Shown here piece after piece: positions 1 through 64,000 of a DNA stretch of 64,000 nt. Position 1 is the stretch's first letter, and the number at the start of each line of letters is the position of its first letter. The translations under genes were made by a program, and so were the position numbers. The notes below the pieces were generated by a model that searched no databases, was not told the origin of the DNA, and was given only the letters and a program-made list of their open reading frames with translations. The DNA is from Cristatella mucedo (taxonomy: Eukaryota > Bryozoa > Phylactolaemata > Cristatellidae): assembly GCA_009760855.2 (NCBI GenBank), contig WPIO01000065.1, forward strand, positions 507,001 to 571,000. The letters run 5' to 3'.

Positions 1-429
1 GTTGTAAATAGGGACACCTGATGACCAGCAGTTACAGATGGCCTCACTGTGGCAGCCAAAATTAAAAATGCAGGTCATGGATTCCAGTCGAACGTTAAGG
101 CTTTTTATGATGCAAAGTGGGTTTATAGTCTTTCAGTTTAAGAAAGTTGAAGTTAAAGGAAGTTGAAGTTTAAGGAAATTGCAATAGCTCTCAGAAATCG
201 ATTTCTGATGATTCTCGAGCCAAACATTAACCAGATTCAGCTGGGTGAATGGCAAAGCAATCGTGAGAATAAGGTCTCCTTAAGCACAGTGGAGTTACTT
301 TTAGTCAGTAGTAAATGTACCAAAGGTGCCCTATTTGCAATGAAAAGGGAACAATTTCTACAGACGATGTAATAATATAATAGTAATAATCTGTTTTAAC
401 CCTAAAATAACTAAATCTATTGCAATAAC
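1..429. other. No gene recognised
   Basis: I see no coding region, RNA gene or known repeat here. A short direct repetition of a GAAGTTGAAGTT-type motif lies around 145-175. LINE-A similarity begins at about 430. Confidence 0.4.
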
Positions 430-1495
430 CTCACATAGGTCGGAACGGAAGCATATCCACTGATTAGTGATAATACGATACAAACATTGCAGCAAGGATT
501 AACGAATAAAGGACGATTCACGCAGACGGAGAAAGTGATGTCAAAATAGGCAGATTTTTGGTTTCGTTTTAGATGCAGTCGAGTAAGGGAATGCCACGAT
601 GCCAGTTGGTGGTAGAGTACCAGGTTTTAGGAGCATGCGAACCGTATGCAATGTCAACCCAGATTTGAGGTTGGTTAGATAATAGGCAAACTATTTTGGT
701 AAGAACGGTGAACGATGTAGTGGGGGCCTGATTAGGACTATTTTGGATGTTGGCCGGAGATAGAGAATGACTGGATTTAAAAGTAAGCGAAAGAGCTTTG
801 AAGTCAATATGCTGATGCTTGGTGGGAAGCCAGTGCAGGTCGGCAAGAAGTGATGGAATGCAAGAAATTGACGTTCACGACAAACAAGCCGAGCTGCCTA
901 GTTCTGCACGACCCGAAAAAGGCATTTTATTGCACAGACAAGAAGATCCGCAAGGATCGAGTTATGCAAGTCCAGATGGGATGTCACAGACGTATCAACA
1001 CTTGTCTGTGGCTCCATTCTATCTAAGCAAGTTCGTAAAGTTTTGCAAATAGCTGAAAGTTGGCAGGTTGGTTGACATTAGAGCTGCCGGGGTTGTACAG
1101 TGATAATGCTGAGGCTGTTGGAGATATGCTAGCCCAAGCAATTTTCAAGGTTAGACTTTATGGTTTCTGATTGATACTAGATTCCCATAAATATTAGGTT
1201 GGTTCGATTGTTATACAATTTTAAGAAGTTAGCCATCATCCAAGTACAAAGTCAGCATTATAAGCTGTAAGGAACCCACGGATAATTTGATATTCTGGAA
1301 GGCTGGGAGCACAAAGCACAGGCATGGCTGCGTATCATTTGCATAAAAATGAAAGCCAAGATTATACCTGGTGACTATATCGTGAAGAAAAAAGTATAAA
1401 TTGTGAAAAGAAGTAGACCTAGAACTGATTTCAAGAGTGGGTGGGGCTACATCATACTTGAAAGATTCACCGGACAACTGCTGCCTGTAAATATC
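430..1495 (-). mobile_element. LINE-A fossil (L2/CR1-like), degenerate
   Basis: The stretch matches, in order and on the minus strand, the 3' part of the better preserved LINE-A copy at 30880-33755, from the 3' UTR to the middle of the reverse transcriptase. It has many indels and stops and is not functional. The boundaries are approximate. Confidence 0.65.
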
Positions 1496-2119
1496 AACTG
1501 CTGGCTAGAGCAGCTATGCAAATAAAGTCACGGTAAAAGAAATGGCCACACTAGCACCGCCAGGATTAAATGTGGAACATTCAAGATCTCACCGGGAGAT
1601 GTAGAGGCAAAAGTGTAGTTAGAGCTACCGCAATAACTAAGAAAGGTAAGTCGGTGGCTTGCAACATACCGCTTGCCTTTTTTTTCTTTGCTTCTTTTTT
1701 TGCTCTTTTTACTAGAGTGTTTCTTCTGAGCATCAGCTGAAAAATAAGTTCAAGCACTGATAAGGCTCTCCAACGACAAACAGCTTCATCTGTGCGACCC
1801 CCACTCTAATCCCAGCAAGAGCTGGGTATGCAAGTACTTGACTAGTAAAGCCACTGAGCTCCACTACATAAGACACAGCTAGATACCTCACCGAAGGGTT
1901 AGCAGGCCACGAGCATAAAGACTAGAAGAAATTAACACGATATTATTCAACATGCAGTTGATTTGCTTGGTGCTTTCTACCTTCAGATTCGTGGGCACTG
2001 TCCTTTTTCTCAAGTTCAGAGTCACTGTCCACACGGCGTCTGCAAACGCAGTTACGTAATTCCACATTTATAAATCATAAAACCCCACAGGCATTATATA
2101 TGCAGCATCGGTCTTGCAA
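1496..2119. other. No gene recognised; T-rich run
   Basis: No gene or known repeat is apparent. A T-rich run lies at about 1678-1712. Confidence 0.35.
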
Positions 2120-4700
2120 AGAGCATGCTAAATAACATAATGTTAATAATAATAGCAATACATGTGTACAGCACCATCAGAGAACTCAACCTCTTTCTAG
2201 GCGCTTCATATAAGCTGTAATGCAAGCATGATCAAATGGTAAGTGGTAACATGCACAGCATCAATGGGATATGTTTAGAGGTAACATGCACAATGTCAGC
2301 CCCCATATGCACACATAGCACAAGTCAAAAGGATCTACAAATGCTTGCATTTTTAGCTTCTTTTGTCAAGTCGGGGATGTCGTTATGTCAGTCGGGACTG
2401 AGGTCTGGGCTTTGGCAGCATACGAACTAAAGACACGGTTTCCAAAAGATTTGGGAGTAGTTCTGAAGGTAGGCTCGAGCCAGAAAATGAATAGTCGACG
2501 GCAGATCCTTGAAGTCGATACGCTGCTTGATTGGGAGCCAGTGGAGGTCGGTAAAAAGGTGGCACTCCCGACAGATAAGCCTAGCTGTTGAATTTGGTAC
2601 CAACTGTAAGCACCTGATTGCGCAGGCCGGTAGACCAGCAAGCATTGAGTTGCATAAGTCGAGATGGAATGATATAATTGTATGGACCAATATAGATGTG
2701 GTAACCCTGTCTAAACAAGCCCGAATTGTAGCAATGTTATGTAGCTGAAAGTAGGCAGACTTGATTGTGGAGCTGATGTGGTCTTCTAACAGAAGGTCAG
2801 TTTGGAACATAACACCTAGATTTCGTGCAGATTCAACAGGAGATATGCTGGCAGAGCCGATTGTGGGCTTTCCAATTTCCTAATCACACTTGGTTTGCTC
2901 CCAACTAGTAAGTTGGCTTTATCATCATTTAATTTAAAAAAGTTTGCTGCCATCCATGTGCAAATGTCAGCAAGGAAGTTGAGAGAATTCGATGTGCAGG
3001 AGGGCTAGGATGGATCAAAGCAAATGCATAACTAAGATGGAGAGCGTAAACTTAGAAAAGAAGCTGACCAAGCAAAATGCCCTGAGCTACCTCAAACTTC
3101 AGTGTTTCCTCGGATGATCTTAGCCCATTCACATCAACACTCTAGAGGTTCCAATTGAGATAGGATCTGAACCGTTGAAGTGCAGTGCCAGTGATGCTCA
3201 GGCGAGATAAGAGGTACTGGAAAAAAACTTGGTGATCAGTGGTATCAAACTTTGCCGAAAGATCAAGCAGAGTGACTTTACACAAGTCTGCATACCTGGG
3301 AAGATCGTTATACACCCGAAGCAATGCTGACTCGGAGTAGTGATTAGCTCTAAAACCAGACTAGAACTTGATAGGTGTTAAGTTTCAATATAAGAGTTCA
3401 GCTGGTCTGCTGCAACTCGTTCTAGTGGCTTTGATAGAAGCAGCAGAAGGGTGGCTGGGTGGAAGGTGCTCAAGTTCTCTTGGCCTAGTGTTGCTTTCTT
3501 AATTCGAAGCCTGACAACAGCCTTTTGAAAGGTGCTGGGACATAACCTGAGGCAAAGGACATACTTATCAAGTTTATATGCATGGAGGCAGCAGATCTAT
3601 GCATTGCAAAAATAGGACAGTGGGAATAGGGTCTAGAGCAGTGGTTCTCAACCTGTGGGTCGCGACCCCTTTGGGGGTCGAACGAACCTTTCACAGGGGT
3701 CACTTAAGATAATCAGAAAACATGCATTTCCACATTTCGCACAGAATAATTTTATGGTTGGAGGTCGCCACAACATGAGGAACTGTATTAAAGGGTCGCA
3801 GCATTAGGAAAGTTGAGAAGCACTGGTCTAGATGGTAAGTATAGTCTTCTTAGACTGGGAGATGAACTCCAAAATGAGGTTACCAGTGGCAGTCTTGGAT
3901 GCACACATTAAGGTGCTTCACAGAATCGCGGGAGAGAAGTACTGTAAAGTTGCTATTAAGGGATAGGAGTCCAGAAGGGATGCTGCTACCTTACGGATGA
4001 GCTCTCTGGTCTTGCCAGTCTTGGTGAAAAAGAAGCCAGAGAAGCGATCAGCTAGATCGCCACAAGGATTAATAGGTAAGGAGCAAACTTGGAAGTGGTT
4101 AAGGAGATGGTTGATAGTAGAAATGAGTATATTTGGATTGCGCAACTGCGATTCAAAAATATTTTATATAAGCTAGACTTGACCTTTGCCAGGATCGATT
4201 AGTATAATCTACAGTAGTCCTGTGCCTGTCAACAGACAGTCAGTACTGCTCTGTTATATGCTTTCTCAAGCTGTTGCTTAGTAGACCTAGCTAGTTTAAT
4301 GTCTGTGGTAAACCATAAGCCGTCTAGGTGAGGGGAAACTGCTTAGCCAGAGGAGCAAACTCGTCAAGCATGTCAGCTAACGACGTGTTCTAACATTCTA
4401 CCAATGATGACAGGTCGGAAGAGGGATTGCGCTGCACGGGCGAACAAGATACTCTCGTGCGGACAGCATCGATGTTAAGGGTCTTGAGGTTTTGCGATTT
4501 ACAAGTGATTTGAATGCAAAGGAGGGCACACACTGTAGACTGAATGAGATTGGCATGTGGTCAGATGAGCAGAATTTGGTAATTATTGGGGATGATAGCA
4601 TATAGTTGCGGGAGAATATTTGATCGGTGTGTGACCGCTGTTGTGAGTACGGTTATGCGGATGAGCCACAAGAGAAAATGAGTCAGTCAGTGTACAAAAC
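2120..4700 (-). mobile_element. LINE-A copy, long but decayed, hosting a hAT insertion
   Basis: Reading down the minus strand this copy has endonuclease remnants (about 4400-4690), the start of the reverse transcriptase, a degraded RT core around 3140-3330 with the 'LLDLSAKFDTTDH' type motif A, the C-terminal RT tail near 2430-2800 and the LINE-A 3' UTR. It ends at about 2120-2210 in the 3' hairpin and an ATT-rich tail. Frameshifts and stops are frequent. The copy is interrupted at 3639-3825 by a short hAT element, so it is older than that insertion. Confidence 0.8.
3639..3825. mobile_element. SPIN-like non-autonomous hAT element with target-site duplication
   Basis: This is a 187-bp element with terminal inverted repeats of about 16 bp: CAGTGGTTCTCAACCT on the left, and CAGTGCTTCTCAACTT read from the right end on the other strand. 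It is flanked by an 8-bp duplication, GTCTAGAG (3631-3638) and GTCTAGAT (3826-3833), the length typical of the hAT superfamily. Aligned to LINE-A at about 32607-32670, the flanks rejoin cleanly, so it inserted into a pre-existing LINE. The ends and interior closely resemble what I remember of the SPIN ('Space Invaders') non-autonomous family, known for horizontal transfer among animals. The family name is recalled, not computed. Confidence 0.85.
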
Positions 4701-5036
4701 TGATCTTTTGGTGCATATTTTCTTTCACTGAGTCACAGTACAAGTCGACCAGACCTGGCAGGGCAGATTAGTCAGCCCATATCATCTAAGACTCAACCCA
4801 CACCTGTAGGTCTGACCCAATTAAGACTAAACACACTGTTGCTATTGCCCCCTCCCATAGGCAGCACTGTCCTCTGCAGCCAGAGCCGAGGTCTGCCGTG
4901 CATTTATCCTTAATAGAAATGTAGTTCACTCACTTGCGACTCGGAATCACCTATCTCCACTAAATACTTACCCACAGTATTAGAGAAAATGTTGCGATCG
5001 ATCAAAGATCTCCCAGGGTTTTAAGCCACCTGCAAA
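4701..5036. other. No gene recognised
   Basis: This is sequence between a LINE-A 5' remnant and the 3' end of a LINE-B copy. No coding or structural signal was seen. Confidence 0.35.
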
Positions 5037-5825
5037 TGTATCTCCGTCTGTAACTCCACAAAGTCATAAAGACCATGTGGGCGTTACGCAAGAGAGTTTT
5101 GTATAGCACACTCACAGCCTAAGCGGCTTTCGGTACACATTCGGTAGCCAACAGACTTCGTCTCACGCAACAAACAGAAAGTGGGAAGCATAGCAGAGTC
5201 AGGAGAGCAGTTGAGGTAGCGAGTAGCATAGAAGTAGCAGCTCAGGACCGCTGAAAAAGATGTGCCATAGTCGGCAGTTGAAGAGTAGTTGTCGTTGCAT
5301 AAGAATTGTGGAAGCGAGTTCCACAGTCTAGGACCTGCAGAGCTAAAGCTTCTGTCGCCTACTGTCTTTAAGCGGAGGAATGAATGGGACAGCTAATTTA
5401 TTGTCCACACAGGACCTCAGGGCACGAACAGACTGAAACTGATGCAGCAGTTCAGCTAGGTACGAAGGAGCCAAGCCGTGGTGGGCCTTGTGGGTCAGCG
5501 TAAGAACTTTGCTCTGTATCCTTTGCTCAACCGGCAACCATCTTAGCTCTTTCAGCAAAGGTGACACGTGCTCAAACTGCTGGGACTTGAAGACCAGCCT
5601 TGCAGCCATATTCATAGTCCGCTGTAGTGGCAAAATAGCTTTCTTTAGCAGCCCAGCCAAAAGGGAATTACAATCATCAAGCCGAGACAGAACTAGAGAG
5701 CTAGTTAATTTTTTTTACAAGCCACTGTGGGAGACAGCTCCTAATCTTGGATAGGGATCGGATGTGATGGCTAGCTGTAGAGGCAGTCTTCTGAATGAAG
5801 CTTTTGATATTGAGCCAGAATGAAA
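5037..5825 (-). mobile_element. LINE-B 3' fragment (5'-truncated)
   Basis: The minus strand encodes the C-terminal part of a LINE-B reverse transcriptase. Motifs such as 'LQRTMNMAARLVFKSQ' and 'LRWLPVEQRIQSKVLTLTHK' lie at about 5343-5660. The family's 3' UTR and terminal sequence end at about 5040. It is closely similar to the longer copy at 27960-30615. The 5' truncation is typical of LINE insertion. Confidence 0.8.
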
Positions 5826-6769
5826 ACACTACCTGTCAGTCATTCTTAACAACACACTGGCTAACCTTTAAAGTTATTCTTTAAAAAGCTTTGGTCAGAC
5901 GACATACTATAGTTGCAGCCAGAGGATTGTGAATGATCTGCCTTTTATGCAATCAGTACTCAGTTGACGGTCCCGGTAGGTGGTAAAGCTCCTACACTGA
6001 CGGTGTGCTAGTCAAGTCTTAAATAAACTTATTGAATTGATTAGGTTAAACTATCTTTTACAGGTCAAGCATTTATTGGAATTGCAAGCACCACAATGAA
6101 CATGGAGAATCTAAGTTAGGTGAGTCCCGAATTAGCTTTATGGGTCAGTTATGGCAGTTGCTAGCAAGTGCCTCTGCTGTCGAAATGCCACCACAACAGC
6201 CACCACGAAGTCAGAATTTCTTATTTCGGCAAGGAGTGGCATAATTGTAATCTAAGGCTCTGGGCTCAGGATGCTGTGGAAGAGTAGAAAGGCGGTTGCT
6301 TACTTATCAATATCCGGCGATGGAGCCCAGCATTCTCTGACACCCATTTCACCAATTTTCTCCCGTTCTTCGCGGCGCCTGTGAGAAACAAAGCAAAAAC
6401 ATACATCCGGTCGGCATGCTAAAAGCACCAAGCAGCAATAACAGGCAAAATAACAAAGAGCATTTGATTGCGCATTCACTCGTCCACACACCGGTTTCTT
6501 TGGTCACTTTAGCAGCAAGTTCATCCAAAGGCACATAAGCATGCCAGGTCATGGGAATGGGGTCATGGCAATTGACAACAAGGTGCTGTTTATTGCGTAT
6601 AGCAGAGAGCCACACGGGAGCCAGTAGCCATGCTTGCCGATCCTGAGCCGATCGATGCTGACCCGAACGCGAGTTAACGAATGTGCACGCTGTTCTCCGG
6701 TGAAGACTGCCGGAAGAGGCTAGTGCCTAAGTGCACACGAATAATGACACATACGAGCAGGCGAACTAT
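5826..6769. other. Unassigned; contains a coding-like minus-strand stretch
   Basis: No repeat was recognised here. The minus strand at about 6458-6690 has a coding-like open stretch, listed separately. Confidence 0.3.
6458..6690 (-). other. Possible unassigned coding exon or old pseudogene fragment
   Basis: The minus strand is open for about 75 codons, with a mixed, protein-like composition including 'HLVVNCHDPIPMTWHAY' and 'VPLDELAAKVTKETG'. It is followed by a possible GTGTGT splice donor. There is no low-complexity bias. I do not recognise the family, found no partner exons, and it may be chance. Confidence 0.2.
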
Positions 6770-7240
6770 ATGGCACAGTCTACTAAGGATTCGAGATTGG
6801 TTCGAGGATAAGCTAAACGACCTGCGTCAGAAAGCCGGGTGGCACGATGCCAAGCCTGATCGGGAAGCAGTTTGTAAAGGTAGGCTGGAGCAAGTGAATT
6901 AAGGGACCTTACATGTAAGTGACACAGCCTTCCAGTCGATATACTGCTGGATAAGGAGCCAGTGCGTCGATAAGAATTGGTGTAATGTGGCATTGTCGAT
7001 GTTCACGACAGACAAGCCTAGCTGCAGAGTTTTTCACCAACTGTAAACACCTCGCACAGGCCTGGAGACTTGCAAGTGATGCCTTACAGAAGTGGAGACT
7101 GGATGTCACAGATACGTGGACCAACTTAGTTGTGGAATCTCTGTCTAAGCAGGCCGAAGGTCACTTTGGAATGGATATTAGATTGAGTGCAGATGCTACA
7201 GGAGATATTCTAGCCGAGCCCATTTTGAGGGATATGCTTT
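6770..7240 (-). mobile_element. LINE-A fragment
   Basis: This is an interior LINE-A segment on the minus strand covering the RT C-terminal region, e.g. '[23 protein letters not shown]' split by substitutions. Neither element end is present. It is decayed. Confidence 0.6.
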
Positions 7241-8077
7241 CCTGTGCACACATACATACAGTGCTAGCCAAAAAATCCTTGCATCCGGGGACTAAGATTT
7301 CGACTCTGGTATCATAGTGCTTCCTTGGCTGCTGGCCAAAAAACTTCCCCAGAGTACAGGACTAGCATGGGCAAGCAGTATTTGTAACAAATCGTGAATG
7401 CTACACCTTAGTTTTCCTTTCAGGTACAAAAATATGGACAATAGCCCTGCTTGTAGTATCTGAGGTAATTTTGGCTTCTGATATTGTCACCATTCTCAGT
7501 GGATATAATTTTTTTTAGTACTGTCGGGAACACTACTAAGTAGGATTTACTCGACGCATCAAGTATCACAGTCTCCAAAAATGTATCTCAACAACCATGT
7601 CTCGAGTTTTTTCAGAAACTATCGAGAGTTTGAAGCAGGCCATTTTGAGTACATACAACAACAGGCAAAACATGGCTCGAAGAGATACAAGAAATCGCTG
7701 ACGCGGAGAAAAAGAAAACATAACCAACAACATTGTCTGATTCACAAAGAATTTGAGATTTTTTAAAACAATTTTAAAGGTATTAACTTTCTCACTTTTC
7801 CAAATGCAAGTACTAAATTAAACTACATTTCCATTATTTTGATATAGACTGTATAGTGCATGCAGGTCACCATGGTTTAGGCATATCGGGTAGTTTCCGA
7901 GACCAGTTTTAGAAAACTGTTTTTGTCAGGAACCGTAGTTGGCTGGTTTTTGCTCTAAAACTGCACTACAGATTTCCTGCATAGTCTCCAACCAGGTCTG
8001 ACCTACCTCTGTGCATGCACAAAACCAGATGCCTCACTCCTTAAACATTCGACAACTAGTTCCAAACACAGACGTTG
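7241..8077. other. No gene recognised
   Basis: No coding region or known repeat was found. Partly self-complementary AT-rich sequence lies near 7880-7970. Confidence 0.3.
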
Positions 8078-8226
8078 CGATAAATAAATAAAACAAAATT
8101 TGTCTTCACAGCACCCTGAGAGGACTTCTCTATCTAGGCGCTTTATATAGGCGGTCTTAAAAGGGCTTGAGCTCACGACCTTAGTCTACACTCGAGCATT
8201 TTACCCCTGGGCCAAACCATGCAGTG
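8078..8226 (-). mobile_element. SINE-A copy
   Basis: Read on the minus strand it has a tRNA-like head with an A-box-like GGTTTGGCCCAGGGG, a degenerate B-box region near GTGAGCTCAAGCCC, and the LINE-A-type 3' tail (AGGCGCTTT side of the hairpin at about 8135, CAGCACCCTGAGAGG at 8109). It is diverged. Confidence 0.65.
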
Positions 8227-8799
8227 TTCTACGGGAGGTACCGGACACATCCAAAATTGTTTAATTCGCTGTGTTCTGATTGTGCTACCAACTGCAACTT
8301 TTTCCAAACTCACTAGACACCCAGCAGACACGGAAGCGCACATTCAAAACGACCCGCCGGTGGCCGCAGACTGCCAAGCTTCCTGCTGGCCCGAGTGATC
8401 TGCTGGCAGAGTGTACAGCAAGCAGCAAGCTCTTGCCAAATGCCTACGTCGGCCATATTAATGCCAGACTGTAAAAAAGAGCAGAAAATCAGGTCACCTC
8501 AGGAGAAATTGCTCGTCGAGTCCCGAGTGCTTGAACGAAGACGTAGCATTTCGTCTGGAGCTGTCAGAAAAAATCCTGCAAAATAAAACAAATGAGCATT
8601 ACAAGCAGCTGCACAGCCTAAGCAGAACGGCAGTGATTAGCAACACAGAGCCGAGACGGAGCTAGGCTGCTAGAAAACTATCAGCTCTAGGCAAAGCAAA
8701 AAGCCGCATGCAAAGCGGCATGTAGCGGCTGATGTGGTCCTGACCGACTTTCCCATCGTATAAGTAACGTTTTCCAAGGAACAGCAAATACAAGTCATG
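8227..8799. other. No gene recognised
   Basis: No convincing gene is present. Short open frames overlap here in different frames without supporting signals. Confidence 0.3.
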
Positions 8800-9480
8800 C
8801 ATAATAAAGATAACAATAATAATAATAAAGATTCGTATCATACCCTAAGAGAACTCAATTTCTTTCTACGTGCTTAACATATCCTAAAAAGAAGCACATT
8901 GTTACTAAGTAATAAGGAGCATGATTTTAGCATGAATAATCCCTCAAAGAACGAAACGGTCCCCACGGACGGAGCAAATTCTAGTTAGGAAAGGGCAGGT
9001 GTGTAGATCCATTGTAAAGGACTAGTGAGGGGATGTCGTGATGCCAGTCGGTAGTTGATTCCAAGCTTAGGGAGTATACAGACTGATGGCAAGTTTGCGG
9101 AGCATACAGACTGAAAGCACGGTTGCTGCACGATTTAAGGTTGGTTAGAGGCACAGCTAAAAAGGACTCGAGTAAGCACAGTAGCACTTCGAGACGAAGC
9201 TGAGGACGAAGCACTTCCAGCAGAGAGGCCAGAGAGCAAGAGAATACAGAGCTAGCTACTAGCTAGCTACTACTACTAGTAGTGAGTGGCAGAACGTTGA
9301 ATTCGATACGCTACTTGATAGGGAGTCAGTGCAGGTCGATGAGAAGTGGTGCAATACGGCAGCTTCGACGTTCACGGAGACAAGCATTGCTTCCCAGTTT
9401 TGCACCAATCTGTAAGCAGCAAATTGAACTGGCAGGAAGACCTGCAAGTGGTGAGTGACACAAGTCGAAACGGCGTACCA
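8800..9480 (-). mobile_element. LINE-A 3' fragment
   Basis: The LINE-A 3' end, with an AAT-rich tail at about 8810-8830, is followed by the RT C-terminal coding remnants on the minus strand, ending about 9480. It is 5'-truncated and decayed. Confidence 0.6.
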
Positions 9481-9666
9481 CAGCACAACGCTGCGTTCTT
9501 GCTTGGGCGACTCAACTGGCTACAATGCTATTTTTTAATGGTATGTGGCCACAACATCCAGTTAAACAGCCAGAGTAGGTGACTATGGGTCACACAGCTT
9601 CTTGCTGGGGGTGGGGGAGGCACAGTGAAGCTTCATTATTAAGAACTGTGTTGGCTGAGCTAATGT

Positions 9667-9706
9667 AGTGTACACTAAGTAAATGTAATGTACACTAAGT
9701 AAACAA
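9667..9706. repeat. Short 20-bp tandem duplication
   Basis: The motif TGTACACTAAGTAAA occurs twice, 20 bp apart, just upstream of a SINE-A insertion. It is a local duplication without evident function. Confidence 0.6.
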
Positions 9707-9751
9707 TGGAGTAACTAAATAAACAAATTAGTTGACGTAAGTAAGCATCTC

Positions 9752-9876
9752 TTGCTGGTTTGGCCCAGTGGTTAAGCTGCTTGCCCCGATCAAGGTCCGG
9801 CCGAGGTCGTGGGCTCGTGACTCCTGGCATATGCCAGTTCTCCTAGGTCGCTATACAAATGAATTATATATTTATT
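9752..9876 (+). mobile_element. SINE-A copy with perfect 13-bp target-site duplication
   Basis: The tRNA-like head has an A box in GGCCCAGTGGTTAAG and a B-box-like region in GGTCGTGGGCTCGTGACTCC. A short body ends in GCTATACAAATGAATTATAT and a T/A-rich tail. The copy is flanked by the identical 13-mer AAGTAAGCATCTC at 9739-9751 and 9877-9889. The perfect duplication marks genuine retrotransposition and fixes both ends of the family. Confidence 0.85.
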
Positions 9877-10039
9877 AAGTAAGCATCTCGAAAGAGATAC
9901 TGCCACCGATGGTGGCCACACCAATGACTCCATAATGCAATGGTGATTGATTCAACAACCTCACTTATACTTTTACACCATAATAGCCTCAGTGGCTTTC
10001 TCCCCTATTTGCAGGGACTGTAAGAGTTACTCAAGACAC

Positions 10040-10690
10040 GGAAAACCTAGTCCTCAAAATGTGCTTAGCTAAATTACATCTTCTGTAGCACATGCATTTA
10101 ATCTGGGTGTCCTGTTTCAAAGCAACCTTTTATTAGACGACCACATCAGCTCCAGAGTCAAGTACGCCTACTTTCAGCCATGTAACATTCAAAAAGATGT
10201 ATACAGCTGGTGCAAAACTCTGCAGCTAGGCTTATCTGTCATGAACGTCACATCTAAGACGCTACACCACTTCTGACTGACTTGGACTGATTCCCGATTA
10301 AGCAGTGGATCAACATCAAGGACTGTAACATAAGAACTTCTTTCTAATCATGCTAAGCATCATACCACCACTCTTATGACTAAAGAAACTTAGCTGTGCC
10401 TCTAAACAAACTTTAAATCGTTTGGAGACCACACCTTCAGTTTGCATGCTCCCATAGCTTGGAACCAACTGCCGACAGATGTCACGATATCCCCAAGCTC
10501 GAGACATTTAAAAAGAAGCTATACACCCACTCCTCTCACAGTATTTGCATCGTCCGTTTTGCATGCTTATGAGTGCTACCACTGCGACTAATCAACTGAC
10601 GTGCTTCCTTTCCAGCATATGTAAAGTGTTCAGAGACAGATATTTAGTTCTCTTGAGAGTGCTATACAAATATCCTTATTATTAGAATGT
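10040..10690 (+). mobile_element. LINE-A fragment, internally deleted, plus strand
   Basis: The plus strand matches LINE-A RT sequence (CGACCACATCAGCTCC, CTCTGCAGCTAGGCTT). After an internal deletion come the C-terminal region and a 3' end like GAGAGTGCTATACAAATAT. It is non-functional. Confidence 0.65.
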
Positions 10691-10829
10691 GCCTACATGT
10701 GCTTTCAACAATAAAAGATACATAATCAATGCTTAGAACTCGGCCATATTTCCATAAAATCCAAAATGTCTACAGTAGCATCGAAATCATTGAGCGACTG
10801 GTTTTGCCAAGACTATATTATATTATGTA

Positions 10830-11090
10830 TCTCCATCTGTAACTCCACAAAGTCATAAAGACTATGTGGGTTTTACGCAAGAAAGTTTTGTATAGCGTAC
10901 TCCTCACAGCCTAAGCGGCTTTCGGTACACATTCGGTAGCCAACAGACTTCGTCTCACACAACAAAGAGAAAGTGGAAAGCATAGAAGAGTCAGGAGAGC
11001 AGTCGAGGTAGTGAGTGGCATGGAAGTAGCAGCTCAGGACGGCTGGAAAGAATATGCTACAGTCGGCAGAAGGAGACTAGTGGCAGTGAA
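10830..11090 (-). mobile_element. LINE-B 3'-end fragment
   Basis: It carries the LINE-B terminal sequence ACTCCACAAAGTCATAAAG and the adjoining 3' UTR (CTTTCGGTACACATTCGG), minus strand. It is strongly 5'-truncated. Confidence 0.75.
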
Positions 11091-11496
11091 AAGATTGGAA
11101 TCTCAAAACGAATAGCAAAATAATTATAGTTATTTGTGCATGCACAAGTAGCTTTGGAGCACATGAGACAAGCAGTATGCATATAGAAATGCTTACATAC
11201 GTTTTTGCATTAATCTTACTTGTAGGAACAAATGCTAGAGCTGGAACCGCATATTGAAATGAGCTCGACAAGGAAACGTACAGAGGCTAGCTAGTAAACT
11301 GCAGGGCTCCTATAACATCTGCATGCTGACATACCAAGCTTAGCAATGAATGTAAGGCCCCAACTGACAAGTTAGGGGACCCAGATCACTGGATTGTGCC
11401 GACTTATGCTGCCCAATTATCCATGATGCAACTCTTGCTTGAATGTTGACATTCACTAACTCATGTGGCAGACTGTTGTTGTCTTAATGTCATGTA
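11091..11496. other. No gene recognised
   Basis: Unassigned sequence between two LINE-B 3' fragments. Confidence 0.3.
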
Positions 11497-11775
11497 ATGT
11501 ATTTTCGTCGGCAACTCCACAAAGCCATAAAGACTATGTGGGTGTTACACAGGAGAGTTTTGTGTAGCACACCCACAGCCTATGCGAGTTTCGGTACGCA
11601 TTCGGTAGCCAACAGACTTCATCTCATGCAACAAAGAGAAAGTGGCATAGCAGAGTCAGGAGAGCAGTTGAAGTAGTGAGTAGCATGGAAGTAGCAGCTC
11701 AGGACCACTGAAAAGGATGAGCCATAGTAGGCAGCAGGAGAGTAGTTAGTTGTCTTAAGAGTTTCCCAGGTATAC
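11497..11775 (-). mobile_element. LINE-B 3'-end fragment
   Basis: This is a second short LINE-B tail on the minus strand, with ACTCCACAAAGCCATAAAG near 11515 and the same 3' UTR blocks as the neighbour at 10830. It is 5'-truncated. Confidence 0.75.
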
Positions 11776-12018
11776 TCTCTAGTGACAACACGAATCACGA
11801 GTATTTGGTAAAAAACGGTAGTAATAACAAGTAATAATACCATAACAGTATATAGCAGCCCATGAGAACTAAGTTTCATTGTAGTCACTGGAAATGAAGC
11901 ATATCAACTAGCTAGCGATGATAGCAAGCACAATTTCATCATACATAAAAAGGACGAGCCAGATAAACGATGCATAAGCAATGTGTTATATGCAGCCGTT
12001 CTAGCAGTTAACATAATA

Positions 12019-12297
12019 CAGTCAGCCCCAGACTTACGACGGTTCGATTTACGAAAATTCGCAGATAATCGCAATGGTCATGCAAAAATCGAAAATCTTA
12101 GTGCATCCAAGAAAACTCTAAATCCACGTGCGGTCAGTAGATTTAACAACGCAACAAACATTAGGGAGGAAATGATATCTGACAGTGTCAGAACGTATCG
12201 CAGTACAGCCTATCATATACAATTCTCGACTTACGAAAATTTTGCTTACGACAGATTTCCCGGCCCCTATCGATTTCGTAGTCGGGGGCTGAGTCTG
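12019..12297. mobile_element. Probable pogo/mariner-type MITE
   Basis: This is a 279-bp non-coding element. The left end is CAGTCAGCCCCAGACTTACG. The right end, read on the other strand, is CAGACTCAGCCCCCGACTAC, an imperfect inverted repeat. TTCGACTTACG-like motifs recur inside. It is preceded by TA, as expected for Tc1/mariner-superfamily insertion, although the right-hand TA is not conserved. It lies downstream of the small minus-strand gene. Confidence 0.6.
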
Positions 12298-12411
12298 TGG
12301 CAATACTTTACCCTGGCTAAGGAATTATATGGCCCAAATTCCCGCGTCGGGGTTGCTCCGCGGCGCCCACTCAATATGGAGCCACCGGTTCATTGAAAAT
12401 TATTTTTTATA

Positions 12412-12417
12412 TTTAAT
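12412..12417 (-). terminator. Candidate poly(A) signal of the small minus-strand gene
   Basis: ATTAAA on the minus strand, about 127 bases beyond the stop codon at 12544-12546. Its position fits 3'-end processing of the gene at 12544-13126. Confidence 0.4.
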
Positions 12418-12543
12418 TAATTCACACTCAAATCTTGATAATTTCCATCAAATGTACCCATCTTCTCGGAATACCAGGGCAGGCGATGAGTGCAGTTGAG
12501 CTAGCACACTTGCGGCGCTCTATCCACTTCAACAGGAACACGG

Positions 12544-13126
12544 CTAGCTGCGGTCACTGAAGGCCGCTTCTTTAATAACACTGACCTTCACGTTTGCGTC
12601 AGTCGGGGGATCAGCACTCGTTCGCTTGTTTTTACTCTTCTCAGGAGGCGCATATGCTATTTTCATGTATTTACAATTGCGGCCTAACTTTAGGGTCCTA
12701 CAAGTTCACGGATTGTCTAAACGGGTGAACCACCGAACTATACGCCAACAGGCGTAGCGCGTGCGAACTAACGATGAGACCAGTGGCAAGAGCTAGTCCC
12801 CAATGCCAAAATAGGTAGGGGCCCACGAGTGACCTTTACAGTTTCCCTTTGGTTCAAATGAAGGAACAAAGTTGACATAAAGGAGTATGCCTTTCCATCG
12901 GATGATATGTGAATGCATGAACATGGGGACAGATGATGTTGCTGATAACAAGCCAAACGTGGGGAAACGGCAAAGCAGACGACCGAAAAGCAGAAACCCT
13001 CGAAGACTTACGATGATCGAAATATAGGTGACCTACTTCGAGACCTCCGTAAGGCTTCACGATTTTCGTCAGGTCTTCCCGCCGGTACTCTGTTGTAACT
13101 ACTACTGCCCTGGGGCGAGCCATCAT
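12544..13126 (-). CDS. Candidate small two-exon gene, divergent from XRRA1
   Basis: Exon 1 (13126 down to 13012) starts at an ATG and ends at a strong GTAAGT donor after 38 codons plus one base. Exon 2 (12683 down to 12544) follows an AG acceptor, restores the same frame and ends in TAG, giving an 84-residue product. Recognisable pieces are 'TTEYRREDLTKIVKPYGG' and 'LYFDHR' in exon 1 and 'NCKYMKIAYAPPEKSKNKR' in exon 2. The C-terminal half is basic and looks disordered. An ATTAAA signal follows. The head-to-head position 240 bp from XRRA1 argues for a real promoter. Against it, the polypyrimidine tract before the acceptor is weak, and I do not recognise the protein family. The function is unknown. 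Confidence 0.45.
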
Positions 13127-13366
13127 CACTGTTTTTAGTTAGCATTGCAGATTGGTTCGGACCGATACGCCATTACTATACAGGAAACAGAGTTGATACG
13201 AGATTATTTACAGTTTATTTAAGATCTAAGCATAAAAAATGATTTTTAAAACTAAAATATAAACTGTTTTACTCTCAAACGCTAACATTGAATTGTGTTA
13301 TCGGGCTCCTGAGGTCTACGAGGTGAATGACGGGCCAACTTCCGTTTAGTTGTCAGGGTAATCAAC
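13127..13366. promoter_or_regulatory. Probable bidirectional promoter between XRRA1 and the small gene
   Basis: Only about 240 bp separate the start codons of two divergent coding starts. No TATA box is obvious. The interval is AT-rich in the middle (about 13190-13270) and must contain the 5' UTRs of both genes if the small gene is real. Confidence 0.4.
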
Positions 13367-13454
13367 ATGGCCGCCGGCATTAAGTACGACGATGGCACAA
13401 GTTTCATCTCCAACTGTTTTCCTGTACGGACTATGCATAGAGAAAATGAAGCCG
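13367..13454 (+). CDS. XRRA1: XRRA1 exon 1 (N terminus)
   Basis: It encodes residues 1-29, including '[17 protein letters not shown]', which resembles the vertebrate XRRA1 N terminus. It ends in phase 1 at a GTGAGT donor. Translation also stays open through the following 84-nt intron. Confidence 0.8.
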
Positions 13455-16400
13455 GTGAGTATAAATTGGATCAAACTGATGTTTTATATTGCTTTGCTTT
13501 TCCTCTGCAGTTCCTCTATGAAGGATTCTCTTCCGTAGACGGGGCATGGTTGGTTGCCTACAGAGCTGAGCAGAGGAGACAGTTCAAAGCGGTAGTGTGT
13601 GCCAAACAGCCTAGAACTTTCTCAAGAATCAAGGAGGAGCGCAGGAGAAATTTTCTGTCGGCGCCTCAGCTGAAGCAAACTGACGTAGAAGAGAGTACAA
13701 GGGAAGAGGCTATGCTCGACGGCTTTTATCTTCTGAAGCACTGCTGCATAGAGGACCCGTCTGATTTATGCTCTGTAAACATATCCAGTAGCGGTCTCAG
13801 TTCTGCCAGAGAAGAAGACTTCCAGCTTTTTGATAATGTTGCTTATGTAAACGCAGCGGACAATGAATTGAAGCTAGGTATGCCACCTTCATAGTTGTTT
13901 GCTTGGTACTAAGTTGCCGAAGTTGAGTTTCAAAAGCCTGAGCAGTTTACTTAAAAAACGACATTGCACAAATTAACTCAAGGTTTATTATTTTAGAAAT
14001 TTTTGACAGATTTCCAGCCGTAAGGGAACTTGAGCTTCCGGTCAATGGTTTAAGGGGGCTCCGCTTGGATCACGACATGTTCAAGCAACTTGAGGTAAGA
14101 AATGTCTCGTACCGCGTTTAAGCACTCGCTCAAGCTAGTTTAAAGTTTGATGCGTTGAATTAGTTGAGAAATTCAGATTATTGTGGTTGTGACTCACTTA
14201 GCCGTATATCAAGTGCAATATCAAGTGCAATATTATATGAGGGACACAGCAGCAGCTTTAAGATTCCTTTGTCAGCAGTAACAGACAGGGATGGTTGCTA
14301 GGTGCATATTATGGTATATGCACTCACTCGCAAACGTAGTTACGAGGTCCATTAAACACCGTCTACTTATTAATTATTCACTCTCGGGGGTCCTCAATCG
14401 GTGTGGGTGGCTTTTGCACAAACCCTATTCTGTACATAAAAACGGACCCAACGTTGGTAGCCGTGTCTAAGGTAACTGTTAAAAAAAACTCCCCGGCGGC
14501 CTGGAACGGTATGTTACCTTTAAAGATTGCGGAACTCAAGCTTTGACTTGCAGTTTGATTATCGCACTCGCAGTCCAAACGGCTAACAATTTTTCTGAGC
14601 ATTCACTTGTGCTCAGTAAAGAAGTTATTTTTGCACTTCCGTATCACTCATGTAGTGCTGCTCCTACGGTGCTTATCTGCCATGGGAAAGACAAATGTGC
14701 TTAACAGTGAAATCGAAGGTCAAGTCCTCGCATATCACAAGACGGGTCTCAGCACTGCAAAGGTGGCACAGAAGCTTGATTTAAGTCTGAGGAATCGGTC
14801 AGGTATAACATGAAGTATTTTCAGGGTGGTAGAATGGATGTCTTACCACTCTCCGGCCGCCCATGTTCGACGACAAAACAAGATGACCGTCTGCTAAAAC
14901 TTGCTGCGCTGGGTTGAAAGAAAGCGCCACTCCGAGCTCTCTTCGAGACCTTTTGAAGAGGCCACTTGCAATGCTGTAAGTGTTGACACGGTCCGTGGAA
15001 GGCTTACGGAGCATGGCATTTACAGAAGAATGAGTAAACGCAAGCCGTTAATTTACGAACGATAACAAAATTTCCGTCTGTGGTGGGTCTGAAAACGCGT
15101 CCACTTTACAGCTGCCGACTGGAGCAGTATTCTATGGACCGATGAAAGTAAATTCACGGTCCATGGAGATGGCAAGCAGAGGACTTTAGTTAATCAAAAA
15201 CAGGCGAATAGTACCACCCGGACTGCTTACAATATACGCTCAAGTAAGGCGGTGGAAGTGTGATTATTTTTTCATATTTTTCGGCTTACGGCGTAGGAAC
15301 TCGACACCGAATCAAGGGATTACGGACAGAACCGTGTTCGTGGACATCATTGAGAATTTTGGTGTGCCCTGTACCAAAGCAGCTGCTAGCGGTGGTGGCA
15401 GCCGTTAAGATTCTTCTGGTGATATATCAATGAGGCTATTAAACCAGCTAATATTTACTTATTTAATTGCCTGGGAGAATCTACCGGGTCTCCGGGAAGG
15501 ACTAAAGTGGCGTTCCTGGAGGTGACCCTGCGGTAGGATGCTTCCGGGTCGCCTTCTGAGAGTGCTTTAGCCCCATAGCCCTCTACCTCAAGGACCTACT
15601 TAAGGATCACAGACGGATCCCAGATGTTGGCATGGGGCTGGACCTGGACCTTGAGGAGTATGACCTCTATGACTTGCTACGCTCTTTTCTCAAAGAGTCT
15701 GAATCTTCCCGCCGATGCCGACCTCGCGAAAGCCTCTTTCGACTTTGCTAAAAGAAAATGCATTTCATATTTGCAGAGCCCCAAGCTGCACGCCGAAGGA
15801 TAGACAGGTTGATATACGCACCCGTTTAGACTGGTCTAAAAGGACGAACTCTTAAGAAATTCTCAGAAATACATGATCTTCCTCTTCTAAATAAAAAATA
15901 ATTACCCCTTCTTGAAATTGAACCTGAGCACAACCAGCGATGCTGGGCTGTTCCTGCAGCATGTGCGGCACCACTCACAGTAAAAATGCTCGCAAACCAA
16001 CGTGCATACTACCCATTAATAAGTCTTTCAAACAGAGAAAGCACTGAAGTGGCTTGCCAATCACCACTGCCGGATAAGCCTGCAGAGCCGCAGAGAAAGC
16101 ATTCTGTAGGCGACTACAGAGCTCCTCCTCCTCCTCGCTGCTCGCTTTTCGGGAGCCAAAGCCCTAACTAGTCTCACTCAAAGGTACGAGTGCTAAGCAC
16201 TCTCACGGGGCAAGGCCAAAGCCCCGCATGGGTCTCACTGAAGGGGATGGCGCCAGACTGCCCCAACCCAAGCCGCAGCCATTAAGCTCCCTGTTGCATT
16301 ATAAGGGAGGAATTTCGTGGGCGATTTAATATACAGTTAGAAGCCAGCTTATTAGACAGCACCCAGCCACAAGTGAGGTCATTAATGAGACGTATATGGT

Positions 16401-19400
16401 CCACTATCCAGGTTATAACAGTTTGAGATCTGCATAGTGTGTAAGTCGGTGTCATAATCCATAGCAGGGGCAGGCATCGATAGGATAGGCAGTTCGAGCG
16501 GCCGGTATTCGCTACGAGCAGTAAAGAAGGGATTAAATACTACGAAGTGCAGCAATGTTCGTTGGTGTACCATCATGCCTGCATTTGCCGTGGAGGATAT
16601 AACAGAAAATTTACGAATACAGATAAGAGTATGCAAATATTGTTCACAGAAATATCTGTATCACTCACACGCAGGCACGCGAACGTACGCACTCACGCGA
16701 AAGTATATACAGTATACTCACGCACTCGTACACACACCCATGAACACTTACTTTATATATAGTATAAGTACGTGTATACTTTGTTCTTTTTATAAAGCAC
16801 CCTAAGAGAACTTAATCTCTATCCAGGCGCTTCACATACGCCGCAGCTCTCAAGCCCGAGACCTGCGTCATCAAAGGTGACTTTGCGGTGCTGTCTTTTG
16901 ATTGGGCAGTATAATTAACTTTGCAGTATGTACGTACCTATATTTACTTAAAAATTTTCCTGCAAAACTGTTTCAGATGTTGGACCTGTCGTACAACAGT
17001 CTGCTTCCCGACGATCTGCTAACTCTTGGTTGCTTAAGGAAGCTTAAGGTTCTTTATCTCACTGGAAATAATCTCTCTTCACTCCCAGTTAAAATGGCTG
17101 CATGCTACAGCACTGGAAGGTAAGAACTAATTAGTTTCTTTTATCCTGCGATTCTGAAAGCATAGTTTTTTGGTAAATGCTTTTCTCAACAGCTATTACA
17201 TGTCAGCCTATCATTCTAGCCACCTTGCTGCAAACTTTTTGCAAGCAAGTTTGATCCTTGCAGTGACCCGAAAAAGTGGAGATACCCAAACTTGGAGATT
17301 CTAGGCCTTGATCACAATGAGCTTGATCATATACAAGCGTTCGCACCATTGGCTGGTCTAAAAAGGTATGCACTATCGCGAATATCAGCATGTCCGTTGG
17401 TAATTTTGACCTCAATTCTTTCTATATATCAATGTTGGCTGGTGAGGACAACTCTAATACTGTATATGGTAGCCGATTTGTCTGCATATAAATGTGTGTT
17501 GCTGCCATTTTTAGGCTGATGCATCTGTCGCTCGAGCACAATAAGATATCATGCGTGCCCCATCTTCAAGCGAGAGCAACGAAGGGATCCTCTAACGGCA
17601 GTCAGGTCGCAGCAGGGCATGCCTCTACGTCTATGGTCAGCCATGGACTGAATCCTGAAGTCACTGGACCATCAGACAGCCTGCAAGACAAGGAGCCCCC
17701 AGATCGCTCAGGTTAGCGCTTGCCAGCTCTTTGCCAGCTCTTCAGAATTTCAACATATACGGACTGTTATTAAACTATGTATTAGAAAGCCTGCAGTCAG
17801 TTCGCGAGCTAAACTTCTTACCTGAAAGCAGTGGACCTCATCCATACAGTGCACTGAAGTGTAAAATAGAGCAAATCTGACAGTCAGCTTCAATATATAA
17901 GGAAGTTTTACCAGACACGGCTACATGCTAATGGTCTGTAGACATTCTCTGGACCAGCAGCATTGATTTGATGTGCGACCTCAGGGCCGCATTCGTATTT
18001 TGCCATTTTGACAATTAACTTTCGATCTCGGTTGAAGTATTGGGAAGTTCTCGGTTGCAATCATCGTTCAGTGTTATTATGCTGCCTTCACTTCAACGGC
18101 GGTGTTCCACTTAGGTCGACTCATCTTTGAGAAAACAGTAAGCTCCTGTTGTCATTTTGACGTTAGTAGCCAGGCTTTCTTGTTCAGCTAATGACCTAGT
18201 AAATATCGAATAAAAAGGTGCCATCTGGGTATTTTACTTATTGATTTGAAGTGAAGCTTGGATTAACGAAATACAGATTCACACCTTGGGCACCGCTATT
18301 ACAGGTTAAATTGTTGTCCGTTCTCGCGGCTGGAGTTTATCGACATAATGCAGGCTAGCTACTGTGTGCTACAACTGTTTACTTATCTCTCCCTCTCGAT
18401 CGCAAACGTGAAGTTAGACCAACAGTTCGGCAAAAGTTAACTTGGTATGCAGCACTAGGCTACGCTATGTTGCAAATTAGGCGGTGGTGATTACCGTAGG
18501 CTATATTCACTGTGTATCCTTCGGAATAACATTGAACACTTTTGTCTTAAGGCCTTAACATGGCTTCACCCTGCTGATTGGGTGGGATCAGAAATCGCCA
18601 GTCTTTTTGAAAACGAGAGATATTTTGATATCTCGGAGGGTGCAGGTATATGTTACTTTGAAAATCTTGCCAGGCTTACACTTGATGGATTTTTTGCCGT
18701 TGAAAGCTAGTTATAATTCATCAGGATGAATGTACCATACGAGCCAGTAGTTGTGCTAATCTTTAGAAGAATGATTTGCTTTATCTACTTAACACATTAG
18801 CAGTGAATAGACCGTCGGATGATTGGCAAATGCGCTTGCATTATAATTCTTAGCAGAAATATCTGCTTACTTGAATTAACAGGCATTGTACTCAGTTGTC
18901 CTCACATATGTAGTATTTTTTGTCACAGACTTTTGGTTTGCCTTGATTTTAGTGATACGTAAAGACCACGCCAATGGTGAATACACGAAGGAGGAGTCCG
19001 ACATACCAAAGGATGCCGATAGTCCATCGGGACATATTGATGATGGCGAAAAACTTAGTACGGGCGATGCTGAAGGAGCCATTCCATTTCCGGAGCTCAG
19101 GTTTCTGTCGTTGGCTCACAACAATATCAATTCAGAGGAGGATCTGCTGCCAGTTGCGGCCTGGCCCTCACTGGAGGAGTTGTTTCTTCATGGAAACCCT
19201 CTGACAGAAACTCACAGCGGCGACCCACCGCTGCTCAAGCGATTCCTCCAAGATGAGCTCGGAATCGCAATTTTTCGAAAGAAGCCTGTCTTCGAAAAGC
19301 CAAGTTTTGAAGTGCCACTTGCAAAACCCGGACGTTTGGTATGTATTATGATCAGTAAACGTCTAGCCGACATCCTATAACTTGTTGTAAAGCCCGACTT

Positions 19401-22400
19401 CCTTGTGCCTAAGCAAGCTAAGTTATACACAGTCACTGCATCCATTCAGATAGAGTAAATATGCATGGACTGGAGGTCTTTGCTGATTTTTTCTGCTCAC
19501 GATTATATAGATGTGCAATTTATCTCTGTCTGTAACTCCACAAAGCCAGTCCGTAATTCAACAAAGCCACACAGACTGAGTCAGTGTTATCAAAGAGAGT
19601 TTTCTATAGCGCATTCAAAGCCTATATTGCTTTCGGTACGCATGCGGTAGCCAACAGACTTTATCTCACGAAACGAAGAGAAAGTGAGAAAGCAGCATAT
19701 ATGAGTTAAGAGGCCAGCCAGGGAAGGGAGTAGCACGAAGGTACTAACAATAATAATGATGCATTTGCATAGCGTCCTAGGATAACTAAGTCTCTTTCTA
19801 GACACTTTACGTATGCTGTAAAGGAAGCATGAGACAATGATTAGTGGTAGTATGCACAATTTTAACAGGCATAACATAGTTAGAGATGACATGTGCAGCG
19901 TCAACATATAAATATGATTAGTGCTAGTATGCACAGTGTCAGCATGCATAAGCACACAAAGGTCGAATCACAAGGACTAAATTCTTTGATTATGTAGATG
20001 CGTTTTTTTCTTTTTAAATGTCAAGTCAGGCGATGTAGTGACGGTATTTGGGAGTGAGTTCTAGGCTTTGGGAGCATGTGAACTAAAGGCACTGTCCCTT
20101 AATGATTTGAGGTTCTTCTGATGTATAGCTAAACTATTTGAGTCAGAAAAGCAGGTTACGATTCCTAGGCTTAGGGGAGAGTAGTTCTGATAGGAGGTTG
20201 GAGCTAATGAATAAAAGAACTAAAAGTAAGTGACAAAACCCTGAATTTGTTGCACTGCTTGATTGGGAGCCAGTTCAGGTTGACGAGACGTGGTGTAATG
20301 TAACAGCTACGACGCTCACGACAGACAAGCCTAGCTGCAGAGTTTTGCACCAGCTGTAATCGCCTCGCCCTTAGGCCTGAAGACTTTTCGAGTAATGAGT
20401 TATAGATGTAGAGACAGGATTTTAAAAATGCGTGGACCAACTTGGTTGTTGAATCCCTGTCTAAGCAGGCCTGAAGTTTTGCAATGCCATATAGCCAAAA
20501 GTAGGCAGACTTGATGGTGGAGCTGATGTGGTCTTCTAATGAAGGGTCACTTGAAACAGGACACCCAGATTGCACGCGAATTCTACTAGAAATATGCTGG
20601 CCGAGCCCATTTTGAGGGATCGAGCCATTTTGAGGGATACGCTTTCAATTTCCGAGTCGCAAATGGTTTGCCCATAACTAGTATGTTGATTTTATCGCCA
20701 TTCAATTTGAGAAAGCTTGCTGCAATCCATGTGCAGATGTCAGCAATACATGCAGCAAGTGAGTTAAGAGAATTGAACGTACTGAAGGGCTCGAAGGGAT
20801 CAAAACAGAAGTACAAGCGAGTGTCATCTTCATAGAAATGAAAGCCTAGATTTTGCTTGGCGATCACTAAGGCAAGATGGAGAGTATAAACTTTGAAAAG
20901 AAGCGGACCAAGCACAGAGCCCTGAGGTACCTCGAACTTCAGTGTTTCATCGGATGATTTTTGTCCATTCACATCAACATTCTAGAGGTTCCCACTGAGA
21001 TAGAGTCTGAACCGTTGCAGTGTAGTACCAGTGATGCTCAGGCGAGATGAGAAGCTCTGGAAAAGGACTTGGTGATCAATGGTATCAAACAACGCTACCG
21101 AAAGATCAAGCAAAGCAAGCATAGAGACTTTACCCCAGGTCTGCATTCCCGAGAAGGTCGTTAAATACCCAAAGTAATGCTGACTCGGCGGAGTGATTAG
21201 CTGTAAAAACCAGACTGTAGCTTACCCACTAGGTGTGAAGTTCCAATATAATAGTTCAGCTGGTCGGCCACTGCTCGATCTTTGATAGGAATAATATAAG
21301 AAAGACTGGGTGGGAATTTCCTAAAGTTCTCCTGGTCTAGTGTTGCTTTCTTAATTAATGGCTAAAAAACAGCCTTGTTGAAAGATGAAGGGATATGGAC
21401 TGAGGCTATGGGAATATTTATTGTGTTAGTTATACATGGCAGCAGCAGATTTATGCATCTAAAAGTAGGATGGTGAGAAATTAATCTGGAGGATTAGTAG
21501 TCTTCTTTGACTGGGAGGTGAATTTCAGGATGAGGTCACTCGTAGCTCCTTTTAATATAGACACTGAGGTGCTGCACGGAATGTGGGGGGATTCCTGTAG
21601 GGTTGTTATTGAGGGACATGAGTTCAGATGGGATGCTGCTACCTTAGGGACAGACCCTTTGACCTTGTCTTTCTTGCTGAAAAAGAAGCTAGAGAAGGGA
21701 TCAGCGAGATCGCCAAAAGGAGCACTAGGTAAGGAGACAATCTGGGAGCGGTTACGAAGATTGTGGATGGTACACATCAGCATTTCTTTTATTGTGCACC
21801 TGTGACTCAATAATGTTATTAAAGAAGCGAAACTTGGCCATTCCCAGGATCAATCGGTACGATCTACAGTATCAGATCCTAGTATGCCTGACGATGGACA
21901 GCCAGTCCTGATCTTTTAAATGTTTTCTCAAGCTTTCCCTGAGTAGAGCTAGCTAGTTAACCATAGGCCGTCTGGGCGAGGGCGCTCATTCCGCTTAGTC
22001 AGATAGGCCAACTTATAAAGCATGTCAGCAAGTGAAGTGGGAGCTCAGGATGGCTTGAGATGACGTGCCACAAGTGGAGGTTATATGTCTTTGTGTATGA
22101 ATTGTGGAAATGAGTTCCACAGTCGAGGATCTGCCAAGCAAAAGCGTCAGCCGCCAACAGTCAATCAAACGGCTAATTTATTGTCTGTAGAAGTCCTGAG
22201 GGCGCGAGGAGGCTGAAACTGGTGCAGCAGTTCAGCTAGGGATGGAGTCAAGCCGAGGCGAACCTTTTTGGTCAGCGTAAGAACTTTATTCTGTATTGAT
22301 CAACCGCCGCCGTCGAAGCTCCTTCAGCAAAGGAGACACGTGGTCAAAGCTCTAGGATTTCTAGCAAGTCTTGCAGCCATATTCATCATCAGCTGCGGTG

Positions 22401-25400
22401 GCATAGTGGCCTAGTGGCTTTTTTTAATAGCCCAGCCAAAATCTAATTGCAATAATTTAGCCGAGGCAGAACTAGGGAGCTAGTTAAATGATTTGCTCGC
22501 CACAGTAGTAACAGTAGTAGTACAGCACTGTCTGCATCTGGCATGACGATGCAACCATGATTAGCTAAATATTACCTGGCTGTGACCATCTCAGCTCTAA
22601 AGTACCAGAAGGTGGAAACATAAGTAAGTTACCTCGCATGCATTTCCTTTTTGATGGCAAATAGATGTTTAAGAATCGCTGGACTTACTGATGCCCCAAA
22701 GCAGTGATAGGATAGAACTAACGAGGCATGGGTGCAGTGGTAACTGCTAAATATTTCATTTTTAGGTCAAATCTGTGATACCACCAATCCCCAGAATTAA
22801 CGTCGAAAAGCTGCTTGCTCTAGAAGCACCAAAGCAGGATGCAGTTTCTGTGCAAAAGGCCGAGGTGCAATGGAAAAGCAGAACTGAAAGTGTAGCGTCC
22901 GGTACTGCTGAGAGAGTGAGCACAGCTGCAAATTTTGAGAGCATCGCTGAGGAATTCGCAGCTGCTGGGCCGAAGCCGACCGCAGTGCCGGCCAATGACA
23001 ATGGCACATTCTTCATGACTCAGGTGAGCATTGTCTCCTGCATGCTAAGCTCGGCGAGTGTTTCTTAAAATCTCTCTGTTGTCCTGTCACTGTTGAGCTA
23101 AGTAGATCCTACGTGTCGACTGCGTGATCTCGTAAATTCCCTTACCAACACAGGTAAATGAGAGTGATGCTGAACGACCCGGTGTTCGTGCCGACGTCGA
23201 GGAAGCGATCGACCTTGAAAGGCCAAAACCTGCTCTCCAGCCTGGTAAAACTGAGCTCGGTATTGGGGCAAAATATGAGGGCTACGAAGAACTTTTTGAC
23301 GAGACAGATGAGGACTGTCTGTTAAACACACAGCTGCCAAAAGGTATTCAAAATTGTGTCCCGAATTTAGCAAGTAGCCTTCAATAAACTGCTTCGTTTA
23401 GTTTTCAGTTATGTACCAGAATTCTTATTTTAGTCAAGCCAGTCACAGGTCTTCTTTATCGTCAGTAGGATCTTTCATGCTTTGTCTGCTCAAATGAGTA
23501 AGAATGTAAGCCAATCGTAATTTTCCGATATTTTCAAATAAAATAATTCATTCAGCGAGAGGAGATTTTACTAGTAAAAAACAAAAACAGCCTAGAGCCT
23601 TTTAGATGCGATGTAGAGCACATTGGTGTTTGCAGCACTACGTTTTGTAGCCATGGTAGCTTAAGTATGTGCATTTGTATCCTTGGGATCACACAGCCAT
23701 GTGTGTTGAGGAACGTGGGCAGGCATGAGATGGTAAATAGAGGTGCATGCAGAAATTTAGAATTTAAAACGTTATTATATGCGTTCAAAAGTTGATTATT
23801 CGCTATAGGCTATAATAACTGAAAATCTGAGTGACTGATCTGCGTCAGACTGATCTCTTTAGTGAGGGTTTCTATTGGGCTGCTTGAAATTTCATTCCCT
23901 AACTATCCAAAGACTCTGTTCTTAACAAAGTAAATATATGCCAGTTGGGCTGCTATCTCGCTTATTTGGTTAAGCAAAGTAAATCACATTATATGCTTAA
24001 TTCTTAGGAGTCGATTACAAACCCAGGAACGTTTGGCCAACATAAATTAAAATATAAATTAATGCATACTGTGCCGCGGTTAGTGTTTGGGCTGCAACAA
24101 AAAACCCCATTCACTTATTGAACACTTCGCTTCCGCGAGCCACGGTTTGCTGTATTAGCAAAATACATAACTTATCTAATGTCTGTAGTTGTATGGAGTA
24201 AATGTCAAGAACCGAACTCTTTCATATTTGCAAACAGATCCAGCTTGCTCACACAAAGAGGCAAATGTATTTGATCAATTGCTTTTTTAATAGATATGTC
24301 AACTTCAGTTAAGGTGCTACGACATATATTAGCTCACCCAACAACATATCGCAAGAACGAGGTGCAGCTCGAGAAGAGACAACGAACGTATGAGCCATAC
24401 GAGAAGGTATGCACGACGACCGATCCTACGGCCGCATTTGATAACTTACTAAAAACAAGTTCGATAGCCTTTTCCCATGACGCTCCGCAGTGCTCCCAAA
24501 ACTAACGAGCAGAGCTGCGCCTTAGCGCGTTTCCGTATGCAGCATTTAGTCAACAGTGCGGCGATCGATAAAGAACGGAAGAAAGTATTTTGCAGCTGCA
24601 AAGTCTTATCGTCGGCCACGCGTGCAAAACCCTGTGGCTCGTCTGGTCTGTGATAAACGGCAGCAGCATAGCTGTCAGAGCCCAGTGCTTCTTTCTGAGC
24701 TTTACTGGCTCCCACTGGCGAGCATCGAATCAGCTTGAAGCTCCTTTTTTTGCTGGCCTACAGATTGCTTCACTTGCTCTCGCACGTTCGCCGAGTTGCA
24801 CTCTGGCAAACTCGATGCTCCTCCTCCTCTCTCAGTGGGGCGCTGCTCTCGCACCCAGCACGCTCTCCGGCTGCAAGTCGTCGTCTCGCCGATTCTCGAA
24901 CTGAATAGAAATCATTTTTGCAATTGGGCCTTCCGTTCGAATGCGCCGACAGTCGGGAAATTGCTAAGACTTCCGTTACCACCTGCATTGACTTAGTATA
25001 GCTTAAGTCTGGGCTAAAAAAATTAAATTGTGTTTTGCTCAGCTTTCCCTGCATCCCAGTAACTCGTCGTTCTTTTTTGTCCTGCCTACTGCATGCTTAC
25101 CTGTGCAGAATATGCATTGCATGTGACTAACCAGGGGTCTCCATATTCCGCCGTCCTGACTGTCCTTTCGTGAGCTTTTGGATTCTTGTCCAAGCATGGT
25201 GCCACGCTAGTCATTAAATCTTGGTAAGTGCTTATCTCACAGCGAGTTGCAAATTACCCAGATAGAGATTGTTGTTCTATTAGGTCTCTATGCAGAAGAC
25301 ATTACTATAATCTAGCAAGGTCCTCGCTCTTATATAAGCTTAAAGCTAGTGTACCCTAAATCTCTAACAAAATTTGAGGTGGCTCACACTAAGGCTGCTC

Positions 25401-26509
25401 TGCAGTGCTATTCGCTTTACAAAAAGCTGAACTACAATGATTCGCATAGATGTAAATGGAGCCTGGATGGCCTTTGCAGCTGTATTGTGCAGAGAGATGT
25501 TCTAACCTCCAGAGGCTGGATCAGGCTTCGCCGGACTCCAGAGTGCACTGATCTGTGCACAGAAGCGGGTGAAACAGAGATTTGCGTGCGCTTGTTATTT
25601 TTATGGCTGGAAATGTTGCCTGCATTATCATGTTGCTTTTCCCTTCCGAAGTACGGGTTTCAAGCTGCTGGCGTGGTGCCAGTGAAGCCAGCGAAGGCTG
25701 TACGAGCAATAATTATTCGGCAGATTGTTCGCCCCTTGCAGGACCCATTAGTAGCGGTCATACAAGAAACAGCGAGAGCTGCTTGGTCAGCTGTTTATTC
25801 CAGAATAAGCTCTGCTTGCTCATACTTCGGCGTACTTCGACTGCGCTACCTTGTGGTCATGTCTAATAGCTTGGCTTTGCCTATGCATGGTGAGAGTGAA
25901 TGCATGACTTGTACGTTTTACTTGAAGTGTGGTCTGGTTCCTTATAGCGGTCTGTCGCCGCCGCCGCTGAACTTGTGACGGGCGCTCAGAAAATAGCCAT
26001 CGCCCTCGAGAAGGCACGAACGACGGAAACGGTGTGTGAGGTCTCTCTTAACAAGGCGCTCGATGATCCAAAACTACGTGGCCAATATCCAGAAGCAGAC
26101 AGGCTATTGCAGAAGGTAAACTTGCCGGCCATTTGAGCGTTACCTATGCAAACGGACTGAAACAAAATCCGAATTCTTGCCGAAGAATCGTTTTCCTTAA
26201 CACCGACTGTTTTAGCGAGCCACGTGCGAAATTTTAGCGATGCTTCAAGTGTTAGTGACGAAAGTGCCTGGTGCAGTGTGCTGCTACCTATCGCCTTGCC
26301 AGAAACTTGGATGAAAGCACTGAAGTAGCCTTAAATGTCTACTTTATTTCCAGATACAGAGGAAATACGCCAGCGCTCGAGTTGACTCGATGAAAGAGGC
26401 TAAGGAAGTTCGTAGCGCGATCCAGAGCGTCATGAAACGGGCGGCCCAATTGCGCGACGAAACGACATCTATGACAGGGCTGCCGTCGCTCGCTCCTCCT
26501 CGCCCCTGA
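13367..26509 (+). CDS. XRRA1: XRRA1 orthologue, 12 coding exons (whole gene span)
   Basis: XRRA1 (X-ray radiation resistance-associated 1) is a leucine-rich-repeat protein of poorly known biochemical role. Exons: 13367-13454, 13539-13877, 13997-14094, 16977-17119, 17264-17365, 17515-17711, 18953-19338, 22766-23023, 23154-23343, 24294-24406, 25948-26115, 26354-26509. All introns are GT-AG, all phases agree, and the total is 2238 nt (745 aa plus stop; human is roughly 790 aa as I recall). The order of conserved blocks matches the vertebrate protein: N-terminal 'NNCFP' type motif, LRR blocks (about residues 120-430), a 'VKSVIPPIP' block, 'FFMTQV', 'KYEGYEEL', and a C-terminal helical region. The ATG has a good context (AACATGG). 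An exon between exons 10 and 11 could be missed. Confidence 0.9.
13539..13877 (+). CDS. XRRA1: XRRA1 exon 2
   Basis: It encodes about residues 30-142, with an acidic/basic linker and the block '[18 protein letters not shown]' leading into '[18 protein letters not shown]', the start of the LRR region. I chose the acceptor at 13537-13538 because it keeps frame and gives 'DGAWLV'. The stronger-looking CTGCAG 28 bases upstream would cause an immediate stop. Confidence 0.7.
13997..14094 (+). CDS. XRRA1: XRRA1 exon 3 (LRR)
   Basis: It encodes '[20 protein letters not shown]' and adjoining residues (about 143-175), a leucine-rich repeat. It enters in phase 1 after TTTTAG and leaves in phase 0 at GTAAGA. 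Confidence 0.9.
14682..15372 (+). pseudogene. Tc1-like transposase fossil in XRRA1 intron 3
   Basis: The plus strand begins with a Tc1 N-terminal block, '[20 protein letters not shown]'. In shifting frames it continues with '[15 protein letters not shown]', which holds the first catalytic Asp region, then 'RHRIKG' and '[11 protein letters not shown]'. The order and spacing are those of a Tc1/mariner DDE transposase. Several frameshifts and stops make it dead. The C-terminal part is missing where a SINE-B copy begins. Confidence 0.8.
15373..15475 (+). mobile_element. SINE-B 3' part
   Basis: It matches the body and tail of the SINE-B copies at 27392-27598 and 37620-37793 (GCGGTGGTGGCAGCCGTTAAG, then TGAGGCTATTAAACCAGCTA and an ATTT-rich end). 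The tRNA-like head is missing. It abuts the Tc1 fossil. Confidence 0.6.
15476..16794. other. XRRA1 intron 3 remainder; no gene recognised
   Basis: There is no recognisable gene. A short acidic open frame at about 15637-15757 has no support. The stretch 16080-16320 is GC-richer and repeat-like but unassigned. CA-type dinucleotides are frequent at 16665-16745. Confidence 0.35.
16795..16893 (-). mobile_element. SINE-A copy (partial)
   Basis: It has the LINE-A/SINE-A tail hairpin (AAGCACCCTAAGAGAACTTA and ATCCAGGCGCTTC) followed on the minus strand by remnants of the tRNA-like part. It lies in XRRA1 intron 3. Confidence 0.6.
16977..17119 (+). CDS. XRRA1: XRRA1 exon 4 (LRR)
   Basis: It encodes '[19 protein letters not shown]' and '[15 protein letters not shown]', two canonical leucine-rich repeats (about residues 176-222). 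The acceptor is TTTCAG and the donor GTAAGA; it leaves in phase 2. Confidence 0.92.
17264..17365 (+). CDS. XRRA1: XRRA1 exon 5 (LRR)
   Basis: It encodes '[17 protein letters not shown]' and 'FAPLAGLKR', corresponding to the vertebrate XRRA1 LRR that ends in an 'LAGLRR' motif. It is in phase 2 on both sides. Confidence 0.92.
17515..17711 (+). CDS. XRRA1: XRRA1 exon 6 (LRR and linker)
   Basis: It encodes '[18 protein letters not shown]', an LRR, followed by a low-conservation Ser/Gly/Asp-rich linker. The following intron (17712-18952) contains nothing recognisable. Confidence 0.88.
18953..19338 (+). CDS. XRRA1: XRRA1 exon 7 (last LRRs)
   Basis: An acidic linker is followed by '[20 protein letters not shown]', '[14 protein letters not shown]' and '[14 protein letters not shown]', the conserved closing block of the XRRA1 repeat domain (about residues 323-451). 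The acceptor at 18951-18952 keeps the phase-1 frame. Confidence 0.9.
19515..19742 (-). mobile_element. LINE-B 3'-end fragment
   Basis: It has LINE-B terminal and 3' UTR sequence (TGTAACTCCACAAAGCC, CTTTCGGTACGCATGCGG) on the minus strand, in XRRA1 intron 7. It directly abuts a LINE-A 3' end. Confidence 0.7.
19745..22050 (-). mobile_element. LINE-A copy, decayed, in XRRA1 intron 7
   Basis: The minus strand runs from linker/N-terminal RT remnants (about 21480-22010) through a degraded RT core, with '[15 protein letters not shown]' near 20900 and an '[10 protein letters not shown]' version of the catalytic motif. It ends in the C-terminal RT and 3' UTR with the hairpin at about 19770-19815. It has many stops. 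Confidence 0.8.
22051..22510 (-). mobile_element. LINE-B fragment
   Basis: The RT C-terminal region and 3' UTR of LINE-B on the minus strand abut the 5' side of the LINE-A copy. It lacks the extreme 3' end and is strongly diverged. Confidence 0.6.
22766..23023 (+). CDS. XRRA1: XRRA1 exon 8
   Basis: It begins with '[16 protein letters not shown]', equivalent to the vertebrate block just after the LRR domain, and ends with 'NGTFFMTQ', equivalent to the conserved 'FLTQV'. Both boundaries are in phase 0. Confidence 0.9.
23154..23343 (+). CDS. XRRA1: XRRA1 exon 9
   Basis: It starts with '[10 protein letters not shown]' and includes '[15 protein letters not shown]', matching the conserved 'KYHGYEEL' type block of vertebrate XRRA1. 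It leaves in phase 1. Confidence 0.88.
23344..24293. other. XRRA1 intron 9; nothing recognised
   Basis: AT-rich intron without a recognisable repeat or gene. Confidence 0.4.
24294..24406 (+). CDS. XRRA1: XRRA1 exon 10
   Basis: It encodes '[18 protein letters not shown]' and a basic stretch ending 'TYEPYEK', corresponding to the vertebrate 'LQQMLKHPLL ... KPYVHKEK' segment. The acceptor is AATAG and the donor GTATGC. Confidence 0.85.
24600..24740 (+). mobile_element. LINE-A fragment, plus strand
   Basis: This short interior RT C-terminal segment is similar to the LINE-A consensus encoding '[11 protein letters not shown]' and 'LHWLPVKQRI'. It is strongly diverged and lies in XRRA1 intron 10. 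Confidence 0.5.
24741..25947. other. XRRA1 intron 10 remainder
   Basis: No repeat or supported exon. A 209-codon open frame (25349-25978) overlaps exon 11 in another frame and has no supporting signal. A missing XRRA1 exon (a proline/lysine block in vertebrates) could lie here, but I did not find it. Confidence 0.35.
25948..26115 (+). CDS. XRRA1: XRRA1 exon 11
   Basis: It encodes an alanine-rich start, '[17 protein letters not shown]', and '[10 protein letters not shown]', probably the helical C-terminal region that vertebrate XRRA1 also has. Both ends are in phase 0 (TTATAG acceptor, GTAAAC donor). Confidence 0.8.
26354..26509 (+). CDS. XRRA1: XRRA1 exon 12 (C terminus)
   Basis: It starts '[19 protein letters not shown]', matching the vertebrate 'FQARYRQL' region, and ends 'PSLAPPRP' at a TGA (26507-26509). 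The acceptor is TTTCCAG. Confidence 0.85.
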   Translation: MQRKYASARVDSMKEAKEVRSAIQSVMKRAAQLRDETTSMTGLPSLAPPRP

Positions 26510-26834
26510 GACCAAGCTCTCTTGTGTTGTGCTGCAGAGATTTTGATTTTGAGGCACGACAGGAAGACTGACAACGTCTAAAAACAAAATCGCCCTTTGT
26601 CCGTCGCTAGATAGCGACTCAACAATGAATTTGCTCGTCGGCTGCTGACGCCGAAAGCATTGGATTTCGATCGTGAACTTGTATAGCACCCTAGGCCGTG
26701 GCTCGCTGGCAGTGCGCCAAAGCCAGAACTAGCCATTTCGGCATTGCAAGGAATCTGTTCATAGATTCCCACGTACTTCAAGTTGCCGTTTGCTATCCAG
26801 GGATTATAGCTGCATATATATGCTATATTTTTGT

Positions 26835-26840
26835 ATTAAA
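26835..26840 (+). terminator. XRRA1: Candidate XRRA1 poly(A) signal
   Basis: ATTAAA about 330 bases after the XRRA1 stop codon, in AT-rich sequence. It is the first such hexamer I noticed downstream. Confidence 0.45.
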
Positions 26841-27034
26841 TGCATGAATGCAAGCCAAGTCGTATGACAATGTTTTGTTTTGACCCTCGGACAAGCCTTT
26901 CCTACTTGACAGAAAATTATTCTTGCTACATCGACATTATGCACAGCTTGCCATTTCATTTAAGAAAACGATTGCGGCCCTCCAGAAGACTGCAAGCTTG
27001 CCAAAATACTGAGCATATGCAACTGTAGTGTACA

Positions 27035-27052
27035 CATACACACACACACACA

Positions 27053-27085
<33 letters not shown>
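27035..27085. repeat. Compound (CA)n(CT)n microsatellite
   Basis: An alternating CA run is followed directly by a CT run, then CA/CG-rich sequence to about 27120. Confidence 0.9.
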
Positions 27086-27088
<3 letters not shown>

Positions 27089-27289
27089 CACACACGCACA
27101 CGCGCGCGAACACACATACGACACTAACACACCCAAACGCCAAAGTCTTGTTCCAACCGGTATGTGACGCTGGTGCCAGCAGACGGCTTTCAACCTAGCA
27201 TACAGACAAAATACGTCATGATTTATGCACACTATGTCATAAATACATACTTAATGTCTCAAATAAGTAAAAAATGTTGCTGGTGCAAG

Positions 27290-27795
27290 TTAATATGGGG
27301 TCAGCCCTCCACGGTTTTTAATGACCTCTCTGATGCCCCGTGGCATAGAATCCGTTAACCTCTAACAGGCCTCTGGCATAATATTTCACCGATGGTACAA
27401 ATAAATAAATAAATCCTAGCTGATTAAACAGCCTCTTTTTGTATAGCGACAGAAGAGCCTTTACGGCTATCACCACCACTTGCAGTGGCGATAAAGAATC
27501 GTCCACCGCAGGAATCGGACCCACGACCTCGGGGCCGAGGTCGTGAAAGCAACCGCCTTACCTAGTGTGCCATCACGGCTCACCACAGCAACCTGTTAAA
27601 AAGCTCATCCGAAGTCGCAGCAGAAACAGATTCGGACCTCGGCTCCAACCTATCTCAAAGATAATCTTTTGGATTTAGGTCAGGTGACTGACTTGGCCGA
27701 CTCATTTTTCTGACCCCCATGATTGAGCGAAAAATCTTTTGGAGGCCTTGGCTGTGTGCTTGGGGTCATTGTCCTACTGCTAAACGTCATCATTC
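27290..27795 (-). pseudogene. Tc1/mariner transposase fossil, split by a SINE-B
   Basis: On the minus strand the upper part (27655-27795) encodes 'DNDPKHTAKASKRFF' and 'MSRPSQSPDLNP', the second catalytic Asp block and the SPDLNP block of Tc1-like transposases. The lower part (27290-27370) encodes 'DSMPRGIREVIKNRGGLTPY', the typical C terminus. A SINE-B (27392-27598) sits between the two halves. Only the C-terminal half of the transposase remains. Confidence 0.8.
27392..27598 (-). mobile_element. SINE-B copy inserted in a Tc1 fossil
   Basis: Minus strand: a tRNA-like head (GTGATGGCACACTAGGTAAG), a stem (CACGACCTCGG and CCGAGGTCGTG), a B box GGTCCGATTCC (one change from the canonical form), a conserved body (AGCCGTAAAGGCTCTTCTG) and an ATTT-repeat tail. 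It is very similar to 37620-37793. Confidence 0.85.
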
Positions 27796-27842
27796 TCCAG
27801 AAAAGTTCCAGGATGATTTATCCGCTCGGCCTGTTCATCGCA

Positions 27843-27888
27843 GACGATTCATCCAGGGGACGTTTCATCCACGGACGATTCATCCACT
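27843..27888. repeat. Short direct repeats of a GACGATTCATCC motif
   Basis: GACGATTCATCC occurs twice, with a GACGTTTCATCC variant between, at a spacing of 15-16 bp. Such arrays occur near the ends of some DNA transposons, but no element boundaries could be set. Confidence 0.5.
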
Positions 27889-27959
27889 TATAAACATGGC
27901 TGATAAACACTAGGATCTTGTTCTATACTTTATCATTATTTGCGTTTCTAGCCCCGCTT

Positions 27960-30615
27960 ACATGTATCTCCGTCAGTAACTCCACAAAGTCATAAAGACC
28001 ATGTGGGTGTTACGCAAGAGAGTTTTGTATAGCACACTCACAGCCTAAGCGGCTTTCGGTACGCATTCGGTAGCCAACAGACTTCGTCTCACGCAACAAA
28101 CAGAAAGTGGGAAGCATAGCAGAGTCAGGAGAGCAGTTGAGGTAGCGAGTAGCATAGAAGTAGCAGTTCAGGACCGCTGAAAAAGATGTGCCATAGTCGG
28201 CAGTTGGAGAGTAGATGTTGTTGCGTAAGAATTGTGGAAGCGAGTTCCACAGTCTAGGACCTGCAGAGCTAAAGCTTCTGTCGCCAACTGTCTTTAAGCG
28301 GAGGAATTGGACAGCTAATTTATTGTCCACACCGGACCTCAGGGCGCGAACAGGTTGAAACTGATGCAGCAGTTCAGCTAGGTACGAAGGAGCCAAGCCG
28401 TGGCGGGCCTTGTGGGTCAGCGTAAGAACTTTGCTCTGTATCCGTTGCTCAACCGGCAACCATCCTAGCTCTTCCAGCAAAGGTGACACGTGCTCAAACC
28501 GCTGGGACTTGAAGACCAGCCTGGCAGCCATATTCATAGTCCGCTGTAGTGGCAAAATAGCTTTCTTTGGCAACCCAGCCAAAAGGGAATTACAATAATC
28601 AAGCCGAGACAGAACTAAAGAGCTAGTTAAATTTTTTACAAGCCACTGTGGGAGACAGCTCCTAATCTTGGATAGGGATCGGATGTGATGGCTAGCTGTA
28701 GAGGCAGTCTTCTGAATGAAGCTTTTGAAATTGAGGCAGCTGTCGAACACGACACCTAGATTACGAGCACGTGGTGAAGGTCGCGAAATAGCATCACCTA
28801 TTAGAACAGCAAAGCCTTTTAATCCAGCCACACGCTTAGGGTGTCCTATGAGCAGCAGTTCGGTTTTATCGTCATTTAATTTCAGGAAGTTTTCAGACAT
28901 TCAGGATCGAATATCGGCAAGGCAAGCATTCAGTTTCTCAGTTGCTGCAGCAGATTCCGACGGTTTAAATGATAAATACAACTGAGTATCGTCAGCATAG
29001 AAGTGATATCCTATTCCATGGGCCTTAATCACTTTTCCCTGAGGTTGCGTATAAATGGAGAACAGCATGGGACAAAGTACAGACCCTTGAGGGACTCCAC
29101 AGGTGACCCTTCTCATGTCTGAGACCTGACCCCCACACGACACGGATTGAACACGATCAGACAAGTATGATTTAAACCGCGCCAGTGCTTCGTCTGCCAG
29201 ACCGATCGTTGTTCTCAATCGTTCAAGAAGAACTTCGTGATCAATAGTGTCGAAGGCAGCAGACAGATCTAGCAGAGCTAGGGCAGTGACATTCCCGTCG
29301 TCGTTGCCACGTAGAATGTCATTGTTAACACGGAGGAGAGCAGTTTCAGTAGAGTGCTGCCTCTTGAACCCTGATTGAAATGTGTCTGACATTCCATTAT
29401 TTTCAATATGTTCAACTAGCTGCTTAGCAACAATTTTTTCAAGAATCTTTGATAAGAACGGAAGAACGGAAACTGGACGATAGTTTGCTAGGACCTCTGT
29501 GTCTGATCCGGCTTTTTAGAGTAGGTCTAACGATTGCCGATTTGAAGGACTTGGGGACGACCCCTTTTCTGCAAGTGAAGACCACAGATATGAAGGTATA
29601 GGGTCTTCACGAAACGAGCTCTTTTTGCTAGACCTTTTTAAGGAAGCCACATCACAGGCAGAAACATCGGAGAACCTTTTAAGAAAGGTCACAGGTTGAG
29701 GAACGGCGATTGCTTTGGTCGGAGGGGGCTTAATGGAGGCACGAATGTGCACAAATTTTTCAGTAAAGAAGGCTGAAAACTTTTCGGCTGAGCACTTAAT
29801 ATCTGGGGAGTCAGACCTCTCAGCATTGGCCAGTAAATGGTTTACTGTCTTATAAATCTGTTTAGTATCCGACTGGCAGGAATTCAGCTTTCTAATGAAA
29901 AAAGAAGCACTGGTTTTTAAGCTTTCGAGTGTAAACTCGAAGGAAGTCTTTAAAATTGACTAGGTCTGCCTCAGACCCCGATTTCTTGAAACGACGTTCA
30001 AGCCTGCGCTTAACTCGGAGCATCTTAAGGAGTTTTTTGTTAATTGAAAGGAATCTCGACGACTTTGAACACGGATAGAGCGAACGGGAGCATGCTTGTC
30101 AAGAGCACTCCTGAGTGTCATGTTCATCGCATCAGTGAGGGTATCGAGGCTGCCGGTCGAGTCTGGATGCAGATCAAGAAGGCCTGCATCACAAACAGAT
30201 TTAAAAAACTTGTCCATGTATATGCTTTGTAAGTTACGTCGTTTGGCAAATTCGACATTGCCCTGTACGTACGAGGGAGCAGGAGTAGTAAACGAGACCG
30301 AACAATGATCTGAGAGGGTCAGTGGGCACACCACGAAGTCAGTGGGGAGGACATCCTTAGTGATCACGAGATCTAGAATGTGGCCACCGACGTGGGTGCT
30401 ATGATTAACGTGTTGGGCCAAACCGAAATTCTCCAGACAGTCAAGAAATGAGCGGACCTGGCTGTTGCTAGTGTTGTCAACGTGAATATTGAGGTCTACA
30501 ATCAGTAGCGGCCTGTCACACACAAATATTTTAGCGAGGAACTCTGAAAACTCCTCTATAAACAAGTTTAGATAGCCAGAAGGAGGCCGGCATATCGCAA
30601 CGGTGAGAGGCATTA
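27960..30615 (-). mobile_element. LINE-B, longest copy (endonuclease plus reverse transcriptase)
   Basis: Reading down the minus strand: the C-terminal half of an AP-type endonuclease (30613-29960; 'DLNIHVDN' and the 'LSDHCSVSF' SDH motif), a linker, then reverse transcriptase with 'FQSGFKRQHSTETALL', 'LDLSAAFDTIDH', 'GVPQGSVLCPMLF' and the catalytic 'FYADDTQLYLSF', then the C-terminal domain (28900-28010), the 3' UTR and the LINE-B end at about 27960. The RT frame is broken by only one stop, at 28901, where Trp is expected. Upstream there is a small deletion with a frameshift at about 29515-29580. The 5' end of the endonuclease is missing. It is an L2/CR1-group element, probably not active. 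Confidence 0.9.
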
Positions 30616-30879
30616 TCTTTGATGAAGACCTGATACATTAAAATCACGTGGATCCTACTCTCCTACATTAAGAGTTTGCGAGTCGTTCTCGATTAGATGA
30701 AAATCCTGGCTCTGTCCGTAGAACCGTGAACAAATTATCGCGACTTATGCGTGAGCTGCAACTTGAAGACGATGCCTGTCAAGATTTATTAGTTCGCTCG
30801 TGTAAGGGGTATGACTCGAAAACTTCAAGGTGCGTAAGAAAAGCCTGGAAGCTGGCAGCGCAGGAAAGTAGATAATAAT
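30616..30879. other. Unassigned spacer between LINE-B and LINE-A
   Basis: About 265 bases between the two LINEs. A 67-codon open stretch on the plus strand (about 30670-30870) has no start codon near its beginning and no recognisable family. Confidence 0.3.
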
Positions 30880-33755
30880 AAAAATAGTAATAATTCACTT
30901 GATAAAGCGCCCTCAGAGAACTTAATCTCTCTTTAGGCGCTTTACATTTGCTGCAAAGTGAAATGCAATTGAATGGTAAGTAAAATCATGCTTGAAAAAC
31001 AAACGAAATGAATAATATGGTTAGGGGTGACATGCACAGGGTCAGCACGCAAATGTGATTAGTGGCAGCATGCACAGTGCCAGCACGCATAAGCACATCA
31101 AGGACGAATCACAGAGACCCACTAAATGCTGTCCTAAATAGGTGTGTATTTAGGTTCCTTTTAAATGTGGTCGGGTCAGGGGATGTTCTGACGCAGGTCG
31201 GGAGGGAGTTCCAGGCTTTGGGAGCATATGAACTAAATGCACGGTCTCTAAAGGATTTGAGGTTTGTATGAGGTATTTCTAGACTGTTGGATTCCGAAAA
31301 GCCGGTGGTACGATGCTTGGCCTGATGGGGTAGTATATCTGACAGATAGGCTGGAGCCATAGAATGAAGGGACCTAAAAGTGAGCGACAAAACCTTGAAG
31401 TCAATCCGTTGCTTGACTGGTAGCCAGTGCAGGTCGGCGAGAAGTGGAGTAATGTGGCAACTGCGACGCTCACGACAGACAAGCCTAGCTGCAGAGTTTT
31501 GCACCAGCTGCAATCGCCTGATCGCACATGCTAGTAGGCCAGTAAGCAGTGAGTTGCAGAAGTCGAGACGAGATGTCACGAATGCATGGACCAACTTGGA
31601 CGTGGTATCTTTATCTAAACAAGCCCTAATTTTAGCAATGTTATGAAGCTGAAAATAGGCGAATTTGACTGTGGAGCTGATATGGTCGTCTAACGAGAGG
31701 TCGCTTTGGAATATGACACCTAGATTTCGAGCTGATTCAGCTAGAAATTTGCTGGCAGAGCCAATTTTGAGAGTCAGCCTTTCCAATTTGTGAATCACAC
31801 TGGGTTTTCCCATAACTAGTAAGTTAATTTTATCATCGTTAAGTTTTAGAAAATGTGCTGCCATCCATGTGCGGATGTCATCAATGGATGCAGCTAGTGA
31901 GTTTAGAGAATTTGAGGTGCTTGAAGGCTGGGAGGGATCAAAGCAAAGGTACAACTGAGTGTCATCCACATAGAAGTGAAAGCCTAGATTGTGCTTGGCA
32001 ATCACATCAGCAAGAGGCAGCGTATAAACCGTGAAAAGAACCGGACCTAGCACTGAGCCCTGAGGTACTCCATATTTCAGAGGTACTTCAGATGATCTTT
32101 GTCCATTCACGTCAATACTCTGGAGTCTCCCACTGAGATAGGACCTGAACCACTGCAGAGCAGTGCCAATGATGCCCAGGCGAGATGAGAGGCGCTCTAG
32201 AAGAACTTTGTGATCGATGGTATCAAAAGCTGCCGAAAGATCACGCAAAACAAGCAGAGACATTCTATCCATGTCTGCATTCCTAAGTAGGTCGTTGTAT
32301 ACCCGAAGCAATGCTGACTCTGTGGAGTGATTAGCTCTAAAGCCAGACTGGAACTTACTAGCAAGGTGTGAGGTTTCGATATACGAGTTCAGCTGGTCCG
32401 CCACGACCCGTTCCAGTGTCTTTTATAGGAATGGTAGAATTGAAACTGGGCGGTAGTTGCTCAAGTTCTCTTGGTCAAGTGTAGCTTTCTTGAGACGTGG
32501 CCTGACTACAGCTTTTTTGAAAGGTGCTGGGACATGACCTGAGGCTAATGACATATAAATTATGTTAGTTATGCATGGCTGCAGCAGATCAATGCAACGT
32601 TGGAGCAGGACAGTGGGAATAGGGTCCAGAGGACTTGTTGTCTTCTTTGATTGAGATACAAACTTTAGGACTAGATCACTAGTGACCTGCTTAAATGCAG
32701 ACATTGAGGTGCAGCCAGGAACCGAGGAACAGCATTCTAGTGGGGAGGTTGTCATCGCAGGGATGGATTCCCTGATCTTGTCTATCTTCTGCACAAAGAA
32801 TCGAGAGAAGCGATCGGCTAGATCATCATTAGGATCATCAGGTAAGGAGCTAATCTAGGAACGGTTGAGGAGATGGTTTATTGTCGACATCAGTATTTTT
32901 GGATTGTGCATCTGTGATTCAACAATGTTTTTATAAAAAACTAGACTTAGCCTTTGCTAGGATCGATTGGTACGACCTAAAGTAGTCTTCATATGCCTGT
33001 CGATGGACAGTTAGTCCGGATCTTGTGTATGCTTTTTCAAGCTTTCGTTTAGTAGACTTGGCTAGTTTAATGTCTGCGGTAAACCATAGGCCGTCTGGGC
33101 GGGGGCGCACAGTGCGCTTTTGTCAGAGGGGCAAAATCGTCTAGCGTGTCAGCTAGTGTCGTGTTGAAGCTATCTACCAATTATGACAGATCGGAGGGAG
33201 GATTGAGCAGCAGAGATGAAGCAGATATTCTCGCACGGACAGCATCGATGTCAAGGGTCTTGAGGTTTCGCGATTTACAGGTTTTTTTAGAGGAGGATGT
33301 GGGCACACACTGTAGATTGAATGAGATCTGCAAGTGGTCAGATAAGCATGATTTGGTAATAATTGGTGATGACAAAGTGCAGTTATATGAGAAAATCTGG
33401 TCGAGTGTGTGACCCTCGATGTGGGTAGGGCCATGCACATGAGCCACAAGAGACAATGACTCAGTCAATGCACGAAATTCGGTGCTGAAAGCGTCAGATA
33501 AGTTATCAAAGTGAACGTTGAAATCACTCATTACGAGGAAGGATTGATTTCTTGCACACAGAATCGAAATGAGATCGGAGAAATCCGAGATAAAGGAGGA
33601 TTTGGTACCTGGTGGATAGAGGCGTAACGGTGCAAGTAATAAGCTAATTCTAGCGAAAGAGCATTGGGCCGTCGAATAGGTGACCGCAAACTGACATTGC
33701 AATTGCACAAATATTACACACACGCACACACACACACACACGCACACACACATAT
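30880..33755 (-). mobile_element. LINE-A, best-preserved copy (endonuclease plus reverse transcriptase)
   Basis: Minus strand, in order: the C-terminal half of the AP endonuclease (33753-33181, 'FLVMSDFNVHFDN', 'SDHLQISF'), the N-terminal RT region ('SNYRPVSILPFL', about 32430), and an unbroken 431-codon RT frame (32404-31109). The RT frame has 'LRDLSAAFDTIDH', '[13 protein letters not shown]' and catalytic 'FYVDDTQLYL' (YVDD at about residues 145-148, where YADD is usual). The 3' UTR ends in the hairpin AAAGCGCC...GGCGCTTT (30907-30950) and an ATT-rich tail. One nonsense codon (TAA at 32423-32425) and a frame change toward the endonuclease break it. It is 5'-truncated at a CA repeat. L2/CR1 group. 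Confidence 0.9.
33716..33750. repeat. (CA)n microsatellite at the LINE-A 5' truncation
   Basis: An interrupted CA/CG dinucleotide run lies exactly where LINE-A coding similarity ends. Confidence 0.85.
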
Positions 33756-34011
33756 ATTTATTTATTTATGCATACCGGTGCAGCGGTGGCGGCTGCTTCG
33801 ACCCCGGCCGCCGCTCTTCTGCATTCTGCCACACCCGAGCGTTCGCGTGTCGCCATGGCAGCCTCTCTAGATGCCCGCGCGGTGCATTGCGCAAATCAAA
33901 CACGGTCTTGGACTAGGGGCCTACAGTTTATTCGTTGGGCCAGTTAGTAACGTGTTTGACGCGATCGCGAACTGTGTGTACTTACTTACCGTCACTCCTC
34001 CTCTCTTTCTC

Positions 34012-34924
<913 letters not shown>

Positions 34925-35120
34925 TGACTGAATAACAATATAATAATAAAAATGCGATTGTGTAGCACCCTCAGATAACTTAATCTCTATCCAGGCACTT
35001 CAGTGGAAAGTAAAGAAAGTACGATCATAAGGTTAGTGGCAGCATGCACAGTGTCGGCACACATAAGCACACAAATGACGAATCACAACGACTCATTAAA
35101 TACTAGGATAAAAAGGTGCG
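34925..35120 (-). mobile_element. LINE-A 3'-end fragment
   Basis: It has an AAT-rich tail (34938-34955), the 3' hairpin (TAGCACCCTCAGATAACTTA and ATCCAGGCACTT) and 3' UTR blocks of LINE-A on the minus strand. Confidence 0.75.
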
Positions 35121-35689
35121 TCTGAAGGTTTGCATCTGGTTCGAATAAAGACTGAATGCATTGAGGCCAAATGCATTGAACTGTCTGCCGAAAACTAATT
35201 CCACCGCGAACAGGAACGATCTTGAAAATGTTCTGAGCTACCGCTCTGCCTAGTGAGCCACCACTGAGGCTAGTTTCTCCGGGTGCCCAACCCAATGCGT
35301 CCTGGGAAACCCGTCAGTGGCTGAATGTAAGCCACGTGCCTCCGTTTCTAATATCGCTGGACAGTGTCGTAGTTGGAATTTTTTTCTGCCTCGCATCCAC
35401 TCTCGCGATGAATGCAAGCGATGTTACGTTCTCGCGCAGCTCCATCGTCAGAATTATTCTTTTAGTGTATCTGAAGGTCGGAGAGGGAGACGTGAGGAGC
35501 GACACGCTCCTTCTGGGGGCGTGCCTCCTTTCGGGTTTGTTTGAATTAATTAGAAGGAAAATCTATTTAATATTATATAAATATGCAATTAGCTTTTTAA
35601 TAAATATAGTTAATATGCATTTTATTCTTAGTGGGTCGTGCAGATCGCTGTACAGAATATTGCTCACATTTTGGAATGAAAATGTAACG
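35121..35689. other. Unassigned; possible diverged SINE-B head
   Basis: The minus strand at about 35220-35290 reads like a diverged SINE-B head (CACTAGGCAGAGCGGTAGC), but no body or tail was found. The rest is unassigned, with an AT-rich patch at 35545-35640. Confidence 0.25.
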
Positions 35690-36110
35690 TATCTTCGTCA
35701 GTAACTCCACAAAGCCACAAGGACTAAGTGGGTGTTACTCAGGAGCGTCTTCTGGAGCGCACGTAAAGCCTTTTAAAGGCTTTCGGTACGCATGCGGTAG
35801 CGAACAGACTTAATCTCGCGCAGCAAAGAGAAAGTGAGAGCAAATAGCTGAGTCAGGAGGGCAGTCGACGTACAGAGTAGAGCATGGAAGCAGCCGCTCG
35901 GGACGGATGGAAAGGATGCGCCTCAGTTGGCAGCAGAAGAGTAGCTGACGTTGCGTAAGAATTGTGGAAGTGACTTTCACAGTCCACGTCCACCAGAGCA
36001 AAGGCTTCTGTCGCCAACGGGTGAGCGGATAACTAACGTACACTAGACAAACTAGCTGGGACACGGAGAAGAGTAGCCCTAGCCAGCATGGGAATCCCTG
36101 TCCCACAATG
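35690..36110 (-). mobile_element. LINE-B 3' fragment
   Basis: LINE-B end and 3' UTR (GTAACTCCACAAAGCCACAAG, CTTTCGGTACGCATGCGG) followed by RT C-terminal remnants, minus strand. It marks the edge of the GC-rich domain. Confidence 0.7.
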
Positions 36111-36598
36111 GCTACGCAAGTAGCCTAGTTTTTACTGCCGCATGTCTAGAGGAATCGACTCGCGCTATTTGCGGCGCAGCGCGAATCCATCTGTCGCCAG
36201 AACAACAAGTCCGACGCATCGGACTGGCCAGCAGCTGGCCAGTCTGGCTGACGTCTGCTGGAATTTCCTGGCTGGTGAGCGAGCGTGCAGTTTGAATCGC
36301 GCCGCTGGTCGAGCGAGCGTAGAGAGGACGAGGCAGAGCCCAGCTCGCGGCAGACTCGGCGCAGCTCCGCTCGATCGCCAGCTAGATATACGTTCCGCGT
36401 GCGGGCGCGCAGCTGGGACCGCTGGGCGGCGATGGCGTCAGCTGACGACGGCACAGAGCGCGCGGCGAGTGCGATGAGCTCGAGCCGGCCGGCCGCTGCG
36501 CTCACCATTATCGCAGGCTGGCCGTCGAACTAGGCCGCCGAACGGAAGGAAGGAAGACACCTAAGGCTTCGCGGGCTAATGCTCACTGCAGCAGCATC

Positions 36599-36697
36599 AT
36601 GCCGCTCGAGCTTCGAGTGCTGCTGCTGCTGCTGCTGCTGCTGCTAGCTCTCCAGCCTAGCAGCCGCAAAGTCCTTTGGCTTTCAAAGTTACATTGA
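36599..36697 (+). other. Short Leu-rich open frame over a CTG repeat
   Basis: This 32-residue frame starts MPLELRV, then nine leucines (CTG repeat), then ALQPSSRK, so it looks like a signal peptide. No donor or downstream exon could be assigned. The likeliest explanation is a CTG microsatellite read in one frame. Confidence 0.15.
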
Positions 36698-37619
36698 ACG
36701 GAGACATGCGGCACTGCATCGGCGCCGCGATTTTGCTCCTATCATCAGGCGACATTCAGCGGAAGCTGAAAGACTCACGACTCGACCTTGGCGGCGGCGC
36801 GGTCTTGGCGTCACAGTGGCTACAAGCCGGACGCAGCGGCTTAGGCAGCTTTTTTGCGGCCCTAACAGTGCTGGGCCGCAAGCGGAGCGCTTGCTGCGCG
36901 AGTCATTGCCGACGAGCGACGAATATGACGGCGAGGGAGGCCGCGAACGTGCGCGCCGCGAGCCGCTGCTAGCGAGCTGTCGCTCCGGCCCAGGTATGCA
37001 CGCGGCTGTGCCGAGACGGAGTAGCGGAGCGCGGTGGCTACGAGGAGAGCCCGCGCCGTAACGTAACAAGTCCGCGTCCTGAGCGTCGAGTCCCTGTACA
37101 TTTTGCAGCGACGCCGCACGGTTAAAGGCATCCAGTGTCAGCCGCCGCGGCGTGCAATTACGCTCTTGCGGGGCGCCTGGAGCGCCGCTGGACCGAGCGG
37201 CGAAGCGAAGGCACGGCACGGGAAGCACGGCGCGGGAGCGGCTCTCGCAGCCCGCCGAGCGGCCCGCGCGCCGAGAGCGGCTCGTCGAGCTCGACCGGCA
37301 TAGACGGCATAGATTTCGCACGAGCGCTATGCCGCCTGGCCGCAGAGCGCGCCCCAAGTGGCCACTGCAATTTAGAAGCCGCGAACGGTAAACCTCGGCA
37401 ACGCTAGTCTGCGCCTACCAGCAGCAGCAGCAGCAGCGCGCCGCCACCGCCGCCGCCGCCGCCGCCACCGCCTTTGCACGGCGACGGCGAGAGCGTCGCT
37501 CGGAGGCCGGGCGAGCCGGCTCAGGGTGACCATCTCGCTGCGACGGCGGCCCCGTCGCCGCCGTCGCGTGCCCAGTGTCCGTCCGCATCCGATGAAAAAT
37601 GCGCCGGCGGCTTTGTCGC

Positions 37620-37793
37620 GATGGCACACTAGGTAGGGTGGTTGCTTTCACGACCTCGGGACCGAGGTCGTGGGTTCGATTCCTGCAGTGGGCGATTCTT
37701 TATCGCCACTGCAAGCGGTGGTGATAGCCGTAAAGGCTCTTCTGTCGCTATATAAAAAGAGGCTGTTTAATCAGCTAGGATTTATTTATTTAT
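37620..37793 (+). mobile_element. SINE-B copy, nearly complete
   Basis: A tRNA-like head (GATGGCACACTAGGTAGGG) and a perfect B box GGTTCGATTCC (37673-37683), preceded by a CACGACCTCGG/CCGAGGTCGTG stem. Then the conserved body AGCCGTAAAGGCTCTTCTG and a tail GAGGCTGTTTAATCAGCTAG ending in ATTT repeats. It is very similar to 27392-27598. Confidence 0.88.
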
Positions 37794-39674
37794 TCGCCAG
37801 CGAGCGTCGAGCTGGCCTCGGCGAAGCGTTGCGCGCCGTCGGCGAGCATTGATCCGCCGCCGCCGCAGAGCAGTAGCCTACTGTCACCGTGTCGCGGCCG
37901 CGCGCTCCGCACTTGGAAGTCGAGCCTCCCTCCATGTGCGCTCGTCGGGTTGGCATCGAGCGCGTCGAGGCCGGGCCTCGATCTTGGCAAAACGGAAACG
38001 AGCTCGAGTCGGACGAATAGCTACAGTGCAGCTCCGGAGAGCACTTATTGGACGGGTGGAGGTTGATTGAGCGCCTGGCAAGCGCTCGCCGTCGAGCGCC
38101 GTCCGACCTATTCACTCGCCGCCGCTCCGCCCAACGACGCCGGAAGCGCGGCGGATGCGCTCCCCGTTTGGCCGCCGAGCGGGCCCCGCTCGCGCGCCTC
38201 TCGGCTGCTACGCTTCGCTTTAGCTCGCCTCGCCTCGCCGCGTTCTTCGAGGAGCCACTCGTTCATTTGGTCGCGCGCGCACGCGCGCGCGTCGAGCATA
38301 CGGCGGTGCAGGCGTCGTCGTCGTCATTTTTCCTAGAGCCTCTGCGCGCCCACTCCGCGCCGCCAGCGCCATCGCTGTCCCGCTCAGCGCGAGCGCAGCT
38401 CACACATCGCAGGAATCGATGTGACGAGCAATCGATGAGCAGCAGCTTACCGCCGGACACTTTCGCAGCGACCAATAAGCCAACTCTGCTGTTAGATTGC
38501 GTCACGCGGCGGTAAAGGTTGATTCGTATAGCGGTTGCGGTTCGTCCTTTAGTAATTGTCCTTTTGAATTCGCGTTGGCGCAAGATTGCTCGTCGCTGAG
38601 GCCGAGGCGGTTGTCGTGCATGCGGACGCACAGGAGGCGGTGCTAAGATGAGCAGCGAGCGGCTGCACGGCACGGCACGGCACGGCAACCTCGGGTTTCG
38701 TGCGCAGCGTCGGCAAAGCGGCCCCGGCGGTGTTCTGTCGCATCGGCAGATAATCGCTGACCGGCAGCGCGGCGGAGGCGCCGATTTCTCAAAAGTAACA
38801 ATAGCAACAACAAAGCGCGGCCGTATGCGATTGTCGCTGCTCACCGTCGCTACGGCGTTCCGGCGTCGTGAGCGGGCTCCGCTGCGACTCCACGGAGGAC
38901 CCGTGGCGGCGGCGCGCTCCACCTCAACGCTGGCGGCTTCTTCAGTTGAATCGAGCATCGCAGCGTAGCAGCGCGTGTAAGCGTCGCGGCGAGACCCCAG
39001 TTAAGCCGGACAGCCGTACACCTTACCTGAGGCGAGTCGTCTACTGCTTTTCTAGTGCGACAGTCGAGACGCAGGAAGCGCCTTACGCGTGCGCGCCGCG
39101 TCGCTTCCGCGAGGAGATGAGCAGACGCGGCATGTGCTGGCGAGTTGGCGCGCAGCTCTAGGCGTCATCGTGCGCGCGCGCGCTCACAGAGGTGCGAGCG
39201 ACGTCTTAGATTCCCTCTTGGCGGCGGCGCGCTGACTGCCGGCGTTCTCCTAACTAAACGATCGGGAAACTTTGACATCCGGTTTGACGGGGCGTTAGTG
39301 AGGGATGTTAGTGACTTTCGGCTTTTTCCGGCGTTTCCTGCTGTCTCGACATGCATACTTCCCTTGGTGCTTGCCCGCAGGCTATCGACGGTGGGCTGCG
39401 GTGGGTGCGCACTCGCCGCTGTCACGAGGGGACCGGCGCCAAATGCAACGTCCGCGTCGCCGCGGCCGTTACGTTACTGCCGCGCGGTGCAGCGCTGGCG
39501 TGCCGCTCCGCGCCGTCGGCGAGCGGCGCTCGCAGCCACCAACCCGACGCTTGACGCGGCAGAGGCCTGAGCTGCCTGACGGGAAAGGATGGGACGCTTA
39601 GCGCCCGTCTCGAGAGGACACGAGAGCGCGCGCGCGCACGCTCGAGCGCTAGCAAAGGCTGGCTTGCCGCTGAG

Positions 39675-39838
39675 TCGCAGCCCAGAGGACGGCGCTCGTA
39701 TCCCGGGTCGCGGGTTCGATTCCCGCAGCCGGAAGCGCTTACGGACCGATGCGAGCTGCGTGACGGCGCCCGTAAGGCTCTTCGGCCGCTCTGCGTCCTG
39801 GAGGCTGTTGAGCAATCAGCTAATCTCTTTATTCAAGG
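39675..39838 (+). mobile_element. SINE-B copy, diverged and GC-enriched
   Basis: A canonical B box GGTTCGATTCC (39713-39723) sits within GCGGGTTCGATTCCCGCA. The body CCCGTAAGGCTCTTCGGCCGC and tail GAGGCTGTTGAGCAATCAGC follow. Differences from the other copies are mostly to G or C, matching the local composition. Confidence 0.75.
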
Positions 39839-41345
39839 GCAAGTGTCTCGTCACGATGTGATTGCGCGCGATTACGCGCGCTGGCGTCAGAAGAGACAGC
39901 GCGAATGAACAGTACTCGAGGGAGACGCGAGAGCCGATCCGGAGGCGGTCGAGCGCATCGCAGCCGCAGCGTGTGCGCGTCGCCTGGCTGAGGGTAGTAG
40001 TCCTTTCGCGAGGCCGTCGCGGTCGCGAACCTTTTTAATATTTTATCGCGACCAGCGCCGCGGCTCACCAAACCAGTAGCCCTGGTCGAACGAGTGCACT
40101 GAGTCAGCGGCGTGGCTGGCCGCAAGCCAGCCTCGAGATCGCGAGCGGCGGCTGAGGTGACGTCGCTTTTTAAAGAGAAGCTACGCGAGCCGAAAAGTGA
40201 GAGGACTGTGTGGCGGCGGCGGCGGCGGCGGTGAGGAGGCGCATAACGCGTAGCGTGACGAAAAGACGCCGCAAGTGGAGGAAATCCGCTGAGATGCGCC
40301 GTAAACTCGGCTGAGCGAGAGAGTCAGACGCGCTTGCTCGCCCGCAGTTGACGGCAACTAAGGCGCTGCTGGGCGGAAGAACCGTGCCAGGCGGCGAAAT
40401 CGTTAGAGCGTCGCGTTAGGCGCTGTGGCGCCTCATCGCGAGGGATCGCGAGAGAGGGATCGCGCGCTCGGGCAGTCGGGCCGCGCCCGGGGCAGGTCGG
40501 CGCGAGGCCGACCGAGGCGTTCGCACCGACGCTCTGCACGAGGTGCCGCTAGAGGTTGGCCTTCGGGCGAGTCAGAAGAACGAGCGACGTCAGCTGCTCG
40601 GCAGCACCGCCGCGACGTGTGCGGTCTCGCTTCGCCATCGGCCCGGCGTCGCGATTATTCGGAGGCCGATGAGGGATCTCGTCCTGTGCCTTGAGACGGA
40701 GCTCGGCTTCTGGGTCTCAGCACAAGGCGGGGCTGGTCTCGCGCTCGCTTGCCCGCTGCACTTGCCGCGAACTGGCCGCTCAGCCGCGTCGGCTACTAAA
40801 TGATAAATATGCCTGGGGAGTCTGCAGAGGCTGCGGAATTGACCTTCTTCCTGTAACCGGATCTTCGTCGCGGCCGCACTCGCAGTCTATCGCGAGACGC
40901 CGGGGACCGCTATGGACGCCAAGGGCACGTAAGATTCGAGCGAATGGCCGCGATGCTTCCACAGGCGCAATCTCGCTCGCCCGCGTTCCCGCGCGTCAGT
41001 CCTAATCACCTCGGCATCTTCGTTCGCCCTCGGCCTGTCGAACTGCACATGCTGCGCTTCGGGGCTTCTCGTGTCGGGACACTCGCAACTGGATTGGCTA
41101 GCGAAGCGAGACGCACGGAGGCGGGCGAATCAAACAGATCGGCAGGTAGCATGCTGCTGCATTGAGAGCAGCTTGGAGTCTTCGCTTATACACGAGGCCG
41201 TTCGTCGGTCATCCGCCGGCACCAACGAACGCCGGTGCATCGCCACCCCACCTTCGCCGCCGCCTCCGCGGCCACCACCTCCTCCTCCTCCTCCGCCGCC
41301 GCCGCCGCTGCCGCCGTTAGGGACCGCGCGGGCGGCAGGCGCGCG

Positions 41346-41399
41346 GTCCTGGATGAGCACCCGCCAGCGCGCCCGCCTTGGCGGGTGCTCATCCAGGAC
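41346..41399. repeat. Perfect 21-bp inverted repeat with a 12-base loop
   Basis: The left arm 41346-41366 (starts GTCCTGGATGAG, ends CCGCCA) and the right arm 41379-41399 are exact reverse complements, separated by GCGCGCCCGCCT. It can form a long hairpin in DNA or RNA. It lies about 0.9 kb upstream of the KCTD start codon. Confidence 0.95.
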
Positions 41400-42061
41400 G
41401 GGTTCCTGACGGCATCGCGTCGCGCATCGAGCGCCGCTGTCACACCGGTTTCCACGGATCACGAGAGCCAGCTCTCCTTCGCTGGAGGGGTGCTTCTCCG
41501 CTCCGTCGATGCCGAGCCAGCTCCGCGGAGACGACGACGACGGCTTCGCACCCGCCGAAGTCGGATCGCGCATTCGCCGCGGGCCCGCGTTACCCTGGGG
41601 TGGTCAGCATATTGGGATATTGACCTTATTGGTTCTTATTGACGAAGAACAAATAAGGTGCGCGTCCACAGTCGATTATCGCTTTCTCGACGCAGGAAAT
41701 GACTCGATGGGAGCATGACGTCTGCTTATCCTAGGAAAATGCCGACCCAGAGAGGCCGGGCGAGCGGCGGCGGCGGCGATCTGCGAGCGCCAATCAGAAT
41801 GCGCGCTCCACTCGCCCGGCTCCGCACCGTCGGCATCTCTCCGTAGGTGGGCTATCGAGCGCGGGGCTGCGCGCGGAGAGCGGCACGCGCGCGCGCGAGC
41901 TGCTCTCGAGCGCCGGCATTAGCGCCGAGCCACGGGCGACTGATGACGGCCCTCGTCGCGCTGTTCAGCACGCCGGGCCGCCGCGGAGCTATTGATCGGC
42001 GCCGACAATCTGCATTCACGAAGAAACTATTTAATTTATTCCAACGACGTACCGGCCTCCA

Positions 42062-42089
42062 CCATTGGCCGGTCAACCCATAAAAAGCA
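42062..42089 (+). promoter_or_regulatory. Possible KCTD core promoter (CCAAT-like and TATA-like)
   Basis: CCATTGG (an inverted CCAAT box, 42062-42068) is followed by CATAAAAAGC (42080-42089), a TATA-like motif, about 50 bases before a (GA)n tract and about 225 bases before the start codon. Confidence 0.3.
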
Positions 42090-42139
42090 ATCCTCCCGCG
42101 AGTAATTGCATTAGGGAGTCTCGGTTGCAACGGTCTGGG

Positions 42140-42140
<1 letters not shown>

Positions 42141-42200
<60 letters not shown>
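42141..42200. repeat. (GA)30 microsatellite, probably in the KCTD 5' UTR
   Basis: Uninterrupted GA run of 60 bases ending 111 bases before the KCTD ATG. Confidence 0.95.
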
Positions 42201-42202
<2 letters not shown>

Positions 42203-42311
42203 CCAGGGAGACCTGCAGTGGGTGCGAGAGAGACCGACGCAGAGCGAGCGAGGGGAGAGAAAGAGGGAGAGAGGAGGAGAGAGGGTGGTGCACGAACGTC
42301 CAACGAAGGCC

Positions 42312-42566
42312 ATGTTCCCTGAAGTGATCGACTTGAACGTGGGTGGCGTCTTTTACACGACGTCGCTGACGACGCTAACTAAAATATCAGGGAGTTATTT
42401 TGCCGACCTGTTCGCGAACCATCTTCGAGCGCCCACCAAGGACGCGCACGGCCGCTACTTCATAGATCGCGACGGCGTGCTCTTTCGCTACGTGCTCGAG
42501 TACCTGAGGAGCGGAGAGATACAGCTGCCCGAGAACTTCCAGGAGACCGAGCGCCTCCGGCACGAG
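42312..42566 (+). CDS. KCTD8/12/16: KCTD exon 1 (BTB domain)
   Basis: Eighty-five codons, from the start codon to 'FQETERLRHE' just before a GTATGG donor. It covers most of the BTB fold and ends where the last BTB helices continue in exon 2. Confidence 0.9.
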
Positions 42567-42971
42567 GTATGGGCGCCACTCGGCGCCGCCAGAGCGCGCC
42601 GTGGCGCGGGCGCCGCCAGAGCGAACGGTCCGCTGCTGGGCTCTCGCCCCGACGGCGCCCGACGGCTCGATCCACGCTCGAGCCTCGGCCCCGCCACAGC
42701 GGGCTCCGCGATCCGCGTTCGCTCCGCACCCGCACGCGTGCCAACAGATCCATTCACGCTGGGCTGCCGAGCCGTTTTTGGGCACAGTCAGTCTTCACGC
42801 ACGGTCGTCATCGGCCCGATTCGCGAGATACGAGCATCAAGCTGCATAGTCGACGGCACGACGCCCTGTCTCTCGACGGGCTTGACCGGGTCGGGCTCTC
42901 TCTCTCTCTTTCTCTCCATCTCCCTCTCTTATCTCTCTCTTCCTCTTTAAATCTCTTTCTTTTTACCTCTC

Positions 42972-43058
<87 letters not shown>

Positions 43059-43748
43059 CTATTTATACTCTCTGTCTATAATCACCTGCCAATATTATAT
43101 CTCTCCTATTCTCGCGCTCGCTCTCATTGTCATTTGCTCGTCCGTCGTTCGTTGCAGGCCCGCTTCTACAGGCTCGGCGACGTGCTCGCCGAGCCGTCGC
43201 CGCTCGCCGAGCGGCGCAATGGCAACGCGCTGGCCAAGATTGGTGAGAACAGCGGCGGCACCGCATTGCCGCCCTTGCCGGCGGCCCAGACGCCGTGCGG
43301 CGGCAGCGGCCACGGCCGGCCGGGCGACGGCTTTAGGGGTGTCATAACGATCGGCTACAGGGGCACGTTCGCGTTCGGCCGCGAGGGCACAGCCGAGGTG
43401 AAGTTCCGCAAGCTCACGCGCATACTTGTCTGCGGACGGGTGTCGCTCTGCCGCGAGGTGTTCGGCGAGACGCTGAACGAGTCGCGAGACCCCGACCGCG
43501 GCTCCGAGGACCGCTACACGGCGCGCTTCTTCCTGAAGCACAGCTACCTCGAGCACGCATTCGACATGCTGCTGGACCGCGGCTTCCGGCTTGCCGGCTG
43601 CTGCGGCACGGGCACCAGCTCCGCCGGAAGCGGTCTGTCCGAGACGGGCGTGCTGCCGCAGCAGAAGGCCGTCGCCGCGGCTGACAGCGAGGAGGGCAGG
43701 TGGAACCACTACAACGAGTTCGTGTGGCAGAGGCTGTCCTCTGCGTGA
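42312..43748 (+). CDS. KCTD8/12/16: KCTD8/12/16-type BTB protein (whole gene, two exons)
   Basis: Exons 42312-42566 and 43158-43748, joined in phase 0 across a GT-AG intron, encode 281 residues. Residues 2 to about 105 are a BTB/T1 tetramerisation domain ('FPEVIDLNVGG', 'YFIDRDGVLFRYVLEYLRSG', 'RFYRLGDVL'). About 143-281 form the H1 domain, with the diagnostic 'VFGETLNESRDPDR' (about 186-199) and 'ITIGYRGTFAFGR'. In vertebrates KCTD8, 12 and 16 bind the GABA-B2 receptor C terminus through the BTB domain and shape G-protein signalling through H1. The BTB part here also resembles KCTD6, so orthology within the family is unsettled. The ATG at 42312 is the first in frame and has G at -3. No C-terminal extension like that of KCTD8/16 is present. 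Confidence 0.9.
42974..43051. repeat. (CT)n tract in the KCTD intron
   Basis: An uninterrupted CT run of about 78 bases, preceded by interrupted CT-rich sequence from about 42895. It is the reverse complement of the (GA)30 tract upstream of exon 1. Confidence 0.95.
43158..43748 (+). CDS. KCTD8/12/16: KCTD exon 2 (BTB end, linker and H1 domain)
   Basis: It starts after GTTGCAG with 'ARFYRLGDVLAEPSPLAERR'. A Gly/Pro-rich linker follows, then the H1 domain, ending at TGA with 'NHYNEFVWQRLSSA'. A small-residue insert ('TGTSSAGSGLS' onward) lies late in H1. GC content is very high. Confidence 0.92.
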   Translation, partial: ARFYRLGDVLAEPSPLAERRNGNALAKIGENSGGTALPPLPAAQTPCGGSGHGRPGDGFRGVITIGYRGTFAFGREGTAEVKFRKLTRILVCGRVSLCREVFGETLNESRDPDRGSEDRYTARFFLKHSYLEHAFDMLLDRGFRLAGCCGTGTSSAGSGLSETGVLPQQKAVAAADSEEGRWNHYNEFVWQRLSSA

Positions 43749-44264
43749 TGGGGGCGCGCGGCGCCCACAGGGTGCTGCTCGGAGCGAGAGGCCGCGCCGA
43801 TGCTCGCCCCGCCCCTCCCCCGAATGACCGGGCCTGGCGGCGACTTTACGGAGGCGGCACGACGTCGGAGCTGACAGTGGCGCAGGCCGGCCAGGCCACA
43901 CCGTCCGCCACGCGCGCACGAGCCTTACGCGGCGCTTGGTTTCCGTCCTCGTCGCTTTAACCAGCGCGCACTCATGCACCCGGCCGCCACTCCACGGCGC
44001 CAAGACGGAGACGGCGATGGCAGAACAGTCGAGCGTGCCCATGAGCGGCCACCCGCAGCTCGCTAGACGACACGGCTCGACAGCACGCTGCCAGGCGGCT
44101 CGACAGCGCGCCGGCTCGACGGTACGCCGGTCAGCGAATCGGAAGACAACCGGCTCGCTCCGCCGTCAGTCGCACCGCCGTCCGGGGGGGCGGTCATTCG
44201 TCGAGGGCGCTCGGTTCAGGCAGCGGGTGCGCCTTGAAGTCGTTTCTTGCTCGTCTCGTTCGCA

Positions 44265-44265
<1 letters not shown>
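43749..44265. other. KCTD 3' flank, GC-rich
   Basis: Probable 3' UTR and flank. I saw no AATAAA hexamer within the first kilobase, so the transcript end is unknown. Confidence 0.35.

Positions 44266-44350
<85 letters not shown>
44266..44350. repeat. (CCG)28 trinucleotide repeat
   Basis: An uninterrupted run of CCG/GCC of about 85 bases, about 520 bases after the KCTD stop codon. Confidence 0.95.
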
Positions 44351-44354
<4 letters not shown>

Positions 44355-44580
44355 ATTAGGCGCCGCAGCCGGCGGCTGCGACTGCGGAAGACGGTCGGTG
44401 GATGCTCATCCGCGGCGGCGGCGCCGTCTGCGGCTCACGCGCGCTCGCGCCGCCCGCCGGCTGATCGAGCGAGCGGCGCGGCTTCGAGTCCGCGGGTGCG
44501 CAGGGCGAGCCACGCGTGACGGAAATACATTTGATCGCCACTCTAGCCGTTCCAGCCGACGACGGGGCACACGCCGAAGC

Positions 44581-44610
44581 GCTCTCTCTCTCTCTCTCGC
44601 TCTCTCTCTT

Positions 44611-44701
<91 letters not shown>
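44581..44701. repeat. (CT)n microsatellite
   Basis: A nearly continuous CT run of 120 bases with a few interruptions at its left end; pure from about 44625. Confidence 0.95.
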
Positions 44702-44705
<4 letters not shown>

Positions 44706-46130
44706 TACGCTCGCGCTCCTCCGACAAGCCGTCGCACAGCCGCGGCGGCTGCTCGCGAGCGCCCGCGGCGCGCCATCTCAAAGGCTCGAGCCATCTGCTG
44801 CTCACTCCAGCCGGCGGCGGTGCCGACTCGGCTCGACGGGCACCGTGCCGACTCGGCTCGGTGCGGCCTCGACCGGCCGCGGCTCCGCATGCCCGCGCGA
44901 GGTAGCGACGAGCTCGCACTCGCTCGCCCCCTCCCCCTTCCCTCTCCTGTTGCTCCTCTCGGGCTGGGGCCGACGTGCCTGCGGCGGCTGCGAGACGCGA
45001 GCGCCGCTTGTTACCGCGCTGCCGCTGCCGCTGCGGATCGGCGGCTGTGGTCCCGCCCGAAGCGTCACGCTAAAGACTGACGCTAAAAGTCGCCGAGCGA
45101 GGGGCGGCCACCATTCGGAGAGCACCGCCGACGCCGCTCTCTGACGGGGGTCTCCGGCGGCTCGTTGCCGGCCGGCCTGCCGGGTTACGAGGCGAGGTCA
45201 GAACGGTCAGTCCCGCGGCGGCCGGCGTCCGAAGAGCGAGCGCTCTTGCCGCGCGCCGCTTACGTGAAGGTTATTTTGGGCCTGCGTTCAACGGGAAGCT
45301 CGACGCGCCAGCGAAAAGGCGAAGCAGCCAATGAACGCGCCGGATATTCCCGCAGGACGCACACGAGCCGCTCGCGCGCGTCGGGATTCTTAGACCTGGG
45401 CGTGCGACTCCGGGGTCGGGTTATGGGTCACCCATCGCTACGGCAGCTGCAGCCGCCGTGCAGCAGCGTCGGAGTACAGTCTGCTGTAGCGACTGCTCGG
45501 CCCCGACGCGTACACTCCAGATAGTAGTGGCAGAGCGCTGCAGTTCAAACGTCTCCAGTCGCAGACTAGTCCGACAGACAAGCCTCGCTGCAGCGGCAGC
45601 GTCGTCGAGGGCGGCCGCCGCGCGCTCAAAGTACTGATCAATTCTAGCGCTGGACACTCTGGACGAACGACTCATTAACGCGGTGGTTTGCCGCCATTCG
45701 TCCGGGATCGATGACTACATTTTGAATAGGATACTTTGCACTATGGCTGCTAATGCAAGATATGCGACGTGGAAGCGCTCGGCCAACGCTCGCAGGCAGG
45801 GAGAGGGGCGGCGGCGGCGGTGGCGGCGGCGGGGGGGGGGGGCTAGAAGGCTAAAGCTCTCGCGTGGGTCCGGCTGAAAGGAAGGGGTCTGTGGCTGCAC
45901 CGCCAGCCGAAGTAGCCGCCGCTCAAACCGTCGACTATGACGAGAACGACTCCTTTCGCGAACCTCCATGGAAATCCGCGAGCTCTTGCGGCTGGCTCGC
46001 CAGCCCGCCGCCGGCTGCCGGCAAGCGGCCTCAAAGAGCGAAGATTTTAAGAGCAGAAGCTTGCCGCCAGAACCTTGAGCGCGCTGCGGCGCGCCTTCCT
46101 TCGGCGAGCGCTCTTCAAAGCGTCGCGAAG

Positions 46131-46165
46131 AGCAGCTGCCGCCGCAACCGCTGGCGGCAGCTGCT
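46131..46165. repeat. Perfect 13-bp inverted repeat
   Basis: AGCAGCTGCCGCC and GGCGGCAGCTGCT flank the 9-base loop GCAACCGCT. Confidence 0.9.
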
Positions 46166-47950
46166 GCTGCAAAATGGCAGAGGCTCCAAAAGCGGCGCGA
46201 TACTGGCGCGCGCGCGCCTCCCTTCGGCGTGCACGTTCAAGAGGGCAGGCTTTCAGAGGGGCCGCGTCGTATTTTTGAAGAGGCACTCGCGCACGCTCTC
46301 AGATGTGCTAATGAGGTCAGCTTTGAGTTTTGCGCTCGATTTCACGAGGTCGCCGAGCGGTGCTGTCGACTGAGCGGCCAGGGCCAATACCGCAATTAAT
46401 CCGGTGCAGTCGATTGCGTCAGAGCGAGCGAGCGCGGGATTGAGCAATGGCGCGAGATTTCCGAGTGCGCTTAAGCGACAGCGCAGCGTAGTACGAAGTC
46501 CAAATCGACGCTCCTTCGCGGCCGATTTCTTCGCAGGTTTGCGTCTGATTAAAGTGGATTTCGGCACCTGACAGCATATTTGCAGGCCATTTGCATGAGA
46601 ATGCGCGAGAGCGCGCCACGATTTCCGGTCACTTTGTGCTTAATTTGAGTGGGTTTCGGTGGATTGCGATAACTCGTTGCACTGGAATGGCGGCGCGCGC
46701 TACACCAGCCAGATTGTGATGAAAATTGTTGTCCACGGTCCCTGAGTTGTAAGACCTAGGAACCGATTATTCGATAATCTATAGCGGAGGCCGCCTAAAA
46801 GTCGGCGCCATTAAATAGGCAGTCCGTTGCGAATTCCGACTCGGTATTGGCATGTGAGCTGACTTGAGCTCCAGGCCACGGAGCCATTGGTGTATGTCAT
46901 GGCCGCTGTTGAAACCCGCAACCCTCCACCGCCGTCACTACACGACGGGCGTGAGCACAGTGCGGATGTGGACGGAACAAGCAGGCCGTCGCGCTTTGTG
47001 CAGAAACTGCGGCGGCGGTACATGACAGGAAGCGCTCTTAAGAGGCGCGCCGCCGAGAGGCGAGGCAATTCGTGGGTCGCTGGCGAGTCGCGCCCGCATG
47101 CAGAGCAGAGGCAGTTGGGACTAGAGCGGAGCGCGCGTCCGTCTTCGACTAAAAAGCGAGTCGCAACGGCCCACGGTGGGGGCGCGTCAGCACGATCTGT
47201 GTCGAGTCGGCGGCCTCGGCGGCGGCACCGCTTGGACGTCATGCTGAAGCGACGTCTCGCCCTCGCAGAAATACAATCGAGCGGGGCTTGTGTCGGGCAG
47301 AGCGTTCGTTGTTCGAACGATCCGCCACTATCGAGGCCGCTCACTCGGTTCGCGGCGTATCGCGGCGATTGCTCGGAGCAGAACGACGCGCGGCTAACGA
47401 ACGGAGCGCGCGCGGGCCACTGGGCGCTTGGGCGCAGGTTAGCACACACCGCTCAGTGCCGCTGGCCCCGGCTCAACCCCAGTGCAGCGACTAGCACGAC
47501 GTTACGCACAGCCGCAGATGATGGAAAGCGGAAAAAACTAGGCGCGTTCGCCCGGAGCTATAGCCGCCGCCGTCGACATTCCGGGCTGCCACCGCCCGCC
47601 GCAAGGCCGGTCAGCGGCCGTTCTCTTTAGATGAGCCGGCGTGCCAACTGATGCTGCTGCTGCGTCGTGGCGGAGGGCATTTACGGTGGGCCGCAAATTC
47701 CCAGTGCCGCCTAAGGTCGTCCAAGAATAACTGGGATGAGCGGCCGCGTAATTGCGGCGGTACGCCAGTGCGCCTGAAGGCTCCCGCTGGAGGGCGAGCG
47801 CGCTCGTGCCCCCGATCGATTAGCGCTCGTCGAAATGCCAAGAGTAGTCGCGACGCCGTCGAGGATCGAGGCCCGCGATTCTTCACTATTAAGCAGGTCG
47901 GGATCTGCGTGGCTCTAAGATAAGAGACCTTGGGGATGGCTGAGGTGGGG

Positions 47951-47988
47951 CGGGAGCGTCCGCGCCGCTGCTGGCGCAGACGCTCCCG
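47951..47988. repeat. 16-bp inverted repeat, one mismatch
   Basis: CGGGAGCGTCCGCGCC and GGCGCAGACGCTCCCG pair at 15 of 16 positions around a 6-base loop. Confidence 0.9.
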
Positions 47989-48211
47989 ACTTCTTTAATT
48001 GAGGCGAGCAAGTGCGCGCGCGCGGCTGTAGTGGAGTGCCTTCGTGCGATCGGGCGTCGGCGCTGCTCGCGGCAGCAGCGCGACGGCGATCGCGTGGTGC
48101 GGGCGGCGGCGGCAGCAGCGAAAACCGCGCGAGGCGGCGCGATTGGGAACGTTGCGAGCGCTGCGAACGCTCTGCGGCGGCGGCAGCGCCGGTTCGCACG
48201 ATTCAATCTCG

Positions 48212-48242
48212 GCTACTGGCGCGAAATCTGCACGCCAGTAGC
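48212..48242. repeat. Perfect 10-bp inverted repeat
   Basis: GCTACTGGCG and CGCCAGTAGC around an 11-base loop. Confidence 0.85.
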
Positions 48243-48689
48243 GGAGAGTGAGTAATCTGCAAATTGACGTCGTCGTGACCGACTCATTAGCAAATGTTCG
48301 ACGAGCGGGCGGCACCGACGAGGCCACCGACGACAGTGGCATGCCTTCACCACGAGCCAGCGAACGTTCGGAGACGCTCGGTTGCCGCTGCCGAACGTTC
48401 GCAGGCCTGAGTTGGTCTCTCCACGCCGGCCGCCCTATCTTGCCGTCGGGATAGAGCAGTCGTACAAAGTTCCGGCGTCACGATATTTAGCGACAACCCG
48501 ACTGCCGAGATAAAGTGGTTCTGTTGTTGAGGCAACTTTTCTGGGTGTCGATGGTGCTTGGTCTTACTGTTAGTGTTACTTGCGGTCTTACTTGGCCAAC
48601 CCGTCATTTCGTGTAGATCCTCGTTGCTTCGGGGTCATTGCAACTCATGAGCAGGAGCGTGAGGGCATTAAGTTTCTCAAAGCCTTTAG

Positions 48690-50400
48690 TTTGACATTAT
48701 CTAAGCGGCAGGTATGCGATACCGCACAGAACACGGAAGCGGGCTCAAAGACGTTTGTTTATTCGCACGGACGCCGCAGCGGGCCAGCACATGACTGACC
48801 GCCCGGCGTCCTCGACCTAACTCTTCGGGCCTTTGCCGCTCGTGACTTATATACCACTGCCATAAATCGCAATAACCCATAATCCAACGACGGTGTCATT
48901 ATCATAAAATTGCGACATCCTCCCTTGATCTCAAAATCAAATGGGGCAACAACAAAATACGACATTACAACAACGCGATGATAATACATGCCGCCCTTAA
49001 CTGCCTTCTCATCTAGCCCGTGGCTAGGTAATGGCAGCTCGGAGGAGGCAAGTGAAAGCACGGCCTTTGCTAACTTTCTGGCAATGTATGGCACGAGCTT
49101 TGCCGCATCGCCGAGCCATACAGCTTTCCACCGCACCACCACTCTCCAATGCAGGACCAGTCTCTGCCACCGCACTAAGCTTCCGGGCATTCGCCCTAAC
49201 GCCGGCCGCTGTCTTGTGAACTGCAACCGCTGTCGCCGCTCGCGTCGCCCGTGAGGCAGATGCCTCGAGCCTCAGCTCCTGTACGACTGCCTTTAGCCGC
49301 TCCGTCGGCCACTCCTGCACCGATGCCTCCGATCTCTCGGCGTGCGTACACCTGTCGCGCCTCCTCGACGGGCGTCTCGCTCGCGTCTTCTGCTGGCCCC
49401 TCGCGAGTCTCCGCCACCAGCAGTTCGGAAACCGAGGCGACTACAATGTGCGCCACCATCTGTTGCTGCCACTCCTCGGTCTTTGCCTCCGACGGCTCGG
49501 CAAGCATCTCATGTGCCTTCTCGGCGAGCGGCTCACCCGCCTCCTTAGCAGGCGCTTCGCGAACTTCCGCCGACGCTAACGCTTCGCTTCATGCTGCCGT
49601 CGCCTCCGAGACAATTAGCGCCGACTCGCTGGCCACCGGCGCTGTCTTGCTCTCTACCAGTGCTTTCCCGTCTCTCTGCAGGACGCAGCCGTCGCTCTAC
49701 CGGACGCTGCCATCTCTCTTCCAGACGCTGCCGTCTCTCTTCCGGACGCTTCCACCTCTGTGCCGGACGCTGCCATGTCTGTGCCGGATACCTCCGCCTC
49801 GCATGTGGACGCCGCTTCTGCGGGCTCTGCCGCCGTCTCTGCCGGATCTGCCTTCTTCGCCCGGTACACCGTTGGCGATTGCTGCTGCCGCTTTCGGTCG
49901 CTCTTTTCAGACTCCCCAGTCTGACAGCATTTACAGAATCCGAGCGCAGCAGCCACGCTTTTACGGCCTCCACCTCCAGCCGATTCTGCACTATCGCCTC
50001 CGATTTCCTGGTACTCTTTAAGTCCGACCGCCGAAGCCTCTCTTCACCTTCGGGGCTTGCAAACACCTTCACAAGTGTTGCACGCAGCTAGGTGTAGTCC
50101 TCTTGCACCTAGTCAGAAAGGGTTGCAGCGAACGTTAACGCACCGTCTGCTAGGAACACACAAATGTACATATTCCAAAAATCTGGAACGACACCTCTTT
50201 CGTTAAGCCTCCTCTCCAAGTCGAACAACCAGCTTACGAAGTCGTCCCGACGTAGTAGTATTCCAGCATCATCTCCTGGCGTTTGCTGCTCTGCCGCTTC
50301 TGCCGAAATAGCTTGTTGTTTGACGTTCTCTAAGCGGAAGGTACGCGATAACACGCAGAACACCGAAGCGGGCTCAAAGACGTTTATTCACGCGGTCGCC
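48690..50400 (-). mobile_element. Gypsy-like LTR element remnant with gag only
   Basis: Two direct repeats of about 85 bases bound the region: 48690-48775 and 50315-50400. They share GAAGCGGGCTCAAAGACGTT and, on the minus strand, an AATAAA signal, so they look like LTR pieces. Between them the minus strand carries broken gag-like frames: 'DDFVSWLFDLERRLNERG' (about 50290), 'EGEERLRRSDLKSTRKSEAI' (about 50040) and a degenerate zinc-knuckle-like 'FCKCCQTGESEKSDRK' (about 49930). No protease, RT or integrase is visible. It is either deleted or a gag-only non-autonomous derivative. Confidence 0.6.
49682..49807. repeat. 21-bp tandem repeat in the gag remnant
   Basis: Six consecutive 21-bp units (consensus GACGCTGCCATCTCTCTTCCG), in the minus-strand frame encoding a repeated heptapeptide of the ASGRETA type. 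The units remain in frame with one another. Confidence 0.9.
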
Positions 50401-52229
50401 GAGCTGAACGTGGTAGGTAGTCGAAGAGGTAACGATCGTCATTGCCTCAACGATTCTCTCCGTCCTGGTGCCTGTAGCAGTAACCCTATGAAGCTTGATT
50501 AAGAACGCTCCAGTGCGGTGTTGTTTGCTATGCGTAGAGGTACATTTAAGGGGCACCAGTCTTGAGTACACAGTACGCACACTCGCATTTTACTGCTTTT
50601 AGAGTGAATTGCAAAAATACCAAGCCATTTCGCACTTTAACTGTCGGACAATGCACAGCAGTCGACTTTGATGGCCAGAATGCAGACCGCAATCTTTTAG
50701 AGACCGCCTAAAATCCACCAGACGTAGGATGCTTGAAGCTCAAGCATGGATTGCTTCTTGCTACAGTATATTCTGTTTAAGAGATGCACCCAAGTAATTC
50801 CATAGCGAACTCTCGTCCTTGGACACTGCAACGCAATGGAATGCTATGACCCGGGTACAAAATACTGCAACTCACAGCGATCTTCTCGAATCTACGAAAA
50901 ATTCACTAGGAATTGCATTCGCCAAGCTCAAGTTTGGATTGCACAATATAGTGCCTTGTATTTGTTAGAGCATCCGCGTAGCTTCGCGCCATTGTTCATT
51001 GGCGATCTTGGGGTATGCGTTGCAGTCAACTTGAAAGGCTCGGGCAAAAAACAGCAATCCATTGCAAACCACTACAAATTCTCCCGAATTTGGCTACAGC
51101 TTGAAGCCCCAATTCTAATTGCAGATTACTGCTAACTCTACTTAAAATGCACCAGCAGCATCTCAAAGCATTCAGAGTGCGTTCGTTAGCGAGCAATGCG
51201 CAGCAAACGACTACAGTGCCCGCCCGGGTAAGCATCGCAATCCTCTCTCATCCTGCACAAATCCACCATTTCAAGCATGGATCTAATTTGAAATGCGCTA
51301 AAATTCAAGCAAGCGTACTAAGTTTTAAGGTTGCGGGCTTTGATTTTTTTCAGGCGAAAGGGCTACTGAGGTCCATGCCACTACCCAAATTTCAGTCCCG
51401 TCCAACCTGCCAGAAACCACACGGAATCTAGCAGAAAAGAGGCGTGCGTGATGGTCCTTTTTGAATGAACATTGCACTGCTCTCTATTTAAAGTGTACTC
51501 GCACAATATTTCACGACATTGTGCACGGGCGTTCCCGCGCCACGCACTGCAGCCAATCGCTTTGCAAATTTCGATTGCATGAAACCTTTCGCAAGCCTTT
51601 ACAGTGTGCCGACCAAAATTAACAGCGGTAATTGAATTTTCGTAGAAATAAGCTGTAAAGCCTAGGCGCGGCTTCTAGCATGCCATTTCTGTAATTAAAC
51701 TCACAGAAATAACCAGATATCTGGAATTAAACTCGCAAAAACAACCAGACATCGGATGAGTGCGGCCAAATTAGGATTACATAAAAAAGTTCACCCTTCA
51801 CGTCAATTTACTGTATAGAAGCATTGGAAGCCAGGAACGGTCTGTGTGAGGTAGTTCTCCGGCAATGGTCGAACACACCTCAGGATGGACACGGCATAAA
51901 ACACGGCTGGAAAGGAAGCCTTCGGAACCCTAACATCATAAAAAAGATTTCTGTCTAAGATGACGAAGGCAAGAATCCAATATGTGTAAGGCGGCTCCTG
52001 ATAATAAACGAGGACACGTAAGATGCACGCTCCGAGGTCACCACAGACCTTTTGGCGGTAGCCGAATCTGAGGATGCCGTGCTGGTTTGGTCCACTGCTT
52101 AAGGTGCTCGCCTTGAACTAAGGTCAAGGTGAATGTATTTGAAGACCGTGGTCGTGGGCACACGCCCCGTGGCATATGTGACGCGCCTGGATAGAGATCA
52201 AGTTCTCTTAGGGTGCTATACAAATGACT

Positions 52230-52266
<37 letters not shown>

Positions 52267-53689
52267 AACTACCCATAGCCAAGTGGTAACTAACGCAGTG
52301 CCTAGGAGCCGGGCACATTCTTAGAAGGGTAGACTTGCATAAGATAGCGCTTACCCACCACATGTAGAGAGTCTCGGGAATACATAAACTATTGTTTGGT
52401 TCCATGTGTAATTGCGATTGAATCTTCTCGATGCGGATTTCCGGCCGATCTGTGACCAATTGCTGTGGATTGTGGTATCGACCAATTGCGCTATATTCAC
52501 TGGAGCACAATCGCGTGCGCTTTGCTGTAGCACGGAAGGCCTTTGGCAATAAAAAAAGCGGTGTTAGTGGTTGTAGTTAATAGTCACGCGCGACCACTAA
52601 TGGTGAAGTCCTGAGCATTGAAGAACGGTTAGTGACCCGCAGGTGCAGCACCAATTCATGCCGGTATGCCGATGTCAATGGAAGACCGCAGTAATAACGC
52701 ATCGCCTTTCAACTAACGTGAGAAATCGCGCGGAATCTTTTGATTTACTTTAAAAACAGTGAAGTGTTAAAATGTAATTAAAATTGGCGGATCGTGCAAC
52801 CAATTTTTGGTCGATTTTCTGCGGATCGAAGTAGATTGCTGCAGTGGAAGGAGTCACTGCAAGTGATTACAGTACATCGTCCGAGGTTGTGCGAGCACAA
52901 TAGATAGATATTATTTGCGTGCATTTTGAACACAGTGCTCTGCAATATGTTTCAAAATGGTAGCATTAAGCATCAGATTTCTGGTAATTTTGTAGTGGAT
53001 TGCGGCATTGGCCAGGGCCATTGCAGTTAATTGCAGTGCATTGTCTAAGAGCGCACTTGTTCAACGGCGTGAAGATTTTTAGATGTACTTCAAACGGAGT
53101 TTAGTACCCGGCGGAATCTAAATTAGAGCTGTGCGTAGCCAGTATTCGGTGGATTTACGGTTGGATTACGGTAGTGGCTAGTGTCTTTGGCGCCAATTTG
53201 CTTAAGAACGCGCGATGGCAATGACGCGAAATTTGAGTGCATTACAACGACTGTGGGCTAAAATATTAACTCACAATTTAAGAATTGCGCGGCCGATTTT
53301 CGGTCATTTTTTGCTTGATTATATGCTCAGTTCTTTGAATCCTTCGAAAAACATTCGCTCTTTGCTTTGCACCGCGCCTGCGTACGGGAGGCAGGTGCGG
53401 TCGAAAGTTTCTGGCGACTCTAGGAGCGCGGTAAGTTTTCCCGCCCTACTTTGAAGCCAAACAGAGGTCATCCAAAAGACCTGAATGCCGCGCGATCAGG
53501 TCTGAGATATGGAGTGGAGCTGCGATTGCGCTCACTCCGCTGACGACGTTTCAACTACTCCACCAGCTTCAGCTTCACTGCTCACTCGCGCTAAGACTCT
53601 CAAAAAGCGATTGCAGCTGCGGACTTGGGGCAGCGATTGTCGTCCCGAGTGCGAGCTGAAGATAGAGCGTGCAATTTATCTACGCACGT
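50401..53689. other. Degenerate repeat region; no gene recognised
   Basis: ATTGCAGT/GGATTGCGG-like motifs recur at a loose spacing of about 155-190 bases on the plus strand (near 52786, 52975, 53137, 53293), with reverse-orientation relatives at about 50830-51130. I read this as an old, decayed repeat family. It contains a SINE-A at 52079-52262. No coding signal. Confidence 0.35.
52079..52262 (+). mobile_element. SINE-A copy with (AT)n tail
   Basis: Head with an A-box-like region (GGTTTGGTCCACTGCTTAAG), a GTGGTCGTGGGCACACGCCC B-box region, and the tail GCGCCTGGATAGAGATCAAG with TCTCTTAGGGTGCTATAC, ending in an AT microsatellite (52232-52262). In RNA the tail arms pair with one G-U wobble. 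Confidence 0.8.
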
Positions 53690-53960
53690 ATTTATCGCAG
53701 CATCTAGTGGGTCCCTGTGATTCGTCCTTTGCGTGCTCATGCGTGCTGACACTGCACGCTGCCACTAACCAAATTTGTGTGCTGACCCTGCGCAAGATAC
53801 CCCAAACCATGTTACGCTTTGTGTCGTTGAGCACGCAACCACGTACCATTCGATCGTGCTTTCTTTGCAGCAAATTTAAAGTGCTTTGAAAGAGATCAAG
53901 TTCTCCGAGCGCACTATTTCATATGCATTTTTACTATTATTTTATTATTATTATCATCAT
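53690..53960 (+). mobile_element. LINE-A 3'-end fragment
   Basis: The LINE-A 3' UTR on the plus strand (GATTCGTCCTTTGCGTGCTC, GCACGCTGCCACTAACCA), then AGATCAAGTTCTCCGAGCGC and an ATT-repeat tail at 53930-53960. Confidence 0.75.
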
Positions 53961-55417
53961 TACAATGAATGATTTTTCGAAGCGCTGCGACGCCCTTTGA
54001 CGTCGCCTTTGACGGTTCTATGGGTCTCCGCTTCGCGGTCCGCTCGGCGACGGGTCACGTGCGTCGGTCACGTGCGGCTCGCGAATCTCAACCTGACTGA
54101 GCGAGCTGAGCGAATGGGCACGAGGTGGCTGAAGGCGAACTCGTTTCTGCCGCGTCGCACAGCGCCGCCTCTGGCACGGCTCACTGCCTCCTGCGGTGGC
54201 GGTGGCGCGACGAGTGCCATCGACCGAAACGACCGGGCCACCACGGCGGCGGCGGTGGCGGCGCCGCTCTCGCCAGGCCTCGGAAGGCGACGCCGCGAAT
54301 GCATGTAGGTTAATGGATGGCGAGCTGCGCTGTCGCTAATTTGCAGAAGAGTGGCATCCTAACTTTTCGAGTGGCTTGAGAGCGTGGCACCGGAGCGATA
54401 GGTGAGCAAAGGGGGCAGAAAAGTTCGATCCGGCGACGCGCCTTCGCCACACCCACCCGCGCCAGCTCGCGTCCATTTGCTCCGAAGGCTTTCTGCTGCC
54501 ACGCTAATCGACCTAACGAGGCGCTCGGTGAGTAACGACGGCGGAGAATTAGCGGTCGTCGGGCGCCGATATTGGCCGTAACCGGTGCGCGCGACCTCTA
54601 CGTCTGCGGACCTCTCGGCAGCGCGCAGGGTCGTGCTCGATCAGGAGACGGCGGCGCACAGATCAAGATGGCGGCGCATAGAGCTTACCCGCACAGCGGT
54701 CGGCCGCGGCCGCACAGAGGAGCTTTTTGCAATCGGCACTGCTCGCGCGGTCAGCGCTGCTGCACGCTCACTGTGCGAGATTTGACTTAGAAAAGTGAGT
54801 GGTATGACGTCTTATAGTGAGAAACGTATATGCGGCTGGAGACAGCATACTTAAGTGACAGGACCTGCCCCGAGCATACCCGATCGTTTCACTTCTGAAT
54901 GGCCACCAGCACGAGGAGAATACAACTCACCAAAAACAACGCGCTGTGGCAGCAACTAAGTAAGTATGGATTTACAGGCCCGTACGTCCAGACATCACAC
55001 AGGAGAGCCTTAAGTAACGAGCCAAGGACCTCTTCAGGCAGCCGGAACTACCGAATCAGGCTTACGTCAGCCATATCTTAGCAAAAATAAATGAGTACCT
55101 CGCCTTGGACAGCAACCGCAGCTGCAGCAAACCGTAACCGCAAGCCAATGAGCCTGTTCTAGACTCCGGGTTCGCGAACTTTATCACGCTTCATTGCCAA
55201 AGTCGACGTGTCTGTGTCTCTCTAACACAAATGCTGGGAGTGCTTAGAGATGCATCTTGGATAGTAGCACCAACCCTGCGAATGCCAGAAATCTCCAAAC
55301 CTTATCACTCTCAGAGCACACAGGATCAAATTTCTTAGCCTAGTTCCTTAGCCACATTGGCTGCAATGTGGAAGATTGCATACACAAAATTCCAGCTACC
55401 GTGATATTCAAACAGAG
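53961..55417. other. Second GC-rich patch; no gene recognised
   Basis: GC- and CpG-rich at 54000-54790, then ordinary composition. Open frames on both strands overlap and lack family resemblance. It could be a small CpG island. Confidence 0.35.
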
Positions 55418-55570
55418 ACAGAGAGAGAGAGAGAGAGAGGGGGGAGAGAGACAGGGAGACAGAGGCAGAGACAGAGACAGAGAGGCAGATAGAGATAGAG
55501 ACAGAGGGAGACAGAGGGGGGAGAGAAAGAGAGAGAGAGAGCAAAAGAGAGAGAGAGAGAGAGAGGCAGA
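55418..55570. repeat. GA-rich microsatellite, interrupted
   Basis: GA dinucleotides with CA and GG interruptions over about 150 bases. Confidence 0.9.
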
Positions 55571-55972
55571 CAGACTTGAGAGTATTTCTATGTAAAAATT
55601 TACCCAGACGAGATTCAGTAGCCTGGAGTATCAATAATGTGGTACGGTAATCTAAGGGCTACCGGCTAAGTCAAGCCTGGCCGTTGATTTGAGGACTGAT
55701 GGGCGATGAAGCCTCGTAATCTGGGCAGATGGGTACCGAGAGTTCGTCGGCGGAGAGGCGGAATCAAGAAACCACTTCTTTCACATTTGGCAGGGAATGA
55801 TGCTCAATGCGAGCGATTTGGAACGTTTCAGTGGCTCAAATCAGCTTCCATGCTGCTTCTATTTCTGTGTGCCCGCACTCTAAAATAATAATAAAAGTAC
55901 AAAAATCTACAGACACTAGCTATCACGAGTTGCTCGTTGCATGGTTGCCTCTTTTTGGAAATTTCAAAGGTT

Positions 55973-56268
55973 TACCGTGGCGAAGCCAGGATTTTCGTCA
56001 AGAAGGAAAGACCTGCAAAATGTTTATGTAGGGGCCAGACCCACGGGATTTTTATGTATGCGGGGCTAGGCCCAAAAATTAAGAAAACTTTTTAGAGCGA
56101 AGTCATAGTATTTATTTAATACGAAATCGGCTGTTGCTCATGAAGTGGATTTTAGACAAGATTTCTTCTTGGGCGACCGTCGGAAGGAGCGTGGGAATAG
56201 TAAGCGATTCAGGTCGCCACCCGCTGTAAGGAGAATGCCTCCAGCCCCTCCCTGACTACGTCGCTAGA
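55973..56268. mobile_element. Possible MITE or DNA-transposon remnant
   Basis: The left part reads ACCGTGGCGAAGCCAGGATT. Near 56250-56268 the reverse complement reads CTAGCGACGTAGTCAGGGAG. The ends are a weak inverted repeat of the widespread GTGGCGTAGCCAGG type. Boundaries and superfamily are uncertain. Confidence 0.3.
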
Positions 56269-56272
56269 GACT

Positions 56273-56324
56273 TATCTTAACACATAAGGACCCACGTTTA
56301 TCTTATCACATAATGACCCACGTT
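56273..56324. repeat. 26-bp tandem duplication
   Basis: Two 26-bp units (starting TATCTTAACACATAAGG and TATCTTATCACATAATG) with two differences. Confidence 0.85.
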
Positions 56325-56924
56325 TCTCGAGTTAGGTCATATAAGATGCATTCTACAGAAAACTCATTTTAAACCGCTCTGATGGTTGTAAGCTGACGCT
56401 CTGTCAGCACGCACGCGCCGGTACAGAAGCGACGTAATGCAGATACCGAAGGCGGCTTCAACACTGGCGTATTCGTCAACGCTCGCAGCGTTACACCGCA
56501 CAGCCGCTCTCCACTCTGTCCTGCTTCACCCACTGCCTCCTTCTCACCCGGCAGTGACTCACTCTTGATAAAAAAAAACATAAACTCATTTAACCACAAT
56601 CTCATATAACCGATAAACCAATAAAACCATAGACCCGCAACAAACCATACAGCCAAAATGGTCTTCATACCTACCGACTTTCAGCTCCGGAAACAAAAAT
56701 GCAAAAGCAAATGTGTAGGAAATTTAATCGTTGAAAAGTTCCGTATTGCCAAAATGCAGTTGTGGCACGCTGAGTCCATAGACGTGAGAATTTATTATAT
56801 AGTGGCAGAGCCGACGGGGGGGGGTAGAAGTAGTTGCCCCCCAGACCGAAAAGAAGCAGCTCTGACTGATCGCAGCCACGATCTCAGGGGTTTGGCTTCA
56901 GCTGGCTTTTACTAAAAAAATATA
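56325..56924. other. No gene recognised
   Basis: AT-rich with an A run near 56571-56580. A minus-strand open frame (56668-56369) has a hydrophobic start but no other support. Confidence 0.3.
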
Positions 56925-57062
56925 ATTCATTTGTATAGCGCCCGAAGAGAACTTATTCTCTATTCAGGCGCTTCACGCACGCCTCGGGGTTCGAGCCCAC
57001 GAGCTCAGCCAGACCTTGGTCGAGGCGAGCACCTTAACCACTGGACCTGGGCGCCTGGAGCG
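56925..57062 (-). mobile_element. SINE-A copy, well preserved
   Basis: Minus strand: an A box in CCCAGGTCCAGTGGTTAAGG and a B-box-like GGGCTCGAACCCC. The tail AAGCGCCTGAATAGAGAATA pairs with TCTCTTCGGGCGCTATAC, and an A/T-rich end follows. It is the clearest SINE-A head in the window. Confidence 0.82.
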
Positions 57063-58339
57063 AATGGTGGTTCGAATCTAGCCAAGAGGAAGGTCCACTG
57101 GGATCTTTTCGCTGCGTCGAAGCGAGCGACTGCTGACTCTTCATACGTTCACTTTGGAACAGTTTAGCTTTTCGGTTGAGCAATGGAACCTTGAAAAGCC
57201 AGTCGCAGTCTTCACTTTTCAGCGGCACGCGGCAAACCATTTGCTACGGATATTCCGAACCTTGGCTACGGTGGAAAACTGCGGCGAAGCAAAACGTCCT
57301 TAGAAGACTTCATCCAAGACAAAAACACCAGACGAACCATCATTTCGTCACTAATGTGCGAATTACGTGGTCAAAAGCGACCATCGAATTACTCCTCTGA
57401 CTAATTGCCAATAGATCGGGCCTAAAGACTCATCAGTGCTCATAGGCTATCCTGGGCAAGCTCTGCCGTATCTTAATTAGTCAAGTAAAGGGCCTAATTA
57501 AACACGTGTCGCAGCGAAAATTCGATCGAAGGGCATTACTGGAAACATCCCTTCAGTGACGTGCTTTTTTCTATTGTGGGGCTGAATTTTAAAATGGCCT
57601 CACTGCCTGGCGCCAGCTGGCGCCGGACAAGTCGCGAGGTGGACATTCGTTGCAATGCAAGATATGTTTTGGGCGACTCAGCCACACTTGCACTTTCATC
57701 AACAAGCTGGGGACATGCGGGGGATCTCGGCAGCTGAAGTGACTCCATGGGCATCTCGCATGAGCGTAGTCAGCGCTGTGCTTCGATGACAGTCATCTCA
57801 AATGATACTGCGATAGGTGATGCAAGAAAATGACTTCATTGCTTACGAATTCTTGGACGCACTACCTCGACCAAGAATCAATCTTTACTTATTTCTGATG
57901 CTGAAAATCTCATGGCTTTTAATTCTAATCCGCTGGATGGAGTTTAGATTTTTCCATGCGAATGTTTCTTTCACACGAAAGCGTAAACGACGCCAAATGG
58001 CAAGCACAACGTCATCGGTTTCGGCAGTTTTCAACGGAAATTGAGCTTACGCAGAGCGACGAAGCTCGGTGAAGCGGACTCGTTGTTTAAATGGAAGCAG
58101 AAGCTAACATCATTTAGCGGTCGTTTAGGTTATCAATATGCCAAGGTTCGAGCTGAAGGGGTTCGCAAAACGTCTGAGGAGTATTTCTTGTTTCGGTACA
58201 AAGTTCTTGTTCTCGTACAAAGATCGTGACATTTTAGAGAACGTTAAGCCTTTTTTCCTACCTTGGTGGTGGCGGTAGTGGAGGTGAAATTAAGCTTGGC
58301 CGGCTGAGTGGCTACGCTTAATTTCAATTCGGACTGTAC
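57063..58339. other. No gene recognised
   Basis: Only short open frames without family resemblance. No repeat was identified. Confidence 0.3.
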
Positions 58340-58475
58340 GAAGCTGTGCTAGTTCTTCGAACCCAATTGCCTTCTAGTGCCTCAAGTTATTCTTCCCTCC
58401 AATCACATGTGGCTTCCAGGGTTGACATTTTCACTTGGATGGCAGCAAACTATCTCAAATTGAATGAGGGTAGAA

Positions 58476-59030
58476 CAAATAATAGTAATAATAATAATAA
58501 TGCAATTAATAAAGCGCCCTCAGAGAACCCAGTCTCTATCTAGGCGCTTTACATTTGCTGCAAAGGGAAACGCGATTGAATGGTGAGTAATATCATGCTT
58601 GATAAATAACGTGAACTACATGGTTAGGGGTGACATGCATAGGGTCAGCATGCAAGTGTGGTTAGTGGCAGCATGCACAGTGTCAGCACGCATAATCACA
58701 TGAAAAGCGAATCACAGGGACCTACTAAATGCTGTCCTAAAAAGGTGTGTTTTTAAGTTCTTTTTAAATGAGGTCAAGTCAGGGGATGTTCTGACGCAAG
58801 TCGGGAGGGAGTTCCAGGCTTTGGGAGCATACGAACTAAATGCACGGTCTCCAAAGGATTTGAGGTTTATACGAGATAATGGTAGACTGTTTGATTCCAA
58901 AAAGCGGTAGGTACGATGCTTGGCTTGGTGGGGAAGTAGATCTGAGAGATAGGCTGGAGCCAAAGAATGAAGTGACCTAATAGTGAGCGACAAAACCTTG
59001 AAGTCAATCCGTTGCTTGACTGGTAGCAAA
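58476..59030 (-). mobile_element. Younger LINE-A 3' copy nested in an older one
   Basis: Starts with an AAT-repeat tail (58480-58500) and the intact hairpin (AAAGCGCC ... GGCGCTTT, 58513-58552). The 3' UTR follows, and a 105-codon RT C-terminal frame still open on the minus strand (59029-58712). Close to the 30880-33755 copy, so relatively recent. 5'-truncated. Confidence 0.85.
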
Positions 59031-59464
59031 GTTAGTTGCTACGGGTAAATTTAGCGCCACTTAAACGCGAGAAAACATGACCCTCAAAATGGCTTCACCC
59101 AGCATATCTTCTGTTGCTGCTGCACAGAATGTGGTTGTCCTGGTCAAAAGTGACCTTGCCACACATGACCACACCATCTCCACTGTTAAGTCTTCCTCAC
59201 TTTCAGCTTTGCAACATTGTAAAAACTTGAGACTGTTTATTAGATAAGGATGCCGTAGCCAAGCTTGTCCAAGCGTTTGTGACATCCTATCCAGGCTACT
59301 ACATTTTTACTATTCGCAAGTCTTCCTTATTGTGCAATAAGACCCTTACGGTTGGTGTAAACCCTACAGCTGTAATGACATCTGTGGTTAACGCTGTCAC
59401 ATCAACTCTCGAGAACCTGAAATGCATCTCTCCATCAAGCAGAGAATTGAATTCAGGTACTGCC

Positions 59465-60661
59465 TGAAGTTAGATAACTACAGAAGTGAGTTGTGTCAGC
59501 ATGGACCGCTGCCGGGTGGGTCTTTTGATCGTGCAGAGGGCCGGTTTACCATCAGTATGTGCCATAGAGAAGTTTGGGCGCTGGCTATGACGTTTGCGAA
59601 AACTTTTCGGAGTGGACGCCGGAGAGAGCGGCGAGGGTTGTTACGCTGTGTGCCTTCTAGAGAAAAAACTTTCAATGTAGGTTTGAAATGAAGTCATTTT
59701 TACTATAAGCTATTTCGGCCAGCCGATTGAGCCGACGGGAATGACTTCGCAAGTTGGCTGCTGAACTCTGAGCGGAGACTGTATGAGATCCGTGTTGAAC
59801 CATCGAAGCGGCACGGGCATGAGTTTTTCTACGACACCATTTTCTGGGTGTATTATTTCATGATGAAGCTAGCCAAATATTGACTACCCACTACTTCAAG
59901 ACGCTTTGGTAGTGGCGCTGGCTAGCACGGCTGCCGCGGGCGGGGTTGGTGAGTGCTGGACGGACGGAGTTTGCCGACAGACGCGACCAGAAGCGGCAGC
60001 AGCTACGGGTTGAGGTGGAACAACAGGCGGCTGCAATTTGCCAGGCCACGACGACCGGCAGGGAGACGATAGCAAGTGAGGCTACAGAAAGAGAGGGGGT
60101 GCTGCGTAAGCGATGGCAGCATCGGTAGAGGCGGCAGAGTCCGGAGAAGAAGCAGGTGCAACGGTGGCCGTGATCCACAAAGCGGGAACTGTACAGGTCA
60201 GATCTCCGACGTTTTCCAGTGGCATACGTAGCTGGCTGGTCACGAAAAGCTATACTCGAGCACGCCTTCTCCGAACGACCGTTAGGTAGCCAGCCGGCCT
60301 ATGAGAGCGTTGTGGGCAATCTTTTTGGTTTCGTGTTTGGTTCCCCAGACTATGATGTGTGATAATTAGATCACGGGTATGTAGATAGATAGCCACGGCA
60401 GCGAGTTGCATCAGCTTGAGCGCTGCCGGCTGGATTTTTTGTCGTGCAAGGGGTCGGCTCTCCTCTGCGGTTCACTGGGTGCGTGTGCCACAGATGAGCT
60501 TGGGCTGCAAGGGGCGGGCTACAAGCGGCGTGACCTTGGCACAGGAGTTGTGGAGTGGACATGGGCGACAGCGGCGGGGGGGGGGAGAGCTATCGCTCTG
60601 TGAGCCGTCTCGAGGAAAGAGCTTTGAGTTTCGGTTTGAAATAAAGTCTGTTTTACTATAA
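59465..60661 (+). mobile_element. Short LTR retrotransposon (TRIM-like)
   Basis: Two direct repeats with TG starts, 59465-59708 and 60380-60661, both end in GTTTGAAAT(A/G)AAGTC and TTTTACTATAA; the second contains AATAAA. The interior of about 670 bases has a possible gag-like, coiled-coil-like frame (59946-60128, 'FADRRDQKRQQLRVEVEQQ') and no pol. The flanks rejoin as continuous LINE-A sequence, which fixes the insertion. The primer-binding site and target duplication are not clear. Confidence 0.7.
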
Positions 60662-61025
60662 CGTCCTTCACTTTTAGGTACCTTCATTCCCTTAATCCGG
60701 CGTAGTAACCTGACATACTCTCTCCTCGGGCTTCCCATAGCATCAAGGGCTCTTCTTACTCTAGTCGTCTTGCTGTGACTTAAGCCATCCTGGAATCCAT
60801 TGTAGACTATCTTATGAGCACTCTGCAGTCCCAAAGCCTGGAATCCACCCCCCCCGATTGAAGTCACGACATTTCTTTGCTCGACGGCATTAAAAAAAAG
60901 CAAGAAAACCACCCGTTCTCCACAGAACTTACTTCAGTTTAATTACTGCCCTTTATGTGCTTATGGGTGCTGAAATTATGCATGAAATCGCTAATCAGTT
61001 AACAAGCTTTTTTATGGAACTTAGT

Positions 61026-61879
61026 CAGTGCCCGGAAAGAGACGAAGCGTTTTTAGGGCGCTAGCAAATGATGTCTATAACTATTACCTTTACGTTTTCC
61101 GCAAAACGGCGATTCCCCAAACTAATAGTGAAGCAGGCACTTGGTGTTCGCATGTGTATCTCCATGTATAAGTACTCGTCTACTTCCTCACAAAAACCAA
61201 GAGGTTCCTAAGTAAAGTGTACTTCGATCCAAGGTTGGGGTACTTCAGGCCTGCTGCTAAGTTGAGTCCTTGCTGAAGTCGGTCATTGGAGAGACTCATT
61301 CAGAGGTTAATTACACTTCTTTTGAGGTAGTCCATTTGTTAATGCTGAACGCTTACTGGCTACGCCTACGTCAGTACTTTCTTGAATACAGCACTGTCGC
61401 GACCGACCCTTCACTGCACTCGTTCCAACCTGACTTATTCAGCACTAGCGCGTTACGAGTATTGAAAGCAGCTTGCCTGATTATCCGAGGCGCTAGGAGG
61501 CAATAGGAGCCTAAAATAATCGGATAATTGACTTCGCCAATGACAGCCTGTCGACGATAACTGATGGTCTCGTGGAGGTACTTCGATATGTATTGCGATT
61601 GTGCTTTAGGTTCCCTTTTGCTTTTACTCGATACTGCTACGCTTGGTACGCTTCGAGTTGTTACTTTGCTGTTTATCGGTTACGATGTCTAGCGGTCGCA
61701 ACATAATAATAATAATAAGGCGTTGCATAAAGCTGTAAGAGAAAGTAATGTTAATACAGCCACTTTAAAAATAGCTGCATGTGTGACAACGCCCTTGTAA
61801 TTAAAGGCATGCACGACGCCGCTATCAAGATTCTCGAAAAGATTCTTGCTAAGCCGTCGCTTGTCGAACATATTGGAAA
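61026..61879. other. No gene recognised
   Basis: No repeat or coding region identified between the LINE-A nest and the LINE-B copy. Confidence 0.35.
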
Positions 61880-63175
61880 TAATGAATATCACAAAACTTT
61901 AGTCGGGATTGTATCGACGTCACTTTACTGCAACTACTCTCGTCCATATATTCAACGACATCCTTAGCAGTAACAAAGATGCTAATGTCACCTCTCTGAT
62001 CCTGCTTAGTCTATACTCTGCTTTCGACGCTGCTGGTTCCGATATTCTACTTGAAAGAAGCGTTCAGTCTAGCAGATGAGGCACCGATGTAGTTCAAATA
62101 ATATTTGTCAGGTCGTCTTCAATCCGTTTGTGCGATGATCAAGTCTTTCGTGGAGTTGCACAAGGTCGAGTATCGGTCCTCTGCTATTTTGTATTTGTAC
62201 CGAGCCTCTGAGAAAGGTGATTCGGGTACATTGGATCCATTATCACTTTTATGCAGACGATACCCAGCTGTATTTGTCATTAAAAATGATCGAAATCTGC
62301 TACAACGACTGAGAAAATGAATGCTTGCATTGCAAAGCATTGATTCTGAGTTGTGGACCGTGTCCCGAAACTTACCGATAATTAAACCTAACTGCTACTC
62401 ATAGGACACCATCCGTGCTACAGGACTAGGTGATCTAGCTGTTTTACTTGGTCGTGCTGTTGTGCAACCATCGCAATGTGCGCGTAATTTAGATGTCCTC
62501 TTAGTTAACTGCATACACTTTGATTGTTTCATTAAGAAGACTACTTCCACCGCTTGCCATCACGTTCGATCCCTAGCTAAAATTATGAACTGTCTGTCAA
62601 GATGGCTTGCAAAAATCCATCTAGCTCATTGGTTTTGACTAAGTTATACTCATGCGATTCCATTTTGGCTGGGCTATCACAATATCCAAAAAACCTCTGC
62701 ATCAAGCAATAAATATGGCTGCAATGCTAGCTTGCAAATCCCAGAGGTTTGACCCCGTGTCTCCTTTGCTAAAAGAGCTAGGATGGTTTCCGGTTGACCA
62801 ACGGATACAGAGCAAAGTTCTTACACTGACCTACAAAGACCACCACGGCTTGGCTCCTCCATACTTTGGCGAACTGCTGCACTGGTTTCAGCCTCCTCAT
62901 GCCCCCAGGTGCAGTATGGAGGATAAAGTAGCTGTTCTAATCCTACGCTTAACGACTGCTGGCGCCAGAAGCTCTTGGTCTACAGGTCGCAGACTACGGA
63001 ACTCATTTACTCAATTTGTGCGATATGAAATCTCTCCTTCTGCCGACTGTGGCACATTATTTCCTGCCGTCCTGAGCTGATACATCCATGTTACGCACTA
63101 CTTCAACTGTTCTTCTGACTAAGCATGCTTATCAGTTTCTCTTTGTTTCGTGATACAGGATCTGTTGGCTACCTC
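61880..63175 (+). mobile_element. LINE-B copy, plus strand, decayed
   Basis: The plus strand follows LINE-B from RT motif A ('YSALLSAFD'-like, about 62010) through 'FYADDTQLYL' (about 62250-62280, catalytic YADD still readable) and the C-terminal domain (62652-63080, with 'INMAAMLACKSQRFDPVSPL'). It stops in the 3' UTR at about 63175. Many frameshifts. Confidence 0.8.
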
Positions 63176-63184
63176 TTTGATCCT

Positions 63185-63540
63185 CTGTGTGTTTGGTTCA
63201 CGCACAGCACAGAAACGCCAGCTGATGAACAACACCAGTTTATTCTCGAACGCACGGAGCAGAGGGAAGCGCGGCTCTATCCGCCCTTCTCTCTCACCCG
63301 AGTTCCCCTTCTCGAACACGGCTATGCACCGGCCGACTCCGATGATTAATCAGAGGCGGACCATGACCCCGCAGGTGAATCCAACATACGTTCACCAGCT
63401 GACTTGCGGGAGGAACAATACCGGCCTGTGTCCACGCCACATCAGAGGCGGATCATAGTTGTGCACCGGCCCGTCCCGATGATGCTCCCAACAGCTGTTC
63501 ACCAGCGGGTTAGGCGGAGGAACAATACCGGCCTGTGTAT
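63185..63540 (-). mobile_element. Possible solo LTR with internal duplication
   Basis: It interrupts the LINE-B 3' UTR. On the minus strand it contains TTCGAGAATAAACTGGTG, an LTR-like poly(A) signal context. On the plus strand GAGGAACAATACCGGCCTGTGT occurs twice (about 63410-63431 and 63516-63537) as part of a diverged duplication of about 106 bp. Boundaries are uncertain. Confidence 0.4.
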
Positions 63541-64000
63541 AATCAAACTACACTCTGATGATTGAACACCTACAGAGGTTTACTGACAAAGGAGCTTACC
63601 TACATTATCTTGGAAAATACATCCAGAATGAATTAATACGAACTTTAGCTTCTACAATGAAGCATCAAACTACTGAAGCAGCCAAGTCAGCGAAATAAAA
63701 TTCAACTATCTTTGACTGTACCCCAGATGTCAGCCACAGTGAATAGATGACCATGACTATTCGTTTTGTTCACCTAAGTGAAACAGAGGCGATAATCAGA
63801 GAGAATTTCGTTCGTTTTATCCGGTACAAGAGATCACATGTGCTTTTATGATTGAAGCTCCGTTTGAACAGTTGAAAGAAATGAAATTGGGTAATGGAAA
63901 TATGAGAGGACGATGGTATTCCAATGGCAGTAACATAAAAGGCAAGACTAATGAAGTGCAGAAGAATGCTGAACATAAATCCACATGCCTTCTATGTACC
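63541..64000. other. No gene recognised
   Basis: Unassigned sequence to the window end. Confidence 0.3.

Follow-up and report, generated by a model that had tools for sequence, protein, structure and literature searches.

SPIN is a standard example of a transposon passed horizontally among distantly related animals. The name SPIN_NA reportedly denotes the non-autonomous SPACE INVADERS elements of the hAT type, said to go back to work by Pace and colleagues in 2008 and by Gilbert and colleagues in 2010 and 2012. Within hAT, the Buster group shows a target preference of nnnTAnnn. Target site duplications of 8 bp are stated for the hAT superfamily in an excerpt of PMC3942097. Hosts of SPIN named in the consulted part of PMC5857283 are Galago, murine rodents, opossum, tenrec, and vespertilionid bats, and a passage of PMC4054807 counts 385 SPIN elements in the painted turtle. 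Transfers of hAT elements involving Lymnaea are mentioned in PMC4344730, in a passage that does not use the name SPIN. Finally, PCR primers that happen to match rodent genomic repeats have been printed for mouse Ate1 (PMC2767504) and rat AVPr1b (PMC4676835), in passages that leave the repeat unnamed.

The window analysed here, a stretch of 64,000 nucleotides, carries a short element that resembles a provisional SPIN_NA reference in its ends, its subterminal regions, and its 8-bp target duplications, and also in its interior when a longer, 321-bp form from the same genome is considered. Two differences can be noted: the window element is a 187-bp, internally deleted form, and its host, an invertebrate, has no close named counterpart in the list of 120 COX1 matches. 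Very probably, this element is a 187-bp non-coding, internally deleted SPIN (hAT, with a Buster-type target) whose family entered horizontally, spread, and has since decayed.

The element and its insertion site

The features of the locus are the following.

2453..4699, minus strand: decayed LINE copy, recipient of the insertion (limits set by the longest flank matches)
3631..3638, no strand: left copy of the target duplication, GTCTAGAG
3639..3825, plus strand: SPIN-type hAT element, non-autonomous, 187 bp (14/187 bases off the 187-bp consensus)
3639..3654, plus strand: left terminal inverted repeat, CAGTGGTTCTCAACCT (14/16 against the right repeat)
3639..3731, plus strand: left 93 bp, common to the 321-bp form at consensus level (8 differences in the window copy)
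3732..3744, plus strand: 13-bp stretch in place of 147 bp of the 321-bp form (counted from the ungapped consensus)
3745..3825, plus strand: right 81 bp, common to the 321-bp form at consensus level (4 differences in the window copy)
3810..3825, minus strand: right terminal inverted repeat, CAGTGCTTCTCAACTT (14/16 against the left repeat)
3826..3833, no strand: right copy of the target duplication, GTCTAGAT
21280..21753, no strand: paralogous empty site, a LINE paralogue that lacks the element

The initial annotation had delimited the element and its target duplication exactly, the two copies of the 8-bp duplication being alike at 7/8 bases. The terminal inverted repeats, matching at 14/16 bases, are of the short kind (10–25 bp) carried by hAT elements. 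It had also placed the insertion within a LINE copy, under its own label "LINE-A", and the flanks bear this out. Both match other LINE copies within the window, the long matches at 70–77%, and, once joined with a single copy of the duplication, they align without a break over the junction to 21280–21753, which therefore represents a paralogous empty site. The LINE paralogue matching the left flank includes a reverse-transcriptase domain (31109–32422, minus strand), and the minus strand of the recipient LINE is deduced from the open frames of its paralogue. An Rfam search of the window gave no match.

Long and short forms and their relation to SPIN

The comparison with SPIN is based on a provisional set of SPIN_NA reference letters and on the printed rodent primers, in place of curated consensuses. 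Thirty bases of the provisional interior were set down before any long copy was known, and the full 160 bases after two such copies (L130 and L136).

A pattern that avoids the 187-bp form and allows the provisional SPIN right half matches 18 places in the genome. Of the 17 that were fetched, 13 belong to the short family in one form or another, two have a longer interior (L130 and L136), and two combine other interiors with the same right end (L122 and L129). A further 12 loci with the right interior comprise 8 long forms that have both ends, two with longer interiors (L156 and L157), and two that show the right part only (L151 and L158); L138 is a 459-bp variant. Nine of 13 long loci passed the filter for analysis (L141, L142, L146, and L147 are out), and the fetched stretch of L136 starts inside its left end. 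Over the first 93 and the last 81 bases, the 321-bp majority consensus of these nine copies does not differ from the 187-bp consensus; the short form thus corresponds to the long form after an exchange of 147 internal bp for 13 bp. The 321-bp form is the rarer of the two. Its nine copies differ from their own consensus by a mean K2P of 0.110, and five of the eight that are testable have flanking duplications of at least 6/8 bases.

The provisional SPIN_NA interior is 95.2% identical to the 321-bp consensus over 146 columns (bases 15–160 of its 160; E 2e-65), 86.6% to L136 and 84.2% to L130 (E 4e-51 and 3e-46). The 30-base piece alone scores 19 against the long consensus, compared with a maximum of 15 in 2,000 shuffles. 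Provisional interior patterns of 29 and 34 bases, set down once L130 and L136 were known, match at 38 and 46 places in the genome, with none for the controls.

The rodent primers extend the comparison to printed sequence. Two nested mouse Ate1 primers given in the consulted part of PMC2767504 occur in order at positions 0–19 and 56–75 of the element, each with 2/20 mismatches (minimum of 1,000 shuffles, 5), and one rat AVPr1b primer from a passage of PMC4676835 has 3/21 mismatches (shuffle minimum 6). The match of the second rat primer is unconvincing (5/22, shuffle minimum 6) and is left out of the support, and four control primers taken from the same two rodent papers have 8 to 12 mismatches. 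For each rodent repeat, the comparison covers about 20 printed bases per primer.

The likeness to SPIN noted in the initial annotation is hence supported: the ends of the element are the 93 and 81 bp of a long form whose interior, in the consensus of nine copies, matches the provisional SPIN_NA. Nor is the similarity confined to the first 15 or so bases, the refuting case named by that annotation, since 93 and 81 bp are shared with the long form and the primers match as far as position 75; this subterminal likeness is to the provisional letters and printed rodent primers. SPIN patterns and similarity searches gave no match in viral contigs, bacterial genomes, phages, and plasmids.

Copy number, divergence, and target sites

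The genome searched is divided into 688 contigs that total 572,011,866 bases. With at most 3 mismatches allowed, a 30-base pattern of the right end matches 1,204 times, a lower bound on the copy number, and the reversed-pattern control not once. A first look yielded 2,229 candidates, and a match was present in all 40 that were scored. The scored copies other than the window copy are 88–91% identical, and the 187-bp consensus built from the 40 differs from them by a mean of 6.2% (non-CpG K2P 5.2%), a sample biased by the choice of copies for likeness to the window copy. A sample chosen without regard to such likeness was drawn from 20 of the 36 matches to a left-end pattern, 19 of which had enough sites; in these 19, truncated copies included, K2P averages 0.136 (range 0.043–0.436). 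The genome-wide count and divergence that had been proposed as a check are thus more than 1,000 other copies and this mean, and on the strength of the latter the family is not fresh. Copies are spread over dozens of contigs, of up to 24.8 Mb. One of them (L108) has part of its left half tandemly duplicated.

Of the 40 aligned copies, 37 allowed the placement of both ends, and L015, L020, and L032 were dropped. Flanking duplications of at least 6/8 bases are present in 30/37 copies (8/8 in nine, 7/8 in eighteen, and 6/8 in three), and the other 7/37 match at 3 to 5 bases; only 1/481 shifted control windows reached 6 matching bases. The flanks reach a mean identity of 0.83 at length 8, against 0.14–0.37 at lengths 5, 6, 7, 9, and 10, and the duplications have the 8-bp length of hAT elements. 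Of the 60 flanking octamers of the 30 passing copies, 56 have T at the fourth position and 59 have A at the fifth, giving the consensus nTCTAGAn, which agrees with the nnnTAnnn preference of the Buster group.

Origin and spread of the family

Descent would not be expected to leave a non-coding sequence so similar to a rodent repeat, and we infer from this comparison of sequences that SPIN probably reached the host lineage, or an ancestor, by horizontal transfer. A SPIN transposase would then once have acted in the host genome. Acting in trans, it would have recognized the end regions shared by the two forms, excised the element, and reinserted it where nnnTAnnn sites had been opened by staggered cuts of 8 bp. 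The 187-bp form would derive from the 321-bp form by the replacement of 147 bp with 13 bp, an exchange of the sort that faulty gap repair can produce, and would have spread thereafter; the copies are now decayed and probably immobile.

The alternative that survives best is that SPIN was inherited from an old entry into the ancestor of a wide group of lophotrochozoans, rather than transferred into the host lineage. The divergence of the left-end-picked copies (19 of 20 measured) is rather high, as an old entry would predict, and the hAT transfers mentioned in PMC4344730 include the snail Lymnaea stagnalis, in a passage where SPIN is not named. However, a long period of independent decay does not fit easily with consensus ends so near to rodent sequence, and we regard this alternative as unlikely.

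A further invertebrate host lengthens the list of SPIN hosts without being novel in kind. Its interest is that an invertebrate with long and short forms and more than 1,000 copies offers a second datable invasion outside the vertebrates, and another point for tracing the carriers of such elements. The weight would be greatest if the phylum of the host has no reported SPIN and if its SPIN copies prove most similar to the copies of a vertebrate or snail living in the same habitat. A stronger reading, that SPIN invaded a phylum without known SPIN (conjecturally, that of the freshwater bryozoans) and that a locally made 187-bp deletion form there outgrew its 321-bp parent, is put forward tentatively, with the balance somewhat against it; if true, the host lineage could link the vertebrate and invertebrate hosts of SPIN.

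Transposase source and other hAT families

In the loci read, no coding SPIN copy was seen, nor a SPIN-type transposase gene between SPIN ends. One locus (L137) has a SPIN right end, with no left end within 3 kb and no open frame longer than 90 aa, and has no similarity to the transposases of the two other hAT families described below.

The first of these families, with CAGGGGTGTCCAA ends (L062–L091), is abundant, about 2.71 kb long, and has copies up to 94–96% alike; the ends themselves were seen in six loci with printed ends. A Buster-type query, its letters likewise provisional, has 151 matches from 150 scored candidates, and the transposase of the CAGGGGTGTCCAA family is about 46% identical to it. 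The family nevertheless differs from the SPIN-type element in its length and its ends, and it was rejected as the source of the SPIN transposase: all 30 of its fetched loci are without SPIN ends.

A search for the hAT dimerisation region gave 138 matches, 63 of which have E values of at most 1.1e-16 and nearly the same top score, and look like a single young family. This second family (L041–L060 and others), four loci of which were translated, has a transposase frame that reaches about 640 aa. Its protein shares 99% identity with one public protein and 73–76% with Hydra vulgaris proteins over 71–86% of its length, a pattern that suggests recent activity and perhaps horizontal transfer. This 640-aa family was also rejected as a source, the short SPIN-type element having no match in 20 of its loci.

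With two other abundant hAT families in the same genome, and with hAT ends being short and often alike, one may ask whether the window element belongs to another family of hAT MITEs that shares only its terminal repeats with SPIN. This is very improbable: the interior of the long form matches the provisional SPIN_NA, a mouse primer printed in the consulted part of PMC2767504 matches at positions 56–75, and the other abundant family ends in CAGGGGTGTCCAA, with none of its fetched loci carrying SPIN ends.

Host lineage

The window contains a KCTD8/12/16 gene with two exons (42312–42567 and 43157–43748). Among 120 listed of 1,200 matches, named proteins reach 55% identity to its product, and the listed KCTD16 matches with a named source are from invertebrates. 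In a tree of 35 rows, the window protein groups only with one taxonomically unlabelled sequence, and the nearest named row in the trimmed alignment is from Strigamia (63% over 226 columns).

The mitochondrial contig is 21,008 bp long (L092, L098, L099; G000:C688). It uses code 5, TGA being read as W in 14 conserved columns and ATA as M in 11; from few codons, AGA/AGG are S in 4 columns and AAA is K in 2. Among the 120 COX1 matches listed, identity to named records is at most 82%, and these are mainly molluscs, with nemerteans, annelids, and a phoronid as well. One taxonomically unlabelled record is 95% identical, and the host sequence adjoins only this record in a tree of 33 rows; in most of the visible differences between the two, the record has R in place of S or I in place of M, which is what the use of a different code table would give. 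Read by eye, the open frames nad1-nad6-cob-nad4L-nad4-nad5 lie in one direction, as they do in the nemertean Lineus according to the consulted part of PMC2728741, and cox3-atp6-cox1-nad3 and the opposite-strand nad2 and cox2 are rearranged. Since the code is 5 and the named COX1 matches listed, none above 82%, are mostly molluscs, the host is very probably a lophotrochozoan, as judged from its sequences. A lamprey, which the contig sizes and GC-rich genes had suggested, is rejected on the listed KCTD16 matches from invertebrates and on a COX1 nearest to molluscs. A flatworm is rejected too, since AAA is aligned to K and ATA to M, on few codons (2 and 11), and COX1 gives no indication of that group. 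Cristatella mucedo, a freshwater bryozoan for which a passage of PMC10675955 records a public scaffold-level genome, is a conjectural candidate for the host. A globin search gave one match in one exon, and a search for guanidino kinases gave no match, which does not show absence.

Although SPIN is best known from vertebrates (PMC5857283 and PMC4054807, as far as their consulted parts go), the contamination of this contig by vertebrate DNA, which the initial annotation had named as a refuting case together with a lack of other copies, is highly unlikely and already contradicted: the copies number more than 1,000 on dozens of contigs of up to 24.8 Mb, the insertion lies in a LINE that has an element-free paralogue in this genome, and the KCTD8/12/16 gene and mitochondrial COX1 are invertebrate.

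Several minor observations were made on the same sequences. A stretch of the mitochondrial contig is present twice (L092 177–461 and L098 2537–2821), and COX1-like pieces on nuclear-sized contigs (L093–L097) are probably mitochondrial insertions in the nucleus. Around the KCTD8/12/16 gene, positions 36001–50000 of the window have about 60–68% GC and a CpG observed/expected ratio of 1.2–1.4, and the LINE-rich part near the element has a CpG ratio of 0.5–0.6, as if the transposons, but not the KCTD gene block, were methylated in the germ line. Finally, an open frame at 18880–19380 of the window contains leucine-rich repeats (weak Pfam matches) and may resemble XRRA1.
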